The position numbers and the translations under genes are program-made. The notes beneath the pieces were generated by a model that saw only the letters and a list, made by a program, of their open reading frames with translations, was not told where the DNA came from and did not search any database. Shown here one piece after another: positions 1 to 64,000 of a DNA stretch of 64,000 nucleotides. This DNA comes from Salinigranum salinum. GTDB taxonomy: Archaea; Halobacteriota; Halobacteria; Halobacteriales; Haloferacaceae. Each line of letters opens with the position of its first letter. The first letter of the stretch is position 1. The stretch covers positions 1 through 64,000 of the forward strand of contig NZ_VTOJ01000002.1 in assembly GCF_009176545.1 (NCBI RefSeq). The letters run 5' to 3'.

Positions 1-43
1 AACGAGTCGTTCAGCCCGCGAGCACTAACAGACCGAGCCATAC
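1..43 (+). rRNA. 23S rRNA, 3' end (partial)
   Basis: The first bases match the very end of haloarchaeal large-subunit rRNA as I remember it: a GCCCGCGAGCACTAACAGACC core followed by a GCCAT tail. Only the last 40 or so nucleotides are inside the window and the exact 3' end is approximate. The 5S gene downstream on the same strand supports this reading. Confidence 0.8.
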
Positions 44-219
44 TCGTAATCAGAGTTGGCCCGCACTGTGACTCGACGAACCGAGTCCAGGCGCAAACTG
101 GATTGCACGCACACACGATCCGACCCGACCAGACCGATCCGATTCGGTCGGTAGGGTTTCGGTTCGATTCGGTTTGACCGACGTTGGACGGAACGACGGT
201 TCGACTCCGTCGGTCGGCG
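44..219 (+). other. 23S-5S internal transcribed spacer
   Basis: Spacer between the 23S end and the 5S gene. It is rich in CCGA/TCGG words that can pair with each other. One candidate hairpin near 177-218 pairs CCGAC and ACGGA with TCCGT and GTCGG directly before the 5S start and could serve as a pre-rRNA processing structure. No tRNA or ORF is apparent. Confidence 0.5.
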
Positions 220-341
220 TTGAGGCGGCCAGAGCGGCGAGGTAACACCCGTACCCATCCCGAACACGGAAGTTAAGCTCGCCAGCGTATCAGCGAGTAC
301 TGGGGTGCGCGAGCCCCTGGGAACACTGATTCGCCGCCTCG
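220..341 (+). rRNA. rrf: 5S ribosomal RNA
   Basis: The sequence has the archaeal 5S hallmarks: CCGTACCCATCCCGAACACGG in loops B/C, GAAGTTAAGC, AGTACTGGGGTG and a terminal helix of GAGGCGG (222-228) with CCGCCTC (334-340). The length of about 122 nt is normal. It follows 23S as in the standard haloarchaeal 16S-23S-5S operon. I looked for the tRNA-Cys often found after 5S in haloarchaea and did not see one. Confidence 0.95.
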
Positions 342-724
342 CACTCATACTTCATACTCATATTCATACGCACAGTCGTAGCCGTGGCTCGGTCCCGTAC
401 GCACACGTACCACTCATACTGTAGATCCGAGCTCGGGTTCGGATTCGTGCGAGCTCCGGTCCGGAATGACACAGAGGTCGGAGAGAGGGATCACCGCACG
501 GCGCGAGAGTGGATCTCTCGGCGTGGGGGCGTGGCTGGACGTGGCACGCGGGCGGTGTTCGACGGCGGACGGGCCACTGTCGTCGTCGAACGCTGTCGCA
601 GGTGGCGGGCACGACAGCCGAACCGACTCTCGCGGCGACCACGTCGTTTACGGACGAAACACTCCCACCCGAAGAGGAACCTCTCCGATCGCCCGTGGCG
701 GCCCGACCCCGCGATTGGCCCATC
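342..724. other. Intergenic stretch after the rRNA operon, no gene seen
   Basis: About 380 bases without a convincing gene. It opens with short CATAC/CATATTC reiterations (about 345-370) just after 5S, where rRNA transcription should end. Open frames through it are non-acidic and arginine-rich, the usual look of non-coding frames in this GC-rich genome. Confidence 0.6.
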
Positions 725-731
725 TATTTAA
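725..731 (+). promoter_or_regulatory. TATA box of the adenylating ligase gene
   Basis: TATTTAA lies 23-29 nt before the ATG at 754, the spacing expected for a leaderless haloarchaeal transcript. This decides the ATG at 754 over the upstream in-frame ATG at 466. Confidence 0.7.
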
Positions 732-753
732 CGGACCTCCCAGTTCGAAGGGT

Positions 754-2418
754 ATGGACGGTAGCCCCGACACCGCAACTGCCGACATCGAAGGATACGT
801 GCCGTTCCCGGACGACCGGATTCGGCGGTACGTCGACGAGGGTCACTGGCGGGGGCTCACGTTCCACGCGGTCGTCGACCGGGTGGCCGACGAGAGCCCG
901 TCCCGCCGGGCGGTGATCGGACCGACGCGCGAGCTGAGCTACGGGGAGCTCGCCGCGAACTCCCGCCGACTCGCCGGTGCCTTTCGGGACGAACTCGGCT
1001 TGCGGACCGACGACCTCGTGACCCTCCAGTTGCCGAACTGTGTGGAGTTCGCCGAAGCCTTCCTCGCGTGTTCGCGGCTCGGCGTCGTCCCGGCGCTTGT
1101 CCTCCCGCGTCATCGTGAACAGGAACTGCGACACATCGTCGACCTCACCGAATCCCGGGCTGTCGTCACGGTCGGCGACCGCTACGACCTCGGATTCGAC
1201 TACGTGGACCTGGTGGACGGGATCGTCGACGACTACGACCACCTCGACGCACGGATCGCGATCACGGCCGACGAGAGCGAGCCACCGACCGGGTGGCACG
1301 ATCTGGCGGCCATGCGCGAACGTGGCGACGAGACAGTCGGGACGGACGTCAACCCCTGCAATCCCGGCTTGTTCATGCTCTCTGGCGGGACGAGTGGGCT
1401 CCCGAAAGCGATTCCACGGACCCACAACGACTACGTCTATCTCTGGGAGCACATCGCGACGGAGATGGGCGTCGACGCGGACTGGACGCTCGTCGCGGGG
1501 TTACCGGTGCCACACAGTTTCGCGTTCGGCTACGTGTTTGGTGCGGCGCTCTGGGCCGGCGCGACCGTCGCCGTCGAACCGAGGCTGAAGCCCGATCCGC
1601 TGATCGGGCTCGTCGACCGCGTCGACGGTGACGTCATCACGCTCATCCCGAAACAGCTCATCGACTTCCTCGAAGCGGGCGACGACGCGACGCTCTCGAC
1701 GCTCCGGGTGGTCTGTTCGGGCGGGCAGAAGGTGCCGCCGGACCTCGTTCGGCGCGTCGCCGACCGCTGGGGAGCGGGCTTCTGCAACGTCTTCGGGATG
1801 GGCGAGGGCGCGCAGGTCATCAGCCGGCCCGACGACCCGCTCGAGGTACAGGCGACGACCGTCGGGCGACCGATCGGCCCCGGCGACGAACTCCGGATCC
1901 TCGACGAGGAGGGGCAGCCAGTACCGCAGGGCGACCTGGGCGAACTCGTGGTCAGGGGTCCGGGCGTCTTCACCGGCTACCTCCGGAACGACGCGGCGAA
2001 CGAGAAGTCGTTCGACGACGAGGGGTGGTTCTACACCGGCGACGTCTTCTCACGCCGCGCCGACGGGAACCACGAGGTGTGGGGCCGGCTCGACGATACG
2101 ATCAACCGGGCCGGAGAGACGGTGTACGCGCCGGCCATCGAGGACGTGCTCGTCGAACATCCGAAGATCACCAAGGCCGCCGTCGTCGGGATTCCCGACG
2201 AGACGCTGGGCGAACGGATCGGCGCGGTCGTCGAACTCCGGGCCGGCGTCGACTCGCTCGCGCTCTCGGAGGTGACGGCGTTCTTCGAGGACCGCGGCCT
2301 CGCGGTCTTCCGCCGGCCCGAGCGGTTGCTCGTCGTCGAGACGCTCCCGGAGACGGACGTCGGCAAGATCGACCGGAACGCCGCCGAGGGGCTGTTCGAA
2401 CGGACGACCGCGGAGTGA
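754..2418 (+). CDS. EntE-like aryl/acyl adenylate-forming ligase
   Basis: A 554-aa member of the ANL superfamily, which activates a carboxylic acid with ATP to an acyl-AMP before thioester formation. Visible motifs are the P-loop LSGGTSGLPK (about 209-218) followed by PRTHNDY as in EntE/DhbE, FGMGEG, GWFYTGD, the hinge GRLDDTINRAGE and a C-terminal catalytic lysine in DVGKIDR. The known 2,3-dihydroxybenzoate ligases carry Asn in an AHNY motif that contacts the ring hydroxyl; here the motif reads PHSF, so the substrate is probably not dihydroxybenzoate or salicylate. No siderophore genes are nearby. It is transcribed away from the rRNA operon and converges on the luciferase-like gene. The start is set by the TATA box at 725-731. 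Family confident, substrate unknown. Confidence 0.88.
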   Translation: MDGSPDTATADIEGYVPFPDDRIRRYVDEGHWRGLTFHAVVDRVADESPSRRAVIGPTRELSYGELAANSRRLAGAFRDELGLRTDDLVTLQLPNCVEFAEAFLACSRLGVVPALVLPRHREQELRHIVDLTESRAVVTVGDRYDLGFDYVDLVDGIVDDYDHLDARIAITADESEPPTGWHDLAAMRERGDETVGTDVNPCNPGLFMLSGGTSGLPKAIPRTHNDYVYLWEHIATEMGVDADWTLVAGLPVPHSFAFGYVFGAALWAGATVAVEPRLKPDPLIGLVDRVDGDVITLIPKQLIDFLEAGDDATLSTLRVVCSGGQKVPPDLVRRVADRWGAGFCNVFGMGEGAQVISRPDDPLEVQATTVGRPIGPGDELRILDEEGQPVPQGDLGELVVRGPGVFTGYLRNDAANEKSFDDEGWFYTGDVFSRRADGNHEVWGRLDDTINRAGETVYAPAIEDVLVEHPKITKAAVVGIPDETLGERIGAVVELRAGVDSLALSEVTAFFEDRGLAVFRRPERLLVVETLPETDVGKIDRNAAEGLFERTTAE

Positions 2419-2501
2419 GTCGACGGGCGGGAGGAGCCGACGAACGCGAGGAGGACGGTCACGACTGGCGCGACCAGCGCGACGGAACCGGGTCGGACCG
2501 T

Positions 2502-3503
2502 TCAGAACGTTTCGGGGGCGAGCGCCTCGACGTTGCGGAGTTTGACCTCTTCGGGCCCGTAGTTGTAGATGACCGGGCACTTGACGCCGGCGTCGACGTA
2601 CTCGCGGTAGCGGTCCCGGACGGTCTCGGGCGAGCCGACGGCGGCGACGGTGTTGAGGAACTCGCGGTCGACGATCTCCTTCATCGCCTCGTAGTCGTTG
2701 CTGCGCACGGCCTCGCGGAGCGCCTCGATGTCGTAGTCGATGCCGGCCCGGTTGACGAGCGGCTTGATGTGGTCGCTGCAGCAGTGCCACGCCGTGAACT
2801 CCAGGACGTCGCGGATCTGTTCGTCGACGCTCAGCTCCGACTCCTCGTCGACGACCGCCGTGGGGATGTTGAGTGCGAAGAGGAACTCGTCCGGGTCACG
2901 GTCGAACTTCTCCTCCAGCTGCTGGGTCCCCTCTTCGACGACGTCGGCGACGAACGGGACAGTCGCGTTGAACGGTAGCCATAGCCCGTCGAACTTCGCC
3001 GCGGCGAGTTCGCGCATCTTCGGGCCCATCCCCGCGAGATAGAGGGGAACGTCGTCGTGAAACTCGCTGCGGAGCTTCCAGTTGTTCATCGTATAGATGT
3101 CGCCCTCGTAGTCGCACCGTCCCGTCTGGATGATCGACCGCAGGATGTCGTGCGTCTCGCTCATCCGCTTGATCGGGCGGTCGAGCGACTTCCCGAGCTT
3201 CTGGACGACCTCGGGAGCGCTCGTCGCGACGGCGAGCCCGCGCACACGACCGCCGGAGTAGTCGTCGACCGAACAGACCTCGGTCGCGATCATCGCCGGG
3301 TGACGTGTGTACGGGCTAGGCAGACCGACGACGATGTCGATGTCGATCCCCCAGGCACCGAGCGCCGTCGCGGTGGTGATCCCGTCTTTCGTGTCGATGA
3401 GCTCCTGCGTCCAGAAGGAGTCGTAGCCGAGTTCGGCGGCGAGTTCGGCCTGTGCTTTGATCTCTGTACCGGGACCGACGGTGTCCGAGACGGCGATCTT
3501 CAT
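2502..3503 (-). CDS. LLM-class (luciferase-like) F420-dependent oxidoreductase
   Basis: A 333-aa TIM-barrel flavin/F420 oxidoreductase. The N-terminus MKIAVSDTVG, then AAELGYDSFWTQEL, VGLPSPYTRHPAMIATE and the central LYLAGMGPKMRELAA are typical of luciferase-like proteins close to methylenetetrahydromethanopterin reductase (Mer-like). Haloarchaea make coenzyme F420, so F420 is the likeliest cofactor (inference). It lies 3' of the molybdenum hydroxylase on the same strand, about 97 bp apart, and converges with the ligase gene. Its upstream gap carries three 17-nt tandem repeats. The substrate is unknown. The context suggests a redox step in the same catabolic block. Confidence 0.85.
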   Translation of the reverse strand: MKIAVSDTVGPGTEIKAQAELAAELGYDSFWTQELIDTKDGITTATALGAWGIDIDIVVGLPSPYTRHPAMIATEVCSVDDYSGGRVRGLAVATSAPEVVQKLGKSLDRPIKRMSETHDILRSIIQTGRCDYEGDIYTMNNWKLRSEFHDDVPLYLAGMGPKMRELAAAKFDGLWLPFNATVPFVADVVEEGTQQLEEKFDRDPDEFLFALNIPTAVVDEESELSVDEQIRDVLEFTAWHCCSDHIKPLVNRAGIDYDIEALREAVRSNDYEAMKEIVDREFLNTVAAVGSPETVRDRYREYVDAGVKCPVIYNYGPEEVKLRNVEALAPETF

Positions 3504-3541
3504 CTGATGAACGTACCCTCTGACGGGTCGCTCAAAGCAGT

Positions 3542-3592
3542 ATCGGTCACGACGGCGAATCGGTTACGACGGCGAATCGGTCACAACGACGA
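3542..3592. repeat. Three tandem 17-nt repeats upstream of the LLM gene
   Basis: Units at 3542-3558, 3559-3575 and 3576-3592 share the form ATCGGTcACGACGGCGA. Unit 2 differs from unit 1 at one position; unit 3 diverges more. They fill the gap between the two minus-strand genes, 40-90 nt before the LLM start. Confidence 0.75.
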
Positions 3593-3599
3593 CCGAGAG

Positions 3600-6026
3600 T
3601 CAGTCGCTCGCCTGCTCGTCGTTCCGTGCGTCACGGATCGCCGACCAGATCGTCTCGCCCGTGAGCGGCGGCGTCAGGTCGCCCACGCCGAACGGTGATA
3701 GCGCGTCCTCGACGGCGTTGACCGTCGCCGCGAGCCCGCCGACAGCTCCCGACTCGCCGACGCCCTTGACGCCGAGGGGGTTGCGTGGCGACGGCGTCAC
3801 GGTGAACCCGGTCCGCATGTCCGGGACGTGGTGGGATTTGGGGACAGCGTAGTCCATGTGCGACCCGCTGACGAGCGTCCCGTTGTCGTCGAAGATCGCC
3901 CCCTCGAACAGCGCCTGTCCGATCCCCTGTGCGGTCCCGCCGTGGACCTGTCCCTCGACGATCTTCGGGTTGATCTGGACGCCACAGTCGTCGACAGAGA
4001 CGAAGTCCTCGAACGTCACCTCCCCCGTCGAGGGGTCGACCTCGACGACCGCGATCTGGACGCCGAACGGGAACGAGTAGTCGTCGGGGTCGAAGTACGA
4101 CGTCGCCTCCAGGCCGGCGTCGACTCCGTCGGGGAGGTCGTAGCCGACGTTGGCCGTCGCCGCCACCTCCTGGATGGTGAGCGAGCGATCGGGTGCGCCG
4201 CTGACGAAGAACGCGCCGCGCTCGAACTCGACGTCCTCAACGGCGGCCTCGAGCCGGTGGGCCGCGATCCGCCGCCCCTTCTCGACGACCTTCTCTGCGC
4301 TCTCGCCGATGGAGCCACCCGCGGTGATCGCACACCGACTGGCGAACGTGCCGACGCCCTCCCTCACTCTGGTGGTGTCGTCCTCGACGACCTCGATCTC
4401 CTCGATCGGCACGCCGAGTTTCTCGGAGACCACCTGCGCGTACGTCGTCTCGTGGCCCTGGCCGTGGTTCGAGGTGCCGACGAAAACGGTGACGCCGCCG
4501 TCGCGGTGACACTGGAGGTTGCTGTACTCCCAGGAGGCGACGTTGCCGCCGCAGCCGAAGCCACACTTCTCGATCCACGCGCCGATGCCGATGCCGAGGT
4601 AGCGTCCTTGCTCCCGCAACTGTGCTTGCCGCTCGCGGAGGTCGTCGTACCCCACGAGTTCGAGCGCCTCGTCGAGCGCCGGCTCGTAGTCGCCGCTGTC
4701 GTACGAGCCGCCGGCGGCGGTCTCGTACGGGAACTGGTCGGGCGGGACGAAGTTCTTCCTTCGAATCTCCGCGGGATCGATCCCGGTCGCGGCCGCGGCT
4801 CTGTCGACCAGTCGTTCCAGCGTGTGGATCAGCTCGGTCTCGATGACGCCACGGTACGCGTCGGAGGGGGTCGCGTTCGTCATCACGCCGCGGACGTGGT
4901 AGTGGACCGCCGGGAGGTCGTACTGGCCCGTCATCACGTTCAGACAGGTGATGGCGATCCCCGGGGCGAACGCGGAGAGGTACGCCCCCATGTCGTCGAC
5001 GAGGTCGACGCGGAGCCCGAGGAAGGAGCCATCGTCGTCGACCGCGAGCGTCCCCTCCGTCGTGACGCCGCGACCCTGCACGTCGCTCGCGTAGTTCCCC
5101 GTCCGGGTTCCCTGCCAGCGTACCGGGCGTTCGAGATGCATCGCGATCCAGGCGATGAGCGCCTCCTCGGGGTAGGGGACGCACCGGCTGCCGAACCCGC
5201 CGCCCATCTCCGGCGCGATCACGTCGATCTTCGACTCGGGGTAGCCGAGCGTCGCCGCGAGATCCCGGCGGAGTTTGTGGGGGATCTGCGTCGTGCTCTT
5301 GAGGCTCAGCCAGCCGGTCCCGGGGTCGAAGTCGGCGATAGCACCCCGTGGTTCGATGGGGTTCTGGACGATGCGCTGGTTGCCGATCTCGACCGAAACG
5401 GTGTGGGCCGCGTCCGCGAACACATCGTCCATCGCCTCGTGGTCGTCGTACTCCCACTCGAAGGCGACGTTGTCGGGCGTCCCCTCGTGGAGCGTCACGT
5501 CGCCGGCGAGCGATTCCTCGACGGTGACGGCCGTGTCGAGCCGTTCGTAGGAGACGTCGACCTCCCTGACGGCGTCGCGGGCGACGTAACGGTCCTCGGC
5601 GACGACGACCGCGATCGGCTCGCCCTGGTGACGGACGACGCCGTCGGCGATGACGGGACGGTTGAGGTGTTCGGCGGTCGTGATCCCTGGACCGGGGATG
5701 ATCGGCAGGCGAGTCGGCGTGGGGAGGTCGCTCTCGGCCATCGTCTCCGCGGTGACGACCGCGACGACGCCGTCGATCGCCTCGGCGGCGGTGACGTCGA
5801 TGGATTCGATCCGAGCATGGGCGTGCTGGCTCCGGACGACCGCCATGTGCCCCGCGCCGGCGACTGGCAGGTCGTCCGTGTACCGGGCCGCTCCCGTGAT
5901 CAGCCGCCGGTCCTCGACGCGCCTGACGCTGGCACCGACAGCACTGCCCGTCGACGCCTCGCCCGCCGCCGAGTCACCCGTCTGTTCCGTCTCCGACTCC
6001 GCGGGTGTGACCCCGTCCGTACTCAT
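3600..6026 (-). CDS. Molybdopterin-binding (xanthine dehydrogenase/CoxL family) large subunit
   Basis: An 808-aa large subunit of the molybdenum hydroxylase family, which hydroxylates aldehydes, CO or N-heterocycles at a Mo-cytosine-dinucleotide centre. The a/b hammerhead domain occupies about 35-170. The cofactor region shows GGGFGSR (about 275-281), and the catalytic Glu lies in GVKGVGESGAVGG (about 755). The site that reads AYRGAGR in form II CoxL-type proteins is AYRGVIETE (390-398), and no CoxL cysteine loop is present, so it is not a classical CO dehydrogenase. The medium FAD and small 2Fe-2S subunits are absent from the window. The start at 6026 is chosen over an upstream in-frame start because of the TATA box at 6051-6057. 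It sits downstream of hyuA on the same strand but has its own promoter. Confidence 0.85.
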   Translation of the reverse strand: MSTDGVTPAESETEQTGDSAAGEASTGSAVGASVRRVEDRRLITGAARYTDDLPVAGAGHMAVVRSQHAHARIESIDVTAAEAIDGVVAVVTAETMAESDLPTPTRLPIIPGPGITTAEHLNRPVIADGVVRHQGEPIAVVVAEDRYVARDAVREVDVSYERLDTAVTVEESLAGDVTLHEGTPDNVAFEWEYDDHEAMDDVFADAAHTVSVEIGNQRIVQNPIEPRGAIADFDPGTGWLSLKSTTQIPHKLRRDLAATLGYPESKIDVIAPEMGGGFGSRCVPYPEEALIAWIAMHLERPVRWQGTRTGNYASDVQGRGVTTEGTLAVDDDGSFLGLRVDLVDDMGAYLSAFAPGIAITCLNVMTGQYDLPAVHYHVRGVMTNATPSDAYRGVIETELIHTLERLVDRAAAATGIDPAEIRRKNFVPPDQFPYETAAGGSYDSGDYEPALDEALELVGYDDLRERQAQLREQGRYLGIGIGAWIEKCGFGCGGNVASWEYSNLQCHRDGGVTVFVGTSNHGQGHETTYAQVVSEKLGVPIEEIEVVEDDTTRVREGVGTFASRCAITAGGSIGESAEKVVEKGRRIAAHRLEAAVEDVEFERGAFFVSGAPDRSLTIQEVAATANVGYDLPDGVDAGLEATSYFDPDDYSFPFGVQIAVVEVDPSTGEVTFEDFVSVDDCGVQINPKIVEGQVHGGTAQGIGQALFEGAIFDDNGTLVSGSHMDYAVPKSHHVPDMRTGFTVTPSPRNPLGVKGVGESGAVGGLAATVNAVEDALSPFGVGDLTPPLTGETIWSAIRDARNDEQASD

Positions 6027-6057
6027 TGCGTTACGCAAACGGCAGGGGGTGTAATAA
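6026..6057 (-). promoter_or_regulatory. Promoter and start-site palindrome of the molybdenum hydroxylase gene
   Basis: Read on the minus strand, TTATTAC (6051-6057) lies about 28 nt before the ATG. A TTGCG-N3-CGCAA inverted repeat (6026-6038) sits directly on the start codon and expected transcription start, a good position for a repressor site. The TATA box is strong evidence; operator function is inferred. Confidence 0.55.
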
Positions 6058-6220
6058 CGGTGTGTGCTCACGTCCCATGGTCGCGCGGGACGGGTACTCG
6101 CCACCGTACGGGACGTCTACTCACTAGTAGCATGGGACCTCCACTCACTACCGCACGAGAGCGCGTCGAACCGCGACCTCGGGTCGTGGTCGTGACCGTT
6201 CGCCGGTCACCGCGGGCGTC

Positions 6221-8245
6221 TCATCGCTCGACGAGGACCGATCCGTCGTCGGCGACCGTCGCGGTCGCGTCGGGCGGTAACAGGGCGGTGTTCCCCCTGT
6301 CCTCGATGATCCCCGGTCCGTCGACGGACGCACCCGGCGAGAGCGCCGGACGCCACCAGATCGCGGCGGGTTCGTAGCCGGTCGCCTCGAAGTACACCTC
6401 CCGTTCGCCGCGGCGGGCCTCGCCCGCGTCGCGGTCGGGGCGGTCCGCGAGGGGCGGGGTCGGCACCCGCCCGGTCACCCGGAGCGTGACGACCTCGACG
6501 CTCTCGTCGGGCATCGCGTAGCCGTAGAGCCGCTCGTGGGCGTCGTGAAAGGCCGCGACCGCGTCGTCGAGCGCCTCGTCGTCGAGCGTGCCCGCGGCCG
6601 GCACCGTCAGTTCGTACGACTGGCCGACGTACCGCACGTCGACCGCGCGTTCGAGGGCGACCTCCTCGGCCGCGAACCCCATCTCGGCGAAGCGGTCCGC
6701 CTGCACCGCTTCGAGGTCCGCGAACCCCTCCTCCATCGTGTCCGGATCGAGCCGCTGGCCACGGAACGCCCGTGACTCGTCGGCGCGCACGTCGGCCAGG
6801 AGGAGGCCACGTGCCGAGAGCACGCCGGCGTTCCGGGGCAGGATGACCGTGTCGATGTCCATCTGCGCCGCGACCGCCGGTGCCTGCATGGGGCCGGCTC
6901 CGCCGAACGCGAGGAGGGCGAACTCCGTCGGGTCGCGCCCCCGCTCGACCGTCACCCGTCGGATCTCGCGGGCCATCTTCGCGTTCGCGACCTTGAGGAC
7001 GTCGAGCGCGGCGGATTCGACCGAGACGCCGAGCGGATCGGCGATGGCTTCGGTGAAGCGTTCGCGCGTCCGGTCGACGACGGGGTCCATGTCGCCCGTG
7101 ACGAACGCCTCGGGCGTCAGTCGTCCGAGGACGAGGTTCGCGTCCGTGACCGTCGGCTCGGTCCCGCCGCGTCCGTAACAGATCGGGCCGGGGTCCGCAC
7201 CCGCACTCCGCGGGCCGACGCGGAGGCCACCGGCGCTGTCGAGCCACGCGATGGAGCCGCCGCCGGCACCGACCGTGTTGATGTCGATGAGCGGCGTCTT
7301 GATCGGGAGGTCGTTGATTTCGCCCTCGGTCGAGCGGACGAGTTCGCCGTTCTCGACGATGCTCACGTCGGCGCTCGTCCCGCCCATGTCGAGCCCGATC
7401 GCGTTGGGGTAGCCGAGTTCCGCGCTCACGGAGCTGGCCGCGACGGCCCCCGCGGCCGGCCCCGAGAGGACCGTCCGGAGCGCGAACTGGGTCGCCTGTC
7501 CCGGGCTGAAGATGCCGCCGCCGGAGTGCATCACGTTCAGCGGCACGTCGATCCCCCGCTCTTCGATCCCGCCGCCGAGCCGATCGAGGTAGTCGGCGAT
7601 ATTCCGTTTCACCGCCTCGTTCAGCACCGTCGTCACGGTCCGGTCGTACTCGCGCGTCTCGGGGTACACCGCGGAGGAGAGGGCGTACTCGAGGTCCGTC
7701 CGCTCCTCGATGAGGTCGCCGACGCGCCGCTCGTGGTCGTCGTTGAGGTACGAGAACAGCATCGAGACGACGATCGACTCCGCGCCGGCGTCGACGAGGT
7801 CGTCGATCGCCGCCCGCGCGGCCGCCTCGTCGAGCGGGTCGACCACCTCGCCGTCGTGACCGATGCGCCCGGGGACGCCGAGGCGTCGCCGCCGCGGGAC
7901 GAGCGCAGGTGGTTTCTCCTGCTGGAGGTCGTAGAGCTTCGGACGCGTCTGGTCGCCGATCTCGAGCACGTCCTGCAGCCCCTCGTTGGTGAGCAGTCCG
8001 ATCGGCGGGATGTCGCCCTCGAGGACGGCGTTGGTGCCGACCGTCGTCCCGTGGCTCAGGAACTCGACGGCCGCGGGGTCGGTGTCGGTCTCGGCGAGGA
8101 TCTTCTCGATCCCGGTCAGGACGCCCCGGTCGAAGTCGGGCGGCGTCGACGGCGTCTTGGTCGTGTGGATCGTGCCCGACTCGTCGTCGTACAGGACCAC
8201 GTCGGTGAACGTCCCGCCGGTGTCGACGCCGATCCGGACGGTCAT
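6221..8245 (-). CDS. hyuA: Hydantoinase/oxoprolinase family subunit A
   Basis: A 674-aa protein of the HyuA family, the ATP-binding half of N-methylhydantoinase, 5-oxoprolinase, acetone carboxylase and acetophenone carboxylase type enzymes. The phosphate-binding GVDTGGTFTDVV is at 6-17. The second acetate-kinase-like motif LDMGGTSADVS is near 297 and GAGGGSIAW near 332. It overlaps hyuB by 4 nt (8242-8245), so the two are translationally coupled and very likely form one complex. No small carboxylase subunits are present, which favours an amide or lactam hydrolase over a carboxylase (inference). Substrate not determinable. Confidence 0.9.
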   Translation of the reverse strand: MTVRIGVDTGGTFTDVVLYDDESGTIHTTKTPSTPPDFDRGVLTGIEKILAETDTDPAAVEFLSHGTTVGTNAVLEGDIPPIGLLTNEGLQDVLEIGDQTRPKLYDLQQEKPPALVPRRRRLGVPGRIGHDGEVVDPLDEAAARAAIDDLVDAGAESIVVSMLFSYLNDDHERRVGDLIEERTDLEYALSSAVYPETREYDRTVTTVLNEAVKRNIADYLDRLGGGIEERGIDVPLNVMHSGGGIFSPGQATQFALRTVLSGPAAGAVAASSVSAELGYPNAIGLDMGGTSADVSIVENGELVRSTEGEINDLPIKTPLIDINTVGAGGGSIAWLDSAGGLRVGPRSAGADPGPICYGRGGTEPTVTDANLVLGRLTPEAFVTGDMDPVVDRTRERFTEAIADPLGVSVESAALDVLKVANAKMAREIRRVTVERGRDPTEFALLAFGGAGPMQAPAVAAQMDIDTVILPRNAGVLSARGLLLADVRADESRAFRGQRLDPDTMEEGFADLEAVQADRFAEMGFAAEEVALERAVDVRYVGQSYELTVPAAGTLDDEALDDAVAAFHDAHERLYGYAMPDESVEVVTLRVTGRVPTPPLADRPDRDAGEARRGEREVYFEATGYEPAAIWWRPALSPGASVDGPGIIEDRGNTALLPPDATATVADDGSVLVER

Positions 8246-10053
8246 CGGTCACCCCCGGCGACCGGGGCGTCGGTGTCGCCCGCGTCTGCACGGTCGCCGT
8301 CGTGGTCGTCACGATCGTCGCCGCCGTCCGTCCGCGCGTCGCCTCGAATCGCCTCCCGACGCTCCCGGGTCGCCGCCGCGTCGAGGTCGCCGTCGTCGAG
8401 GACGACCCCGTAGACGTCGCGGGCCTTCGCCGCGGAGACCTTCCCGTCGCGGACGTCTTCGACGACGGCGTCGGGTGCTCGTTCGAGAGGGTCGCCGTAG
8501 CCGCCACCGCCCGGCGTCTGCACGCTCACGATCTCGCCGGGGTCGAGCGCGGTCGTCGACTTGGAGGCGAGCACCGTCTCCTCGTCGGTTCCCGGATTGC
8601 GCAAAAAGCGTGAGGCCCTGGCCGCGTGCCCGCCGAACAGCCCCCACGGGGCCGACCGGGTCCGGTCGGTGAGTAGCGAGAACGTCGCGTCCTCACCGTA
8701 GAACTCGTAGTCGCGCCGCACGCCGAGGCCGCCGCGCTGTCGACCCGCACCCTCCGAATCCCGGACGAGTTCGTACCGGCGGACGTACACCGGAATCTCC
8801 GACTCCAGTTCCTCGATCGGGCTGTTGGCCGTGTTCTGGAAGTGCGTCTGGACGGCGTCCATGCCGTCCTTCTCGGCGCGTGCCCCGTAGCCGCCGGCGA
8901 CCGTCTCGTAGTAGACGTACTTCTCGTCGTCGCGGGGATCACGCCCGCCGTAGGCGATGTTGCAGACGATCCCCTTCGTCGCGGCGATCGTCTCCTCGGG
9001 CACCGCGTCGGCGAGGGCCTTCGTCACGAGGTCGCCCGCCCGCATCGCGATCTCCCACCCACCGGCGACGGGCGCGTCGTCGGCCGGGTTGACCATCGTC
9101 CCCTCCGGCGTGATCGTCTCCAGCGGGCGGTAGAAGCCGTCGTTCTTCGGGAGGTCGCCGCCGATGAACGCCATCACGACCGACATCGCGCCGGCGAACG
9201 CCATCGCCGGTGTGCAGTTGAGCGGGCCACGGTTCTGCCCGGCGGTCCCCGTGAAGTCGAGCGTGATCTCGTCGCCGTCGACCTCGATCGCCAGTTCGAG
9301 CCGGACGGGATCGTCGGTGAGGCCGTCGCCGTCCATCTCGTCCGTGGCGACGTAGGTGCCGTCCGGGAGGTCGGTGATGGCCGCCCGGACGCGTCGCTCC
9401 GTGTAGTCCAGCAGGGCATCGAGGTTCTCGTTCACCGTGTCGAGCCCGTACCGGTCGCAGAGCTCGGTGAACCGTTCCTCGCCGATCCGGTTCGCGCCCA
9501 GTTGCGCCTGGTAATCGCCCCGGCGCATCTCGGGTTCGCGGACGTTTCGGAGGAGAAACGAGAGCACCCGGTCGTCGTACGCCCAGTCGGAGACGGCGTG
9601 GATCCCGGGGATGACGACTCCCTCGGCGTACAGCTCGGTCGAGTCGTTCGGGATGCCGCCGGGAGTCCCCCCGCCGATGTCGACGTGGTGGGCCGAGTTG
9701 GCCGCGTAGCCGACGATCTCGTCCTTGAAGAACAGCGGCGAGATGAGCATCACGTCCGGCAGGTGGACCGCGCCCTTGTACGGGTCGTTGATCAGGATGC
9801 CGTCGCCGGGTTCGAGGTCGCGTTCGAGCGCCCTGACGTTCCGCGGGACGACGGAGACGAGCGAGCCGATGTGCTGCGGTGCGAGGTCGTGCTGAGCCAC
9901 GTGCCGGAGCCGGGAGTCGAACAGCGCACACGTGTGATCGCGCCGGATCTTGATGTTGGTCGAGTACGCCGTCCGCTGGAGCGTGACGCCCATCTCCTCG
10001 ACCACGCTCTTCAGCGAGTGCCGGAAGATCTCCAGTTCGCCCGTTGAAACCAT
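8242..10053 (-). CDS. hyuB: Hydantoinase/oxoprolinase family subunit B
   Basis: A 603-aa HyuB-family subunit. It shows the typical N-terminus (EIFRHSLKSVVEEMG), a DHTCALFD motif near 40, GDGILINDPYKGAVHLPDV near 85-105, and HVDIGGGTPGG near 123. The C-terminus has VQTPGGGGYGDP, the conserved end of the core domain, followed by about 80 residues rich in Asp and Arg. It is the first gene of the hyuBA pair, with a TATA box 26 nt before the start. HyuB normally pairs with HyuA for ATP-driven ring opening or carboxylation, and the order B then A with a 4-nt overlap supports this. Confidence 0.9.
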   Translation of the reverse strand: MVSTGELEIFRHSLKSVVEEMGVTLQRTAYSTNIKIRRDHTCALFDSRLRHVAQHDLAPQHIGSLVSVVPRNVRALERDLEPGDGILINDPYKGAVHLPDVMLISPLFFKDEIVGYAANSAHHVDIGGGTPGGIPNDSTELYAEGVVIPGIHAVSDWAYDDRVLSFLLRNVREPEMRRGDYQAQLGANRIGEERFTELCDRYGLDTVNENLDALLDYTERRVRAAITDLPDGTYVATDEMDGDGLTDDPVRLELAIEVDGDEITLDFTGTAGQNRGPLNCTPAMAFAGAMSVVMAFIGGDLPKNDGFYRPLETITPEGTMVNPADDAPVAGGWEIAMRAGDLVTKALADAVPEETIAATKGIVCNIAYGGRDPRDDEKYVYYETVAGGYGARAEKDGMDAVQTHFQNTANSPIEELESEIPVYVRRYELVRDSEGAGRQRGGLGVRRDYEFYGEDATFSLLTDRTRSAPWGLFGGHAARASRFLRNPGTDEETVLASKSTTALDPGEIVSVQTPGGGGYGDPLERAPDAVVEDVRDGKVSAAKARDVYGVVLDDGDLDAAATRERREAIRGDARTDGGDDRDDHDGDRADAGDTDAPVAGGDR

Positions 10054-10072
10054 ACCTCCGGTGCAGAGGCCG

Positions 10073-10082
10073 ATATGATAAA
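10073..10082 (-). promoter_or_regulatory. TATA box of hyuBA
   Basis: On the minus strand TTTATCATAT is centred about 26 nt before the hyuB ATG at 10053, the leaderless spacing. It gives the hyu pair its own promoter, separate from the E1/lipoyl operon upstream. Confidence 0.65.
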
Positions 10083-10149
10083 CGTGTGGGAGTGGACGGG
10101 AACTCTCGGGATCGGCGAGGACTCGGAGGACGCGACCGTGCGAGACTCG

Positions 10150-10437
10150 CTACCCCGGCTGGATCCAGCCCAGCGTCTCGTTCTGCCCGCAGACGTCCCC
10201 CTCGGCGACGACGATGTCGACGAGGGTTCCGGCCACCGGTGTGGGGACGTCGACGCTGACCTTCTCGATCTGGATCTCACAGACCGTCTCGCCCGCGTCG
10301 AGCGACCGGCCCTCGCGGGCGAACCAGTTGACGACGTACCCCTCCTCGACGTCGGCGGCGTCCGCTGGCCACACCGCCCCCGTCTCGATCGGGACGCGGT
10401 CGTCGTCGCCCGCGCTCGCCTTTTCGTCCCCACTCAT
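10150..10437 (-). CDS. Free-standing lipoyl-domain protein
   Basis: A 95-aa protein that is only a lipoyl (biotinyl/lipoyl attachment) domain. The hairpin lysine lies in EIQIEKVSVDVPTP (Lys59), which fits the ExDK-type lipoyl site and not the biotin AMKM site. Flanking half-domain motifs are NWFAREGRSLDAGETV and VAGTLVDIVVAEGDVC. It is the last gene of an E1 alpha, E1 beta, lipoyl operon, and its ATG overlaps the E1 beta stop (TGATG). It lacks the peripheral-subunit-binding and acyltransferase domains of a normal E2. As I recall, unattached lipoyl domains next to E1 genes are known in haloarchaeal 2-oxoacid dehydrogenase operons; which acyltransferase it serves is open. Confidence 0.85.
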   Translation of the reverse strand: MSGDEKASAGDDDRVPIETGAVWPADAADVEEGYVVNWFAREGRSLDAGETVCEIQIEKVSVDVPTPVAGTLVDIVVAEGDVCGQNETLGWIQPG

Positions 10438-11456
10438 CACTGCGTCGCCCGGACGGCGGCTTCGATGTCGGCGACGTCCGGGTTGACCTCCTGTTCGAGG
10501 GGTCGAGCGTACGGGATCGGTACATCGGGGACCGCCACCCGCTCGACGGCGCGGAGGCTGTCGAGCGCGCCCTCTGCGGCCTGGGCGACGATCTCGCCGG
10601 TGACGCCGAACGAGCGGTAGTCCTCGTCGACGACGACGAGCCGGCCCGTCTTCTGCACCGACTCGACGACGGTGTCGGTGTCCAGCGGCGTCAGCGTCCG
10701 GAGGTCGATCACCTCCACGTCGGCCTCGCCCACGAGGTTCTCGGCCGCCTCGAGCGCCCGGTGGACGTGCAGTCCCAGGGTGACGACGGTGGCGTCTTCG
10801 CCGGTGCGCTTGACGTCCGCCTCGCCGAACGGGATCAGGTAGTCGTCCTCGGGGACGCCCGTCTTCGGTCCAGAGGGTGCGGGCATCCAGCCGAGCCCCT
10901 GCAGACGCTTGTGGAACATGTAGACGACGGGGTCGTCGTCGCGGATGGCGTTGTGCATCAGCCCCTTGGCGTCGTACGCCGTCGAAGGGACCACGACCTT
11001 CATCCCGGGGAGGTGGGCGAACGTACCGTACAGCGTCTGGGAGTGCTGGGCCGCGTCGTTGTACGTCCCGCCGACGGCGGTCATGAGCACCATCGGCACG
11101 GAGAAACTCCCACCTGACATGTAGGTGTTCTTCGCCATCTGGTTGTAGATCTGGTCCATCGCGACGCCGAAGAAGTCGACGAACATCAGCTCGACGATCG
11201 GGCGCATCCCCGACTGGGCCGCGCCGACGCCCGCCCCGATGAACGCCGTCTCCGAGATAGGGACGTCCATGACGCGGTCGCGGCCGAACTCCTCCAGGAG
11301 GCCCTGTGTGCTGTCGAAGATGCCGCCGTAGTCGGCGACGTCCTCGCCCATGACGAACACGTCGTCGCTCGCACGCATCTCCGACGCGATCGCCTCGACC
11401 GCTGCCCGGCTCATGGTGAGTTCGCGGTCCGACTCGCGGTCGACGCCGGTGCTCAT
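10437..11456 (-). CDS. 2-oxoacid/acetoin dehydrogenase-type E1 beta subunit
   Basis: A 339-aa TPP-dependent dehydrogenase beta subunit. Typical stretches are VFVMGEDVADYGGIF, DVPISETAFIGAGVGAA, ELMFVDFFGVAMDQIYNQ, a C-terminal transketolase domain with EVIDLRTLTPLDTDTV, and VVDEDYRSFGVTGEI. It forms an alpha2-beta2 heterotetramer with E1 alpha, whose stop overlaps this start by 4 nt, and is followed directly by the lipoyl gene. The long N-terminal match to AcoB-type proteins suggests an acetoin-like or small 2-oxoacid substrate, but branched-chain oxoacids cannot be excluded. Confidence 0.9.
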   Translation of the reverse strand: MSTGVDRESDRELTMSRAAVEAIASEMRASDDVFVMGEDVADYGGIFDSTQGLLEEFGRDRVMDVPISETAFIGAGVGAAQSGMRPIVELMFVDFFGVAMDQIYNQMAKNTYMSGGSFSVPMVLMTAVGGTYNDAAQHSQTLYGTFAHLPGMKVVVPSTAYDAKGLMHNAIRDDDPVVYMFHKRLQGLGWMPAPSGPKTGVPEDDYLIPFGEADVKRTGEDATVVTLGLHVHRALEAAENLVGEADVEVIDLRTLTPLDTDTVVESVQKTGRLVVVDEDYRSFGVTGEIVAQAAEGALDSLRAVERVAVPDVPIPYARPLEQEVNPDVADIEAAVRATQ

Positions 11457-12472
11457 CGGCCGTCACCCCCCTCGACCGCCCCCGACAGCGAGTTCGTGAA
11501 CACGTCCTCGTACGCCTCGGACGGGTCGGGTTCGGGCTGGTCTTTCGCCCACGCGATGGCGTCGTCGACGCGTTCCTCCGTGGTCTCCCGGATCGACGCG
11601 AGGTCGTCGTCGGTCACGCCGTGGTCGCGGAGCGTCGCGGCGAGTCGCTCGATCGAGTCGCGCGCTTTGTGGGCCGCGACGTCCTCGTCGGGACGGTACG
11701 CCTCCGCGTCGCCCATGAAGTGACCCATCCGTCGGTGAACCTGGATATCGAGCAGCGTAGGACCGTTACCGTCGCGGGCGCGCATCACGGCCTCCTCGGC
11801 GGCCTCGTAGACGGCGACCGCGTCGTCGTGGTCGACGCGAACCCCGGGGAGGTCGAAGCCGCCGGCGCGCTCTGCGGAGTTCTCGACGTCGGTCACCCGC
11901 TCGATGGGCATCGAGATGGCCCAGTCGTTGTCCTCGACGACGAAGACGACGGGGAGGTCGTGGACCGCGGCGAGGTTGAGCGACTCGAAGAAGCCGCCCT
12001 GGTCGACCGCGCCCTCTCCCAAGAAGGCGACGGCGACGCTGTCCGTGTTGCGCTTCTTCGCCGCCATCGCCGCCCCGACCGCTGGGGGACAGCCCTCGGC
12101 GATGATGCCCGAGCAGGCGAAGTTCACGTCCGGGTCGAACAGGTGCATATGGCCGCCCTTCCCCTTCGAGAGCCCCGTCGCTCGGCCGAAGATCTCGGCG
12201 GTCATCCGCTTCAGGTCGACCCCCTTCGCGATGGCGATGTGATGCGGGCGGTGTGGTGCCGTGACGGTGTCGTCGTCGCGGAGGTGCGCACACACCCCCG
12301 CACCGGACGCCTCGTGGCCCGCGGCGAGGTGGAGCTCACCCGGGATCGGCCCCGCGCTGATGTCGAACGCCGGCTGTTTCCCCTCGAGGTACTCCTCCTG
12401 GAGGCGCTCTTCGTAGTAGCGCGCGGTCACCATGTCGTCGTACATCGATCGTAATATGTTAGCACTGACCAT
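11453..12472 (-). CDS. 2-oxoacid/acetoin dehydrogenase-type E1 alpha subunit
   Basis: A 339-aa E1 alpha subunit that decarboxylates or cleaves the substrate on thiamine diphosphate. The TPP motif runs from GEG (152-154) to the Asn in VVEDND (about 182). HRPHHIAIAKGVD and GKGGHMHLFD are characteristic of AcoA/PdhA-type proteins, and the RMGHFMGD loop is present. An upstream in-frame ATG at 12499 is excluded because it lies inside the TATA box; the ATG at 12472 fits a leaderless start. First gene of the E1 alpha, E1 beta, lipoyl operon, with a perfect palindrome between TATA box and start. Confidence 0.9.
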   Translation of the reverse strand: MVSANILRSMYDDMVTARYYEERLQEEYLEGKQPAFDISAGPIPGELHLAAGHEASGAGVCAHLRDDDTVTAPHRPHHIAIAKGVDLKRMTAEIFGRATGLSKGKGGHMHLFDPDVNFACSGIIAEGCPPAVGAAMAAKKRNTDSVAVAFLGEGAVDQGGFFESLNLAAVHDLPVVFVVEDNDWAISMPIERVTDVENSAERAGGFDLPGVRVDHDDAVAVYEAAEEAVMRARDGNGPTLLDIQVHRRMGHFMGDAEAYRPDEDVAAHKARDSIERLAATLRDHGVTDDDLASIRETTEERVDDAIAWAKDQPEPDPSEAYEDVFTNSLSGAVEGGDGR

Positions 12473-12481
12473 TGCCGGGGT

Positions 12482-12506
12482 ATGTTTCGCAAACATCATA
12501 AATAAG
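12482..12506 (-). promoter_or_regulatory. Promoter with perfect palindrome before the E1 operon
   Basis: ATGTTT-CGC-AAACAT (12482-12496) is a perfect inverted repeat with 6-bp arms. It lies between a TTATTTATG TATA box (12498-12506, minus strand) and the start codon at 12472, so a bound dimer would block initiation. The promoter is well supported. The identity of the regulator is unknown. Confidence 0.7.
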
Positions 12507-12796
12507 CGTTGACGTGGGTGGTGTCCGACCGGCTCTCGTCGTCGACCGGTGGGAACGGCGAGTCAGTTCGACTACCCTCTCTGCCCGACGCGCGCCTTCA
12601 CGACGGACGACGAACGGCCGCGAGCAGGGGCGGTCGTTCCCTCACTCGTCGCCACGAGCGCCGCGGTGTCGGTCAGGTAGCGCAGGGCGAGACGGGCAGC
12701 TTCACCAGCGACCAGTACAGTGCGAGGCGTCGGCGCAGCACGGCTCGCCGGGTGTCACGTGATGGGTGTGTCGTCGAGGCTTCCGGTGGGACCTCG
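12507..12796. other. Gap between the halocyanin 3' end and the E1 promoter
   Basis: Nearly 300 bases with no credible gene. Open frames here are arginine-rich and lack acidic bias. I see no hairpin or repeat worth calling apart from the E1 promoter at its left edge. Confidence 0.5.
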
Positions 12797-13429
12797 TCAC
12801 TCGACGACGACCGCGCCCTTCATACCGAGGGCCCTGTGGGGCTGACAGTAGTACGTGTACGCCCCGCTCTCCTCGAAGGTGTGCGAGAAGGTGTGTCCCT
12901 CGTCGGTCGTCAGTTCGCTCTCGAAGGAGCCGTCCTCGGCGACGACGTTGTGCGACCCGCCCAAGCCGTTCCACTTCCACGTCACTTCGGTTCCGGCCGA
13001 GACGCGGACCGCAGCCGGGTCGAACGCGAGGTTGCCGCCGTTGCCGTCAGCCCCGACGGTCACGGTTACGCTGCCACGTCCGGTCTCGTCGACCACACCG
13101 GAGAAGTTGCCCACGTCGGACAGGTACCCCGACACCTCACCGGGGGTTGTCCCGGACTCGCCGGAGTCCGATCCGTCTGCGTCGGAACCGTCGTCTGCGT
13201 CGGAACCGTCGTCGGAGCCAGACCCGGAGCCACCGTCCGAGTCCGCGGGCGTGCCGGTCGGGGTCACGGTCTCGTGGGCGGTAGAGCCGCTCGATCCACC
13301 GGAACCCGAACCCGAACCGTCGCCCGTGTCACCCTCTCCGGCGCTGCCGGCACAGCCGGCGAGCGACGCGAGTCCGAGCGTGGCCAGGCCAACCGTCCGG
13401 AGCGTGTCGCGTCTGGTGAGGTCGGTCAT
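12797..13429 (-). CDS. Halocyanin-like copper protein (Tat lipoprotein)
   Basis: A 210-aa blue copper protein of the plastocyanin/halocyanin family, an electron carrier on the outer face of the membrane. RRDTLRTVGLATLGLASLAG followed by Cys is a twin-arginine lipoprotein signal with an LAGC lipobox. A Gly/Ser/Asp/Thr-rich linker of about 85 residues leads to a C-terminal copper domain. The ligands are visible as His in GGSHNVV, Cys and His in YYCQPHRALG, and Met in GMKG. The ATG at 13429 is taken, dropping a GTG one codon earlier. It is a single gene, divergent from cinA. Function confident, redox partner unknown. Confidence 0.92.
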   Translation of the reverse strand: MTDLTRRDTLRTVGLATLGLASLAGCAGSAGEGDTGDGSGSGSGGSSGSTAHETVTPTGTPADSDGGSGSGSDDGSDADDGSDADGSDSGESGTTPGEVSGYLSDVGNFSGVVDETGRGSVTVTVGADGNGGNLAFDPAAVRVSAGTEVTWKWNGLGGSHNVVAEDGSFESELTTDEGHTFSHTFEESGAYTYYCQPHRALGMKGAVVVE

Positions 13430-13822
13430 CACGTTCGAAGCTACGACCCCTCTTCACTCCGTAGTTTTGGACGAACCGGTTCGGGTGACGTTCCAGCGAG
13501 CGGGAATCGGTCGGGCAGGTCCCAAACACGTTCGGGTGTCGGCGATCGCGGGCGTGGTCGGCTGGTGACCCCGACGGCACCATCGAACGCGTTCTCGTGT
13601 GCCGACGGGCGTCGACTCGGACGGCGGTTCCGTGCGACCACGGACTCACCCCCCTCTCGACGACGGTGTCGATCGCTGTCGACGTTCGGGGCACACGTGG
13701 CGCGGGGCTCGACACACACCGCCTGTGGCTGTTCGACCCATCACCGGGTGCCTCAGTCGAAGCGTGACGACACCCTGAGGGTCGTCGCCGGATTGAAGCG
13801 ACGACCGCCCGGAGCTACCGCC
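13430..13822. other. Divergent intergenic region, halocyanin / cinA
   Basis: About 390 bases holding the promoters of two divergent genes but no gene. The only structure I trust is a perfect 7-bp inverted repeat, GTCGTCG (13781-13787) with CGACGAC (13799-13805) around an 11-nt loop, ending 17 nt before the cinA start. TATA boxes here are weak. Confidence 0.5.
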
Positions 13823-14344
13823 ATGACCGACACCCCAGTCGAGGCCCGCGTCGGCGACGCCCTGCGAGCCCGCGGTCAGACGGTCGCGGTCGCGGAGTCG
13901 CTCACCGGCGGCCTCGTCGGTTCACGACTCACGGACGTGCCCAGGTCGAGCGACTACTTCGACCGCGCGGTCGTGACGTACTCGAACGACGCCAAACTGG
14001 AGGAACTCGCGGTGTCGCGGGAGTCGCTCGACGCACACGGTGCCGTCTCGGCACCCGTCGCCCGCGAGATGGCGGGGGGCGTGCGAGACACCGCCGGGAC
14101 GACCTGGGGCGTCTCGACCACCGGCATCGCCGGGCCGACGGGCGGCACTGCGCAAAAACCGGTCGGACTGGTCTTCGTCGGCGTCGCCTACGCCGCACCG
14201 TGGGGCTCCGACGACTCGTTCACGCGCGCGGAGCGGTACGTCCTCGACGGTGGCCGCGACGCCGTCAAGGAGGAAAGCGCGACGCGGGCGCTCTCGGATC
14301 TGCTGGCGGCGGTCGAAGCGGTCGCGGACGCGAGCAGCGAGTGA
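13823..14344 (+). CDS. CinA C-terminal domain protein (nicotinamide-nucleotide amidase, PncC-type)
   Basis: A 173-aa stand-alone CinA C-terminal domain, the family that deamidates NMN to nicotinate mononucleotide in pyridine nucleotide salvage. Diagnostic motifs are VAVAESLTGGLVGSRLTD (about 20-37), VVTYSNDAKLEELAVS, HGAVSAPVAREMAGG, TTGIAGPTGGT and KPVGLVFVGV. The ATG at 13823 gives the usual length of this single-domain form; a longer open frame upstream lacks homology. It is followed convergently by the universal stress protein gene with a 33-bp gap. Confidence 0.9.
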   Translation: MTDTPVEARVGDALRARGQTVAVAESLTGGLVGSRLTDVPRSSDYFDRAVVTYSNDAKLEELAVSRESLDAHGAVSAPVAREMAGGVRDTAGTTWGVSTTGIAGPTGGTAQKPVGLVFVGVAYAAPWGSDDSFTRAERYVLDGGRDAVKEESATRALSDLLAAVEAVADASSE

Positions 14345-14377
14345 GCGACGCGACTCGCACCGGTCGTCGCTCGCGAC

Positions 14378-15013
14378 TCAGTTCGTCGGAGCCGTGACGA
14401 CGTGCGGGTCGCCCGTCGCGCGGTCGACGTACACCGTCACGTGCCGACTCTGGACTGTGCCCTCGAACACCCACGTCCCCTGTTCGCGGTACGCGCCCGG
14501 ATCGAGGTCGACCGTCTCCGCGTCACACTCCGCGAGTACGGCCTCGTGGGCGACGTCACGCGCCGCCGCTTCGGTGGTGACGGCGTCGGCGTCGGCGTGG
14601 AATCCGACCGTCAGGACCGGCACCCCGACGGATCGGACCACGCGCTCCGTGACGCTCCCGAGCAGGCGTCGTTCGAGTCCCGTCCGGCCGCGCGTGCCCA
14701 TGACGACGAGGTCGATACCGGCGTCGTCGACGTACCGCTGGATCTCCCGGGCGGGTTCGCCCCAGGCGAGATCGCCGACGACCGGTACGTCCGCCCTGGC
14801 CGCTCGCTCGCGGACCGTTCCGAGGGCACGCGCTCCCCGTGCCGTGAGTTCGTCCTCGACGTCCTCGCCGCCCACGATGGGACTCCCGCCACCGTCGACG
14901 ACCGACAGCGCGTGGAGCGTCGCGTCGTACCGCCCAGCGAGGTCGACCGCGTGTCTGATCGCGCGCTCGGCGCCCGGACTGCCGTCCGTCGGGAGGAGGA
15001 TCCTGTCGTACAT
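14378..15013 (-). CDS. Universal stress protein with C-terminal extension
   Basis: A 211-aa protein. Residues 1-140 are a UspA domain: start MYDRILLPTDGSPGAERAI, nucleotide-binding signature GTRGRTGLERRLLGSVTERVV, end VGVPVLTV. The last 70 residues form an extra segment (GTWVFEGTVQSRHVTVYVDR) that is absent from ordinary single-domain Usp proteins. It looks like a small beta-rich domain of unknown role. A decayed paralog of the Usp part lies at 16680-16918. Family sure, function of the tail unknown. Confidence 0.88.
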   Translation of the reverse strand: MYDRILLPTDGSPGAERAIRHAVDLAGRYDATLHALSVVDGGGSPIVGGEDVEDELTARGARALGTVRERAARADVPVVGDLAWGEPAREIQRYVDDAGIDLVVMGTRGRTGLERRLLGSVTERVVRSVGVPVLTVGFHADADAVTTEAAARDVAHEAVLAECDAETVDLDPGAYREQGTWVFEGTVQSRHVTVYVDRATGDPHVVTAPTN

Positions 15014-15132
15014 CGTCGTTCACCGCCTCCGACTACGACGCGGCCGGGGGAATAACCGGCACGCGATTCCAGTGTGGTGAGAACGCTCGATCCGGTCCGA
15101 CCCGGCGATCGCGCGACAGCGGCGGCGACCGC

Positions 15133-16323
15133 TCAGCTGGTCGTGACGAGTTCGACGACGTCGCGGTGGTCGAGTTCGTGGTCGCCGCCGATCTGACAGC
15201 CCGAGCGACAGTCGATGCCGTGGAGGAGGCCGTCGCCGAGGTCCGAGTGTATGTGGGACGCGAACGCTTCGGTCGTCGCACCCTCGGGGAGGATGAAGCA
15301 GTCGCGGAAGACGCCCTGGCTGTCGGCTCGACCGTTCGCGCTCCCCGGGAACACCGCCAGTGCCCCGAGTTCGTCGAACAGCGCCGTCTCGAGTGCCGAC
15401 TGGACGCCAGTTCCGCCGTAGTCGTCGACGAACTCGCGGACCTGTTCCAGTCCGGCGCGCTGGTCCGCCGAGGGGTCACCGACGATCTCGAACGTTTCGT
15501 CACCGGCCCGGTAGTCGACGACGCCAGCCTCGGCCCCCCGTTTCAGCGCCTTCTCCGCGTGGGCGGACGCGGGCACGACGGTCAGGTGGTCGTACGCGGG
15601 GTCGTCGACGATCTCGTCGTAGTTGTCCTGTGCCGCCGGCGTGTCCATCTTGTTCGCGACGATCACCATCGGCTTCGTCCGCAGACGGAGCTCGCGAGCG
15701 ATGGCGAGCGTCTCCTCCCCGGACCAGCTGTCCGGGTCGAGGTCGAGACCGAGGCCCAGGATGACCTGTTTGATCTCCTCCTCGGAGGTGCGGAACGCGT
15801 CCATCTGCGTGGCGAGATCCGCCTCCACGTCGCCCGCCTTCCCGTGGTAGCCCGACTCGTACCGTTCGATCCCCTTCTCGAGCACGTCGAGATACCACTG
15901 GTCGAGCTCCCGCTCGAGGAAGTCGATGTCCTCGCGCGGGTCGTGGCCCGCCGTGGGCTCGCCCTCGTGGTCAGTCTCGCCGGAGAAGTCGACGACGTGG
16001 AGCAGGACGTCCGCCTCGTTGAGGTCGGTGAGGAACTGGTTGCCCAGCCCCTTCCCCTCGTGCGCACCGGGGATCAACCCGGCCACGTCGACCAGTTTCA
16101 CGGGAACGAACCGCGTGCCGTCGTCGCAGAAACCGACCGACGGAGTACACTGCTCGTCGAACTCGGGCGCGGCACACGGAACGCGGACGTACGCCTCGCC
16201 GACGGCGGGATCGATCGTCGTGAAGGGGTAGGCCCCCTCGGGGACGTCGTTCATCGTCGCCGCGTTGAAGAACGTCGATTTGCCCACCGAGGGCTTGCCG
16301 ACCAGGCCGATCCGATAGCTCAT
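15133..16323 (-). CDS. ychF: YchF/OLA1-type redox-regulated GTPase/ATPase
   Basis: A 396-aa Obg-family P-loop protein. The N-terminus MSYRIGLVGKPSVGKSTFF holds the G1 loop; G3 is DVAGLIPGAHEGKGLGNQFL, and the base-recognition motif reads VANKMDT. A C-terminal TGS-like segment ends in GDHELDHRDVVELVT. The fusion and length fit archaeal YchF proteins, which associate with ribosomes. The start is fixed by the invariant GLVGKPSVGKST at the N-terminus; 56 extra upstream codons in the same frame are non-acidic and rejected. Confidence 0.92.
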   Translation of the reverse strand: MSYRIGLVGKPSVGKSTFFNAATMNDVPEGAYPFTTIDPAVGEAYVRVPCAAPEFDEQCTPSVGFCDDGTRFVPVKLVDVAGLIPGAHEGKGLGNQFLTDLNEADVLLHVVDFSGETDHEGEPTAGHDPREDIDFLERELDQWYLDVLEKGIERYESGYHGKAGDVEADLATQMDAFRTSEEEIKQVILGLGLDLDPDSWSGEETLAIARELRLRTKPMVIVANKMDTPAAQDNYDEIVDDPAYDHLTVVPASAHAEKALKRGAEAGVVDYRAGDETFEIVGDPSADQRAGLEQVREFVDDYGGTGVQSALETALFDELGALAVFPGSANGRADSQGVFRDCFILPEGATTEAFASHIHSDLGDGLLHGIDCRSGCQIGGDHELDHRDVVELVTTS

Positions 16324-16444
16324 TACCCACCCGTCTCCGATCCTCGGACTAAAGGGGTCCCGTTCGACGGCGTATTGCCACGCCGTGACGTGACACGCAC
16401 CGCGGATTGCGGCACATCTCATCCTGACACGCCTGGCCTGGCTC

Positions 16445-16679
16445 ATGGACGACGCTGACCCTGGCGCCAGCCCCGGGGAGGACGCCGACATCGAGGTCCG
16501 GGGCCGGTTTGGAGGACCACGCCGCGGCTGACACCTTCGGCGTCGGCGTTCACGTCACCGCGCGGGAGCTCCAGTTCGTCGTCCACATCCCCTCGTCGAT
16601 CGACTCCGGGTGGACCGACCCCGAGGCGTTCCAAGAACTCGTCGAGCGCGTCGTCTTGACGCACCTCGATCAGGACCGG
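16445..16679 (+). pseudogene. Frameshifted, truncated paralog of the 18858-19277 gene
   Basis: From ATG 16445 the reading starts MDDADPGA, like the intact paralog's MDETDLDAG, but shifts frame and stops near 16531. The other frame then reads ADTFGVGVHVTARELQFVVH and SGWTDPEAFQ, matching the intact protein almost residue for residue. Homology ends abruptly near 16680, after THLDQD, where antisense stress-protein sequence begins. The gene has lost its 3' half and its frame. Seen directly by comparing the two copies in this window. Confidence 0.8.
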
Positions 16680-16918
16680 ACCACGTGCTCCGTGGCACTT
16701 CCGAGCAGGCGTCGTTCGAGCCCCGTCCGTGCGTGCTCGTGAGGACGAGGTCGATGCCAGCGTCGTCGACGTACCGCTGAATCTCCCGAACTGGTTCGCC
16801 CCGGGCGAGACTGCCGACGACCTGCACGTCCGCCGCGGTCACCCGCCCACGGACCGAATCGAGCACCTCTCCTCGATCGTGGAGATCGTCGAGCAGGTAC
16901 TGGACGTGGTCGTATAGC
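16680..16918 (-). pseudogene. Remnant of a universal stress protein gene
   Basis: On the minus strand the translation shows HVQYLLDDLHDRG, then GEPVREIQRYVDDAGIDLV and, in another frame, RTGLERRLLGSATEHVVRS. All align with the intact Usp at 14378-15013 (GEPAREIQRYVDDAGIDLV, RTGLERRLLGSVTERVVRS). At DNA level it resembles 14637-14810 closely by eye. The N-terminal ATP-binding strand and the whole C-terminal extension are missing and the frame breaks around the STHGRG site, so it cannot make a working protein. Confidence 0.8.
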
Positions 16919-17195
16919 CACTGCCCGCCACCGTCTGAGAGATCGACCTCAGGCCGGGATTACCGAGTACGTCTTGACGAACGTTCCTGTCCGGCAATAA
17001 CAGATCTCCACACGGTATCCGATACGGGAGTGTCTGTGCACCAATAATACTATCTTTCCACAACTACCCGGAATTTTGTCCGTACTGACCAGTAGTACCC
17101 CAAAAAATACATACGTTTGATTGTTTACTAGTAGTCAACCGTCTAACCAGATAGCCGGGTCAGTTCCCCAAACCACTCCCCCCAGCCCCGACAAT
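16919..17195 (+). other. AT-richer spacer with promoter of the propeller gene
   Basis: Base composition drops clearly here against the neighbouring DNA, with runs such as CCAATAATACTATC and AAAAAATACATACG (about 17101-17114). One of these probably provides the TATA box for the gene starting at 17196. The shift continues to about 18700 and marks the region as acquired. Confidence 0.55.
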
Positions 17196-18665
17196 ATGCC
17201 ACAGACCAACCGCCGGCAGTTCTTGAAATACACGGCCGGTATTACTGGGACTGCTGGTGCCAGTGTCATGACCGGTGAGGCACAGGCTCAATCCCGATCT
17301 CCGGTTGTTTGGAGTGTTCCGATCGGAGGAGAGTTACGTAAGTATTCGATCGGAGCGGAGAGCGTTCTTACCGGCAACAGTGATGGACGGATACGCGCTC
17401 TGGAGACCACGACAGGAGAGCAAAAATGGGAGCTAAACGTAGATAGCGGCGTACGGTATGGTGGATTAGCACAGACGGATCGATATATAATGGCGATTAC
17501 GGAAGACAACAGGGTTCAGTTTATAAACAAACAGCGGGACGGTGACAGACTGAGTCTTCCGTTATCGGGTAAACTCTCCGGAGTGGATACCAAAGACGGG
17601 AGTATCTGTGTTGGAACAGACAAATTAGTGAGACTATTTGATCTCCCTCCGGAGGGAGAGACTCTCGACAGTTGGAGGGAACAAACGAGGTTAGAGCGAT
17701 GGAGGAGCGAGTCCGGGAATTTCGGTCCCCCCGTGGTCTGGACGAATCGAGGTCTGTTGGTCAGCGGAAGCGAGGACAACGGCAACGTAGTGAACATTCT
17801 GTCTACAGATAACGGCCTACCAGTTGATGAACCGAGTAATAACAACGGTGCTCTCGGGTCGTACCGGAAGGGATACGATCTCCACTCTGTCGCACAGTCT
17901 GAAGACTACGTCGCTATCCACGGCTTCAGAAATTCTCTCGCAGGACGCCGTTCTGTTAGTGATTCAGTGATAACCGTCGTGAACACCTCCATCGGAGAGA
18001 GTCGATTCCGACAATACACGAAAAACGCCATGTCCGTCGGTATGAATAACGACTTTGTGATCTACGATAACCGTGATTCCGGCGGTATCACGGTTCGATC
18101 TCACGGGACTTACGAAGAAGTTCAGCCACTGCAAGGGAAACTGTATCCAAAAGGGATCCATACGGAACCAGAGCGCACGTTCCTCTCGAAAAAGACTAGT
18201 TCGGGGACAACGATTCAATCCCTGACTCATCCGAATTCGAGACTCAGTTTCGGTGAACTGGACGCCGAACTGCCGTTCAAGTTGTGGTATATTAGAGGAA
18301 AAGACGAACTGATATTTGGTTTCGATAAATCGAACAGCCGACTGATCGCTCTGTCGAAGACCGGTGACCCCTGCGACACTCCCGGCGGTTGTACACCCAC
18401 TTCTACGGACCGATTCACCACGACCACGACTCGAGACGGAGGTGGACAAGGTGGGGACGATGGGAACGGTGGGAACGATGGGAACGATGGTGACGACGGA
18501 ACCCAAGAGGACGAGGAGGGGCTATACATGAACCTCCCGTTCCTAGGGAAGGCGAGACTCGACACTGTTGGTTCCATCGCTAGTATAGTCGGACTCCTTG
18601 TGAGTGTATTTCCCCTCTGGTGGTTGATCGAGAAGGCGTCTACCAGTTCGGAGAGAACGGAATAA
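17196..18665 (+). CDS. Tat-exported PQQ-like beta-propeller protein with C-terminal membrane anchor
   Basis: A 489-aa protein. The start at 17196 puts a twin-arginine signal (NRRQFLKYTAGITGTAGASV, then AQAQS) at the N-terminus; a TTG 25 codons upstream is rejected. Repeated blades of the form LTGNSDGRIRALETTTGEQKW, then GGLAQTDRYIMAITEDNRVQFI, suggest a PQQ/WD-like propeller of about 6-7 blades. A Thr/Gly/Asp/Asn-rich linker follows, with a single hydrophobic helix at the end (IASIVGLLVSVFPLWWLIEKA). It is probably displayed outside the cell. Its codons are less GC-biased than those of its neighbours, a sign of transfer. Ligand unknown. Confidence 0.75.
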   Translation: MPQTNRRQFLKYTAGITGTAGASVMTGEAQAQSRSPVVWSVPIGGELRKYSIGAESVLTGNSDGRIRALETTTGEQKWELNVDSGVRYGGLAQTDRYIMAITEDNRVQFINKQRDGDRLSLPLSGKLSGVDTKDGSICVGTDKLVRLFDLPPEGETLDSWREQTRLERWRSESGNFGPPVVWTNRGLLVSGSEDNGNVVNILSTDNGLPVDEPSNNNGALGSYRKGYDLHSVAQSEDYVAIHGFRNSLAGRRSVSDSVITVVNTSIGESRFRQYTKNAMSVGMNNDFVIYDNRDSGGITVRSHGTYEEVQPLQGKLYPKGIHTEPERTFLSKKTSSGTTIQSLTHPNSRLSFGELDAELPFKLWYIRGKDELIFGFDKSNSRLIALSKTGDPCDTPGGCTPTSTDRFTTTTTRDGGGQGGDDGNGGNDGNDGDDGTQEDEEGLYMNLPFLGKARLDTVGSIASIVGLLVSVFPLWWLIEKASTSSERTE

Positions 18666-18857
18666 CAGAACACCAGTCTGTTCGATCCACTCTGGGGGTA
18701 TTCCGTATCGCACGTGGGGAGCGCGCAAGGGTCGGCCCGGATCGACCGATTCGAGGAGTTCGACGGCGCCCACGACCCGGTCACGGCCTGTGGCGTCGCG
18801 TCCGGTTAGGACCAGGGGATCGCGACGTATTTCAGCCGTGCAGATCGACCATTGTGC

Positions 18858-19277
18858 ATGGACGAGACGGACCTCGACGCGGGGATCGAGGACGATACCG
18901 ACGGGGACCATGTCGACACCGCGAACGAGCAGGACACGCCCGCCGACACCTTCGGCGTCGGGATCCACGTCACCGAGGCGGAGCTCCAGTTCGTCGTCCA
19001 CGTCCCCTCGTCGATCGACTCGGGGTGGACGGATCCCGAGGCGTTCCAGGGGCTCGTCGAGCGCGTCGTCTGGACCCACCTCGAGCAGGAGCCGACGCTG
19101 CGGGCGGTCGCGACGTCGGCGTCGACGGGTGAGACGGTCACGCTCGGGACGGTCACGCTGCGACCCGACGGAACGGTCGTCGACCACACCCTCTCGCCGC
19201 CGGAAACCGCGGCGGTCGACAAACCACACGGCGATCCGGCGTCGGATCGATCCCCCGGAGGGCCGCATGACGGGTGA
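18858..19277 (+). CDS. Conserved-looking acidic protein of unknown function
   Basis: A 139-aa acidic protein I do not recognise. After an Asp-rich leader of about 30 residues it has a compact domain: TFGVGIHVTEAELQFVVHVP, IDSGWTDPEAFQGLVERVVW and GETVTLGTVTLRPDGTV. A decayed second copy at 16445-16679 preserves the same domain, so this sequence was under selection in two places. Its last 11 bases overlap the next gene, implying an operon. No membrane segment or signal peptide. A TTG two codons upstream is possible, but the ATG at 18858 matches the paralog's start. Confidence 0.7.
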   Translation: MDETDLDAGIEDDTDGDHVDTANEQDTPADTFGVGIHVTEAELQFVVHVPSSIDSGWTDPEAFQGLVERVVWTHLEQEPTLRAVATSASTGETVTLGTVTLRPDGTVVDHTLSPPETAAVDKPHGDPASDRSPGGPHDG

Positions 19278-19734
19278 TCCCCTCCGGCTCGTCCAGCGGG
19301 GCGCGCTCGAACGCGCGCTAGTCGACGACGTCGACGCCCGTCGGTACTTCGCTCTCGCGGGGACGCTCGACGTCGCCCGTCGGGAGGCACGCACTCTCGA
19401 CGGCGGCGACCACGGCGACCGACCTGCGACGATCGAGGTCGACGTCGATCACGGCAGCCGTCTCGCCGCGATCGAGGCCGACGCCGACGCGGACGACCCT
19501 TCGGCGGCGGTCCTCCCGGCGGCGCTGCTCTCGCTGGCCGCCGTCTCCATCTACAACGAGGGGGCACGGCCGGCGTCGGCGAGCGTGGATCCGTGGCTGC
19601 CGGGCACCGACACGACCCGGTCCGCGGTGCGGCGTGGTGCGCGGCTCGCGCTCCGCTGGTTCGACGTCTCGACCGAGCACGTCGCCGCCCGTGCGGGGCT
19701 TCCCGCGGTCGTACTCGCGGCGTCCGACGACTGA
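19267..19734 (+). CDS. Hypothetical protein, coupled to the upstream acidic protein
   Basis: A 155-aa protein, MTGDPLRLVQRGALERALVD onward, mostly helical by composition with a hydrophobic centre (AAVLPAALLSLAAVSIYNEG) and an Asp/Ala-rich first half. It overlaps the 18858 gene by 11 bp, so the two are likely cotranslated and may act together. The open frame extends upstream but that part is only the shadow of the previous gene. I recognise no domain. A 260-bp gap follows with nothing in it. Confidence 0.6.
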   Translation: MTGDPLRLVQRGALERALVDDVDARRYFALAGTLDVARREARTLDGGDHGDRPATIEVDVDHGSRLAAIEADADADDPSAAVLPAALLSLAAVSIYNEGARPASASVDPWLPGTDTTRSAVRRGARLALRWFDVSTEHVAARAGLPAVVLAASDD

Positions 19735-19999
19735 CTGGCGTCGCGAGTGGACCGCCGGTCCCGAGAGTGGACCACTGGGAGCGAGATCGAGCGATTACAC
19801 GTACGCGGTCATCAGCGTCGGACGATCGCAGGCCCGGTGACGGCGGCGTCCCCTCTCACCCGCCCGACGGTTGAACGGCGCACGGTGGGTCGAGTGGCGT
19901 CCCGACTCGACACTCGAACGGAGACGTCCGCCATCGGCTCACCGCCGGGTGGTCGGGAAGCCGAGTGTGGGTGAAAAACAGTTCCGCGACAGTCCCGCG

Positions 20000-21628
20000 T
20001 TACTTCCCGCGACCGTTGCCGTTGCCGCCGCCGTTGCCGTTGCCACCCTTGTTTCCACTGTTGCCGGGCGCGTCGTCCTCGTCCTCGTCGTCCGTGGCGT
20101 CGGTGGAGCCGTCCTCACACTCGTCGCCGTCTTCGACGTCGCAGTCGGTGTCCTCGCCGTCTTCGGCTTCGTCACCGTCTTCTGCGTCCTCACCGTCTTC
20201 GGCTTCGTCACCGTCTTCTGCGTCCTCACCGTCTTCGGCTTCGTCGCCGTCCTCGGCACCGGGCTTGCCCTTGTTCTTCTTCGCGTGCTCGGGCGGACCG
20301 CGCTTGTCGTCCTCCTCGGCCGCCTCGGCGTCTTCCTCACTCTCGTCGTCCTTCGGCCCCGCGTGGTCAGGCCTGTTGTCCGCACCGGGGTTGTTCTCGG
20401 TCGCGAACTCGGAGACCGCCTGGCCGAACTCGGCTCCGTGGTACCCCTCCGTCTTGAGCTGCTGGACGTAGGAGGAGATCCACAGGCCGAAGTTCTTGAA
20501 GCCGCCGTTCTCGACGGCTTCGAGCGCGGCAGTCGTCGTCGCCTCCTCGGTCCCGTTGATCGCGGTGACGGTGATCGTCACGTTCTCCTCGGGGTTGGGG
20601 AGGTCGACGGTGCCGTTCGTGCCGGTGGTGTAGCTGCCGTTGCCCGCGTACGCCACGTCGGAGGTGACGTTCACCGTCGCGTTGTCGACGGCGGCGCCGT
20701 CGTCGGTGACCGTGACGACGGCCGTCCCGTCGTCGTTCTGGACCGCGTCGACCGCGAGACCGGTGTCGACCGGCGACAGCCCCGTCTCGGTCGTCGCCTC
20801 GTCGTCACCGTCGTCGGCCGTGACGGTCACGTTCACCGTCTCGGACGGTTCGGGGAGAGCGACCGTCCCGTTCGCGTCGGTGGTGTACGTGCCGTTGCCC
20901 GCGTACGCCACGTCGGATGAGACGGTGACGTTCGCGCCCTCGACCGCCCCGTCGTCGCGCGTCACGGTGACGGTCGCCGTCCCGTCGTCGTTCGCCGCGA
21001 GGGCGACCTCGAACTCCGCGATGGGTTCGATGGTGCCCTCACCGAACGCTTCGAGATCACCCGACGTGACGGTCACGTCGACGTTGGTCGTCTCCGTCGG
21101 TTCGGGGAGGGCGACCGTCCCGTCCGCGTCGGTGGTGTACGTGCCGTTGCCCGCGTACGCCACGTCGGACTCGACTTTAGCGGTCGCTCCCTCGAGCGCG
21201 TCACCGTACTGCGTGACGGTGACGACGGCCGTCCCGTCGTCGTTCGACGTGACCGCCACGTCGATCGACTGCTTGACGGGGACGAGCGTGAACGTCTCCG
21301 TGACCACGTTGTCACCGTCGGTCGCCTCGATCGTCGCGTCGAGCGTCTGCGGCGGGTTCGGGAGCTCGATCGTCCCGTTCGCGTCGGTCGTGTACTGACC
21401 CGCACCGTCGTACGTCGCGCTCGCCGTCACGTTCACCGTGGCCCCGGCCACCGCGTCGGAGCCGTTCGTGACGGTCACCGTGGCGTTCCCCGTCGCCGGG
21501 TCCTGTGCGAGACTGAGTGTCAGGTCGGTCGTGCTGTCGGTGGTCTCCTGGGCGCTAACGGCCGCCGGTGCGACGGCAGTCAGCACCAGCACCGCCGCCA
21601 GGAACACCGCGAGTTGCTTGCGCATCAT
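20000..21628 (-). CDS. Secreted protein with four Ig-like repeats and acidic tail
   Basis: A 542-aa protein with a Sec signal peptide (about 1-27, ending VSAQ). Four repeats of roughly 80 residues follow, each with a core like VESDVAYAGNGTYTTDADG followed by TVALPEP, which is the look of carboxypeptidase-regulatory or Ig-like beta domains with many N-x-T/S sites for N-glycosylation. After about residue 370 come a short linker (FGLWISSYVQQLKTEGYHG), a tail with three 12-residue copies of GDEAEDGEDAED, and a Gly/Asn-rich end. No membrane anchor or PGF sorting motif is visible, so it is secreted or held by surface interactions. Likely surface, adhesin or S-layer-associated. TATA box 29 nt upstream. 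Confidence 0.8.
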   Translation of the reverse strand: MMRKQLAVFLAAVLVLTAVAPAAVSAQETTDSTTDLTLSLAQDPATGNATVTVTNGSDAVAGATVNVTASATYDGAGQYTTDANGTIELPNPPQTLDATIEATDGDNVVTETFTLVPVKQSIDVAVTSNDDGTAVVTVTQYGDALEGATAKVESDVAYAGNGTYTTDADGTVALPEPTETTNVDVTVTSGDLEAFGEGTIEPIAEFEVALAANDDGTATVTVTRDDGAVEGANVTVSSDVAYAGNGTYTTDANGTVALPEPSETVNVTVTADDGDDEATTETGLSPVDTGLAVDAVQNDDGTAVVTVTDDGAAVDNATVNVTSDVAYAGNGSYTTGTNGTVDLPNPEENVTITVTAINGTEEATTTAALEAVENGGFKNFGLWISSYVQQLKTEGYHGAEFGQAVSEFATENNPGADNRPDHAGPKDDESEEDAEAAEEDDKRGPPEHAKKNKGKPGAEDGDEAEDGEDAEDGDEAEDGEDAEDGDEAEDGEDTDCDVEDGDECEDGSTDATDDEDEDDAPGNSGNKGGNGNGGGNGNGRGK

Positions 21629-21653
21629 TCAGCTTTTACTGATAGTCCCGATC

Positions 21654-21660
21654 TATTAAA
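21654..21660 (-). promoter_or_regulatory. TATA box of the secreted repeat protein
   Basis: TTTAATA on the minus strand is centred 29 nt before the first ATG (21628) and supports that ATG over the second one at 21625. Confidence 0.6.
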
Positions 21661-21871
21661 GTATACCATCGCTGAAATCCAGTTTGCCCCGATTTGGCCA
21701 CAGTTAAGCCGAATTCAAACCGTTTTATTCGAGCACCTAGAGCCGTCTACTCCGAGAATCTGCGTTTTGCGTCGAAACCGGCGTTCGATCGCTGTTCTCG
21801 TATGTGATATCGAGCCTCGTGCCTGGGCCGGGCGTCTGCGCTTATGACCCACCCCCACGAAACGACGCGAC

Positions 21872-22933
21872 ATGGTGACACCGGAGACCGAGACGATGCG
21901 GGCCGTCGGCTTCCACGACCACGGCGACGTCGACCAGTTCGAACTCCTGACCGTCCCCGTCCCCGAGATCGATCCCGACGAGGTGCTGGTCGAGATCCGG
22001 GCGGCGGCGCTCAACCACCAGGACCTGTTCGCGGTGCGCGAACTCGACCACTACATCCCCGAGTATCCGTTCTGGGGCGGCGGCGATATGGCCGGGACGG
22101 TCGCCGCCGTCGGCGACCGCGTCACCGGGTGGCAGGCGGGAGATCGGGTCGTCGTCGACCCGACGATCACCTGTGGGGAGTGTCGGTTCTGCCGCGCGGG
22201 CGAGCAGTCGATGTGCGAGCAGTACGAGGTGTTCGGCGAACACCGGAAGGGTGGGTTCGCCGAGTACGCCGCCGTCCCGGCCGCGAACCTCCACGCCGTC
22301 CCCGACTCGATCCCCTTCGAGACCGCCGCGGCCGCACCGATGGTCACCGGGACGGCCTGGCGCGCGCTCGCGACGCGCGCCGGCCTCGAACCGTACGAAT
22401 CGTTGCTCGTCGTCGGCGCGACGGGTGGCGTCGGCCACATGGCCGTCCAGCTCGCCCGCGAGGTGCTCAACGTCGACACCCTGTACGCGACGACGAGCAC
22501 GGCGGAGAAGGCGGCGTTCCTCCGCGACCTCGGCGTCGACCACGTCGTCGACTACACGGAAGAGGAGTTCAGTGCGCGCGTCTGGGAGCTCACCGACAAG
22601 CGCGGCGTCGACGTGGTGTACAACAACGTCGGCGGTGAGACGTGGGTGCCGTCGATGCGGTCGCTCAGACCCGGCGGGCGACTGGTCGCCTCGGGTGCGA
22701 CGGCTGGTCCCACCCCGCCGACCGAGATCAGGCTGGTGTTCGTCCGGCAGCTGAACGTCATGGGGAGTACGGCACACAGTGCGACGGACCTCGATCGGGC
22801 GCTGGGGTACGTCTGGGACGGCACGGTCGAGCCCGTCGTCCAGGAGACGTTCCCGCTCGAGGCGTACGCCGAGGCGTTCCGGACGATGGCCGACCGGGAG
22901 GCGTACGGTAAGCTCGTCCTCACTCTGGACTGA
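21872..22933 (+). CDS. Zinc-containing alcohol dehydrogenase-like (MDR) oxidoreductase
   Basis: A 353-aa medium-chain dehydrogenase/reductase. The structural zinc site is intact (CGECRFCRAGEQSMC, about 101-115) and the Rossmann motif is VVGATGGVGHMAVQLA. The usual catalytic-zinc cysteine near residue 50 is absent: the site reads AALNHQDLFAV, as in the NHLD-type subgroup related to quinone oxidoreductases. The redox substrate is unknown. It precedes the Liv importer genes on the same strand with about 200 bp between them and probably has its own promoter. Confidence 0.88.
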   Translation: MVTPETETMRAVGFHDHGDVDQFELLTVPVPEIDPDEVLVEIRAAALNHQDLFAVRELDHYIPEYPFWGGGDMAGTVAAVGDRVTGWQAGDRVVVDPTITCGECRFCRAGEQSMCEQYEVFGEHRKGGFAEYAAVPAANLHAVPDSIPFETAAAAPMVTGTAWRALATRAGLEPYESLLVVGATGGVGHMAVQLAREVLNVDTLYATTSTAEKAAFLRDLGVDHVVDYTEEEFSARVWELTDKRGVDVVYNNVGGETWVPSMRSLRPGGRLVASGATAGPTPPTEIRLVFVRQLNVMGSTAHSATDLDRALGYVWDGTVEPVVQETFPLEAYAEAFRTMADREAYGKLVLTLD

Positions 22934-23073
22934 GGGGCTGTCGGTCCCCCGGTCGGGCCGCTCTGGAGCCGTGTACACTGGGGTCGGGAGTCGGCGGCGG
23001 CCTGGTCGAACGATGGCGTCCGACCGGCTGTTGGCGGCTCTGTCCCCCGATCCGTTCAGTCGGACGACACTCG

Positions 23074-23130
23074 ACATATATTCCCGATACACTTATCAGA
23101 TGGGGGTATGAGCGTTGCAAACGAGTAACA
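23074..23130 (+). promoter_or_regulatory. Promoter region and six-codon leader ORF of the Liv operon
   Basis: A CATATATTC box (about 23076-23084) lies about 27 nt before ATG 23108, which opens a six-codon ORF (MSVANE, stop at 23126-23128) ending 2 nt before the real start at 23131. A second AT-rich candidate, CACTTATCAG, is at about 23090-23099. Leaderless translation of the mini-ORF is an inference. Confidence 0.4.
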
Positions 23131-24534
23131 ATGAGCGAGAAGGATACGACTCCGAACACGAACGATTCGAGCCGACGGAGTTTCTTGAAACTCACCGGCG
23201 CGAGCGCCATGTTGGCCACCAGCCTCGCCGGCTGCGCCGGAACGGAGGGAGGTGGCTCCACGGCCACCGCCACCGACACGCCGAGCGGCGGCGGTTCGAC
23301 CGAGATGACCGAGAGCGGCGGCGGTCAGACCTCGACGGGGACGCCCACGTCGTCGGGCCCCGACAGGGTCGTCTTCGGTCAGCCGGCGGGTATCTCGGGG
23401 AAGTGGGACTTCCTCCAGCCGGCCGTGTCGCAGTCGTCCGAAGTGGCGACGCAGCAGATCAACGACGCCGGGGGCCCGCTGGACGCCGAGTTCGAGCTGC
23501 TCCGCCGGGACACGGCAGTCAACCCCCAGCAGGCGCGTCAGGTCGTCCGCCAGCTCGTCAACAACGACCAGGTGCCGGCGATCAACGGGCTGTTCTCGAG
23601 CGAGATCGTCCCGCTGTGGGACTTCATCCAGGAACTGGAGGTACCGATCATCTCCCCGTGGCCCGGATCGACGTTCCTCGACACCAGAGGCGGCGACATG
23701 GGAACGCCCGAGGACCTGAGCGACGACGAGTGGCTCTGGCGGACGGTCATCGGCGACACGGTCCACACCGCCGGCGCGGCGCAGGCCATGGTGGAAAACG
23801 ACTTCACGACGATCGGCGTGCTCAACGGCACCAGCGCCGGTGAACGGAGCTGGTCCGACTCGTTCATCGCGGCGTTCGAGAACCTCGGCGGCACGGTCAG
23901 CCAGCGCGTCGAAGTGTCGGAGGGTCAGTCCTCGTACCAGTCGTCGCTGAACCGGCTGTTCCAGGCCGACTTCGACGCGTGGGCGCTCGCGGTCGCGCTC
24001 AACGACGCGACGACGGTCATCCGCGACTGGTCGAACGCGGGCTACGGTCGACAGCTCCTCCTCGAAGACGGCCTGATGGACGCGGACCTCATCGACGCCG
24101 TGGGTGAGGAGGCGGAGGGCGCGTGGATCGCCGCCGGCAGCACCCAGGGACCGAACTACGACAACTTCCTCCCGGCGTTCCAAGAGGCGGGTGACGCGGA
24201 CGTCCACACCTGGGGTGTCGCCTCGTACGACGCGACGAACGTCCTCGCGCTGGCGACCCATCGCGCGGGAGAGGCCACCCCCGAGGCCATCCAGCAGAGC
24301 ATCGGTCCGGTCACCCGCGAAGGCGGCACCGCGGTGTCGAACTTCGCCGAGGGCAAGGAGGCGCTCGACGCCGGCGAGGAGATCAACTACGAGGGTGCGG
24401 TGACGCCGGTGGACTTCACCGACTTCGGCAACGTCTGGGGGAACGTCGGCGTCTCGACGGTCGGCCCGGACGGCTTCCAGGAGGAGTTTACTATCTCGGC
24501 TGACACGCTCAAAGAGTCCATCGCGAACTACTGA
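23131..24534 (+). CDS. Branched-chain/amide-type ABC transporter substrate-binding lipoprotein
   Basis: A 467-aa periplasmic-binding fold type I protein (LivJ/AmiC family). SRRSFLKLTGASAMLATSLA then Gly-Cys is a Tat lipoprotein signal, followed by a Gly/Ser/Thr linker. The mature part shows FGQPAGISGKWDFLQPAV, VPAINGLFSSEIVPLWDFIQ, IISPWPGSTFLDTRGGDMG and WGVASYDATNVLALATHRAG. It is the first gene of a five-component importer with LivH, LivM, LivG and LivF. The family takes up branched-chain amino acids, amides or urea; the sequence does not say which. Proximity to the HyuAB block makes an amide or heterocycle substrate an attractive guess only. Confidence 0.9.
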   Translation: MSEKDTTPNTNDSSRRSFLKLTGASAMLATSLAGCAGTEGGGSTATATDTPSGGGSTEMTESGGGQTSTGTPTSSGPDRVVFGQPAGISGKWDFLQPAVSQSSEVATQQINDAGGPLDAEFELLRRDTAVNPQQARQVVRQLVNNDQVPAINGLFSSEIVPLWDFIQELEVPIISPWPGSTFLDTRGGDMGTPEDLSDDEWLWRTVIGDTVHTAGAAQAMVENDFTTIGVLNGTSAGERSWSDSFIAAFENLGGTVSQRVEVSEGQSSYQSSLNRLFQADFDAWALAVALNDATTVIRDWSNAGYGRQLLLEDGLMDADLIDAVGEEAEGAWIAAGSTQGPNYDNFLPAFQEAGDADVHTWGVASYDATNVLALATHRAGEATPEAIQQSIGPVTREGGTAVSNFAEGKEALDAGEEINYEGAVTPVDFTDFGNVWGNVGVSTVGPDGFQEEFTISADTLKESIANY

Positions 24535-24561
24535 GGAACTACCGAGGACCCCTCTTAATAA

Positions 24562-25449
24562 ATGGCTATTCCCTTCGTTCAGGAACTCATCTTCGGTCTC
24601 GTGCTCGGCTCGTTCATCGCGCTCGGAGCCATCGGCTTCACACTGGTGTACGGACTGGTGAACATGATCAACTTCGCGCACGGCGAGTTCGTCACGGTCG
24701 GCGCGTACGTCGGGCTGATCGCCGCGCAGTTCGTCGGTCTCCCCCTGACGGTCGCCATCCTCGTCGCGCTCGTCGTCACGGCCGTCTTCGGCTGGGGCGT
24801 CGCTCAGGTGAGCTTCGAGCCGCTGAACGACGCCGGCGCGGTCCCACTGCTGTTGACCTCGATCGGCCTCGGGCTCGTCCTGCGCAACGGTATCCGGCTG
24901 TTCGCGGGCGCGAGCCCCAGGTACATCGACACGGCCCGTCCGACGTCGTACCGCTTCGAGGAACTGGGCTTCTTCTTCACCGACCAGCAGGTGTTCATCG
25001 TCGGTCTCACCCTCGTCTCGGTCCTCGCGCTCCACCTGTTCCTCAACCGGACGATGATCGGCGTGGCGATGCGAGCCACCTCCGACAACGAGGACCTGGC
25101 GCTCGTGACCGGCATCGACACCCGTCGCGTCCGCCACGTCGTCTGGCTCCTCGCCTCGGGGTTCGCGGGTATCGCCGGCGTGCTCCTGGCGGTGAGCCGT
25201 TCGGTGAACCCCTCGCTCGGCTTCGGTCAGCTCCTCCTGGTGCTCACGGCGGCGATCCTGGGCGGTGCCGGGAGCCCCTACGGGGCCGTCGTCGGCTCGT
25301 ACCTCCTCGGAATCGGCATCTCGCTCGCCATCGGCTTCCTGCCGACCGGCGTCTCTGAGTTCGGTACCACGATGGCGTTCGTGGTGCTCATCGTCGTCTT
25401 GCTGATCCGTCCCGGTGGGATCGTCAACCAGGAGGTGCGCGAGTCGTGA
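24562..25449 (+). CDS. livH: LivH-type ABC transporter permease
   Basis: A 295-aa inner-membrane permease with about eight hydrophobic helices. The family signature GFTLVYGLVNMINFAHGEFV is near residues 28-47, and GSYLLGIGISLAIGFLPTG lies near the C-terminus. It follows the binding protein by 27 nt and overlaps livM by 4 nt, so it is translationally coupled. It forms the translocation pore with LivM. Confidence 0.92.
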   Translation: MAIPFVQELIFGLVLGSFIALGAIGFTLVYGLVNMINFAHGEFVTVGAYVGLIAAQFVGLPLTVAILVALVVTAVFGWGVAQVSFEPLNDAGAVPLLLTSIGLGLVLRNGIRLFAGASPRYIDTARPTSYRFEELGFFFTDQQVFIVGLTLVSVLALHLFLNRTMIGVAMRATSDNEDLALVTGIDTRRVRHVVWLLASGFAGIAGVLLAVSRSVNPSLGFGQLLLVLTAAILGGAGSPYGAVVGSYLLGIGISLAIGFLPTGVSEFGTTMAFVVLIVVLLIRPGGIVNQEVRES

Positions 25450-26480
25450 GCGCCCTCGACGACCTCCCCGTCGACGCGGCCCGCGCCGGCGTCGTCCTCG
25501 TCGTCGTCGCTGTGGCGTTCCTCCTGAGCCCGCTCTTCATCGCGCCGCCGCGCGCGACGCTCCTCTTCTTCGAGGTGGGCATCATCTTCCTCGCGTACGT
25601 CCTGATCCTCGTCGGGGTGAACCTCCAGTTCGGCCACGCCGGCCTGGTGAACTTCGGCCCCGTCGCGTTCTTCGCCGTCGGCGGCTACACCGCCGCGATG
25701 CTGACCGCCGACGCTCCGTTCGAGGGCATCGGGCTGGGGTTCCCCTGGCCCGTCGGCCTCGTCGCGGGCGTGGCCGCCGCAGTCGTCCTGGGGGCGATCC
25801 TGGGTGCGTCGACGCTCCGGCTCCGCGACGACTTCCTCGCCATCGTCACGCTCGCCGTCGCCGAGATCATCCACGGACTCGTCGGCACGTTCCAGTCCAT
25901 CACGGGGGGGAGTCTCGGCCTCGGCAACATCCCCCGGCCCATGGCCTCGCTCACGAGGGAGGGCGCGCCCAACCTCTTCGCGACCGCGTTCCTGTTCGGC
26001 GCGCTGGCGCTCTTGGCGTACGGCGTGTTCCACCGCCTCACCGAGTCGCCGTACGGGCGCGTCCTCCACGCGATCCGGGCCGACGAGCGGGTCACGGCCA
26101 CCCTCGGCAAGAACGTCTTCCGGTACAAACTGGTCGTCTTCATCTACGGTGCCGCGCTCGCGGGGTTCGCCGGCGCGATGTTCGCGTTCCACCTCGGCGC
26201 GGTCTCCCCCGGCTTCTTCACGATCAACGTGACCGTGCTGGTCTGGATCGGGATGTTGATCGGGGGGGCCGCCAGCAACCGGGGCGTGATCGGCGGCCTC
26301 GCGATCATCATGAGCTTCCAGCTGCTGACCCGCTTCCTGAACGAACAGATTCCGGCGGTCACCGCCGACCAGTTCGCCTCGATCCGGCTCGTCCTCGTCG
26401 GTCTGCTGCTCATGATCATCATCCGCTACCGCCCCGAAGGGATCTGGGGCGACGCGCGAGAGCTGGGGGTGGACCGGTGA
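25446..26480 (+). CDS. livM: LivM-type ABC transporter permease
   Basis: A 344-aa permease that starts with GTG inside the livH stop region. Its signature VGVNLQFGHAGLVNFGPVAF is near 58-77 and the conserved cytoplasmic EAA-like loop is RVLHAIRADERVTATLGKNV. About nine to ten membrane segments are expected. Its stop overlaps the GTG start of livG by 3 nt. Pairs with LivH. Confidence 0.92.
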   Translation: MSALDDLPVDAARAGVVLVVVAVAFLLSPLFIAPPRATLLFFEVGIIFLAYVLILVGVNLQFGHAGLVNFGPVAFFAVGGYTAAMLTADAPFEGIGLGFPWPVGLVAGVAAAVVLGAILGASTLRLRDDFLAIVTLAVAEIIHGLVGTFQSITGGSLGLGNIPRPMASLTREGAPNLFATAFLFGALALLAYGVFHRLTESPYGRVLHAIRADERVTATLGKNVFRYKLVVFIYGAALAGFAGAMFAFHLGAVSPGFFTINVTVLVWIGMLIGGAASNRGVIGGLAIIMSFQLLTRFLNEQIPAVTADQFASIRLVLVGLLLMIIIRYRPEGIWGDARELGVDR

Positions 26481-27232
26481 CCCTGCTCGACGTCGCGGAG
26501 TTAGAGCGGTCGTTCGGCTCGATCAGGGCGCTCGACGGCGCGACCTTCTCGGTGGAGCGTGGCGAACTGGTCGGGATCATCGGCCCGAACGGCGCGGGGA
26601 AGACGACGCTGTTCAACTGCGTCTCGGGCGTGCTCGATAGCGACGCCGGCACCGTCACGTTCGACGGGACGGACATCACGGACGTCGAACCGTACGAACT
26701 CGCCCGTCGCGGCATGGTACGGACGTTCCAGCAGACGCGCGAGCTCTCGACGATGTCGGTCGGCGACAACATGCTGCTCCCGACGCCCGACCACCCCGGC
26801 GAACGGGCGCACCACGCGATCCTCCGGACGGAGGCGACACAGAGCCGCGAGCGCGAGGCCCACGAACGCGCCGAGGAACTGCTCGACCTCTTCGACCTCG
26901 AGACGATGGTCGACGAGTACGCCGGGGCGCTCTCGGGAGGGCAGCGCAAACTGCTCGAACTCGCGCGAGCGCTGATGCTCGATCCGGACCTCCTGCTGCT
27001 CGACGAACCGTTCGCGGGCGTCAACCCGACGCTCACGCGCGACATCGCGGCGCACATCGAGTCGCTCAACGACGACGGGCTCACGCTCGTCATCATCGAA
27101 CACGAACTCGAGACGCTCACGGATCTGGTCGACCGGCTGATCGTGCTGACGAACGGGAGCGTCCTCACGACGGGGACGCCCGCGGAGATCCTCGAAGACC
27201 AGCGCGTCATCGACGCGTACCTGGGGAGCTGA
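26477..27232 (+). CDS. livG: LivG-type ABC transporter ATPase
   Basis: A 251-aa ATP-binding subunit. Walker A is GPNGAGKTT, the ABC signature LSGGQRK, Walker B LLLLDEPFAG and the switch His is in IIEHELE. The GTG start at 26477 overlaps the livM stop (GTGA) and gives the normal N-terminus TLLDVAELERSFG; longer upstream reading is only livM in another frame. Powers the importer with LivF. Confidence 0.92.
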   Translation: MTLLDVAELERSFGSIRALDGATFSVERGELVGIIGPNGAGKTTLFNCVSGVLDSDAGTVTFDGTDITDVEPYELARRGMVRTFQQTRELSTMSVGDNMLLPTPDHPGERAHHAILRTEATQSREREAHERAEELLDLFDLETMVDEYAGALSGGQRKLLELARALMLDPDLLLLDEPFAGVNPTLTRDIAAHIESLNDDGLTLVIIEHELETLTDLVDRLIVLTNGSVLTTGTPAEILEDQRVIDAYLGS

Positions 27233-27234
27233 CC

Positions 27235-27321
27235 ATGTCGGTGAACGACCTCCACACGACGGACGCGGTGGCACCGCTGGCACCCCGCCGACCGGCGGGG
27301 ACCACGGAGGGCGAGCCGTGA
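27235..27321 (+). CDS. 28-aa mini-ORF bridging livG and livF
   Basis: An ATG two bases after the livG stop opens 28 codons (MSVNDLHTTDAVAPL onward). They exactly fill the 85-bp gap and end in TGA overlapping the GTG of livF (GTGA). It may be a real small protein, a device for handing ribosomes from livG to livF, or a remnant. No homology is recognised and composition is only weakly acidic, so coding status is uncertain. Confidence 0.35.
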   Translation: MSVNDLHTTDAVAPLAPRRPAGTTEGEP

Positions 27322-28022
27322 CGCTCCTCGACGTTCGCGACCTCGAGGCGGGCTACGGCGATCTCCAGGTGCTCCACGGGGTCGACCTCGCGGTCGGCGA
27401 CGGCGAGTACGTCGCCATCGTCGGTCCCAACGGGGCCGGCAAGTCGACCGCGATGAAGACCGTCGTCGGGCTGACGACCTTCATGAGCGGCACCGTCGAG
27501 TTCGCGGGCGAGGACATCGCGGGGCTCGCCCCGCAGAAGATCATCCAGCGCGGCATCGGCTACGTCCCGCAGTCGGGCAACGTCTTCGCCTCGCTGACCG
27601 TCGAGGAGAACCTCCGACTCGGGGGCTACCTCGAGGGGGGTGCGGACGACGACGACCTCGACCGGGTGTACGAACAGTTCCCCGTGCTCGAGGAGCGGAC
27701 GAACCAGCGCGCCGGTAACCTCTCGGGCGGCCAGCAACAGATGCTGGCGATGGGGCGGGCGCTCGTCCTCGACCCGCCGCTCGTCCTCCTCGACGAACCC
27801 TCGGCGGGGTTGGCACCCGACCTCGTCACGACCATGTTCGACCACATCGACACCATCAACGAGGCCGGGACGGCCGTCCTCATCGTCGAGCAGAACGCGA
27901 AGACGGCGCTCGAACGCTGCGAGCGCGGCTACGTCCTCGCGCAGGGTGAGAACCGCCACACCGACACCGGCGAGGCACTCCTCGGCGACGAACAGGTGCG
28001 GCGGGACTTCCTCGGCGGCTGA
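27318..28022 (+). CDS. livF: LivF-type ABC transporter ATPase
   Basis: A 234-aa ATP-binding subunit. Walker A is GPNGAGKST, the family QSGNVFASLTVEENL segment is present, the signature is LSGGQQQML, Walker B VLLDEPSAGLAP, and the switch region IVEQNAKTAL is typical of LivF. Last gene of the importer operon. The GTG start gives the expected TLLDVRDLEAGYGDLQ N-terminus. Confidence 0.92.
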   Translation: MTLLDVRDLEAGYGDLQVLHGVDLAVGDGEYVAIVGPNGAGKSTAMKTVVGLTTFMSGTVEFAGEDIAGLAPQKIIQRGIGYVPQSGNVFASLTVEENLRLGGYLEGGADDDDLDRVYEQFPVLEERTNQRAGNLSGGQQQMLAMGRALVLDPPLVLLDEPSAGLAPDLVTTMFDHIDTINEAGTAVLIVEQNAKTALERCERGYVLAQGENRHTDTGEALLGDEQVRRDFLGG

Positions 28023-28096
28023 CCGGGCTCGCTCCCGCCCAGTGGCTGACTCGGTCCGTCCCTGCACAGGGATCGGGCTCTGTCCGCGGCCCGTCC

Positions 28097-30781
28097 TCAG
28101 TCGATGTGAATCGCAGGCTTGTCCGGGCGCGCCTTCCGCGCGAGGTCGTCGTCGGGGCCGTCGGTCGCCTCCCGGACCACCACCTCGGCACCGAACTCCT
28201 CCTCGAACAGCCACGCCGCCTGCTCGAACAGTTCCCGCTCGCGCTCGGCGTCGAGCACTGGTTCGAGCCCCGGTTTTCGCTCGGCGACGCTCGCGGCGTA
28301 CTCTCCGGCGGCCTCGCCGTGTTCCGCGACCGCCTCGTCGGCCATGATCCGCCCGACGATCGCCTCGTCGGGATCGGCCGCGCGGGCGATCTCGTACGCG
28401 CGGTACTTCCACGGCTGGGCGACCACGAGTTCGATCTCGTCGGGTTCGTCGATGCCGACCACGTCGGTGATGCCGCGGACGTCGTCGAGCGTCTGCCGGA
28501 TCAGCTGTCGTTCGACCTGGTGGGCCGTGATCTCTTGCATCGGTTCGGGCCAGCGTGCCTCCGCGGCCAGTCCCGTCTCTCCGAGCATACTCCAGAGTTC
28601 CTCGGCGAGGAAGGGCGTGATCGGGGCGACGAACCGGGCCAGCGTCCGGAGCCCGCGCTCGTACGGGTACTTGTACGGCGTCTCGTACGCGCGGTAGCGG
28701 CGGAGGAGCCGCGTCAACCCCTGGATCTCGCTCACGACGCGGTGGAAGCGGAACCGCTCGTAGTCCGCCGTGACGGCGGCGATAGTCCGGTCGAGCTCGC
28801 GCTCGAGGTACGCGTCGTGCGGCGCGTGTTCGTCGCGGGTCGCCTCCGCGTCGCTGTCGACGTACTCGCGGACCAGCCGGTACACCGCTTGCTGGAGGTC
28901 GTACGCCGTGGAGACCTTCTTCGCGGTCCACTCGAAGTCCTGTTCGGGGTGTGCGGCAGAGAGGACGAACAGCCGCGTGGTCTCCGCGCCGTACTCGTGG
29001 GGCGCGATGGCGTTGCCTTTCGACTTCGACATCTTCTCGCCGTCGTACAGCACCGTCCCCTGGTTCAGGAGGCGGTCGACGGGTTCGCGCACGTCGAGCA
29101 GACCCAGATCACAGAGCGCCCGCGCGAAGAAGCGGATGTACAGCAGGTGGAGCACCGCGTGTTCGTCGCCGCCGACGTAGACGTCGACGGGGAGCAGGTC
29201 GTTGGCCCGGTCGGCGTCGAACGGCGCGTCGTCGAGATCCGGCGAGAGGAACCGGAGGAAGTACCACGAGGAGTCGACGAAGGTGTCCATCGTGTCCGTC
29301 TCCCTCCGGGCGGGGCGGCCGCAGTCGGGGCAGTCGGTCTCGACGAACTCGTCGCTCGCGTCGAGCGGATTGCCGGTCGTCTGGACGAACGCGGGGAGTT
29401 CGACGGGCAGGTCCTCGTCGGGGACGAGCACGTGGCCGCAGTCGTCGCAGTGGACGACGGGGATGGGCGTCCCCCAGTAGCGCTGGCGGGAGATGAGCCA
29501 GTCGCGGAGCCGGTACGTCACGCTCTCGGCCACAGCGTCCTCGTCGAGGAGGCGGTCGCGGGCCGCCGCGCTGGCGAGGCCGTCGTACGCCCCGCTGTCG
29601 GCGAGCATCCCGTCGCCCGTGAAGGGTTCGTCGGGGAGGTTCGTCGCGGTGCCGTCGACGGGTTCGACGACCTGCCGGATCGGGAGGTCGTGCGCGCGGG
29701 CGAACGCGTGGTCGCGCTCGTTGTGCGCCGGGACGCCCATCACCGCGCCGGTCCCGACGTCGTCGAGGACGTACGCGGCGACGTAGACGGGGAGTTCCTC
29801 GCCCGTCAGGGGATGGGTGGCCCGGAGCCCCGTGTCGACGCCGGATGTGCTCCCCGCGTCGGCACGACCGCGGACCATGTCGACGTACTGTGCGACGGAT
29901 TCGTCCTCCGCGGCGACGGCACGCGCGAGGTCGTGGCCCGGGGCGAGCGCGACGAACGTGCCGCCGAAGACCGTGTCGAGGCGGGTCGTGAACACGTCGA
30001 CCGTGGTGTCGCGGGCGGGCACGTCGAAGGTGACCTCTGCACCCTCGCGGCGGCCGATCCAGTTGCGCTGCACCTCGCGAACGCTGTCGGACCAGCCGTC
30101 GAGGTCGTCCAGCCCGGCGTGGAGTTCCTCGGCGTAGTCGGTGATCCGGAAGAACCACTGGTCGAGGTCGCGGCGACCCACCGGCGTCTCACACCGCCAG
30201 CAGACCTCGACCGTCCCGTCGGCGTCGTGTGTGGCGTGGTCGTCTCCGTCCCCGTCGCCACGGTCGCGCCGTTCGACCTGTGCGTCGGCGAGGACGGTCT
30301 CGCAGTCCGGACACCAGTTGACGGTCGCAGCCTCGTAGTCGACGAGTCCCGCCTCGTAGAAGCGCGTGAACAGCCACTGGTTCCAGCGGTAGTACTCCGG
30401 TTCGCACGTCGTGATCTCGCGCGACCAGTCGTAGCCGAACCCCATCGTCTCCATCTCCTCGCGCATCTGCCGGATGCACGTCTCCGTCCACGACCGCGGG
30501 TCAGTGTTGCGGTCGTACGCGGCGTTCTCGGCGGGGAGACCGAACGCGTCCCATCCCATCGGGTGGAGCACCTCGTCGCCCCGCATCCGTCGGTAGCGGG
30601 CGTACGCGTCCGTGATGGTGTAGTTACGGACGTGGCCCATGTGGAGTTCACCCGACGTGTACGGGAACATGCCGAGCACGTAGGTCGGGTCGGCGGCGTC
30701 ACCGACGTGGTAGACACCTTCGCGCTCCCAGACCGACTGCCAGTACTCCTGCACTCGCCCGTGGCTGTATCCCTGAGACAT
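28097..30781 (-). CDS. leuS: Leucyl-tRNA synthetase, bacterial type
   Basis: An 894-aa class I synthetase charging tRNA-Leu. HIGH is HMGH (47-50, after GMFPYTSGEL) and KMSKSKGN is near 610. A zinc knuckle CPDC...CWRC is followed by the CP1 editing domain with TTRLDTVFGGTFVALAPGHD and GTGAVMGVPAHNERDHAFA. These and DTMDTFVDSSWYFLRF are the bacterial signatures, unlike the archaeal/eukaryotic LeuRS, so the lineage acquired a bacterial gene. Single gene, divergent from the wHTH gene at 31010. It converges with livF, whose stop is 74 bp away. Confidence 0.95.
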   Translation of the reverse strand: MSQGYSHGRVQEYWQSVWEREGVYHVGDAADPTYVLGMFPYTSGELHMGHVRNYTITDAYARYRRMRGDEVLHPMGWDAFGLPAENAAYDRNTDPRSWTETCIRQMREEMETMGFGYDWSREITTCEPEYYRWNQWLFTRFYEAGLVDYEAATVNWCPDCETVLADAQVERRDRGDGDGDDHATHDADGTVEVCWRCETPVGRRDLDQWFFRITDYAEELHAGLDDLDGWSDSVREVQRNWIGRREGAEVTFDVPARDTTVDVFTTRLDTVFGGTFVALAPGHDLARAVAAEDESVAQYVDMVRGRADAGSTSGVDTGLRATHPLTGEELPVYVAAYVLDDVGTGAVMGVPAHNERDHAFARAHDLPIRQVVEPVDGTATNLPDEPFTGDGMLADSGAYDGLASAAARDRLLDEDAVAESVTYRLRDWLISRQRYWGTPIPVVHCDDCGHVLVPDEDLPVELPAFVQTTGNPLDASDEFVETDCPDCGRPARRETDTMDTFVDSSWYFLRFLSPDLDDAPFDADRANDLLPVDVYVGGDEHAVLHLLYIRFFARALCDLGLLDVREPVDRLLNQGTVLYDGEKMSKSKGNAIAPHEYGAETTRLFVLSAAHPEQDFEWTAKKVSTAYDLQQAVYRLVREYVDSDAEATRDEHAPHDAYLERELDRTIAAVTADYERFRFHRVVSEIQGLTRLLRRYRAYETPYKYPYERGLRTLARFVAPITPFLAEELWSMLGETGLAAEARWPEPMQEITAHQVERQLIRQTLDDVRGITDVVGIDEPDEIELVVAQPWKYRAYEIARAADPDEAIVGRIMADEAVAEHGEAAGEYAASVAERKPGLEPVLDAERERELFEQAAWLFEEEFGAEVVVREATDGPDDDLARKARPDKPAIHID

Positions 30782-30920
30782 GGTAGAACGATCGTACGGC
30801 CCCTGCGGCGCGGAGGGATATGACTGTTCGGGCGGTCAGGCGATCCGGTTCTCCGTGCGCAGTCGGCCGACGCTCCGTAGCCGACCGCGCACCTGCAGAA
30901 TCGGTGTACTGGCGACACTA

Positions 30921-30956
30921 ATTACTAAAATGTTTCGACCGTTTCGAAGCGAAACA
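30921..30956. promoter_or_regulatory. Palindromic element between leuS and the wHTH gene
   Basis: GTTTCG-AAG-CGAAAC (30941-30955) is a perfect 6-bp inverted repeat with 3-bp spacer. A second TGTTTCG (30931-30937) can also pair with CGAAACA (30950-30956). AATTACTAAAA, a possible TATA element, sits directly to its left. Likely a regulator site. Which of the two divergent genes it serves is not clear. Confidence 0.5.
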
Positions 30957-31009
30957 GTCCGATTACAACCCGCTTAACGCCGAAACAGCGAGAACGGCTT
31001 CCACTGATT

Positions 31010-31711
31010 ATGCCGCTGCACAATGTAACGAAGAGACAGATGTCAGTCGACACGACCAGTACCGCACTCGAACAGTCACCCTCCGAGGAGCCTCTGACGG
31101 ATCAGATCGACGACGCGGACGGCGAGGCGTTCGGGCCGGACGAGATCTTCCACCTCCTCCAGAACCAGCGTCGACGGCAGGTGCTCAGACGGCTGCGCGA
31201 CGTCGAAGACCGCGTCGCCATGGGCGACCTCGCCGAACAGGTTGCGGCCTGGGAGCACGACACGACCGTCGAGGCACTCACGTCGAGCGAACGACAGCGC
31301 GTCTACATCGCACTCTACCAGCGACACCTCCCCAAACTCGACGACATGGACGTCATCGACTACAACCAGAGCCGGGGCGTCGTCGAACCACGTCCCCGTG
31401 CCGCGTCGGTCACCAGTTATCTCGATCTGGCCACCGACGACGGTTCGACGCGCGGCCCGATCCACGACTCGGCCGGTAACGACGACGCCGAGGAGGTGAC
31501 TGCCCCCGCCGACCGGGCAGGAGCCGACGACCACCGTGACGCCGAGGTCCCGTGGCAGACGTACACCCTCGGAACGACTGGCGTGGCGGCCGTCGTGCTC
31601 GCGCTGACGGCGCTCGACGTCTCCGTCTTCGCCACGGTCCCCGAGCTCGGCGTCGCCGCCGCCGTGGTGGCGGCGGTCCTGCTCCTCTCGGTCGCACAAC
31701 GCCGCGACTGA
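31010..31711 (+). CDS. DUF7344-like winged-helix protein with two membrane helices
   Basis: A 233-aa protein. Residues about 40-130 form a haloarchaeal wHTH domain (FGPDEIFHLLQNQRRRQVLR, VAMGDLAEQVAAWE, IALYQRHLPKLDDMDVIDYN) shared with the two domains of the 36852 gene. An acidic linker leads to two hydrophobic helices (TLGTTGVAAVVLALTALDVS and VAAAVVAAVLLLSVA), so it is a membrane-tethered putative regulator. Start could also be the ATG at 31040. A strong palindrome lies 55-70 nt upstream. Target unknown. Confidence 0.78.
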   Translation: MPLHNVTKRQMSVDTTSTALEQSPSEEPLTDQIDDADGEAFGPDEIFHLLQNQRRRQVLRRLRDVEDRVAMGDLAEQVAAWEHDTTVEALTSSERQRVYIALYQRHLPKLDDMDVIDYNQSRGVVEPRPRAASVTSYLDLATDDGSTRGPIHDSAGNDDAEEVTAPADRAGADDHRDAEVPWQTYTLGTTGVAAVVLALTALDVSVFATVPELGVAAAVVAAVLLLSVAQRRD

Positions 31712-32225
31712 CGAACCCGCGACTGGTATGTCGACGCTGATCGGTCCCGTTCGTCGAGTCGTCACCGAGCTGTGACGTGACGAGCGACGACGTGACGGAA
31801 GCCCTCCTGCGGATGATGACAGATGTCCGAGCGACGGCGACAGCGGGGTAGACGGCGCTCTCTTTCGGATCGCACGCGGACATATCGGTATCGTGCGCCG
31901 AACGGACAGCAGAGACGGCCACGGAGCGTGCCGGGACTCTCCGCGAGCACACGGCACGGCTCCCGGCCGGGGGCATGGTCGGTCGGTGCGGCAGATCTGT
32001 ACGGGTATCCACGAGGGGGAGACGAGAGCACGGCCGTCCCCGGACGGAGGTCAGTCCCGTCCTGGCCCCCGTGAGTAGCTGACACTCGCGTACCACCGTG
32101 TGGGGCACCGGTCGGCCGTCACGGGCCGACCGAACGGTGGTACGGGTGGACGTGAGACCGCGACCGACGTTACTATCCACCCGGTAAGCCGCGACGTCGG
32201 CCGTCGGTGCGGTGGTCGATCCCCG
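31712..32225. other. Convergent intergenic region with a long hairpin
   Basis: About 510 bases between two converging genes. No frame looks coding. The notable content is a two-part hairpin at 32089-32144 (listed separately). I checked for RNase P RNA, SRP RNA and tRNA signatures and saw none. Confidence 0.6.
32089..32144. terminator. 19-bp two-part hairpin near the HAD gene 3' end
   Basis: Outer arms CGTACCACCG (32089-32098) and CGGTGGTACG (32135-32144) pair perfectly over 10 bp. Inner arms CGGTCGGCC (32109-32117) and GGCCGACCG (32124-32132) pair over 9 bp around a 6-nt loop, with a 10-nt bulge on one side and 2 nt on the other. It lies between converging genes, so a bidirectional terminator is the simplest reading, but it lacks a T-run. 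A structured RNA or protein site is possible. Confidence 0.45.
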
Positions 32226-32939
32226 TCACCGCGAGTGTCGAGGGCCGTCGAGCACGTCGACGAGTCCTGCGAGCGTGTCGAGCACGTAGTCCGGTCGGTG
32301 ACCGTCGGGCCACGGCGTCTCGCCGGTCTCGTACCCGCTCGCTCCGTCCGAGTCGGGACACCACGCCACCCGAAGCCCCGCCCGGCTGGCCCCGACCACG
32401 TCGTACTCGACGGAGTCGCCGACGTACAGCGACACCGTCGCGTCGACGCCGAGCCGCGACAGTGCCCGGTCGAACGGGTCGGGGTGTGGCTTCCGCCGCG
32501 GGAGATCGCCCGCGTAGACGACCACGTCGAACGCATCCGCGAGACCGAGCGCGTCGACCTTGACCGACTGGCGGTACGCCGGACCGTTCGTGACGAGGCC
32601 GACGGGAGCGTGGTCGCGCGCCGCGGTGAGTGCCCGTTCAGCGCCGGGGAGCAGCGAGACCGCACGGTAGTCGACGGTCTCGAGAAAGCCCGCGGCGAGC
32701 GCGTCGGCGTCGACCGTCTCGTCGTACTGGGCGGCGATCCGTTCGAAACCGGCGGCGAGATAGCCCGCGGGATCGTGCGGATCCGGGTCGCCGTCGAGTG
32801 CCTGCCAGAGGTCGTCCGGTTCGCCGAACGGTTCGACGCCGGCCCGATCGAACGCGCCGGTGTAGATCGTCTCGGCCGACTGTTCGTGACGGCAGAGCGT
32901 GTTGTCGAGATCGAACAGGACCGCATCGAACCGTGGCAC
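32226..32939 (-). CDS. HAD-superfamily hydrolase
   Basis: A 237-aa haloacid-dehalogenase-like phosphatase. Motif I is FDLDNTLC (9-16), motif II VTNG, motif III the lysine in RRKPHPDPFDRAL, and motif IV YVGDSVEYDVVGA. A helical cap lies between motifs I and II (subfamily IA). Phosphoglycolate, glyceraldehyde-3-phosphate or nucleotide phosphatase roles are all possible. GTG start. Convergent with the wHTH gene and followed upstream by the large PAS regulator on the same strand (121 bp). Confidence 0.88.
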   Translation of the reverse strand: MPRFDAVLFDLDNTLCRHEQSAETIYTGAFDRAGVEPFGEPDDLWQALDGDPDPHDPAGYLAAGFERIAAQYDETVDADALAAGFLETVDYRAVSLLPGAERALTAARDHAPVGLVTNGPAYRQSVKVDALGLADAFDVVVYAGDLPRRKPHPDPFDRALSRLGVDATVSLYVGDSVEYDVVGASRAGLRVAWCPDSDGASGYETGETPWPDGHRPDYVLDTLAGLVDVLDGPRHSR

Positions 32940-33060
32940 ACGTCGGATAGGGGTGCCACCGAGAAAAGCCCTCGTCCACGCCGTCTCACGCGCCGATGCG
33001 AGGGTCGGTCGGCGGTCGAGACGGAGTCGACGAGACGCGTCGACTGTCCCTCGCTCCCGG

Positions 33061-36000
33061 TCACTCGTTGACGGCGCGCACGTCGGCGAACGTCGAATCG
33101 AGCAGTTTCCGGACGCCGATCCGGAGGTGCTGGTGGAACGTGGGTGGGCTGACGCCGAGGGAGTCGGCCACCGCCTCCCCGGTGCTCTCCCGGGGCCATC
33201 CGAAGTAGCCGCTGAAGTACGCCGCCTCGAGCACGGTCCGCTGTCGCTCCGTCAGGTCCTCGCTCAGCACGCGTAACAGCGAGCGCCCGCTCCCCAGCGG
33301 CCGAGTGGAGTGGCGCTGGGAGACGAACTTGGCCTCGGGGAACGTCTCCCGGACGACGTCGGAGATCTGCCGGGTTTCGACGCCCGGCGGGAGGTGCACC
33401 TCGATCCGGTAGTCGCCGTCTTCGACGACGGCCCGTCTCACGTAGCCGCCGCGGGAGGCGACCGCCGAGACGACCGGCGCCTCCGAGAGCCGGAGTTCGA
33501 ACCGGACCGTGTCCGACTCCTCACTGATCGCTGTCACCTCCCGCCAGGAGGGAACGTCGCCGACCCGCGTTCGGAGCTGCTCGAAGCCCGCCGCCGAGAT
33601 GGTACCGTACGCGAGGTGTTCGCCGTCTCCGATGGGAGTGACGCGTTCGAGCGTGACTCGCCCGTCGATCGCCGGCACCGCGTACTCGTCGAAGACGTCG
33701 CGCACGAGGTACTCGACCGAGACCACCTCGTCGCTCATGAGCGCCCGCTTGCGCTCGATGCTCGCGATGGCGTGTCCCATCACCTCCCCCAGTTGTCTGA
33801 TCACGGCCCGCTCCTGTTCCTCGAACGCGTTCGACCGGTCGGCGTAGACGGCCAGCGTCCCGTAGAGGGTCCCATCGTGGGTGATCGGGATGGCCGCGAG
33901 CGACCGGAACCCGTAGTTGCGGAGGTGATCGTACCAGGGTTCGTAGTCCGGGTCCTCGAGGAGGTTCCGGGAGACGCGCATCTCCATCGTCTCGACGGCC
34001 CTCCCCGTCGCGCCGCGGGAGCGCGGGTCGTCGGGATCGACCGAGATCGTGATGTCGTCGAGGTACCCCTCGACGCCCGCCTCTCGCCGGAGCTGGACGG
34101 TCTGCGAGCGCGAATCGACCTCTCCGATCCACGTGAACTGGTAGGAGTCGGAGTCGGCGAGTCGCTCACAGACGACGCGTTCGATCTCCTCGCGGGTGGA
34201 CTGACTGACCACCGCGTCGGTGATGTCGCTGACGACCTCGTAGAGGTTGTTCAGCGCCGTGAGCCGCTCTCGCTGGTTCCTCAGCCGGTGCTCGTTCTGC
34301 TGCCGGTCGATGGCGGTGGCGAGGATGGTCGCGACCGACTGCACGAAGTTCACGTCCTGTTCGGAGAACGCCTTCCGGTCGCGGTCGTGGGTGCCGAGGA
34401 TTCCCCACGGCCGCTCGAACGAGCCGACGATCGTGCTGATCCCGCTGTGGACGTCGTGGTCCGTGAGCAGGTCGGGGCCGCTGAACCGCGACTCCGCCTC
34501 CAGGTCCTCGACGACGATCGGTCGTCTCGACGCCAGCGTGTGTGCCGCCTGCGACTCGTCGTCGACGGCGGAGACGGTCGCCGAACCGACGATCCCGTCG
34601 TGCCACCCGACCCCCTGTCGGAGGACGAGTCGGTCGGCGTCCCGGTCGAGGTCGAGCACCTTGCAGTAGTCGGTGTCGAGCGTCTCGGCGACCCGTTCGG
34701 ACGCCTCCCTCATCAGCGCGTCGAGATCGTGGCTCTCGAGCGCCCGCTGACCGAGACGGGTGACGACCCGCTGCTGGCGGACTCGTCGTTCGAGTTCCCG
34801 CTCCCGTTCGACGCGCGCCGTGACGTCCCGGACCACACCGCAGCGTCCGCGACCGTCGGCGAGCTGCACCGGTCCGAGCCGGCTCTCGGCGGGGAAACTG
34901 GTGCCGTCGGCCCGGTGGATGTCCAGTTCGATGTTCGCCGTCTCCCGCTCGCCAGCGGCGATCTCCTCGACGAGTCGGACGGCCCGCGGTGTGATCTCGT
35001 CGTCGTGGACGAGCGTCGCCGACGTGCCGAGGAGGTCGTCGCGGCCGTAGCCGGTCATCTCACAGAACGCGTCGTTGACGAGAACGAAGCGGGCGTCGGC
35101 GTCGACGGCGTAGATGCCGTCGTCGACGGTCTCGACGATCGTCTCGTACCGTTCCAGCTGGCGCTCGCGCTCCCACCGTTCGGTCACGTCCCGCAGGTGG
35201 ATCGACAGACCGCTCTCCGAGGGATGCACACGGACCTCGAACCGGGCGTCCGGTGTCGAGAGCGTCGTCTCGAACTCGACGGGCTTCTGTGTCTCCATCG
35301 CGCGGGTACACACCTCGCGGAACCGCGAGTCTGCGTCCGAAAACGCCGCCCACACCGGCTCTCCGACGAGTTCGTCGATCGGGCGGCCGAGCACTACTTC
35401 GGCCCGCTCGTTCGCGTACGTGAACCGCCACTCCCTGTCCAGTGCGAACACCCCGTCGTCGATTCGATCGAACACCTCGTCGAGCTCTCGCCTGAGGGCG
35501 TCCCGCTGACGGGCCAGCCGCTGTTTCCGCGTCTGGAGCGTCGTGATGTCGTGTGCAGTGACGACGATCCGGTCGAGGTTTCCACCCGTATCCGTGAGCG
35601 GAGCCGTGTTGATCGAAACCCACCGAACGTCACCGTCCGACCCCCGAATCCGGACTTCCCGGTCGGTCGCCACCTCCCCGGCGTCGACGATCTGTCCGAG
35701 CGGGTGCTCGTCCGGCGCGACGGACGCACCCTCGGCGTCGACGACCGGCCACTCGGTCGCGTCCCCGTCCGTGGCGGCGGATGGGCCGAGCAGTTCCACC
35801 GCGGGGCCGTTGCTTCGAACGACCGTCCCGTCGGCGTCGAGGAGCGCGATTCCGGCCGTGCTGGTCTCGAGGACCGTCCGGACCACGTCGCGCTGTCGGC
35901 GGAGCTTGCGCTCGTACTCGCGGCGGTCGGTCATATCGCGGGTAACCTTCGTGTACCCCTGTAGTTCGCCGTCGTCGTCGCGGATGGCCGTGAGCGTCGC

Positions 36001-36582
36001 CGTCGCCCAGAAACGCGATCCGTCCGCGCGGCGTCGCCACCCCGTCAGTTCGATCGAGCCTTCCGCCGCCGCCCGGTCGAGGTTTCGCCCGGGCGTCCCG
36101 TCGGCGACTGCCTCCTCGGTGTAGAACGTCGAATAGTGGTCGCCGACGATCGCTTCGCGTTCGTACCCCTTGATACGCTTCGCCCCCTCGTTCCAGGTGA
36201 CGACGTGCCCGTCGGCGTCGAGCATGAAGATGGCGTACTCTTCGACCGCCCCGACCAGCGACTGGAACTCCAGCTGTGGCCCACCCCCACCCCGATCGAT
36301 CACGTCGGCCGTGGCGGTCCCGCTGCCGGATCCGGCGCGCGTCGTTGCATCGGGAGCCTGATCGAGTGGCAACCACCAGATCCGACCGCGAGCGCCGACC
36401 TTCTTCGTCGAGAGCGCGTCGCGTGCGACGAGTTCGTCGAGGCGGTTGTACGTCGCCCGGCGTGAACACGACAGCGTGTCCGCGACTTCGCTCGTCGTGA
36501 GCGGTTCGAACTCGGACGACCGCTCCTCGAAGACGGAGAGCGTCTCACTGAGCCGGTCTGACAGCGACCCCGCGGAATCCAT
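33061..36582 (-). CDS. PAS/GAF sensor regulator with bacterio-opsin-activator C-terminus
   Basis: A 1173-aa soluble sensor and transcription factor. In order: an N-terminal wHTH (about 17-70, LTTSEVADTLSCSRRATYNR), four PAS domains (about 100-215, 230-345, 355-475, 480-600), two GAF domains (about 610-765, 775-935), a BAT-type ligand domain (about 940-1100), and the C-terminal HTH_10 (LTERQRTVLEAAYFSGYFGW ... FHQHLRIGVRKLLDS). It resembles the Bat regulator of haloarchaea that responds to light and oxygen; the extra N-terminal HTH is unusual. The ATG at 36582 is chosen from the TATA box 27 nt before it; 71 upstream codons are rejected. No histidine-kinase domain, so it probably acts directly on DNA. 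Confidence 0.9.
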   Translation of the reverse strand: MDSAGSLSDRLSETLSVFEERSSEFEPLTTSEVADTLSCSRRATYNRLDELVARDALSTKKVGARGRIWWLPLDQAPDATTRAGSGSGTATADVIDRGGGGPQLEFQSLVGAVEEYAIFMLDADGHVVTWNEGAKRIKGYEREAIVGDHYSTFYTEEAVADGTPGRNLDRAAAEGSIELTGWRRRADGSRFWATATLTAIRDDDGELQGYTKVTRDMTDRREYERKLRRQRDVVRTVLETSTAGIALLDADGTVVRSNGPAVELLGPSAATDGDATEWPVVDAEGASVAPDEHPLGQIVDAGEVATDREVRIRGSDGDVRWVSINTAPLTDTGGNLDRIVVTAHDITTLQTRKQRLARQRDALRRELDEVFDRIDDGVFALDREWRFTYANERAEVVLGRPIDELVGEPVWAAFSDADSRFREVCTRAMETQKPVEFETTLSTPDARFEVRVHPSESGLSIHLRDVTERWERERQLERYETIVETVDDGIYAVDADARFVLVNDAFCEMTGYGRDDLLGTSATLVHDDEITPRAVRLVEEIAAGERETANIELDIHRADGTSFPAESRLGPVQLADGRGRCGVVRDVTARVERERELERRVRQQRVVTRLGQRALESHDLDALMREASERVAETLDTDYCKVLDLDRDADRLVLRQGVGWHDGIVGSATVSAVDDESQAAHTLASRRPIVVEDLEAESRFSGPDLLTDHDVHSGISTIVGSFERPWGILGTHDRDRKAFSEQDVNFVQSVATILATAIDRQQNEHRLRNQRERLTALNNLYEVVSDITDAVVSQSTREEIERVVCERLADSDSYQFTWIGEVDSRSQTVQLRREAGVEGYLDDITISVDPDDPRSRGATGRAVETMEMRVSRNLLEDPDYEPWYDHLRNYGFRSLAAIPITHDGTLYGTLAVYADRSNAFEEQERAVIRQLGEVMGHAIASIERKRALMSDEVVSVEYLVRDVFDEYAVPAIDGRVTLERVTPIGDGEHLAYGTISAAGFEQLRTRVGDVPSWREVTAISEESDTVRFELRLSEAPVVSAVASRGGYVRRAVVEDGDYRIEVHLPPGVETRQISDVVRETFPEAKFVSQRHSTRPLGSGRSLLRVLSEDLTERQRTVLEAAYFSGYFGWPRESTGEAVADSLGVSPPTFHQHLRIGVRKLLDSTFADVRAVNE

Positions 36583-36605
36583 GCGACGCGTACAGCGGGT
36601 AGTGT

Positions 36606-36612
36606 CATAAAA
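36606..36612 (-). promoter_or_regulatory. TATA box of the large PAS regulator
   Basis: TTTTATG on the minus strand is centred about 27 nt before ATG 36582 and decides that start. Confidence 0.65.
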
Positions 36613-36820
36613 CGTCCGTTGACGGAAGGCCTCGCGCTCGCCCCCGGAAAACCGGGCGTTCACGGGCCGAATAGACGGGTTCACGCCGGCTTCTCGTGGT
36701 CCCTGGTCGACGGTCCGACGATAGTATTCTTCTGACAGGTCTGTCGAACGGCCCTCCTCTACCGCGTCGGTACCCACCACGACATCGTAGCACACACCCT
36801 AATCAATTTGGGCCAACTGG

Positions 36821-36826
36821 TATTTA
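36821..36826 (+). promoter_or_regulatory. TATA box of the double wHTH gene
   Basis: TATTTA centred 28 nt before ATG 36852, leaderless spacing. The 270-bp gap to the divergent PAS regulator holds both promoters. Confidence 0.65.
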
Positions 36827-36851
36827 CCGAGGTTGCTTACGTCTATTCGCG

Positions 36852-37511
36852 ATGGGGGAGAGACGGGGAGAACCACCCCACGGGAATCACGTTTCGTGGT
36901 TTCCACGAGCGTCCGTATCTGACGTCCTGGGCGACCGCCGTCGGACCGTCCTCTCGGTCCTGTCGGCGCAGTCCGAGCCTGTCAGTGAATCGACTCTCGC
37001 CGCGAGGGTCTGTGCCGAAGAGAGACGTCTGCCGCCGCCGGACTCCGCTGACGTGGCCCTCGATCACGTTCTGACCGAACTGTACCACATCCACCTGCCG
37101 AAACTCGACGCTGCCGGCCTGATTTCCTGGCACGACGGGACTGTCGAGACACGGTTCGAGGGGTGGTCCAACTACCAGCCGAAGAGCACGCGGTCTGTCG
37201 ACCGTGACACTCTCCGGGATCGGTGGGAACCGAAACCGGACGACGTGGCGCTCCGTCGGCACGTCGTCGACGTGCTCGGCGGCGTGGACCGCCCGATCCC
37301 GCTCTCGGAACTGGCAGCGACGCTCGCCGACCACGTCGACCTGCCGGCGGTTGGTACGGTCGGCGGCGCGAGTCCGGACGACGGTGACCGTCTCTCGGCC
37401 GTGCTCCACCACGTCCACCTCCCGCTGCTCGATCAGGCCGACGTCGTGCGGTACGATCCCGACCGCAAGCGCGTCAGCCTCGCCGGGGACGCCCCCGTGC
37501 TCGATCGGTGA
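36852..37511 (+). CDS. Protein with two DUF7344-like wHTH domains
   Basis: A 219-aa soluble protein with two tandem copies of the haloarchaeal wHTH seen at 31010. The first copy is about 20-110 (SDVLGDRRRTVLSVLSAQSE, ALDHVLTELYHIHLPKLDAA) and the second about 130-215 (LRRHVVDVLGGVDRPIPLSE, LSAVLHHVHLPLLDQADVVR). A conserved YHxHLPxLDxA motif marks each. It is divergent from the PAS/BAT regulator and may share its control. Probably a DNA-binding regulator; target unknown. Confidence 0.8.
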   Translation: MGERRGEPPHGNHVSWFPRASVSDVLGDRRRTVLSVLSAQSEPVSESTLAARVCAEERRLPPPDSADVALDHVLTELYHIHLPKLDAAGLISWHDGTVETRFEGWSNYQPKSTRSVDRDTLRDRWEPKPDDVALRRHVVDVLGGVDRPIPLSELAATLADHVDLPAVGTVGGASPDDGDRLSAVLHHVHLPLLDQADVVRYDPDRKRVSLAGDAPVLDR

Positions 37512-37619
37512 GCGGCGGTCCGCAGACGGTCCAGAAGACGCGGCCCGCCGCCGCCGACTCGACGTCCGACAGGAGTCGTCCAGTCGGCACGATCGCGAAT
37601 GTGCCCCTGCCGGAGCCGT

Positions 37620-38795
37620 TCACCGACGCCACAGCGACATCACTGCCCCACCACCGCCGAGGCTCATTCCGACGAGGCCGCAGTCGAGACCCTCGTCGAC
37701 CAGCTGGTACGCTAGTGACGTCGCGAGCATCCCGCCCGACGCGCCGATCGGGTGGCCGAACGCGACGGCGCCGCCACACGGGTTCATCCTCTCGCGCGGG
37801 ATCCCGAGCCGTTCCATCACGTAGACCGACTGGGCGGCGAACGCCTCGTTCACCCACCAGGCGTCGACCGCGTCGACGCCGAGATCGTTCGCCGCGAGCA
37901 GCCGCTCCACGACGTCGCCGACGGCCTCGTTGAACTCGTCGGGCTCCCGGTAGACGAAGTCGTAGTCCACCAGTCGCAGCATCGGATCGAGTCCGGCGTC
38001 CGCGGCCGTGTCGCCGTCGGCAAGCAGGACGACACCCGCCCCGTCGGAGAGCTTCGAGGCGTTCGCGGGCGTGATCGTCCCCTCCGGACGGAACGCCGGC
38101 GAGAGCGCCGCGAGGTCAGCCATCGTCGACTCGGGACGCGGTCCCTCGTCGCGGTCGACGGTTCCGTCGCCGGTGTCGACCGGGACGAGTTCGGCGTCGA
38201 ACCGACCGGCTTCGATCGCGTCGGCCGCGCGCCTGTGGCTCTCCAGCGCGTACGCGTCCTGTGCCTCCCGCGAGAGGTCGTACTCGTCGCCGAAGCGATC
38301 GACGAGTCGTTCGGTGATCTCACCCATGTGTACGTCGAGGTTCACGTCCCAGAGCGCGTCGAGGAGCATCGAGTCCTTGAGCGTCACGTCGCCGTGCCGT
38401 TTTCCCTCCCGGTAGCCGGGGAGGATCCACGGGGCATGCGTCATCGACTCGAACCCGCCGGCGACGACGAACGACGCGCGCCCCGCCGCGATGCGGTCGG
38501 CGGCGAGCGTGATCGCCCGGAGTCCAGATCCCGACGCCTCGTTGACGGTCGTCGTCGGCGTCGCGTTCGGCAACCGCGACTCCACGACCACCTGTCGACC
38601 GGGCACCTGGCCGATCCCCGCCTGGATCGCGTTGCCGAGCACCGCGTGATCCACGCGTCCGGGGTCGACCGCGACCCGATCGAGGAGGCCGTCGACCGCG
38701 GTCCGCCCGAGGTCGACTGCCCCGACGTCGGTCAGCGAACCGAGGAGCGTTCCGTGCGGGGTCCGCGTGCCGTCGACGAGAACGACTTCACTCAT
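37620..38795 (-). CDS. Thiolase family protein with Ser in place of catalytic Cys
   Basis: A 391-aa thiolase. N-terminus SEVVLVDGTRTPHG, NEAFAAQ and GGAVAFGHPIGASG (catalytic His) are intact. The nucleophile site, normally NKVCGSGLKA, reads NEASGSGLRA (Ser88), and the second Cys site, normally CIGGG, reads GMSLGGG. As I recall, haloarchaeal-type beta-ketothiolases of Haloferax mediterranei use a Ser-His-His triad and need a small OB-fold beta subunit; no such partner gene adjoins this one. It may be acetyl-CoA acetyltransferase in fatty acid or polyhydroxyalkanoate metabolism. The ATG at 38795 is preferred over a GTG six codons earlier. Confidence 0.88.
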   Translation of the reverse strand: MSEVVLVDGTRTPHGTLLGSLTDVGAVDLGRTAVDGLLDRVAVDPGRVDHAVLGNAIQAGIGQVPGRQVVVESRLPNATPTTTVNEASGSGLRAITLAADRIAAGRASFVVAGGFESMTHAPWILPGYREGKRHGDVTLKDSMLLDALWDVNLDVHMGEITERLVDRFGDEYDLSREAQDAYALESHRRAADAIEAGRFDAELVPVDTGDGTVDRDEGPRPESTMADLAALSPAFRPEGTITPANASKLSDGAGVVLLADGDTAADAGLDPMLRLVDYDFVYREPDEFNEAVGDVVERLLAANDLGVDAVDAWWVNEAFAAQSVYVMERLGIPRERMNPCGGAVAFGHPIGASGGMLATSLAYQLVDEGLDCGLVGMSLGGGGAVMSLWRR

Positions 38796-39019
38796 AGCTG
38801 TAGCGTCGCTCACGACGTCTATCAGTGTTTGCCCGGTGTGCGCCGATCCGGTCGACGCCGCTCGGGATGACGGGATCGATTCGGATACGAACGCCCGGTG
38901 AACTGCCCGTCAGACGATCTCAGTCCGGACGAACGCTCACCAGTGACGACTGCACGGATCGTTCGTTACGATGGTGTGGCGACGTGAAGTGGACACCGGG
39001 CCGATCGAACTCGCGCCTC

Positions 39020-39430
39020 TTACTCGTCAGTGTCGCCAGCGTCCGGTTCGAGCGGTATTCGGTCTAGCCCAACGGTGTCGTAGTCTCGCTCGCTCGAGAG
39101 AACGTCTTCACCGCTCGTGGCTGCGATCCCGGCGTGGAGCGCGTCGAACGGTGTCAGCTGGTACTCCTCGCTGAACGCTGCCGCCGCGAGGACGGCGTCC
39201 TCGTGTTCCGACGGCGTTATCCGGACGAGTTCGAGGAGGTTGGCGATCGCTCTGGGCGCGTCGATCTCGTAGTTAGCCTGTTCGCGGTCGTAGAAGAGTA
39301 CCAGCACCTCGACGTACGCGAGAATCGAGGTGTGGAGGTCCTCCCGCTCGTCGAGCGCCCGGAGTGCCGACTCGCGAAGCCAGCCCTCGTCTTTGACCAG
39401 TGCCGTCAGAAAATCGGTTTCCACGTACAC
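39020..39430 (-). CDS. PIN-domain toxin (VapC-like)
   Basis: A 136-aa PIN ribonuclease. The metal-binding acids are in place: Asp6 (MYVETDFLTAL), Glu41 (ILAYVEVLV), Asp96 (TPFDALHAG) and Asp116 (SSERDYD). It is encoded 3 bp downstream of an AbrB-type antitoxin, the classic VapBC order, and probably cleaves RNA when freed. It lies about 900 bp from a tRNA-Glu with a duplicated 3' end, so it may be cargo or the relic of an integrated element. Confidence 0.85.
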   Translation of the reverse strand: MYVETDFLTALVKDEGWLRESALRALDEREDLHTSILAYVEVLVLFYDREQANYEIDAPRAIANLLELVRITPSEHEDAVLAAAAFSEEYQLTPFDALHAGIAATSGEDVLSSERDYDTVGLDRIPLEPDAGDTDE

Positions 39431-39433
39431 GGC

Positions 39434-39700
39434 TCAACGCTCGCGGTTCGTCCGTCGGACTTCGGTCTCTACCTCGATCTCCTCGGAGATGGCTCTCTGT
39501 GCTCGTTCTTTCAGCTCGTCTGCGTCTGTCCCCTCGAAGGCGTCCCCGACCGCTTCACGAAGTCCCTCTAGCGGATCGTCATCTACCGGAAAGAGCGCGA
39601 CGTGGCTCGGTAGCTCGACGATACGGTACGTCTCGCCGAACCGGTCTCGGACGTCTTTCGGGAGGTAGAGGCGTCCTCGCTCGTCGGTCGACTTCGACAT
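39434..39700 (-). CDS. AbrB/MazE-type antitoxin (VapB-like)
   Basis: An 88-aa protein with an N-terminal swapped-hairpin AbrB DNA-binding domain (DERGRLYLPKDVRDRFGETY) and an acidic helical C-terminus (LEGLREAVGDAFEGTDADEL) for toxin binding. A 3-bp gap separates it from the PIN toxin, and a TATA box is centred 26 nt upstream. It probably represses its own operon. Confidence 0.82.
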   Translation of the reverse strand: MSKSTDERGRLYLPKDVRDRFGETYRIVELPSHVALFPVDDDPLEGLREAVGDAFEGTDADELKERAQRAISEEIEVETEVRRTNRER

Positions 39701-39720
39701 ACTGTCGCTTGTACGGGGAG

Positions 39721-39729
39721 AAAATAATG
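39721..39729 (-). promoter_or_regulatory. TATA box of the toxin-antitoxin operon
   Basis: CATTATTTT on the minus strand, centred about 26 nt before ATG 39700. The surrounding 40 bases are locally AT-rich. Confidence 0.6.
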
Positions 39730-39828
39730 TCTTCCCACCAAAAACTGAATATCCCGGTTTGGCTGGGCCGTCTGAAACGAAGCACTCGGAGGCCCGGTTG
39801 TACTGGCAGAGGTGGCGGCAGGAAAGGA

Positions 39829-39850
39829 TGCTCCGTCAGGGATTCGAACC
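39829..39850. repeat. Copy of the tRNA-Glu 3' end (possible att site)
   Basis: Twenty-two bases (TGCTCCGTCAGGGATTCGAA plus CC) identical to 39943-39964, which is the acceptor 3' strand and T-arm end of the tRNA-Glu. Tyrosine recombinases of archaeal elements commonly use this tRNA part as attachment site and leave such a copy. The copies are only 114 bp apart, so no element lies between them now. Confidence 0.7.
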
Positions 39851-39942
39851 ACGGTCGTTCTGCTCGCGTACGCTCGCGTCACTCTCTGATTCGAATCCCT
39901 TCCGTGCGCGCTTCGCTCGCTCGAAAAACTCGCTCGCTGTAG

Positions 39943-40017
39943 TGCTCCGTCAGGGATTCGAACCCTGGTCCTTGCCGTGAGAGGGCAAGATGATTGGCCG
40001 GACTACACCAACGGAGC
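39943..40017 (-). tRNA. tRNA-Glu (anticodon CUC)
   Basis: The minus strand folds as a cloverleaf. The acceptor pairs GCTCCGT with ACGGAGC, the anticodon arm is TTGCC-CTCTCAC-GGCAA giving anticodon CTC, and the T arm is CAGGG-TTCGAAT-CCCTG. A discriminator A is at 39943 and CCA is not encoded. The T arm and acceptor 3' strand are duplicated at 39829-39850. Confidence 0.95.
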
Positions 40018-40117
40018 TCAGTCGAAACAAACGCCGAGATACGTAAAACAGTTCCGTTTCACGGTCGCAGTGTGGCGGTTTGACGCACCGCGGTCGCCCC
40101 CTCGACTCGGTGCAGTC

Positions 40118-41272
40118 TCAGCGGACGATCCGGCCGTCGCGGATCACGTGTTCGAGTTCACGCCACGCGTCGACGTCGTCCAGCGGGTCGCCGTCGAGCA
40201 CCAGCAGGTCCGCGACGTACCCCTCGCGGATCAGCCCCACGTCGTCGAGTCCGAGCAACGCGGCGCCGTCGACGGTCGCCGCCCGGAGTACGTCCTCGAG
40301 CGACAGCCCGTACTCGTGCATGTACGCGAGTTCGTCGAGTGCGGCGCGCCCGTGGTGGTTGAACGGGGTGCCGGCGTCGGTCCCCATAGCGATTCGGACG
40401 CCGTGCGCCAGCGCGTGATCCCACGCGTCGTCGTATGCGTCGAGGGCGGCTTCGGCTTTCTCGACGGCCTCGGCCGGAATGCCGGCGTCGACGCCGTTGT
40501 CGACGATGCCGTGGAGCGCGCTCGCCGTCGGCACCCACACCGTTCCGGTGTCGGCCATCCGCTCGGCAGCCGCCCCGTCCATGTACGTCCCGTGTTCGAT
40601 ACTGGAGATCCCGGCACGGACGGCGTTGTCGATCCCTTCGGCGGCGTGGGCGTGTGCGGCCGTCGGCACGCCCGCCGCGCTGGCCGCCGCCGTCAGCTCC
40701 CTGATCTCGTCGGTCGTGAGTTCGACGCCGCCGGTGTCGGCACCCTCCGTGAGGACGCCGCCGGTGGCCATACATTTGAGCACGCCTGCCCCGGCTTTGA
40801 GCTGCTCGCGTGCGGCCTTCCTGACCTCAGCGGGACCGTCCGCCTCGCGACCGAACTGGTGACCGTGGCCGCCGGTCATGACGACGGCTCGCCCGGCGGC
40901 GACGACGCGAGGCCCGTCGAGCACGCCCTCGTCGACGGCGCGGGCGGCCTCGAGTGCGATCCGGTCGCGCGCGCCGAGGTCGCGGACGGTCGTCACTCCG
41001 GCGTCGAGCGCCTCCGACAGCGCGGCGGCCGCACGGTACGAGAGCAACGCAGCCGACTCGGACGTGACCGTCGCGGTGTCTGGGCGTCCGTCCAGCATGA
41101 GGTGGACGTGTGCGTCGACGAGACCCGGGACGATCACCTGTCCGGAGACGTCTCGCTCCTCGTCGGGCGAATCGACCGCGCCGACCGCGACGATCCGTCC
41201 GTCCTCGATGCCGACGTCGGCCGACCTGACCCCGTCGGCGTCGACGACCGTCCCCCCGGTGAGCGCGTCCAT
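40118..41272 (-). CDS. Amidohydrolase family protein (prolidase/imidazolonepropionase-like)
   Basis: A 384-aa metal-dependent TIM-barrel hydrolase. Ligands are visible: HVH in VDAHVHLMLDG, the carboxylatable Lys in LKCMATGGVL, His in AAHAHAAEG and IEHGTY, and Asp in GTDAGTPFNHHG. GGHGHQFGREADG fits the Xaa-Pro dipeptidase-like amidohydrolases of this superfamily. The ATG at 41272 is chosen from the TATA-like CTTTATCC (41295-41302); 64 upstream codons are rejected. Probable cytoplasmic peptidase or ring-opening hydrolase; substrate unknown. Confidence 0.88.
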   Translation of the reverse strand: MDALTGGTVVDADGVRSADVGIEDGRIVAVGAVDSPDEERDVSGQVIVPGLVDAHVHLMLDGRPDTATVTSESAALLSYRAAAALSEALDAGVTTVRDLGARDRIALEAARAVDEGVLDGPRVVAAGRAVVMTGGHGHQFGREADGPAEVRKAAREQLKAGAGVLKCMATGGVLTEGADTGGVELTTDEIRELTAAASAAGVPTAAHAHAAEGIDNAVRAGISSIEHGTYMDGAAAERMADTGTVWVPTASALHGIVDNGVDAGIPAEAVEKAEAALDAYDDAWDHALAHGVRIAMGTDAGTPFNHHGRAALDELAYMHEYGLSLEDVLRAATVDGAALLGLDDVGLIREGYVADLLVLDGDPLDDVDAWRELEHVIRDGRIVR

Positions 41273-41521
41273 ACGTGGATGGGTCGCGCCGGGTGGATAA
41301 AGTCGTACGGCCCAGTCACCGTTCACCACCGTAGGTCGATCGACGAGCCCGTCCCAGCGGTCACCGACCGTGGACGGGTCAGTCCCGGCGAAGCCGAGCG
41401 TCGGGGGTTCCTCGTTCGTTCTCCGCTGCGACCTGAGTCGTCGGGGGGCGTGACTGTCGGTCATGTCCGCCTCACGACTCGCGTCTCGTCTTCGGCTCGG
41501 TTCCCCGTCTTGCGTCCCGGA

Positions 41522-41779
41522 TCAGTTTCCGCGTCCGGTGTCCGGGTCGGTTCCGGGGTGTCGGTGGTGGTGGCCCAGTCCGAGCGCGACGACGTTCACG
41601 GCCACGAGCGCGACGAAGACGAGGAGTTCGCCCCGCGTCTCCAGTCCCCGGGACAGGAGGGGAAGGTAGAAGAAGGGGACGGCGACGGCGACCCAGAACG
41701 CCACGACGCCCACCGCCGCGAACAGGTAGCACTCGGTCAGAACACGCCCGTGGTCGAGTCGGCGGCGGAACCGGTGCAC
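41522..41779 (-). CDS. Small membrane protein with two helices
   Basis: An 85-aa protein if the GTG at 41779 is the start (HRFRRRLDHGRVLTECYLF onward). Two hydrophobic helices (AAVGVVAFWVAVAVPFFYLP and LLVFVALVAVNVVALGL) are joined by a short loop, followed by a His-rich tail. The frame is open to an ATG at 41947, but those residues are Trp/Cys/Arg-rich and unlike haloarchaeal protein. Start uncertain. Function unknown. Confidence 0.55.
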   Translation of the reverse strand: MHRFRRRLDHGRVLTECYLFAAVGVVAFWVAVAVPFFYLPLLSRGLETRGELLVFVALVAVNVVALGLGHHHRHPGTDPDTGRGN

Positions 41780-42014
41780 CCGCTGGACGCTGTCGCTCTC
41801 GTCGGTGGGAGCGGCGCTCGACGACTGACCGTGTTCGCAGTTCGACGAGCGGGCGCGGCTGAACACAGCCTTCCAGTACGGTCTGTGCCAGCAAAACACC
41901 CACTCACTCCGGCGGGTGGGGCGCACGACCGGGAACGACCGGCCCACGAGTCACGGCCCTCGCGCGTCGAGAGTGGCTCTCGGACGGGTACCGGAACGCG
42001 AACAGCGTTCCGGA

Positions 42015-42890
42015 CTAGTCTCCGCTCGGTCGGGTGTCACCGACTCTGACGGGGTCGCCGACCGCCACTCCTCGTCCCTGCGTGTCGCCCACGACGCGCG
42101 TGTTGACCATCAGCCGGAAGTGGTGGTCGAACCAGTCGCCACCGCTCCACGACGGCATCGTCTCCCGACGGCGCTCGACGAAGCGTTCGCGGAAGCCCGG
42201 CGTCTCCTCGCCGGTGTCGGGATCGCGAGTCGGGACGACGCAGCGCTGACAGGGGTTGACGCCCTCGAACGTCACGTCGCCGATCGAAAAGCGCACGACG
42301 TGGTCGCGGTCGTCGAAGAGCCGGTCTTCCCAGAACGCCGGCACGCCGCCGATCTCGAGGTTCGCCCGGAGCCGCCGTCGCATCTCTCCGGCCGAGATCG
42401 ACGGGAACCACGAGGCCACCGTCTCGATCGTCGCCGTCGAGATGACCGTCGGGCCTGCGGCGGCCGTGTCGTCCGGGAAGCCACCCGTGGCGTCACGACG
42501 GAGCGAGACGGGGTAGCCGAAGTAGTCGGAGAGCCACTCCTCGAGAGCGTCTCCGTCGGTCTCGTCACCTGCTCCGTGCCCGTCGACTACCTCGGGTCCA
42601 CTGTCTGCGCCGTCTCCTCCGGCTCCGGAGAGGGAGAACGTCCGCGGTTCGTGCTCGGAGGTCCAGAGCCGGAGTCGTCGACGGTCGGGGTCGAACTCGC
42701 TCCGGAGTCCGTGGACGGCCCGCTCGCGCTTGCCGTTGACGTAGTCGCCGTCGTCGTCGACGAGCGCGTACTCCCGGTCGTGTGCGAGCGCCTGGCCCCT
42801 GAAGCCGGTCCGGTCGCGGTCGAGACCGTCGAGCGACTTGACCGGATAGGTGGTGATGCGGGCGAGGTGTGGGCTCTCGGGCGTGCTCAC
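42015..42890 (-). CDS. MOSC-domain protein (YcbX-like)
   Basis: A 291-aa protein with an N-terminal MOSC beta-barrel (ARITTYPVKSLDGLDRDRTG) and a C-terminal MOSC domain. The conserved cysteine lies in VNPCQRCVVPTRDPDTGEET, and FSIGDVTFEG precedes it. YcbX-type proteins bind a molybdenum cofactor and reduce N-hydroxylated compounds. The GTG start overlaps the psmA stop by 4 nt (GTGA), so it is translated with the proteasome gene; why is not evident. A Gly/Asp insertion (about 100-120) is a local peculiarity. Confidence 0.88.
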   Translation of the reverse strand: MSTPESPHLARITTYPVKSLDGLDRDRTGFRGQALAHDREYALVDDDGDYVNGKRERAVHGLRSEFDPDRRRLRLWTSEHEPRTFSLSGAGGDGADSGPEVVDGHGAGDETDGDALEEWLSDYFGYPVSLRRDATGGFPDDTAAAGPTVISTATIETVASWFPSISAGEMRRRLRANLEIGGVPAFWEDRLFDDRDHVVRFSIGDVTFEGVNPCQRCVVPTRDPDTGEETPGFRERFVERRRETMPSWSGGDWFDHHFRLMVNTRVVGDTQGRGVAVGDPVRVGDTRPSGD

Positions 42891-43624
42891 GCTTCGTCGT
42901 CGTCCGTCGACTCGGGCTGGACCTCGTCGAGGACGTCGCCGACCTCCTCGACCGAGAGGTGCCGGTAGCCCTCGCCCGTGACGACGGCGACGCTGGCCTC
43001 CTCGGCGGTGAGCGAGTCGACGCCGGCGAGCAGCGCCTCGAGCGCGAGCGTCACCGCGTCGTCGGTGGAGAGCTCCGCCGTCCAGTTCTCCTCGAGGAAC
43101 TCCTGGATCTCGCCCCGGGAGCCCCCGATGGCGACCGCCTTCCACTCCTGCGGCGTGCCGGATGGGTCCGTCGCGAACAGGCCGGGCCGCTCGCCGTCCA
43201 TCCCGCCGATGAGAAGCGACGCACCGTACGGGCGGGTGCCGCCGAACTGCGTGCTCTCCTGGATGTCGTCGGTGAGCGACTTCGTGAGCGTCTCCAGGCC
43301 GACGGGCTCGCCGTACCGGAGGCGGTTGGTCTGACACTGCAGCCGGGCGTCGTCGACGAGCTGGCGGGCGTCGGCGACGTGACCCGCGCTGGCGGCACCG
43401 ATGTGGTCGTCGAGCTTGTGGAGCTTCTCGACGCTCTCGGTCTCCATGAGCGACGAACTCGTGCGCGTCTGTGCGGCGAGGACGACGCCGTCCGCGGCGC
43501 GAACGCCGACGGCGGGCGCACCTCGCTTGACCGCCTCGCGGGCGTACTCGACCTGGTAGATCCGACCGTCGGGCGAGAACAGCGACGTCCCCCGGTCGTA
43601 CGCCTGCTGATCGTTCCGCTTCAT
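42887..43624 (-). CDS. psmA: 20S proteasome alpha subunit
   Basis: A 245-aa alpha-type proteasome subunit forming the outer gated ring. The N-terminus NDQQAYDRGTSLFSPDGRIY then QVEYAREAVKRG is the alpha-subunit signature (no Thr1 propeptide, so not a beta subunit). QFGGTRPYGASLLIGG and a Glu/Asp-rich C-terminus follow. The ATG at 43624 is preferred over an upstream start because of the TATA box 29 nt before it. First gene of a psmA-MOSC pair. Confidence 0.95.
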   Translation of the reverse strand: MKRNDQQAYDRGTSLFSPDGRIYQVEYAREAVKRGAPAVGVRAADGVVLAAQTRTSSSLMETESVEKLHKLDDHIGAASAGHVADARQLVDDARLQCQTNRLRYGEPVGLETLTKSLTDDIQESTQFGGTRPYGASLLIGGMDGERPGLFATDPSGTPQEWKAVAIGGSRGEIQEFLEENWTAELSTDDAVTLALEALLAGVDSLTAEEASVAVVTGEGYRHLSVEEVGDVLDEVQPESTDDDEA

Positions 43625-43650
43625 TACCACTCCTTCGGCCCTACGCACGG

Positions 43651-43657
43651 ATAAAGG
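43651..43657 (-). promoter_or_regulatory. TATA box of psmA
   Basis: CCTTTAT on the minus strand, centred 29 nt before ATG 43624. Confidence 0.65.
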
Positions 43658-43744
43658 CTCCCGAGGCGGCTGTGGTCCCCGTCTCCGACGGCGTTTAATG
43701 TCCTCGCCTCCCCGCTCGCCCGCCTCCCCGTCCGTTCGGCTCCC

Positions 43745-43930
43745 CTACTCGTCGACGACGACCTCGGCGTCCGACGCGTTCCGCTTGACGCTCTCGATCC
43801 CCTGCCGGGCCTTCTGCCGCGAGGCGTACCCCTCGCCGCTGTCGGCGATGATGTTGCCGTTGTCGTGGACGAGTCGCCACCGGTGGTTTCCTCCCCGGTC
43901 GACGTACAGCTCGAACGTCGCCTTGCTCAT
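43745..43930 (-). CDS. DUF1508 (YegP-like) protein
   Basis: A 61-aa single-domain protein: FELYVDRGGNHRWRLVHDNG, then IIADSGEGYASRQKARQGIE and SVKRNA. This is the F-x-x-Y...W-R-L...G-N-I-I-A-S-G-E-x-Y pattern of the DUF1508/UPF0339 family, present here as one repeat as is common in haloarchaea. Structures of relatives show a small alpha/beta fold. Function unknown. Confidence 0.88.
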   Translation of the reverse strand: MSKATFELYVDRGGNHRWRLVHDNGNIIADSGEGYASRQKARQGIESVKRNASDAEVVVDE

Positions 43931-43997
43931 GATCCCCGTTCGACAGCCGCCGGCAAAAGGCCACCGTCGCCCTCGGTCGCTGTCGCTCCGTCACCGT

Positions 43998-44071
43998 CGT
44001 TCGAGCGAGATTGTGTAACGGATCGTTCGAGCAATACCAATAAAAAGAACGATTCCAGATAGACTCATATC
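43998..44071 (+). promoter_or_regulatory. sufB upstream region with direct repeat and TATA-like boxes
   Basis: CGTTCGAGC occurs twice, 26 bp apart (43998-44006 and 44024-44032), followed by AATACCAATAAAAAG (about 44033-44047) and CTCATATCAG (44064-44073). The latter is centred about 27 nt before the sufB ATG. A regulated promoter is plausible; which box is used is open. Confidence 0.45.
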
Positions 44072-44092
44072 AGTTCGGCACCGAGAACGGGC

Positions 44093-45526
44093 ATGAGTAC
44101 CCGTGAGGAACGGCACTTCGAGGAGACGGACGCACAGGCGCGCTTCGAGTTCAAGAAGGAACAGCGCGCGGCGTTCGTCGCGGAGAAGGGGCTGAACGAG
44201 GAGACGGTCCGTGTCATCAGCGAGGACAAGGGCGAACCCGAGTGGATGCTGCAGCGTCGGCTCCGCGCGCTACGGACGTTCCACGCGATGCCGATGCCGA
44301 CCGGGTGGGCGAACCAGCCGGACCTCTCGGAGGTGGACGTCGACGCCATCGTCCCGTACATCCGCCCGGACGTCGAGGTCCGGGGTGGTGTCCGTGACTG
44401 GAACGACCTGCCCGAGGACATCAGGGACACGTTCGACAAACTGGGCATCCCGGAGGCCGAGCGGAACGCGCTCTCGGGCGTCGGTGCCCAGTACGAGTCC
44501 GAGATCGTCTACCAGAACATGCGCGAGGAGTGGGAGTCTGAGGGCGTGATCTTCATGGACATGGACAGGGCGGTCCAGGAACACCCCGACCTCGTCCGCG
44601 AGTACTTCATGACGAAGTGCGTCCCACCGACGGACAACAAGTTCGCCGCGCTCCACGGGGCGATCTGGTCCGGCGGGTCGTTCGTCTACGTCCCCGAAGG
44701 GGTCCGTCTCGACATGCCGATCCAGGCGTACTTCAGGATGAACTCCGAGGGGATGGGCCAGTTCGAGCACACGCTCATCGTCGCCGAGAGCGGGTCCGAA
44801 GTGCACTACATCGAGGGCTGTTCGGCACCCAAGTACTCGGCGTTCAACCTCCACTCCGGCTGTGTCGAGGTGTTCGTGAAGGCGGGTGCACACGTCCAGT
44901 ACTCGACGGTGCAGAACTGGTCGAAGAACACGTACAACCTCAACACCAAGCGCGCCATCGTCGACCGCGACGGGCGGATGGAGTGGATCTCGGGGTCGAT
45001 GGGGTCGAAGGCGACGATGCTGTATCCGGCGACGATCCTCAACGGACGCGGCGCGTCGGACAATCACATCACCATCGCCTTCGCCTCCCGCGGGCAGGAC
45101 ATCGACACCGGCGCGAAGGTGTATCACAACGCCCCGGAGACCAAGTCCACGATCGTCTCGAAATCCATCGCCCGCGAGGGTGGGCGCACCAACTACCGGG
45201 GCCTGGTCCGTATCGCCGACGGCGCGTACGACTCCTCCTGTACGGTCGAGTGTGACGCACTGATGTTCGACAACGACTCGCTGTCGGACACGATGCCGCA
45301 CATCGAGATCATGGAAGACCGCGTCGACGTGGCTCACGAGGCCACGGTCGGCAAGATCGGCGACGAGGACGTCTTCTACCTCCAATCTCGTGGCATCGAC
45401 GACGACGAGGCCAAGCAGCTGATCGTCTCGGGCTTCATCGAACCGATCACGCGCGAACTCCCGATCGAGTACGCGGTCGAACTGAACAGGCTAGTGGAGC
45501 TGGAGATGGAAGGCAGCCTCGGGTGA
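44093..45526 (+). CDS. sufB: Fe-S cluster assembly protein SufB
   Basis: A 477-aa SufB scaffold subunit. Conserved stretches are WMLQRRLRALRTFHAMPMPT, YESEIVYQNMREEWES, GGSFVYVPEGVRLDMPIQAY, HYIEGCSAPKYSAFNLHSGC and the C-terminal SSCTVECDALMFDNDSLSDT with IEIMEDRVDVAHEATVGKI. SufB normally works in a SufBC2D complex where nascent clusters are built. Here no sufC or sufD adjoins it: DUF1508 and a PAS regulator flank it. It may be the sole sufB split from its operon or a second copy. Confidence 0.95.
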   Translation: MSTREERHFEETDAQARFEFKKEQRAAFVAEKGLNEETVRVISEDKGEPEWMLQRRLRALRTFHAMPMPTGWANQPDLSEVDVDAIVPYIRPDVEVRGGVRDWNDLPEDIRDTFDKLGIPEAERNALSGVGAQYESEIVYQNMREEWESEGVIFMDMDRAVQEHPDLVREYFMTKCVPPTDNKFAALHGAIWSGGSFVYVPEGVRLDMPIQAYFRMNSEGMGQFEHTLIVAESGSEVHYIEGCSAPKYSAFNLHSGCVEVFVKAGAHVQYSTVQNWSKNTYNLNTKRAIVDRDGRMEWISGSMGSKATMLYPATILNGRGASDNHITIAFASRGQDIDTGAKVYHNAPETKSTIVSKSIAREGGRTNYRGLVRIADGAYDSSCTVECDALMFDNDSLSDTMPHIEIMEDRVDVAHEATVGKIGDEDVFYLQSRGIDDDEAKQLIVSGFIEPITRELPIEYAVELNRLVELEMEGSLG

Positions 45527-45540
45527 TCCGACCCGAGCCG

Positions 45541-45559
45541 ACCCGAGCCACGTTCGGGT
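45541..45559 (+). terminator. Short hairpin after sufB
   Basis: ACCCGA (45541-45546) pairs with TCGGGT (45554-45559), 14 bp after the sufB stop. No T-tract follows, so a terminator role is weakly supported. Confidence 0.25.
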
Positions 45560-45602
45560 GAGTCGGACGCGACGTGGGGACCGCGGGGTGGAGGCACCGT
45601 GC

Positions 45603-45648
45603 ACACGGGAGCGGAGTGACCCCGTGACGCGAACACGGGAGCGGAGTG
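45603..45648. repeat. 16-nt direct repeat in the sufB/PAS gap
   Basis: ACACGGGAGCGGAGTG occurs at 45603-45618 and 45633-45648, 30 bp apart, between converging genes. Meaning unknown. Confidence 0.6.
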
Positions 45649-45676
45649 GCACCGCCGCCCACCGCCGCTTCGCCGT

Positions 45677-48600
45677 TCAGTCCTGGAAGAACGCGTCGAC
45701 GAGCTTCCGCTCCGCCGCGCGGAGGTGCTGGTGGTACGTCGCCGGTGCCACCCCGAGCGCGTCGGCGAGTTCCTGCGCGCTGCTCCCGCGACGGGGCCAG
45801 TCGTAGTAGCCGCCGGCGTGTGCCGCACGGAGCGCAGCCAGCTGTTTCTCGGTGAGGGGTCTGGGCATCTCCTCCCCGGCGAGAGCGACGGGTGACCGCC
45901 CGCCGATCGCGCTGGCTCGCTCCGCAGACCGGGACTCCTGGCGTTTGCGGACGAGGTTCGTCTCCGGATACTCCTCGCGGAGTCCGGCGACGAGACTCCG
46001 GACGTTCGTCTCCGTCGGTACCTCGACGACGAGCACCCCGACGCCGTCGGTCGACGACAGTCTCCTGACGTGGGAACCCTGTGTCTCGAGCAGGAGGGCG
46101 GGCGAGTCGTCGTCGACGTGGACCTCGAGCCGGAGCGCGCCCTCGGTCGTGATGACGCGACAGCCGTCGACGGCGTCGACCGCCTCGACCGACCGGTAGA
46201 CCTCCTCGGCGTCCCACTCACGTCCCCCGTCGGTCTCGTCGGTCACGTGAAGGTAACAGGCGTGCCGACCGTCGGCCATCGGCACGAGGGCCGTCACGGT
46301 CACCGTCGCCCCGAGCGTCCGGCTCAGCTGATTGAACGCGTCGCCCGCGTCGTCGACGGTGAACTCCAGCGTCACCACCTCGTCGGCGTGGAGGAGTCGG
46401 CGGGCGGTGACGGCCGTGATCGCCTTCCCGACCGTCGTGCTCAGGTCGTCGAGCACCCCCTCTTCGCCACCGACCAGCGGTGGCGGCCCCCCGCCCCACT
46501 CGGCACCGACCAGCAGAACCCCGTGGATCGTTCCCGCGTAGACGATGGGGAAGCAGCCGAAGACGTCGGCGTCGACGTCGTCGCGGCTCTGTAGGTCGTC
46601 GGGCGACGGCGTGACGATCGACGTGCGCCGCCGTCCCGCAGTGAGGAGTTCCCGCTCGAGCGCCGAGACGGTCGCCGACGCTGCCACCGTCGAGAGACCG
46701 GCCGCCGAAGTGACTTCGAACCGTCCCCCGGCGACCTCCGTGGTGACGAGCACGTGACGGTAGACGTCGGCGGCGACGAGTCGGCCACAGACGTCGGAGA
46801 GGACTTCCGTTCGGGTGTCCGCGCCCACGACGGCCTGGTTCACCTCCCGGACGAGCCGGTTGATGTGGTCGAGACGCGCGAGTTCGTCGCGCTGGATCTC
46901 GAGCTGCCGTTCGCGCTCGACGCGCTCCGTGACGTCGCGGAGGATCGAGAGGTGCTCGCCCGGACGGACGTTCGCCCGTGCCGCGAACTCCGCGATCCGG
47001 ACGTCACCGTCGGGCCGGACGAGTTCGAACTCTCCCCGCGTCGCCTCCTGTTCGAGGAACGCGCTCCACGCCGCCTCGAAATCGTATTCCGGCGGCGCGA
47101 AGTCGGCCGCCGTCTTCCCGAGCAGCTCTTCGCGTGAGAGCCCGTACAGCTCACACGCGGCGGGATTGACGTCGACGTACCGTCCCTCGTCGTCGGCGAG
47201 GACGAGCGCGTCGAGCGACCTCTCGAACAGGGCACGGAACCGTGATTCGCTCTCTTCGAGTGCCCGAGCCCCCTCGACGCGCTCCGTGACGTCGCGGCTG
47301 TACACGGAGAGGCCCGTCTCGGACGGATAGACGCTGATCTCGTACCAGACGCCCGCCGGCTCGTGGTAGCCCTCGTACGTGGTCGGTTCGCCCGCCTCGA
47401 GCACCTCCGGCAGGAGTTCGAACGCCTCCAGCGTCTCGGCGTCGTCGACGACGTCCCAGAGGTAGACGCCGACGAGTTCCTCGAGGTCGTAGCCGACCGT
47501 CCGGGCGAACCGTTCGTTGGCGTACTCGATGCGGAGGTCGCGGTCGACGCTGAAGAAACCGTCCGCGATGCGGTCGTGTATCTCGTCGAGCTCCGCACGG
47601 TACTCCTCGCGCTCCGTCACGTCGCGGAGGGCGGCGATGTGTTCGCCGGGCCAGACCTCGGCGACACCGGTGTACTCGACGATCCGTCTCTCCTCGTCGG
47701 CACGGACGATGGTGACCTCCCCCTGGAGCTCTCCGGCGTCGAGAAACGCGTCCCACGCCGCCTCGAAGTCGAACGACGGATCGGTCAACCCGGCGGCGCT
47801 CCGCCCGACAACCGACTCGCGGGGTTCGCCCACGAGATCGCACATCGCGGCGTTCGCGTCGACGACGGTCGCGTCGTCGTCGACGACGAGGAGTGGGTCG
47901 GGGATCTCCTCGAAGAGCGTCCGGAACCGTGCCTCGCTCGCCTCGAGCTCCTCCGCGCGGTGGACGCGCTCTGTGACGTCGCGGAAGTACACGGAGAGCC
48001 CCGTCTCCGAGGGGTAGACTCGCGTCTCGTACCAGCGGTCCTGTGGCTCGAAGTACGTCTCGTACGACGTCGGTTCACCGGTCCGGAGGACCGCCGGGAA
48101 CAGCTCGAACGCCGTCGTCGACTCGGGGTCCGACGAGAACTCCCAGAGCCGGGTCCCGACGAGGTCCGACCGCGAGTGACCGAACAGGTCGGCCGCGGAG
48201 TCGTTTGCGTACGTGATCACGAACTCCGTATCCAGCGCGACGAACCCGTCCGTGATCCGGTCGAACACCTCGTCGAGTTCGTGCGCCAGCCGCTCGACGT
48301 CGGTCACGTCCCGACAGGCGTACAGGAGTGCGTCCGCGGTGTCGTCCCCGGAGACACCGTGTTCGTCCGCCGACCCGTCCGGTTCGTCCGCCGCGTCGAC
48401 GGTGATCCGCGTGACCGTCACGAGCAGGTGGTGGGCATCCCCCCCCGCGTCGGTGACTGTGAGACGCTGGTTCTCACGCTGATCGGTCCCGGTTTCGAGC
48501 GGGTCGACGAACTCCGGGGCGAGCACCGACGCCACGGTCTCCGACTCGACGAACTCCGTCGCGTCCCGACCGAAGATGTGAGTGACGTTGGAACACGCCC

Positions 48601-48724
48601 ACCGGATGGTTCCGTCCGTGTCCGCCACGAACACCGTGTCCGGGAGCGACTCCATCGCGAGCTGGTACAGGCGCACGTCGGGGAACGGCCCCGAGTCGTC
48701 GACGGAGCCGGGGACGGTCGTCAT
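45677..48724 (-). CDS. Multi-PAS/GAF regulator with bacterio-opsin-activator C-terminus
   Basis: A 1015-aa sensor regulator. Five PAS domains (about 17-145, 150-270, 280-375, 380-500, 510-610) are followed by a GAF domain (about 620-770), a BAT ligand domain (about 785-940) and HTH_10 (LTEKQLAALRAAHAGGYYDW ... TYHQHLRAAERKLVDAFFQD). PAS2-PAS3 and PAS4-PAS5 form two similar pairs: YETRVYPSETGLSVYFRDVT matches YEISVYPSETGLSVYSRDVT, pointing to an internal duplication. Unlike the 33061 regulator it has no N-terminal HTH and only one GAF. No kinase domain. Signal and targets unknown. Confidence 0.9.
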   Translation of the reverse strand: MTTVPGSVDDSGPFPDVRLYQLAMESLPDTVFVADTDGTIRWACSNVTHIFGRDATEFVESETVASVLAPEFVDPLETGTDQRENQRLTVTDAGGDAHHLLVTVTRITVDAADEPDGSADEHGVSGDDTADALLYACRDVTDVERLAHELDEVFDRITDGFVALDTEFVITYANDSAADLFGHSRSDLVGTRLWEFSSDPESTTAFELFPAVLRTGEPTSYETYFEPQDRWYETRVYPSETGLSVYFRDVTERVHRAEELEASEARFRTLFEEIPDPLLVVDDDATVVDANAAMCDLVGEPRESVVGRSAAGLTDPSFDFEAAWDAFLDAGELQGEVTIVRADEERRIVEYTGVAEVWPGEHIAALRDVTEREEYRAELDEIHDRIADGFFSVDRDLRIEYANERFARTVGYDLEELVGVYLWDVVDDAETLEAFELLPEVLEAGEPTTYEGYHEPAGVWYEISVYPSETGLSVYSRDVTERVEGARALEESESRFRALFERSLDALVLADDEGRYVDVNPAACELYGLSREELLGKTAADFAPPEYDFEAAWSAFLEQEATRGEFELVRPDGDVRIAEFAARANVRPGEHLSILRDVTERVERERQLEIQRDELARLDHINRLVREVNQAVVGADTRTEVLSDVCGRLVAADVYRHVLVTTEVAGGRFEVTSAAGLSTVAASATVSALERELLTAGRRRTSIVTPSPDDLQSRDDVDADVFGCFPIVYAGTIHGVLLVGAEWGGGPPPLVGGEEGVLDDLSTTVGKAITAVTARRLLHADEVVTLEFTVDDAGDAFNQLSRTLGATVTVTALVPMADGRHACYLHVTDETDGGREWDAEEVYRSVEAVDAVDGCRVITTEGALRLEVHVDDDSPALLLETQGSHVRRLSSTDGVGVLVVEVPTETNVRSLVAGLREEYPETNLVRKRQESRSAERASAIGGRSPVALAGEEMPRPLTEKQLAALRAAHAGGYYDWPRRGSSAQELADALGVAPATYHQHLRAAERKLVDAFFQD

Positions 48725-48867
48725 ACGGTTCGTTCGCTCCCGGCCGACATACGTCTTCTACCGAAGTACATCGGTATCGACGTCGTCGACCGCAACGACT
48801 ACCGTCGTCCGTCGGCACTGTCGATCGCCGTCGCCGACTCTGCCGGCGGTCAGGCGGACGTCACTGC

Positions 48868-50274
48868 TCAGGCCGACGTCGGCGTGCCGAGCGGTGTCGA
48901 CGGCGTCGTCGTGGGTGTCGTCTCGTTGCAGCCACCGGCCCCGTTGCAGTCCAGTGGCGTCCCGGCCGTCTCCGTCGGCGTCGTCGGTTCGATCGCGGCC
49001 GTCCCCGCGGACTCGGCCTCGTACCACGCGGGCGGCTCCACCGTCGTCGACCCGACGTCCGTGTAGCGGAGGGAGACGACCGCCGAGACGCCTGGTTCGC
49101 CGGGCACGTCGTACTGCCGGCGGAGTTCGTGGACGACGCCGTTCTCGTCGACGAGCGCGCTTCCGGAGGAGTTCTCGACGCCGGGGTACGGGTCGCGCCC
49201 GAGGCGGACCCAGTAGTAGCGGGTGCCGTCCCGCTCGAAGCTGTCGACGACCGCCGACTCCGAGACGGAGAGATACCACTCCAGATACCGCTCGGCCCGG
49301 TCGGCGTACTCGTCCTCGCCGTTCCGGACACCCTGCACCGGGGCCGGATCGACGGTGTACGACTCCTCGAACTCGTCGGCGATCGGTCGCCGCTCGTACC
49401 GGATCTCGCCGTCGGCGTACACCTCGACGCTCGCGACGACCAGGTCGGCGCGGCGGAGATCGCCGGCCGCTTCCAGTTCGGTTCGGTACTCGGTCGACGA
49501 GGCGACGGACACCGTCTCGCGACGGTACGCGTTCGGTCTGCCGTCGACGAACTCGCGGTGCGTGATCGTCCAGCGGTACGACTGGCCAGTCATGGCCTTC
49601 GCGTGGGTGTCGGCGAGCGTGTTCGCGTCGATCACCCCGTCGGGGCCGAGACCGGGTGGATACGGGCCGCGTTCGGCCGACGTCTCGGTGGCGGCCGACG
49701 TCGGTTCGTCGGTCGGCGTCTCGGCCGACGCGCCAGCACCGACCGAGTCGGGTGCGCCGAACACCGCGGCGTCGTCGCCGTACAGCGTCGGTCCTCCGAA
49801 GACGCCCACGACGAGGAGGGCGACGCCGAGGAGCCCGACGACCAGCGGTGCCGAGTATTCGGGGACCCGCGCAGTCACCGGCGTCTGCGTGGAGTCGGCG
49901 ACGAGCGGTCGATCGAAGAAGCGTCGACAGAGGTCGTCGGCCTCGGACCGCGGGACGGCGTACAACAGCATCGCGTGGAGGTCGTCCGCGTCGACCACTC
50001 GCCCACCGTGGTCGTCGACCCCGCGCACGGCCGACGCGGGACGCGCGAGCACGAGGATCTCGTCGTCGCGTGCTGCGGTCGGGACTCGACGCCCGACGAC
50101 GGGTCTGAGCTGCCTGTGTTGTCCACCCCGTCGGGCATCCACGACTCCCTCACCGGAGACGACGGTCGTCTCCGCACCGCGGGCGGTCCAGAGCGTGACG
50201 ACGAACGCGACGAATCGGTCCGCGGAGAGATCACGGAGACCGCGCCGAACCGTCCCCACTGAGACGAGGGCCAT
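48868..50274 (-). CDS. Membrane protein with degenerate Mrr-like N-terminus and exported C-terminal domain
   Basis: A 468-aa protein I do not recognise as a whole. Residues 1-135 resemble a restriction-endonuclease-like (Mrr) fold (LSADRFVAFVVTLWTARGAE, ILVLARPASAVRGVDDHG, VVDADDLHAMLLYAV), but the catalytic D...ExK residues are not visible, so it is probably inactive. One membrane helix follows (APLVVGLLGVALLVVGVFGG, about 145-165), then a Thr/Pro/Glu linker and a domain of about 220 residues rich in Tyr/Arg/Glu (YRWTITHREFVDGRPNAYRR, YLEWYLSVSESAVVDSF), and a Thr/Pro-rich tail. The latter is probably outside the cell and resembles haloarchaeal lipoprotein-type domains. Single gene. Confidence 0.7.
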   Translation of the reverse strand: MALVSVGTVRRGLRDLSADRFVAFVVTLWTARGAETTVVSGEGVVDARRGGQHRQLRPVVGRRVPTAARDDEILVLARPASAVRGVDDHGGRVVDADDLHAMLLYAVPRSEADDLCRRFFDRPLVADSTQTPVTARVPEYSAPLVVGLLGVALLVVGVFGGPTLYGDDAAVFGAPDSVGAGASAETPTDEPTSAATETSAERGPYPPGLGPDGVIDANTLADTHAKAMTGQSYRWTITHREFVDGRPNAYRRETVSVASSTEYRTELEAAGDLRRADLVVASVEVYADGEIRYERRPIADEFEESYTVDPAPVQGVRNGEDEYADRAERYLEWYLSVSESAVVDSFERDGTRYYWVRLGRDPYPGVENSSGSALVDENGVVHELRRQYDVPGEPGVSAVVSLRYTDVGSTTVEPPAWYEAESAGTAAIEPTTPTETAGTPLDCNGAGGCNETTPTTTPSTPLGTPTSA

Positions 50275-50390
50275 AGGACCGATTCAGAGGGAGACGAGTC
50301 AAACGTTTCGGCGGCCTATCGGGGTCGGGCGTGTCTCGACGCCTCCCCGGACACGCCGCGAGCGTCGGCGGCCCGGCCGGTTCCGCCGAC

Positions 50391-50945
50391 TCAGGCGCGT
50401 TCGTACGTCACGACGTCGAACTCCTCGTCACGGTCGCGGTCGACCGCGACCCACACGTCGCGGTCGAACGCGGGGAAGACCGTGTCACCGTCGTAAGCCT
50501 CGTGGAGTTCGGTCAGCACCAGTCGCTCCGCGAACGGGAGGAACTGTTCGTACACCGTCGCGCCGCCGACGACGTACACCGTCTCGACACCCATGCGGGC
50601 GGCGGCGCGCTCGGCCACACGGCGAGCGGCCGCCACGGTGCCGACGACCTCCGCCCCGTCGGGGAGATCGAGGTCGTGCGACGAGAGCACGACGCTGTGT
50701 CGGTCGGGGAGCGGCCCCCCGAGGCGGTCCGCGATCGACTCGTACGTCCGTCGGCCCATCACGACCGGGTGGCCGGTCGTCGTCCGCTTGAACCGCCGGA
50801 GGTCGGCGGGGAGATGCCACGGCATCCCCCCGTCGCGGCCGATGACGCCGTTCCGTGCCACCGCCGCGACGAGGACGTACGTGGCGTCGCCGTCCCCGCC
50901 CGCAGTCTCGTCCGTCCCGTCGTCTCGTCGTGTCTCACCGCGCAT
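50391..50945 (-). CDS. folA: Dihydrofolate reductase
   Basis: A 184-aa DHFR that reduces dihydrofolate with NADPH. LVAAVARNGVIGRDGGMPWH followed by LPADLRRFKRTTTGHPVVMG and RRTYESI is the classic N-terminal core. VVLSSHDLDL, TVYVVGGATVYEQFLPFAER and TELHEAYDGDTVFP follow. An acidic N-terminal extension of about 20 residues precedes the core. It lies 1 bp after thyA on the same strand; thymidylate synthase makes the dihydrofolate this enzyme recycles. Confidence 0.95.
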   Translation of the reverse strand: MRGETRRDDGTDETAGGDGDATYVLVAAVARNGVIGRDGGMPWHLPADLRRFKRTTTGHPVVMGRRTYESIADRLGGPLPDRHSVVLSSHDLDLPDGAEVVGTVAAARRVAERAAARMGVETVYVVGGATVYEQFLPFAERLVLTELHEAYDGDTVFPAFDRDVWVAVDRDRDEEFDVVTYERA

Positions 50946-50946
50946 C

Positions 50947-51948
50947 TCACTCGGCCACGGCGAACCGGATGCCCGGCTCGGGGTCGTACTCCCGGAGGAC
51001 GACGTCGTCGGCCGTCAGATCGTCGAGCGGTTTGTCGGCGATCTCGAGGGTGGGTTTCGACCGTGGCTCCCGTGAACACTGTTCGAGCAGTCCCGGGACG
51101 TGGTCGTACCGTTCCTCGCCGTCGGCCTCGGGCGGTGCCTCGCGCTCGACCCACTCCCGGATCGCGCGGTACTCCTCGCGAGCGTCGACGTCGGCGAGCC
51201 GTGACTGGAGGGCGTCGAGGTTGTCGGCGTACCACTCGCCTCGAGCGCCCGCCCCGCAGTAGACGTGCGCGTCGACGACCGTGTGTCCGAACGTCCCGAG
51301 CTCGAAGCCGGTCCGGGCGGCGACCGCCTGGGTGAGCATCGCGTACGCGGCGACGTTGAAGGGGATGCCGAGCGCGACGTCGCCCGAGCGCTGGGTGAGG
51401 TGACAGTTCAGCCGCGACCCCTGCACGTTGAAGACGAAGGTGTAGTGACACGGCGGGAGCGTCGACACGGCGGCGTTCGCGGGGTGCCACGCGCTGACGA
51501 CCAGCCGGCGCGAGTTGGGGTTCTCCTCCAGGGTGTCGAGCACGTACTGGATCTGATCGAACTCCCCGTCCGAGACCCAGCGGTGGGCGTCGTCGGGCCA
51601 CGACTCACCCGGCAGCCGCTGGTCCGCTTCGGGCACCGGGAACCGCCGCCAGAACCGACCGTAGGCGGTGTCGAGTCTGCCCTCGTCGTCGGCCCAGGCG
51701 TCCCAGATGCCCGTCTCCTCGCGTAGCGAGCGGATGTGTTCCTCGCCCGAGAGATACCACAGCACTTCGTGGACGAGCGAGTTCCACCGGAAGCCGGAGA
51801 GGTCCTTGGTCGTCAGCAGGGGAAAGCCCTCGCAGAGGTCGACCGTGTAGTGGTGGCTGAAGCCGGCGACGGTGTCGACGCCTGTTCTGTTCGGTTTGTG
51901 CGTCCCCGACGAGAGGACGCTGTCGACGAGGTCGAGGTACTGATGCAT
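50947..51948 (-). CDS. thyA: Thymidylate synthase (ThyA)
   Basis: A 333-aa ThyA-type synthase methylating dUMP with methylene-tetrahydrofolate. Conserved features: TGVDTVAGFSHHYTVDL, FPLLTTKDLSGFRWNSLVHE, catalytic Cys in STLPPCHYTFVFNVQGSRL, QRSGDVALGIPFNVAAYA and HVYCGAGARGEW. It is longer than the bacterial ThyA by an insert and a C-terminal stretch (HVPGLLEQCSREPRSKPTLE). First gene of thyA-folA, with 1 bp between the genes. Its presence means this organism uses the folate-oxidising route here rather than ThyX. Confidence 0.95.
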   Translation of the reverse strand: MHQYLDLVDSVLSSGTHKPNRTGVDTVAGFSHHYTVDLCEGFPLLTTKDLSGFRWNSLVHEVLWYLSGEEHIRSLREETGIWDAWADDEGRLDTAYGRFWRRFPVPEADQRLPGESWPDDAHRWVSDGEFDQIQYVLDTLEENPNSRRLVVSAWHPANAAVSTLPPCHYTFVFNVQGSRLNCHLTQRSGDVALGIPFNVAAYAMLTQAVAARTGFELGTFGHTVVDAHVYCGAGARGEWYADNLDALQSRLADVDAREEYRAIREWVEREAPPEADGEERYDHVPGLLEQCSREPRSKPTLEIADKPLDDLTADDVVLREYDPEPGIRFAVAE

Positions 51949-52008
51949 TGTGGTGGTGGGGTCGGGTGTGTTCGGTTCTCGTCCCTTTCTCGGTGTCGGC
52001 CCGCGCGC

Positions 52009-53931
52009 TCAGTCGAGGAACGACGGTTCGGGCGCTTTCTCGCTCTCCTCCTCGCGGAGGTGTTCGCGGAACGCCTCGATCGAGACGGCCTGTCGCTCGC
52101 GTTCGTTCCGGTCCCGGACCGAGATGGTCTCGGCCGCCGCCTCGTTGCTCCCGACGACGAGCATGTACGGGACGCGGTCCTCCTGTGCCTCGCGGATCTT
52201 CCGGTCGAGCGTCCACGACCGCTCCTCGATGTCGACGCGGAACTCCGAGAACTCGTGACGGAGCCGCTTCGCGTAGCCGAGCTGGTCGTCGCTGATCGGC
52301 AGGATACGGATCTGTTCGGGGGCGAGCCAGAACGGGAACTTCCCGTTGAAGTGCTCCGTCAGGACCATCAGGAACCGCTCGTAGCTCCCGTACAGCGCGC
52401 GGTGGATCATCACCGGCTGGTGGTCCGCGTTGTCCTGGCCCGTGTACGAGAGGTCGAACCGATCGGGCATGTTGAAGTCGAGCTGGACCGTCGGCCCGTC
52501 CCAGTCCCGTCCCAGCGCGTCCTCGAACGCGAAGTCGATCTTCGGGCCGTAGAACGCGCCGTCGCCAGCTTCGAGCGTGTACTCCATGCCCTGCTTCTCG
52601 AGGACGGCCTCCAGCTGTGACTCGGCGTGCTCCCAGATCTCGTCGCTCCCCACCGACTTCTCGGGCCGGGTCGCCAGCGCCACCTCGTAGTCGAGGTCGA
52701 ACGTGTCGAACACCGTGAGGATCGAGTCGATGATGAGGTTGATCTCGTCTTCGATCTGGTCGGGCCGACAGAAGATGTGGCCGTCGTCGATCGTGAACGC
52801 CCACACGCGCGAGAGGCCCGACAGCTCGCCGCGCTGTTCCTTGCGATAGACCTTTCCGTCCTCGAAGTACCGGACGGGGAGGTCGCGATACGACCAGTTC
52901 TTCTGGGCGAAGATGGTCGCGTGCCCCGGGCAGTTCATCGGCTTCAGCCCGTACTCCTCGTCGTTCACGTCGAGGAGGAACATGTCGTCGACGTAGTTGT
53001 CGTAGTGCCCCGACTGCTTCCACAGCTCCGTCCGGAAGAGGTGTGGCGTCTCGACGGGGTCGTAGCCAGCGTCGAGGTTCAGCTCCTCCGCGTAGTTCGA
53101 CAGCGCGTTGAGGATCCGCTTGCCGTTCGGGTGGTACAGCGGCAGGCCCGGTCCCGTCACCTCGGCAATGGAGAACAGGTCGAGCTCCTGCCCGATCTTG
53201 CGGTGGTCGCGCTCCTTGGCCTTCTCGCGCATCGCGAGGAACGCCTCCAGATCGGAGTCGGACTCGAACGCCGTCCCGTACACCCGGGTGAGCTGTTCGT
53301 TCTCCTCGTCGCCGCGCCAGTACGCCGAGGAGATGTTGAGTAAGGTGAAGGCACCGATCTCGCCGGTCGACTCGACGTGCGGCCCTTTGCAGAGGTCCTG
53401 CCAGCCGTCCTGCCGGTAGAAGGTGAGCGGGTCCTCGTCGGCCGCCTCGGTCTCGAGGATGTCGCGCTTGTAGGGGTTGTCCTCGTAGAGCGCGAGCGCC
53501 TCTTCGCGGGGGCGCTCGACCCGCTCGATGGTGTAGTCGGACTCCACGATGTCGCGCATCTCCGCCTCGATCGCCTCGAAGTCGCTCTCGTCGAGATCGA
53601 CGCCCGTCACGTCGTAGTAGAAGCCATCGTCGGTCGGCGGTCCGATGGCGAGTTTGGCCTCGGGGCGGAGGCGCTGGAGCGCCTGGGCGAAGACGTGGGC
53701 GGCGGAGTGTCTGAGCACCCGGAGGTAGTCGTCGGAGTCCTCTGTGACGATGACGAGATCCGCGCCGTCGGGGAGTTCCGCGGCCTTGTCCACGAGTTCG
53801 CCGTCGACCACGCCGGCGACCGTGTCGTCGCCCAGGCCCGGACCGATGGCGTACGCGGCGTCGTGCACCGTCGACCCCGCCGGCAGCTCCAGATCGGAAC
53901 CGTCGGGAAGGGTCACCACGATCTCACTCAT
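52009..53931 (-). CDS. thrS: Threonyl-tRNA synthetase
   Basis: A 640-aa class II synthetase. N-terminal TGS domain ([20 protein letters not shown]), N2 editing-like domain with [13 protein letters not shown] (HxxxH), catalytic core with zinc ligands in [12 protein letters not shown], motif 2 [19 protein letters not shown], motif 3 [20 protein letters not shown], and a C-terminal anticodon-binding domain. The N2 domain is of the bacterial/eukaryotic type, not the archaeal D-aminoacyl editing domain. The ATG at 53931 is fixed by the TGS start and a TATA-like CACTTAATC (53955-53963). Confidence 0.95.
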
Positions 53932-54150
53932 ACGGTACGGAAAACGAGGCCGGAGATTAAGTGTTGTTGGAACGCGCGCGGCGAAACCGGGGTGACCACC
54001 GCAGCTCCGATCCCGCCTGTCTGGGCACGTTCGGCGCTCTTGACGCCTCGGATCCCGACGCGCTCCCGTCCGTCGACGGGCGGTTCGGGATCTGTCGAGC
54101 CACTGACCGGCGTGACACAGTATATGAGGCCCGGGCACGTAGACGTGCAC

Positions 54151-54576
54151 GTGTCCGCTCGTCGGTTCGACCCCCGCACCGTTCCACCGGCGACGCTCCT
54201 CGCCGTCGCGTCCCTCGCGATGCTCGTCGGCTCGCTGGTCCCCGCACCCGCCACCACTGCCGACGTCGCAGTGGCCGGCCCGTTCGGCGTCGGTGCCGAC
54301 AAGTGGCTCCACGCGGCCGGCTACGCGGTCGTGGCGGGTCTCGCGGCGGCGAGCCGCGACTGGCGGCGACGCGCCCTGGCGCTCGTCGTCGTGGTCGTCG
54401 CGGTCGCCACGTTCGGTGCGGGGATCGAAGTCGCACAGTCGGTCGTCCCCGGACGAACCGCCTCCAGCGCCGACGCCGTGGCCAACACGGTCGGGGCCGT
54501 CGTCGGGGTGGCTGGCTGGGCCCTCGTCGCGCACCGCCGCCGACGTCGACGCCGCGGCGGGGTCAGGTCTCGGTGA
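54151..54576 (+). CDS. VanZ-like membrane protein
   Basis: A 141-aa protein with four hydrophobic helices ([76 protein letters not shown]). The conserved VanZ pattern is seen: DKWLHAAGY near 48 and [20 protein letters not shown] near 90-110. The GTG at 54151 fits the TATA box CAGTATATG (54117-54125); the ATG at 54124 lies on that box and is rejected. A basic Arg-rich tail overlaps the 3' end of the kinase gene by 14 bp, tail to tail. Confidence 0.8.
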
Positions 54577-56008
54577 TCGCCCGACGGAGGGCGACACAGC
54601 CCACCGCACCGCCGCCGGGGGCGTCCTCGAACCAGACCCGGCCGCCGTAGGAGTCGACGAGCCGTCTGACGAGCGCGAGTCCCAGCCCGTCCCCCGGACT
54701 GTCGGCGCGTTTCGAGGCTGGCTCGAACACCTGTTCTTTCTTCTCGTCCGGGATCCCCGGCCCGTTGTCGGCCACGCGAACGACGACTTCGCGTGCGTCG
54801 ACCGCGACCGTAACGTGGATCTCGGCCGTCTCCGCGTCGTTGTGCCGGACCGCGTTCGAGAGCAGGTTCGCGAACACGGACGGGAGCATCCCACCGGCGA
54901 TCACTTTCACCGTCGGGTTCGACGTGTCGAGTTCGATGTCCACTCGCTTGGTCGTCGACGCGTGGATGCGCCTGATTGCGTCGACCTCCGACCGGAGGAC
55001 CGGTTCCAGCAGCGTCGCCTCCGTCTCGAGCCGGTGGCCCGCCTCGAGCAGGGCCGTGAAGTCGCGACTGTTCTCGACGAGCTCCGTGATCCGCTGTCCG
55101 CCGCGGAGCACGCGTTCGAGTGCCTCGGTCCCCGGCGGTGAGACCTCGTCTCGGAGCACTTCACCCCAGCCGGTGATCACCGTCGCGGCGTTCGCCACGT
55201 CGTGTCGCAACACCTGTGCGAGCAGCGAGAGCTGGTCGTGTCGGCGGTCGAGTTCCACCGCCTGCCGTCTGAGGCGGAGGTACGCCCGAAGTCGGCGTTC
55301 GAGGAGCGCCGGCTCGACCGGCGTCGCGATCACGTCGTCGACGAGGTCGCCCAGTTCGTGTGCCTCTCGGGGTGCGAGGATCCGTCGTGCGGTGGCCTCC
55401 GACGCGAGCAACAGACAGGGCAGCGGGAGGGGCCGTTCGAGTTCGATTCGGTCGGCCAGCCACGCGCCGTATCTGGCGAGAGCGGTCGTGTCGACGAGAC
55501 AGAGGTCGAGCGGCTGTCCGTCGAGCGGGTCGCCTCCGTCCGCCTGCTCGGTCGTCGGTCCCCTCTCACGGCGGCCGTCATCTGGCTCGGTGTCGTCGCC
55601 CTCCCCCTCGTTCGTCTGCCACTCGGGAGGGACGCCCTCGTGCGGCTCACCTGCTCCGGGCTCGCCGTCGTCGGGAACGTCTCCGCTCTCACCGGCCGGG
55701 CCGGACAGCCTGTCGGCAGCAGAGGTGTACGGGTCGCCGCTGGACGCGTCCGGGGTGACGACCTCGTACATCGGCTGGTCGGCGAACCACTCGGCGAGGA
55801 GCGTCCGGTTCCGCCGGTGGGCGACGAGCAACAGGATACGGTAGACGGGAGGGGCGGTCGAGGCGGGGGAGAAGTCGTCGACGGACGGCGGCAGACCGGC
55901 GTCGTCTGCCTCGGTGGTCGCTCTCTGCTCGGACGAGCGCCGCACGCGTTTACCCCCTCCAGCCGGTCGAGTTGGTCCCGGCGGCTCGACCGTCGCGACC
56001 GACGCCAC
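54563..56008 (-). CDS. Histidine kinase with pseudo-receiver domain
   Basis: A 481-aa soluble kinase. An N-terminal receiver-like domain ([20 protein letters not shown] ... [20 protein letters not shown]) keeps the beta-3 Asp but lacks the paired acids at its start and the Lys near its end, so it is a pseudo-receiver. It is split by a 70-residue acidic, Gly-rich insertion. HisKA with [15 protein letters not shown] (H-box) is near 270, followed by HATPase_c with N-box [17 protein letters not shown] and [12 protein letters not shown]. It lies 27 bp after a KaiC-like ATPase and is probably cotranscribed. GTG start; the first 50 residues are disordered and the start is not certain. Confidence 0.85.
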
Positions 56009-56035
56009 GGGCCGGGGTGCCCCAATCGCCCGCGC

Positions 56036-57583
56036 TCACAGGACCTCCTCGCGTTCCGGGTCGGTCCCGACCCACTGGGGTGCCCCGGTGAGCACACCGG
56101 AGAGGCCCCGGAGCGGTTCACCGACGCTGACGCCGTACTCGGTGATCTCGAACTGGCGCAGGCGGCGCTCGAAGTCGCTCGTCCGTTTTTTCAACACGCC
56201 GACCGCCCGGTGGATCTCGCCGCCGAACTCGACGTAGCGCATGAAGACGATGTTGTCGGCGAGGGCGGTCTCGCCGGACTTCGTCGGCCGGAAGTCCCCG
56301 ATCACGTTCGGCATCTCGTCCGTCAGCAACACCGTGATCCCACGCGTCGTCAGGAGGCTCGTCAGCGCCGACAGTTCCTCGAGGTCCTCGGAGACGTTGG
56401 TGAGCTTCCCGAACCCCTGGATGCCGTCGATCATCACGAACTCGGTCTCGTCCGTGAGGTCGGCCTGGACGCGACCGAGAAACTCACCGACGGTCATCAG
56501 GGCGGGTGTCACGCCGACGATGTCGAGCGTTCCTCTGTCGATCATCTCGCTCACGGGGATGTTGATCGATCGACACCGTTCGACGAACGTCTCCGGCTTC
56601 TCCTCGAGGTGATAGAGGACGGAGTGGTGTCCGCGGCTCGCCGCCTCCTTCAGGAAGAGCGACCCGGCCGTGGTCTTTCCCACGCCCGTGGGGCCGCTGA
56701 GGAGCGTCGTCGTCTCTCGTTCGATGCCGCCGTGGAGCAGTTTGTCGAACGCCGGGACTCCCGAGGAGGCCACCCGGCGGACGAACGTCCGCTCCTCGGG
56801 CTCGTCCACGACACGGGGGTAGACGACCATCCCACCGGAGCCGAGCGTCACGGTGTGTGTGCCCGCCTCGGCGTCGGAACCGCGGAACTTCGGCACGCTG
56901 AGTAGCCGTCCGCCGTTGGGCCGGGACAGTTCGATCACGCCGTCGCTCAGGAACTGGAGGTCGTCGTCGGGCGTCTCCGGGCTGGTCTGTGACGTGAACA
57001 GCACGGTCGCCTCCCGCTCCGTCAACAGCCCCATGAGCGAGAGGAGTTCGCGGCGGAACTGGAACTCGTCGGGCGACAGGTACCGGAGCTGCGTCACGGG
57101 ATCGAGGAGGACACGCCGGGGTCGGTCGGCGTCGACCTGTGCGCGGACCCGGTCGGTCAACGACTCGCGTTCGACGGTGGAGGGAGCGAACACGTCGTAG
57201 CTCCCCCCTTCGCCGGCGAACTGCGACTCGGGGCTCAGATCGAGGATCGTGACACCGTCCAGATCGATGCCGAGCGACGCCGCGTTGCGCCTGATCTTGT
57301 CGGGACGCTCCTCGAAGGCGACGTAGAGGGCGTCCTCCCCGCCGTCGGCGACGAGGAAGTGCCAGCCGAGGATCGTCTTGCCCGCGCCGGGCGTCCCGCG
57401 GACCAGATAGTGGTAGCCCGCGAGGAAGCCGCCACCGAGAACATCGTCCAACCCCTCGACACCGCTCGAGAGGCGCTCGGTCGCGACCGCCGTCGACCCC
57501 GTTCGGCTGTCGCTCCGGCGTCGAGGCGGGTCCGCGTTGGGGTCCGATACGTCGGTTCCACCGCTCGGTGCGCCTGTGTCCAT
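56036..57583 (-). CDS. KaiC-like double RecA-fold ATPase
   Basis: A 515-aa protein with two KaiC/RadA-type domains. Domain 1 (about 35-255): GVEGLDDVLGGGFLAGYHYL, Walker A GTPGAGKTI, catalytic pair in ALYVAFEERPDKI and Walker-B region RVLLDPVTQLRYL. Domain 2 (about 270-500): GVPAFDKLLHGGIERETTTL, Walker A GPTGVGKTT, pair in YHLEEKPETF and EFVMIDGIQGFG. Such proteins in archaea are thought to signal by phosphorylation or oligomer state; no KaiA/KaiB is seen. Followed by a histidine kinase, so a two-protein signalling unit is likely. Confidence 0.9.
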   Translation of the reverse strand: MDTGAPSGGTDVSDPNADPPRRRSDSRTGSTAVATERLSSGVEGLDDVLGGGFLAGYHYLVRGTPGAGKTILGWHFLVADGGEDALYVAFEERPDKIRRNAASLGIDLDGVTILDLSPESQFAGEGGSYDVFAPSTVERESLTDRVRAQVDADRPRRVLLDPVTQLRYLSPDEFQFRRELLSLMGLLTEREATVLFTSQTSPETPDDDLQFLSDGVIELSRPNGGRLLSVPKFRGSDAEAGTHTVTLGSGGMVVYPRVVDEPEERTFVRRVASSGVPAFDKLLHGGIERETTTLLSGPTGVGKTTAGSLFLKEAASRGHHSVLYHLEEKPETFVERCRSINIPVSEMIDRGTLDIVGVTPALMTVGEFLGRVQADLTDETEFVMIDGIQGFGKLTNVSEDLEELSALTSLLTTRGITVLLTDEMPNVIGDFRPTKSGETALADNIVFMRYVEFGGEIHRAVGVLKKRTSDFERRLRQFEITEYGVSVGEPLRGLSGVLTGAPQWVGTDPEREEVL

Positions 57584-57736
57584 GGATCTCTGCTCCCCAT
57601 CACTCGGTGAACGAACAATACTGTTTCTCCACCCCGACAGACTATCTGATTTCGGAGACGATTCAGTAGCGGTGTGACGATCGCGGCGGGTCGCGAGTCC
57701 ACACGCTTAATGTGTCGTGCTGTCGAAGCCGCCGGT

Positions 57737-59215
57737 ATGAGATTCCAGCGCCAGGGCGGCGTGTTCATGCACGTCACGTCGCTTCCCGGCCCCCACGGCA
57801 TCGGCGACCTCGGCGACGGGGCACGTGCGTTCCTCGACTTCCTCGACCGCGCCAACCAGTCGCTCTGGCAGTTCTGTCCGCTCGGCCCGACCTCCCAAGC
57901 CCACGGCAACTCGCCGTACCAGTCCTTCTCGGCGTTCGCGGGTAACCCCCTGCTCGTGAGCCTCGACCGCCTCGCCGACCGGGGACTGCTCACGGACGAG
58001 GAACTCGACGTGGACGCGGGCGAGACGTTCGATCGCCACTCGGTCGATTACGACCACGTCGCGTCGTTCAAACGCGACCGTCTCCGGACGGCGTTCGAAC
58101 GGTTCGACCCCGACGACGACTACCGCGCGTTCTGCGAGCGCGAGGCGTACTGGCTCGACGGCTACGCGCTGTTCATGGCGCTGAAACACGAGTTCGAGGG
58201 GGCGCTCTGGACCACCTGGCCCCACGAGGTGAAGACCCGCGACCCCGATACTCTGGATCGATACCGCGACGAACTCGCCGACGAGATCGCCTTCCGGACG
58301 TTCACCCAGTACGTCTTCGACCGCCAGTGGAAGGCGCTCCGCGCGTACGCCGACGAACGCGGGATCGACCTCGTCGGCGACCTCCCGATCTACGTCGCGC
58401 TCGACAGCGCCGACGTCTGGACCGCCCCCGACGCGTTCGCGCTCGACGAGGACAACGAACCGACCGTCGTCGCCGGCGTCCCGCCCAACCCCCAGGACGA
58501 CGGACAGCGGTGGGGTAACCCCCTCTACGACTGGGACCACCTCCGTGAGGACGGGTATGGCTGGTGGCTCGACCGCCTCCGCCGGTTGTTCGACCTCGTC
58601 GACGTCACCCGGATCGACCACTTCAAAGGGTTCGACGAGTACTGGGCTATCCCCGCGGAGTCGGACTGGGCCGGCGACGGCCAGTGGATCGACGCTCCCG
58701 GCCACGACTTCTTCGAGACGGTCCAGCGCGAACTCGGTGACCTCCCGTTCGTCGTCGAGGATCTCGGTTTCCTCGACGAGAGCGTGGTGGAACTCCGCGA
58801 CCGGTTCGAGTTCCCCGGGATGCGCGTCCCGCAGTACGCCGACTGGTGTCAGGCGGGACATATGTACCAGCCGATGCACTACCCGGACAACGTCGTCGGC
58901 TACACCTCGACGCACGACACCGACACCGTCGTCGGCTACTACCAGGACCTCGGGGAGCAACAGAAGGACTGCCTCCACTACAACCTCGGCGTCGACGGCT
59001 CGAACATCCACTGGTCGATGATCGAGGCCGTCTGGAACTCCGAGGCCGTGATGGCGTTCACGACGATGCAGGACCTCCTGGGGCTGGACTCGCACGCCCG
59101 CTTCAACACGCCCGGCACCGCGGAGGGCAACTGGCGCTGGCGGGTCACGCGCGAGGGCTTCGACGAGGACGTCGCCGACGAACTCGCGAGTCTCACGGAC
59201 ATCTACATCCGCTGA
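57737..59215 (+). CDS. malQ: 4-alpha-glucanotransferase (amylomaltase)
   Basis: A 492-aa GH77 enzyme that transfers glucan segments between maltodextrins. N-terminal RQGGVFMHVTSLPGPHGIGD, SLWQFCPLGPTSQAHGNSPY, then DLVGDLPIYVALDSADVW, the nucleophile Asp in VTRIDHFKGFDEYW, acid/base Glu in VVEDLGFLDE and the third acid in GYTSTHDTDT. The ATG at 57737 follows a GCTTAATG TATA box by 28 nt. Single gene; implies storage or use of alpha-glucans. Confidence 0.95.
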   Translation: MRFQRQGGVFMHVTSLPGPHGIGDLGDGARAFLDFLDRANQSLWQFCPLGPTSQAHGNSPYQSFSAFAGNPLLVSLDRLADRGLLTDEELDVDAGETFDRHSVDYDHVASFKRDRLRTAFERFDPDDDYRAFCEREAYWLDGYALFMALKHEFEGALWTTWPHEVKTRDPDTLDRYRDELADEIAFRTFTQYVFDRQWKALRAYADERGIDLVGDLPIYVALDSADVWTAPDAFALDEDNEPTVVAGVPPNPQDDGQRWGNPLYDWDHLREDGYGWWLDRLRRLFDLVDVTRIDHFKGFDEYWAIPAESDWAGDGQWIDAPGHDFFETVQRELGDLPFVVEDLGFLDESVVELRDRFEFPGMRVPQYADWCQAGHMYQPMHYPDNVVGYTSTHDTDTVVGYYQDLGEQQKDCLHYNLGVDGSNIHWSMIEAVWNSEAVMAFTTMQDLLGLDSHARFNTPGTAEGNWRWRVTREGFDEDVADELASLTDIYIR

Positions 59216-59386
59216 ACCGCCGAGCGAACCGGTCGCGTTCGGTGCTGGACGGATGCTTCGAGGCCGTCTTCTTCTACGGACTGGAAGACAGTCCACTGGT
59301 AGGTATTCCTTTCAAGAACGAACGTCGTTAAGTGATCGACTAACCCGACTTAGTAGGTTACCACCGGTGAGATTCTGCAAATCGGT

Positions 59387-59396
59387 TTTATATACT
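59387..59396 (+). promoter_or_regulatory. Strong TATA box of the 42-aa gene
   Basis: TTTTATATAC, the best TATA match in the window, is centred about 26 nt before ATG 59417. Confidence 0.7.
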
Positions 59397-59416
59397 ATGC
59401 CACGATCCAGTATGGT

Positions 59417-59545
59417 ATGCAAACCAGCTCCCCCCTGACCCCACAGCAGCTGGCCATGAAGCGCCACCTGGAGACGGCCCTGGACGAATCGACCGATCCA
59501 GAGGTCCGGTTCCACCTCCGCCAGGCGCTCCAGATGGTCACCTGA
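59417..59545 (+). CDS. Small 42-aa protein of unknown function
   Basis: ATG 59417 opens 42 codons: MQTSSPLTPQQLAMKRHLET, then ALDESTDPEVRFHLRQALQM and VT. The protein is predicted entirely helical, with an amphipathic pattern (LAMKRHLETALDE, VRFHLRQALQM), the look of a small regulator or partner protein. It has an excellent leaderless promoter and balanced composition, unlike random frames here. An ATG at 59412 is out of frame. Too short to classify; I recognise no named family. Confidence 0.65.
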   Translation: MQTSSPLTPQQLAMKRHLETALDESTDPEVRFHLRQALQMVT

Positions 59546-59839
59546 GCACGGTCGCCGGAGTCGACACGGCGACACCAATCCGACTCGTCGTGGCCGACGG
59601 CGGATCCGAGTCGGGGCGTGCTCCCGCTCGCTCTCTCCGGCGACTCGCTCCGCGCCGTCGACGCTCTCTTCCTCCCTTCCCCTCTTCCTCACTGCCTCAC
59701 TGCCTCACCGTTTCTCTCGCGCCGTTCCGGGGCCTCCGCGGTCTCCCCGCTCGTCCCGGTGATCACACCCCGCCGCGTCCGCCGGAGATACTGCCCGAAC
59801 GACCGCGGTCAACAGTTACGATAAAAGGTGATGATTTCG

Positions 59840-60058
59840 ATGTCGGACGCGGCGCTCCACGTGACTGTCGAGGAGATCATGACCGAACCCGTCGAGACCG
59901 TCGAGAGAGACAGCCCCGTCTCGGCGGCCGCACGAACCCTGTGCGACGACCGGATCGGATCGCTCCTGGTCGAGAGTGACGACGACGGACGTCTCGAACT
60001 ACTGCCCGAGCTACCACCCGCGAGAGGACGCCTGGTCGGAGCTGTGACGGCTCGATGA
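59840..60058 (+). CDS. Truncated single CBS-domain protein
   Basis: About 72 aa. VTVEEIMTEPVETVERDSPV then SAAARTLCDDRIGSLLVESD is the first half of a CBS pair as found in small CBS proteins of about 130-140 aa. After it the frame runs through a short foreign stretch (ELLPELPPARG) to RLVGAVTAR and a stop, so the second CBS repeat is missing. No remaining CBS sequence is visible in other frames downstream. Either a remnant or a short single-CBS form. Start uncertain: ATGs at 59831 and 59840; an ACGATAAAAG box ends at 59826. Confidence 0.6.
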   Translation: MSDAALHVTVEEIMTEPVETVERDSPVSAAARTLCDDRIGSLLVESDDDGRLELLPELPPARGRLVGAVTAR

Positions 60059-60183
60059 CGTGTCGTCCGCCTCGTGGGTCACCGTCCACCGTCCGGACGC
60101 GGGCGACGCCGCGGTGAGACGGCGTCGACGCGGTCCGCTGGGATGACGGTACTGTTTTGTCCCCGCCATCCAACCTCCGCGCC

Positions 60184-61137
60184 GTGACTCGCCGACTGGG
60201 ATACACCGCGCTCGTCGCCGCCGCCCTCGCCACGCTCGCAGCGGGCTACGTCCAGGCCACAGCGCCGTTCCCCGACCCGTTCCCGACGACGGTGCTTTCG
60301 GGGAACGCGGTGCTGACGAAACTCCTGCTCGTCACCGCCATCGTCCTCGGCTTCTACGGCGTCTACGTCGTCGTCCTCGGCGTGCTCGTGATGCGGTTCA
60401 CCAAGCGCCGCGCACACGACGTCCGTAACGTCCTCCGGCTCGTGCTCGGCGGAACCGCGCTCGTCGCCGCGCTCGGCGTCATCACGGAGCAGTGGGTCGG
60501 CGTCCTCCTCTCGCTCGGGGTGGTCGGCTTCGCGATCACGTTCGCCCTCCAGCAGCCGCTGCTCTCGCTCCTCGGCTGGGTGTACATCGTGCTGAAACGC
60601 CCGTACGCCGTCGGCGATCGGGTGAAGATCGAGGACTCGAAGGGCGACGTCATCGAGGTCGACTTCCTCGTGACGACCCTCTGGGAGGTCAACGGCGACC
60701 TCGTGTCGACCCACCAGCCGTCCGGCCGCGTCGTCACGGTGCCCAACAGCGTCGTCCTCTCCTCACAGGTGGTCAACTACACCACGCTGGTCCACCACGT
60801 CTGGAACGAACTCGCCATCCAGGTGGCGTACGAGACGGACCTCCAGTTCGCCCGGCAGACCATGATCGACGTCGCCGACGACTACCTCGGCGACGCGATG
60901 GCCCGCGAGATCGCGACCTACCGCGAGCGGCTCGCCGAGACGGCCGTCGAACTCGAAGTGCAGGACCGTCCCACCGTCAACGTCGTCCAGACGGAGTCGT
61001 GGGTCGAACTCCGCCTCCGCTATCTCGTCCACCCGCGCCGTGGGGCGCGGACCCGGAACGTCCTCTACGAGCGTATCCTCCAGCGGTTCAACGACGAACC
61101 CGAACGCGTGAAGTTCCCCGTCAGCCGCCACCGGTGA
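60184..61137 (+). CDS. MscS-family mechanosensitive channel
   Basis: A 317-aa small-conductance mechanosensitive channel. Three to four N-terminal helices lead to the pore helix and beta domain: VGFAITFALQQPLLSLLGWV, then YIVLKRPYAVGDRVKIEDSK and VVTVPNSVVLSSQVVNYT, the canonical MscS core. A C-terminal alpha/beta region follows. It releases solutes on hypo-osmotic shock. The GTG at 60184 gives an N-terminus just before helix 1. Converges with the aldo-keto reductase, 18 bp away. Confidence 0.9.
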   Translation: MTRRLGYTALVAAALATLAAGYVQATAPFPDPFPTTVLSGNAVLTKLLLVTAIVLGFYGVYVVVLGVLVMRFTKRRAHDVRNVLRLVLGGTALVAALGVITEQWVGVLLSLGVVGFAITFALQQPLLSLLGWVYIVLKRPYAVGDRVKIEDSKGDVIEVDFLVTTLWEVNGDLVSTHQPSGRVVTVPNSVVLSSQVVNYTTLVHHVWNELAIQVAYETDLQFARQTMIDVADDYLGDAMAREIATYRERLAETAVELEVQDRPTVNVVQTESWVELRLRYLVHPRRGARTRNVLYERILQRFNDEPERVKFPVSRHR

Positions 61138-61155
61138 ACCGGGTCTCTCGGGGGC

Positions 61156-62004
61156 TCACTCACACCCTTCGGAGATGCCGTACACGGGGTCCGTCCAGTC
61201 ACGCGCGGGCGTGTCGTAGACGGGATGGTTGCGCTCGCGCGCGTCGAGCCGTTCCCGGTCGGCCGCCGACAGCTCCCAGTCGAACAGCTCGAAGTTGCTC
61301 CGGACGTGCGCGGGCGAACTCGACTTTGGCAGGGGAACGACGTCGTTCTCGACCGCCCACCGGAGGACGATCTGTGCGGGGCTCCTGTCGTACTCCGCCG
61401 CGAGCTCCTGGACGACCTCGTCCTCGAACACTTCGGTTCGGGCGAGCGGCGCGGCGGCCTCGAGGAGCGTGTCCGTCTCCCGGCAGTAGTCGACGAGGTC
61501 CGGCCGCTGGAACCACGGGTGGTACTCGATCTGGTTGACCGCGATCGGCACCTCGCTGATGCGATGGGCCGCGCTGAGGAGGTAGGCGCTGAAGTTCGAG
61601 ACCCCGACGTTGCGGACCGCCCCCCGCTCGTGGAGGTAGCGCATCGCGTGCAGCGTCTCCCGGAGCGAGATCGCCGGGTTCGGCCAGTGGATCAGGTAGA
61701 GGTCGAGGTAGTCGGTGCCCAGCCGGTCGAGCGAGTCGTGGCACGACTCGATGACCGACTCGTAGCCGAGGTTCTTCGAGAGCACCTTCGAGGTGAGAAA
61801 CAGGTCGTCGCGGTCGTACGACGCCAGCACCTCGCCGATCTCGGCCTCGTTCTGGTAGCCCTCGGCGGTGTCGATGTGGGTGTACCCCGCCTCCAGACCG
61901 GCACGAACCGACTCCTCGACTGTGTCGCCTTCGATGTTCCAGGTCCCGAGCCCGACGACGGGCATCTCGTCGCCGCCCGGTAACGTCTTCGTTGGAATAG
62001 TCAC
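61156..62004 (-). CDS. Aldo-keto reductase
   Basis: A 282-aa AKR. The catalytic tetrad is present: Asp45 (YTHIDTAEGY), Tyr50, Lys73 (LFLTSKVL) and His in YLIHWPNP. GVSNFSAYLL, NQIEYHPWFQ and the NADP-binding PLPKSSSPAHVRSNFE also fit. Reduces aldehydes or ketones with NADPH. The GTG at 62004 is chosen because the upstream GTG at 62031 abuts the TATA box GATAATAAT (62032-62040). Confidence 0.92.
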   Translation of the reverse strand: MTIPTKTLPGGDEMPVVGLGTWNIEGDTVEESVRAGLEAGYTHIDTAEGYQNEAEIGEVLASYDRDDLFLTSKVLSKNLGYESVIESCHDSLDRLGTDYLDLYLIHWPNPAISLRETLHAMRYLHERGAVRNVGVSNFSAYLLSAAHRISEVPIAVNQIEYHPWFQRPDLVDYCRETDTLLEAAAPLARTEVFEDEVVQELAAEYDRSPAQIVLRWAVENDVVPLPKSSSPAHVRSNFELFDWELSAADRERLDARERNHPVYDTPARDWTDPVYGISEGCE

Positions 62005-62087
62005 GGTCTCCCGTTGACGAGACACGCACACGATAATAATCGTTGAGGTAGGGGAGGATGCCCCCGCCGTTGAGCGTCCTCGTCCCC

Positions 62088-62161
62088 GAACGGGACGGTG
62101 ATCGACTCCTCACCGGACGGGACAGCGGCCGGCTCGTCTCCGGACGGGACGGTGCTTATAT
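62088..62161 (+). promoter_or_regulatory. Three 27-bp-spaced repeats and TATA box before the permease gene
   Basis: G(A/G)ACGGGAC recurs at 62088, 62115 and 62142 with exactly 27 bp spacing inside longer similar units. Directly after them is CTTATAT (62155-62161), centred 29 nt before the permease ATG. Regular spacing on the upstream side of a TATA box suggests an array of activator or repressor sites (inference). Confidence 0.55.
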
Positions 62162-62186
62162 CGCACCGGCTCCCTTCGACCCCGAC

Positions 62187-63602
62187 ATGGCCCGTGGGCG
62201 ACGTCGACTGTCGGGGCTCCACGCGCTGTCGGTCGTGGCCGGCGTCTTGCTCGGTGCGGGTGCGCTGTTCGTCCCCAAGCGGGTAGAGAACCTCGCCGGA
62301 CCGGCGACCCCGATCCCGTTTCTGGTCGCCGTCGCCGGTGGCCTCGCGTTGAGCGTCGGCTACGCGGTGTTCCTCTCGGGACCGCTCGGTGACGACGGCG
62401 GCGGGGCGTACCGCCACCTCTCGCGGGCGTGGCGCTCGCGGACGCTCGGCTTCCTGCTGATCTGGCCGAAGCCTGCCGCGTACACCGCCCTCCTCGCGCT
62501 CCTCGCGCAGTACCTCGCCGGCGTCGTCCCGCTCTCGCTCGGGGGGTCCGACGACGCGCTCGCGCTCGCCGTACTCGGGCTCCTCTTCGTGATCCACCTC
62601 GCCGGTCCGTCGGTCGTCGGCTGGCTCGGCGTCGTTCTCTCCGGCGGTTTCACGCTGTTCCTCGTCGCGCTGCTCCTCCCGAGTGTCACCGCTATCGCCC
62701 CCGGTAACTTCGTCCCGCTCTTCCCCACGCCGCCGCTGCAAGAGCAGCCGGTGCGGTCGCTGGGCCGGGCGACGCTCGTCGTGCTCTTCGGGTTCGTCGG
62801 CTTCGACGCCGTCGCGGGGCTGGCCGGCGAGGTCCGCGAGCCCACGCGGACGCTCCCCCGCGCGCTCCTCTCGGGCGTCGTCGGCGCGGGCCTGCTCGCG
62901 ACCGCGCTGGCGTTCGTCGCCCTCGGCGTCATCCCCTGGACGCGGCTCGTCTTCGCCGGCGCACCGTTCGTCGACGCGGCCGCCTCCGCGCTCGGGATCG
63001 ACGTGGGCGTGCTCTTTCTCCCTGGCGTCACGCTCGGCACGCTCGCCGCGCTCGTCGCGCTCTCGTGGGCACCCACCCGGACGCTGGCCGGTCTCGGCGA
63101 ACTCGTCCCGCCGCTGGCCCACACGAACCGCTTCGGCGCGCCGGACGTCGCGACCGCCGCCGTCTTCGGCGTCGCCGCCGCGCTCGTCTTCGCCGACGCC
63201 GTCTTCGTCGGGCTCTTCCTCGTCGTCCCCGGTCTGCTCGTCCTCTACGTCGCCCACGGGCTGACGACGGCCGTCCTCCCGGCGCTCAACCCGGAGCTGT
63301 ACGCCGCGAGCGAGTTCCGCCCGTCGCCGCGGCTCCTGGCGCTCGCGGGGTTCTCTGGAAGTGGGCTCGCGGCCCTGTTGCTCTGGCAGGCGCTGACGCT
63401 CGATCCGGCAGTCGTCCTCGGATACACCCGCGTCGGCCCCGCGGTGACCGGCACGGCGGCCGACCCGCTCGTGCGACAGCCGCTACAGAGCGCGGTGCCG
63501 GCGCTCGTCGGCTGGGAGACGGTCGGTGTGGTCGTCTACGTCACCGCCCGCGACTACCGCGAGGAGATCGGTGTGGAGCTGGAGCCGCTGACGCGGTTTT
63601 GA
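62187..63602 (+). CDS. APC-superfamily amino acid permease
   Basis: A 471-aa membrane protein with about 11-12 hydrophobic helices. N-terminal GLHALSVVAGVLLGAGALFV corresponds to APC helix 1 with its GxG break. VLFGFVGFDAVAGLAGEVRE followed by PTRTLPRALL is the helix 6 and amphipathic loop signature. Probably imports amino acids or polyamines; substrate unknown. The ATG at 62187 follows the TATA box by 29 nt. The 14 bases before it (CCCTTCGACCCCGA) recur before the next gene. Confidence 0.85.
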   Translation: MARGRRRLSGLHALSVVAGVLLGAGALFVPKRVENLAGPATPIPFLVAVAGGLALSVGYAVFLSGPLGDDGGGAYRHLSRAWRSRTLGFLLIWPKPAAYTALLALLAQYLAGVVPLSLGGSDDALALAVLGLLFVIHLAGPSVVGWLGVVLSGGFTLFLVALLLPSVTAIAPGNFVPLFPTPPLQEQPVRSLGRATLVVLFGFVGFDAVAGLAGEVREPTRTLPRALLSGVVGAGLLATALAFVALGVIPWTRLVFAGAPFVDAAASALGIDVGVLFLPGVTLGTLAALVALSWAPTRTLAGLGELVPPLAHTNRFGAPDVATAAVFGVAAALVFADAVFVGLFLVVPGLLVLYVAHGLTTAVLPALNPELYAASEFRPSPRLLALAGFSGSGLAALLLWQALTLDPAVVLGYTRVGPAVTGTAADPLVRQPLQSAVPALVGWETVGVVVYVTARDYREEIGVELEPLTRF

Positions 63603-63739
63603 CGCCCTCTCCGGGGTGCTGTCCCCCGACCGACGGGATGGTCCCACCGATCCGGTACGGACGAGACACCGCGCGGCGACGGACTGCACCGGGAGGAAGA
63701 CCGAAACTCACAATCACTCGGGGCCCTTCGACCCCGAAG

Positions 63740-64000
63740 ATGGAACGCGAGTCCGCGACGCTCGAAACCGGTGCGATCCCGCGCTCCGACGTGGGTCCGT
63801 TCGACCTGCAGGCGACCCTCGAGAGCGGGCAGTCGTACCTCTGGGACCGCCCCGACGGCAGGATGTACGACTCGCTTTCCGCCCACGGCGGCGACGCGTG
63901 GTACGAGACGGTGGTCCCCCCGATCGACGGCGTCTCGGACGAACAGGTGGTCGTTCGGGTCCGCCAGTGTGACGACGCCATCGAGTGGGAGGCGACGACC
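63740..64000 (+). CDS. OGG-type DNA glycosylase, N-terminal part (runs off the window)
   Basis: Open from ATG 63740 to the last base in one frame (87 codons). FDLQATLESGQSYLWDRPDG matches the GQSFRW-type N-terminal motif of 8-oxoguanine/3-methyladenine DNA glycosylases; WYETVV and VRVRQCDD follow. The helix-hairpin-helix and catalytic region would lie beyond the window, so activity cannot be judged. The leader repeats the CCCTTCGACCCCGA motif seen before the permease gene. Confidence 0.75.
   Translation, partial: MERESATLETGAIPRSDVGPFDLQATLESGQSYLWDRPDGRMYDSLSAHGGDAWYETVVPPIDGVSDEQVVVRVRQCDDAIEWEATT

Follow-up and report, generated by a model that had tools for sequence, protein, structure and literature searches.

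Hyd-branch hydrolases consist of two subunits only, with no gamma or alpha-prime subunit, according to excerpts of PMC5214803, and the HyuA subunit of the ATP-dependent enzymes carries the phosphate motifs DxGGTxTD and DxGGT and the adenosine motif GxxPGP (PMC8453981, in excerpt). Operons for anaerobic indoleacetate degradation (iaa), an archaeal case included, hold a two-subunit Hyu lactamase together with a CoA ligase (excerpts of PMC5214803 and PMC8360864), and an LLM-type F420 enzyme reduces the ring of picrate (PMC8498797, in excerpt). Some haloarchaeal aromatic-acid CoA ligases adjoin UbiD/UbiX, salicylyl-CoA hydroxylase-like and PaaA/C-like genes, and split 2-oxoacid dehydrogenase modules are arranged as E1alpha-E1beta-lipoyl-E2. 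Form I CO dehydrogenase has a Cu-binding loop, AYRCSFR. The nicotinate pathway of Eubacterium barkeri comprises hydroxylation, reduction, ring opening and dehydrogenation.

Members of several of these families lie side by side in Salinigranum salinum. The window analysed here is the whole 64,000-nucleotide stretch at the start of contig NZ_VTOJ01000002.1, and a 5S rRNA lies at 221-342. The first-pass annotation described seven consecutive minus-strand genes and a converging acyl-AMP ligase, and all eight are indeed open frames. All score above curated Pfam cut-offs, and none reaches an NCBIfam equivalog among the matches listed (25 of 104 for the ligase). By NG86, dN was at most 0.30 of dS in 11 of the 12 gene pairs compared, and dN was below dS in the core genes; for the short lipoyl gene the values (dN 0.40, dS 0.64) are weak. 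Every enzyme family is known; the combination is not. The eight genes form three units rather than a single pathway: an aryl-acid AMP/CoA ligase, a Mer-like LLM enzyme and CoxL (unit A), HyuBA (unit B), and E1alpha-E1beta-lipoyl (unit C).

Enzyme families of units A and B

The ligase (754..2418, plus strand; Pfam AMP-binding, 223.6 bits) is of the aryl-acid AMP/CoA type and converges on the LLM gene. Its best PDB relatives are DHB-AMP and salicylate-AMP ligases. Homologs at about 65% identity or more were found only in this strain (G000), in a congener (G323) and at locus L013 of a Haloarculaceae MAG (G391), the next best reaching 56%. Some of the 51-56% homologs sit in aromatic-acid clusters; unlike these haloarchaeal relatives, the block ligase has no recognised aromatic oxygenase or UbiD alongside.

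The LLM-class oxidoreductase (2502..3503, minus strand; Pfam Bac_luciferase) is of the luciferase family and has F420-dependent Mer enzymes as its best PDB relatives, but it passes none of the 21 NCBIfam models listed, and its best score against an F420 model also falls short (TIGR04024, 146.6 against 345.4). Its orthologs adjoin cofH-like genes, and one of the genomes concerned, G086, has a further cofH-like gene elsewhere. Judged by this context and by its Mer relatives, the enzyme is probably F420-dependent. Matches at E ≤ 1e-60 are rare (3 of 391 class genomes). The orthologs of G086 and Natrinema gelatinilyticum belong to a different cluster, in which neither the ligase nor this CoxL is present.

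The CoxL-like catalytic subunit (3600..6029, minus strand; MoCoBD_1/2 and hammerhead domains) is a molybdenum hydroxylase of the xanthine-oxidase family, with MoCo-binding domains and the catalytic Glu motif. With CO dehydrogenase, quinoline 2-oxidoreductase and glyceraldehyde oxidoreductase it has in common the domain set, an AYRG loop and the catalytic GVGE motif, and its best PDB relatives are the first two of these enzymes, nicotinate dehydrogenase being distant. The Cu-binding loop of form I CO dehydrogenase is absent: the sequence reads AYRG and not AYRCSFR. No CoxS or CoxM match was found in the window, at L017/L018 of the congener, or at L013 and L049-L051 of the MAG, so that CoxL stands without an adjoining FeS or FAD subunit in all three genomes; in contrast, the three haloarchaeal paralogs (50-51%) for which annotation was read are S-L-M operons.

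HyuA (6221..8245, minus strand, 674 aa; Hydantoinase_A domains) and HyuB (8242..10053, minus strand, 603 aa; Hydantoinase_B, 607.5 bits) are flanked by CoxL and the lipoyl protein, which gives the two-subunit make-up of the Hyd branch. HyuA has DTGGTFTD at residue 8, DMGGT ending at 290 and GADPGP with its PGP at 352, in agreement with the ATP-dependent lactamases in the excerpted text of PMC8453981. In an alignment to 6yra_B, Asp39, His97, Asp100 and His122 of HyuB fall on the CapB metal ligands. The best PDB relatives of the pair are 7hk5 (N-methylhydantoinase) and 6yra, which is taken from its residue numbers to be CapAB. The pair thus shows the ATP-site and metal-ligand motifs of a cyclic-amide hydrolase, in line with the earlier remark that HyuAB enzymes use ATP to open lactam or hydantoin rings or to carboxylate ketones, and HyuBA is by its motifs a predicted ATP-dependent cyclic-amide hydrolase. 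Two subunits, ATP motifs and the Asp-His-Asp-His site are common to CapAB caprolactamase and N-methylhydantoinase, whereas the HyuB-HyuA gene order and the context of CoxL, LLM and ligase set the block apart. Assignment to the caprolactamase equivalog was discarded, the NCBIfam scores (512.6 and 315.3) lying well under the cut-offs of 1000.

Neighbourhoods, inversion and indel

Unit A is kept together, in the same order and orientation, in three genomes of two lineages. The congener has the order Liv-MDR-ligase-LLM-CoxL, and L013 reads HyuB-HyuA-CoxL-LLM-ligase-MDR, so that a zinc-type MDR dehydrogenase gene adjoins the ligase in both. In the window the MDR gene (21872..22933, plus strand; ADH_N and ADH_zinc_N) precedes that of a LivK-type substrate-binding protein (23131..24534, plus strand), whose weak PDB relatives are labelled branched-chain amino-acid binding proteins, and Liv permease and ATPase genes follow on the same strand (24562-25449, 25446-26480, ~26477-27232 and 27318-28022). 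The Liv importer, placed 11 kb from the block by the first-pass annotation, starts at 23131, about 10.7 kb away. Its proposed tie to the block is supported: it lies directly beside the core in the congener, where LivK is 91% identical and its gene adjoins MDR, and a derived inversion of about 20.9 kb (724..21603) has parted importer and MDR from the ligase in this strain, as seen from blastn orientation and from the MDR-ligase adjacency in the congener and L013. In the MAG the nearest Liv set (68-75%) is about 19 kb from MDR and so does not adjoin it as in the congener.

HyuBA is next to CoxL in this strain and in a single further lineage. The congener lacks it at this site, having about 121 bp in place of a 7.76-kb segment running from HyuA to halocyanin (6068..13824; blastn collinearity on both sides). 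The halocyanin gene, for a blue copper protein (12797..13432, minus strand; TIGR03102, 142.6 bits against a cut-off of 93.8), falls inside this segment. HyuAB of this clade is missing from the congener altogether (best full-length HyuB 37%, a two-piece copy 43-52%), and because the congener nevertheless keeps the core, HyuAB may be dispensable for the core's reaction. Of the 10 other HyuAB loci examined, 9 lack unit A.

A rival reading sees here a hotspot beside an rRNA operon that gathers accessory genes without shared function. The 5S rRNA at the start of the contig, the inversion and the 7.8-kb indel, and the occurrence of HyuAB, E1 and LLM genes in other contexts agree with chance juxtaposition of this kind. 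We nevertheless consider it improbable, given that the order and orientation of ligase, LLM and CoxL are kept in three genomes of two lineages and that MDR adjoins the ligase in two. The first-pass annotation had named, as grounds for giving up its proposal, families found in unrelated contexts elsewhere; since one core is conserved but two modules (HyuAB and E1) do sit in unrelated contexts, those grounds apply by half.

A candidate route for N-heterocyclic acids

An even chance is given to a composite reading in which units A and B, with Liv and MDR, constitute a single accessory cluster for the catabolism of a carboxylic acid that is aromatic and most likely N-heterocyclic, unit C being separate. 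From the observed family assignments, motifs, conserved neighbourhoods, indel and inversion we infer a step order, a substrate, an LLM cofactor and a source of the CoxL partners. The Liv-type importer would take up the acid and the ligase would make its CoA ester. CoxL, served by FeS and FAD partners encoded at other genomic sites, would hydroxylate the carbon next to the ring nitrogen to give a pyridone- or oxindole-like lactam, and LLM with F420H2 might reduce a ring double bond. The lactam would then be phosphorylated on HyuA and hydrolysed on HyuB, and MDR would oxidise or reduce the opened chain.

Two rival readings draw on known pathways. In nicotinate-like degradation of a pyridine carboxylate, CoxL would be a nicotinate-type hydroxylase, LLM would stand in for hydroxynicotinate reductase and HyuAB for enamidase, and MDR would be the alcohol dehydrogenase. 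The order of families suits that of the Eubacterium barkeri pathway, and the picrate precedent lends LLM a ring-reducing role. The block, however, contains no specific homolog of any gene in that pathway, and the PDB relatives of CoxL point away from nicotinate dehydrogenase; this identity is doubtful. We regard as quite unlikely an iaa-type degradation of indole-3-acetate, with a CoA ligase, molybdenum hydroxylation to an oxindole and HyuAB as 2-oxoindoleacetyl-CoA lactamase. Ligase, CoxL and HyuAB do co-occur in the block, and the CoA ligase and Hyu-type lactamase are shared with iaa operons, but no IaaF-, IaaL- or IaaGH-like gene (acyl-CoA dehydrogenase, CoA-transferase, mutase) was found among the window genes scanned, and LLM and MDR are not named for iaa operons in the excerpted parts of PMC5214803 and PMC8360864.

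In its boldest form the composite reading would give haloarchaea an undescribed aerobic, CoA-dependent route for N-heteroaromatic acids, in which molybdenum hydroxylation leads to ring reduction by LLM with F420H2 and then to lactam opening by HyuAB with ATP, the CoxL partners are encoded elsewhere and E1-lipoyl pairs do without a dedicated E2; we hold this to be a long shot. If right, an aerobic archaeon would reduce a ring with F420, which would join actinobacterial picrate reduction as a catabolic hydride transfer from an LLM enzyme to a ring, and haloarchaea would gain a route into N-heterocyclic acids. Because the neighbourhood comparison redraws the boundaries of the block, it also indicates the right genes for growth or knock-out tests.

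The E1-lipoyl module

Unit C consists of E1alpha (11453..12472, or 12499, minus strand; E1_dh, 228.8 bits), E1beta of the 2-oxoacid/acetoin dehydrogenase type (10437..11456, minus strand; Transket_pyr and Transketolase_C) and a stand-alone lipoyl-domain protein (10150..10440, minus strand; Biotin_lipoyl; 96 aa from GTG 10440 or 95 aa from ATG 10437) with the lipoyl-lysine motif EIQIEK. Together these supply the E1alpha, E1beta and lipoyl-lysine domain of a 2-oxoacid dehydrogenase, and E1beta passes the NCBIfam subfamily model NF006667 (329.6 against 321). The three genes stand in the order of the split module but lack its small E2 gene, which is present at 6 of the 12 haloarchaeal loci opened and missing here and at five others. 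No E2 catalytic domain adjoins the module, and one match (37%) lies elsewhere in the genome. The module without E2 and the orphan molybdenum subunit are testable oddities: their partners may be borrowed, or dispensable.

The first-pass annotation had this module take the carbonyl product of heterocycle degradation, all eight genes forming one pathway. The genes share a strand and are tightly spaced, and the stretch from HyuA to halocyanin is a single present/absent segment. A Paracoccus seriniphilus plasmid (L058) carries HyuAB, a TPP enzyme, an aldehyde dehydrogenase and E1-E1-lipoyl-E2 within about 11 kb, and branched-chain-type ABC transporter genes lie near two Halobaculum E1 loci. Of the 12 class genomes that carry HyuB of this clade, 6 also have E1alpha, but this is a small excess over 120 of the remaining 379. 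Apart from the present strain, five genomes have the two genes, which lie there on different contigs or more than 300 kb apart. At none of the 11 other E1-lipoyl loci opened is HyuAB, CoxL, LLM or the ligase nearby, and HyuB and E1alpha are each preceded by a TATA-like run of their own. A single pathway is therefore unlikely, and what survives of the proposed degradation set is ligase, LLM, CoxL and HyuAB, which recur in the unrelated lineage of L013; membership of the E1-lipoyl genes is not supported.

Under the composite reading, unit C would be a common, independently inherited front end of a 2-oxoacid or acyloin dehydrogenase that landed beside the cluster in this strain, a part of that reading that shares its even chance. 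The order E1alpha-E1beta-lipoyl recurs at 12 of 12 loci opened, lipoyl homologs coming directly after E1beta, and units A and B adjoin it only at the window's copy. E1alpha is 73-82% identical to 10 haloarchaeal plasmid copies and 51-55% to those in the bacterial plasmids opened, and E1beta is 79-83% identical to nine other haloarchaeal copies. This E1alpha clade occurs in 126 of 391 class genomes; as E1 is found in about a third of genomes, the module that the MAG carries on another contig tells little.

A run of at least 6/7 A/T within about -38 to -20 of a start was counted as TATA-like, a consensus match that does not prove a promoter. The E1alpha start at 12472 was favoured over 12499 because of such a run, which is thus not independent evidence there. 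In the scan of eight starts, runs were absent before HyuA, E1beta, the lipoyl gene and LLM. They lie 5' of the other four (ligase 754, CoxL 6029, HyuB 10053 and E1alpha 12472), in keeping with an earlier count of at least three genes with their own TATA boxes, and the background was 1.7% of the plus-strand positions sampled.

Composition and setting of the block

The block lies within the window, the opening 64 kb of contig C2 (NZ_VTOJ01000002.1) in a 4.69 Mb genome of the class Halobacteria. The eight genes placed there by the first-pass annotation were confirmed at their positions by open frames and family models: on the minus strand LLM (a Mer-like oxidoreductase of the luciferase family), CoxL, HyuA, HyuB, a lipoyl protein, E1beta and E1alpha, and on the plus strand a converging aryl-acid AMP/CoA ligase. 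The start of E1alpha is most likely at 12472, the end coordinate of the block in that annotation, because a TATA-like run stands just upstream. Such runs precede four of the eight starts examined (ligase, CoxL, HyuB and E1alpha), compared with a background of 1.7% of sampled plus-strand positions. The predicted units implied by these runs are E1alpha-E1beta-lipoyl, HyuB-HyuA, CoxL followed by LLM after 96 bases, and, on the opposite strand, the ligase. Among the papers listed in literature searches, none was seen on this gene set.

The block is directly beside the end of an rRNA operon, whose 5S rRNA gene (window 221-342, plus strand) is located right where the contig begins. Contigs often break at rRNA operon ends. 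On the other side, an open frame of 489 aa (window 17196-18665, plus strand) sits in a GC-poor dip (0.589 at 16-18 kb); a Pfam search of this frame at 1e-6 gave no match, and it is mostly without a blastn match in the corresponding region of the congener G323.

A rare core and its rearrangement

The block is a rare, only partly conserved combination of known families, with the ligase, LLM and CoxL as its core. At E<=1e-60, LLM was found in 3 of 391 sampled genomes of the class, namely Salinigranum salinum itself, G323, and G086 from a different family. The gene order in G323 is LeuRS, Liv importer, MDR (a zinc-type dehydrogenase), ligase, LLM and CoxL, with CinA immediately after. In L013, a locus of a Haloarculaceae MAG that is not part of the 391-genome sample, the order is HyuB, HyuA, CoxL, LLM, ligase, MDR; the closest Liv set that matches (68-75%) is about 19 kb away on the same contig. 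CoxL of at least 74% was seen only in S. salinum, G323 and L013, the next match being 54%, and a third congener (G350) gave no match when searched for LLM, ligase and HyuB at the class-search thresholds.

By blastn, window 724-21603 is inverted relative to G323, window 1-369 (holding the 5S rRNA gene) matches G323 past the distal end of the inversion, and window 6068-13824 (HyuA to halocyanin) corresponds to about 121 bases there. The right junction of the inversion (21603/21892) is inside the contig, and the left junction is near position 1, where the contig begins. Since both G323 and L013 have MDR next to the ligase, the inversion is likely the derived state in S. salinum. The adjacency of MDR and ligase, together with the inversion, therefore assigns to the ligase the Liv importer that had been remarked on as lying 11 kb away (window 23131 onward, behind MDR at 21872-22933), on the evidence of one congener, G323. 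Repeat families at the indel were inspected by eye, and none was convincing among the matches listed.

Function proposed for the core

The closest PDB relatives of the ligase are aryl-AMP ligases, and homologs of 51-56% occur in twelve other genomes of the class, five of whose neighbourhoods were fetched (L163-L167). Family models named aromatic-pathway genes near the homolog at three of the five: UbiD and UbiX above subfamily cut-offs at L163, a salicylyl-CoA 5-hydroxylase-like gene below cut-off at L166, and PaaA/PaaC-like genes below cut-offs at L167. By sequence start only, L164 and L165 are similar to L163 and L166. These five loci represent aromatic-acid clusters of haloarchaea that surround the ligase homologs, and by sequence start a sodium-solute symporter occurs there too.

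We give about an even chance to the core serving the catabolism of an aromatic acid; confidence is held at this level because G323 has the core without this HyuAB, which argues against an obligatory link. A CoA ligase beside a Mo hydroxylase and HyuAB would suggest a nitrogen heterocycle as substrate, since hydroxylation next to the ring nitrogen would give a lactam that HyuAB-type enzymes could open. Indoleacetate and nicotinate-like acids are two candidates. Ring reduction by LLM may also occur in this cluster, because hydride transfer to the ring of picrate by an F420 enzyme of the LLM type is described in PMC8498797.

G086 and a plasmid of Natrinema gelatinilyticum carry LLM orthologs of 72-74%, in both cases within a different cluster that also has genes for a Liv importer, DAO, an OCD-like protein, a TPP enzyme and an aldehyde dehydrogenase. 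In N. gelatinilyticum a CofH gene that passes NF005609 adjoins LLM, and in G086 the neighbours of LLM are cofG and a cofH-like gene (L019 13840-16523); G086 has another cofH-like match elsewhere in the genome, with a weaker cofG-like match near it. By gene context, these neighbours support a putative use of F420 by LLM. A pathway common to this cluster and the surroundings of L013 was rejected, as their TPP, DAO, OCD and aldehyde-dehydrogenase genes are only 29-37% alike and are thus different genes.

Two oddities of the region are real: CoxL without adjacent partners, and E1-lipoyl modules without an E2. The AYRG loop rules out CoxL being a CO dehydrogenase. Searches for its FeS and FAD partners, CoxS and CoxM, gave no match in the window, in L017/L018 (G323), in L013 or in L049-L051 (from G391, the genome of L013), and CoxL paralogs of 50-51% in annotated records stood in S-L-M operons in 3/3 read. 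Of the seven CoxS in the S. salinum genome, six are clustered with a CoxL, and the seventh belongs to a CoxS-CoxM pair that lacks one, on the same contig as the block CoxL (C2 2,012,778-2,014,238; L085 7178-8638). The lone pair resembles a relic of an S-L-M operon, because its CoxS is 86% identical to a G323 CoxS that has a CoxL, and it might serve the block CoxL as a trans partner. Such a spare pair is not general, given that G323 and G391 have none: CoxL accompanies every CoxS found there (6/6 and 5/5, respectively). That CoxL is a dead remnant is unlikely, as its dN/dS was 0.20 and 0.30 in two comparisons.

HyuAB and the E1-lipoyl module

HyuAB shares its ATP and metal motifs with ATP-dependent lactamases/hydantoinases and has the make-up of the two-subunit branch; a ketone carboxylase is ruled out by subunit number and size. 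HyuB was found at E<=1e-200 in 12/391 genomes of the class, S. salinum included. Ten further loci with HyuB relatives of 72-82% were studied (L008-L013, L056, L168, L170 and L171, with L169 a duplicate of L056), their flanks spanning about 4 to 15 kb; the loci of G061, G043, G362 and G382, which also bear HyuB, were left unopened. Only in L013 among the ten did CoxL, LLM and ligase lie beside the HyuB relative. By sequence start, a different LLM-like gene precedes HyuB in L011, Liv-type importers lie near HyuB in L010 and L170, and other neighbours, by annotation or sequence start, are an NAD-dependent SDR, an acetolactate-synthase-like TPP enzyme, an aldehyde dehydrogenase and an aminotransferase.

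The E1-lipoyl module is common and not rare, since E1alpha was found at E<=1e-130 in 126/391 genomes of the class. It is present in 6/12 genomes with this HyuB clade versus 120/379 others. In the five other genomes with both, HyuB and E1alpha are separated by more than 300 kb or located on different contigs, and the LLM carriers G323 and G086 have no E1alpha at this threshold. E1alpha relatives of 73-82% occur in 10 haloarchaeal plasmid records and in three genomes, of which one coincides in location with a plasmid record. Twelve haloarchaeal loci were opened (the window, L045, L046, L047, L052, L053, L061, L133, L134, L135, L136 and L137), leaving out record H10 and the remaining genomes of the 126. 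No HyuAB, CoxL, LLM or ligase was found near the 11 other than the window (tblastn for nine; annotation for L053 and L061). The first-pass annotation had suggested that all eight genes could act in one pathway. Because HyuBA and the E1-lipoyl module occur apart from the other block genes, we now regard that reading as improbable; the class-wide E1alpha count, which served as a control, lowered it a little further and left the other readings as they were.

E1alpha, E1beta and the lipoyl protein are all present at the 12 opened loci. A small E2 catalytic gene comes next in six (L052, L053, L061, L134, L136, L137) and is missing from the window, L045, L046, L047, L133 and L135, of which L046 stops about 275 bases past the lipoyl gene. 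Genome-wide searches gave one E2 match each in S. salinum (37%), G392 (35%), G395 (59%) and G391 (52%). A single clade of the E2-less loci is not supported, as a tree mixes them with E2-bearing ones at low support. Bacterial plasmid loci (E1alpha 51-55%) had an E2 gene in 7/7 opened, some with lipoyl synthase or lipoate ligase, and one such module lies within about 11 kb of a HyuAB-TPP-aldehyde-dehydrogenase set.

The substrate of the module would be either a 2-oxo acid or an acyloin. On plasmid pR1CP1 of Rhodococcus opacus (L055), E1alpha-E1beta-lipoyl-E2-LipA lies within about 10 kb of the tetramethylpyrazine oxygenase gene tpdB, a vicinity that may hint at a substrate of the acyloin type. 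At L046 6517-6690, right after the E1-lipoyl module and at the contig end, a short frame resembles a tyrosine recombinase by eye.
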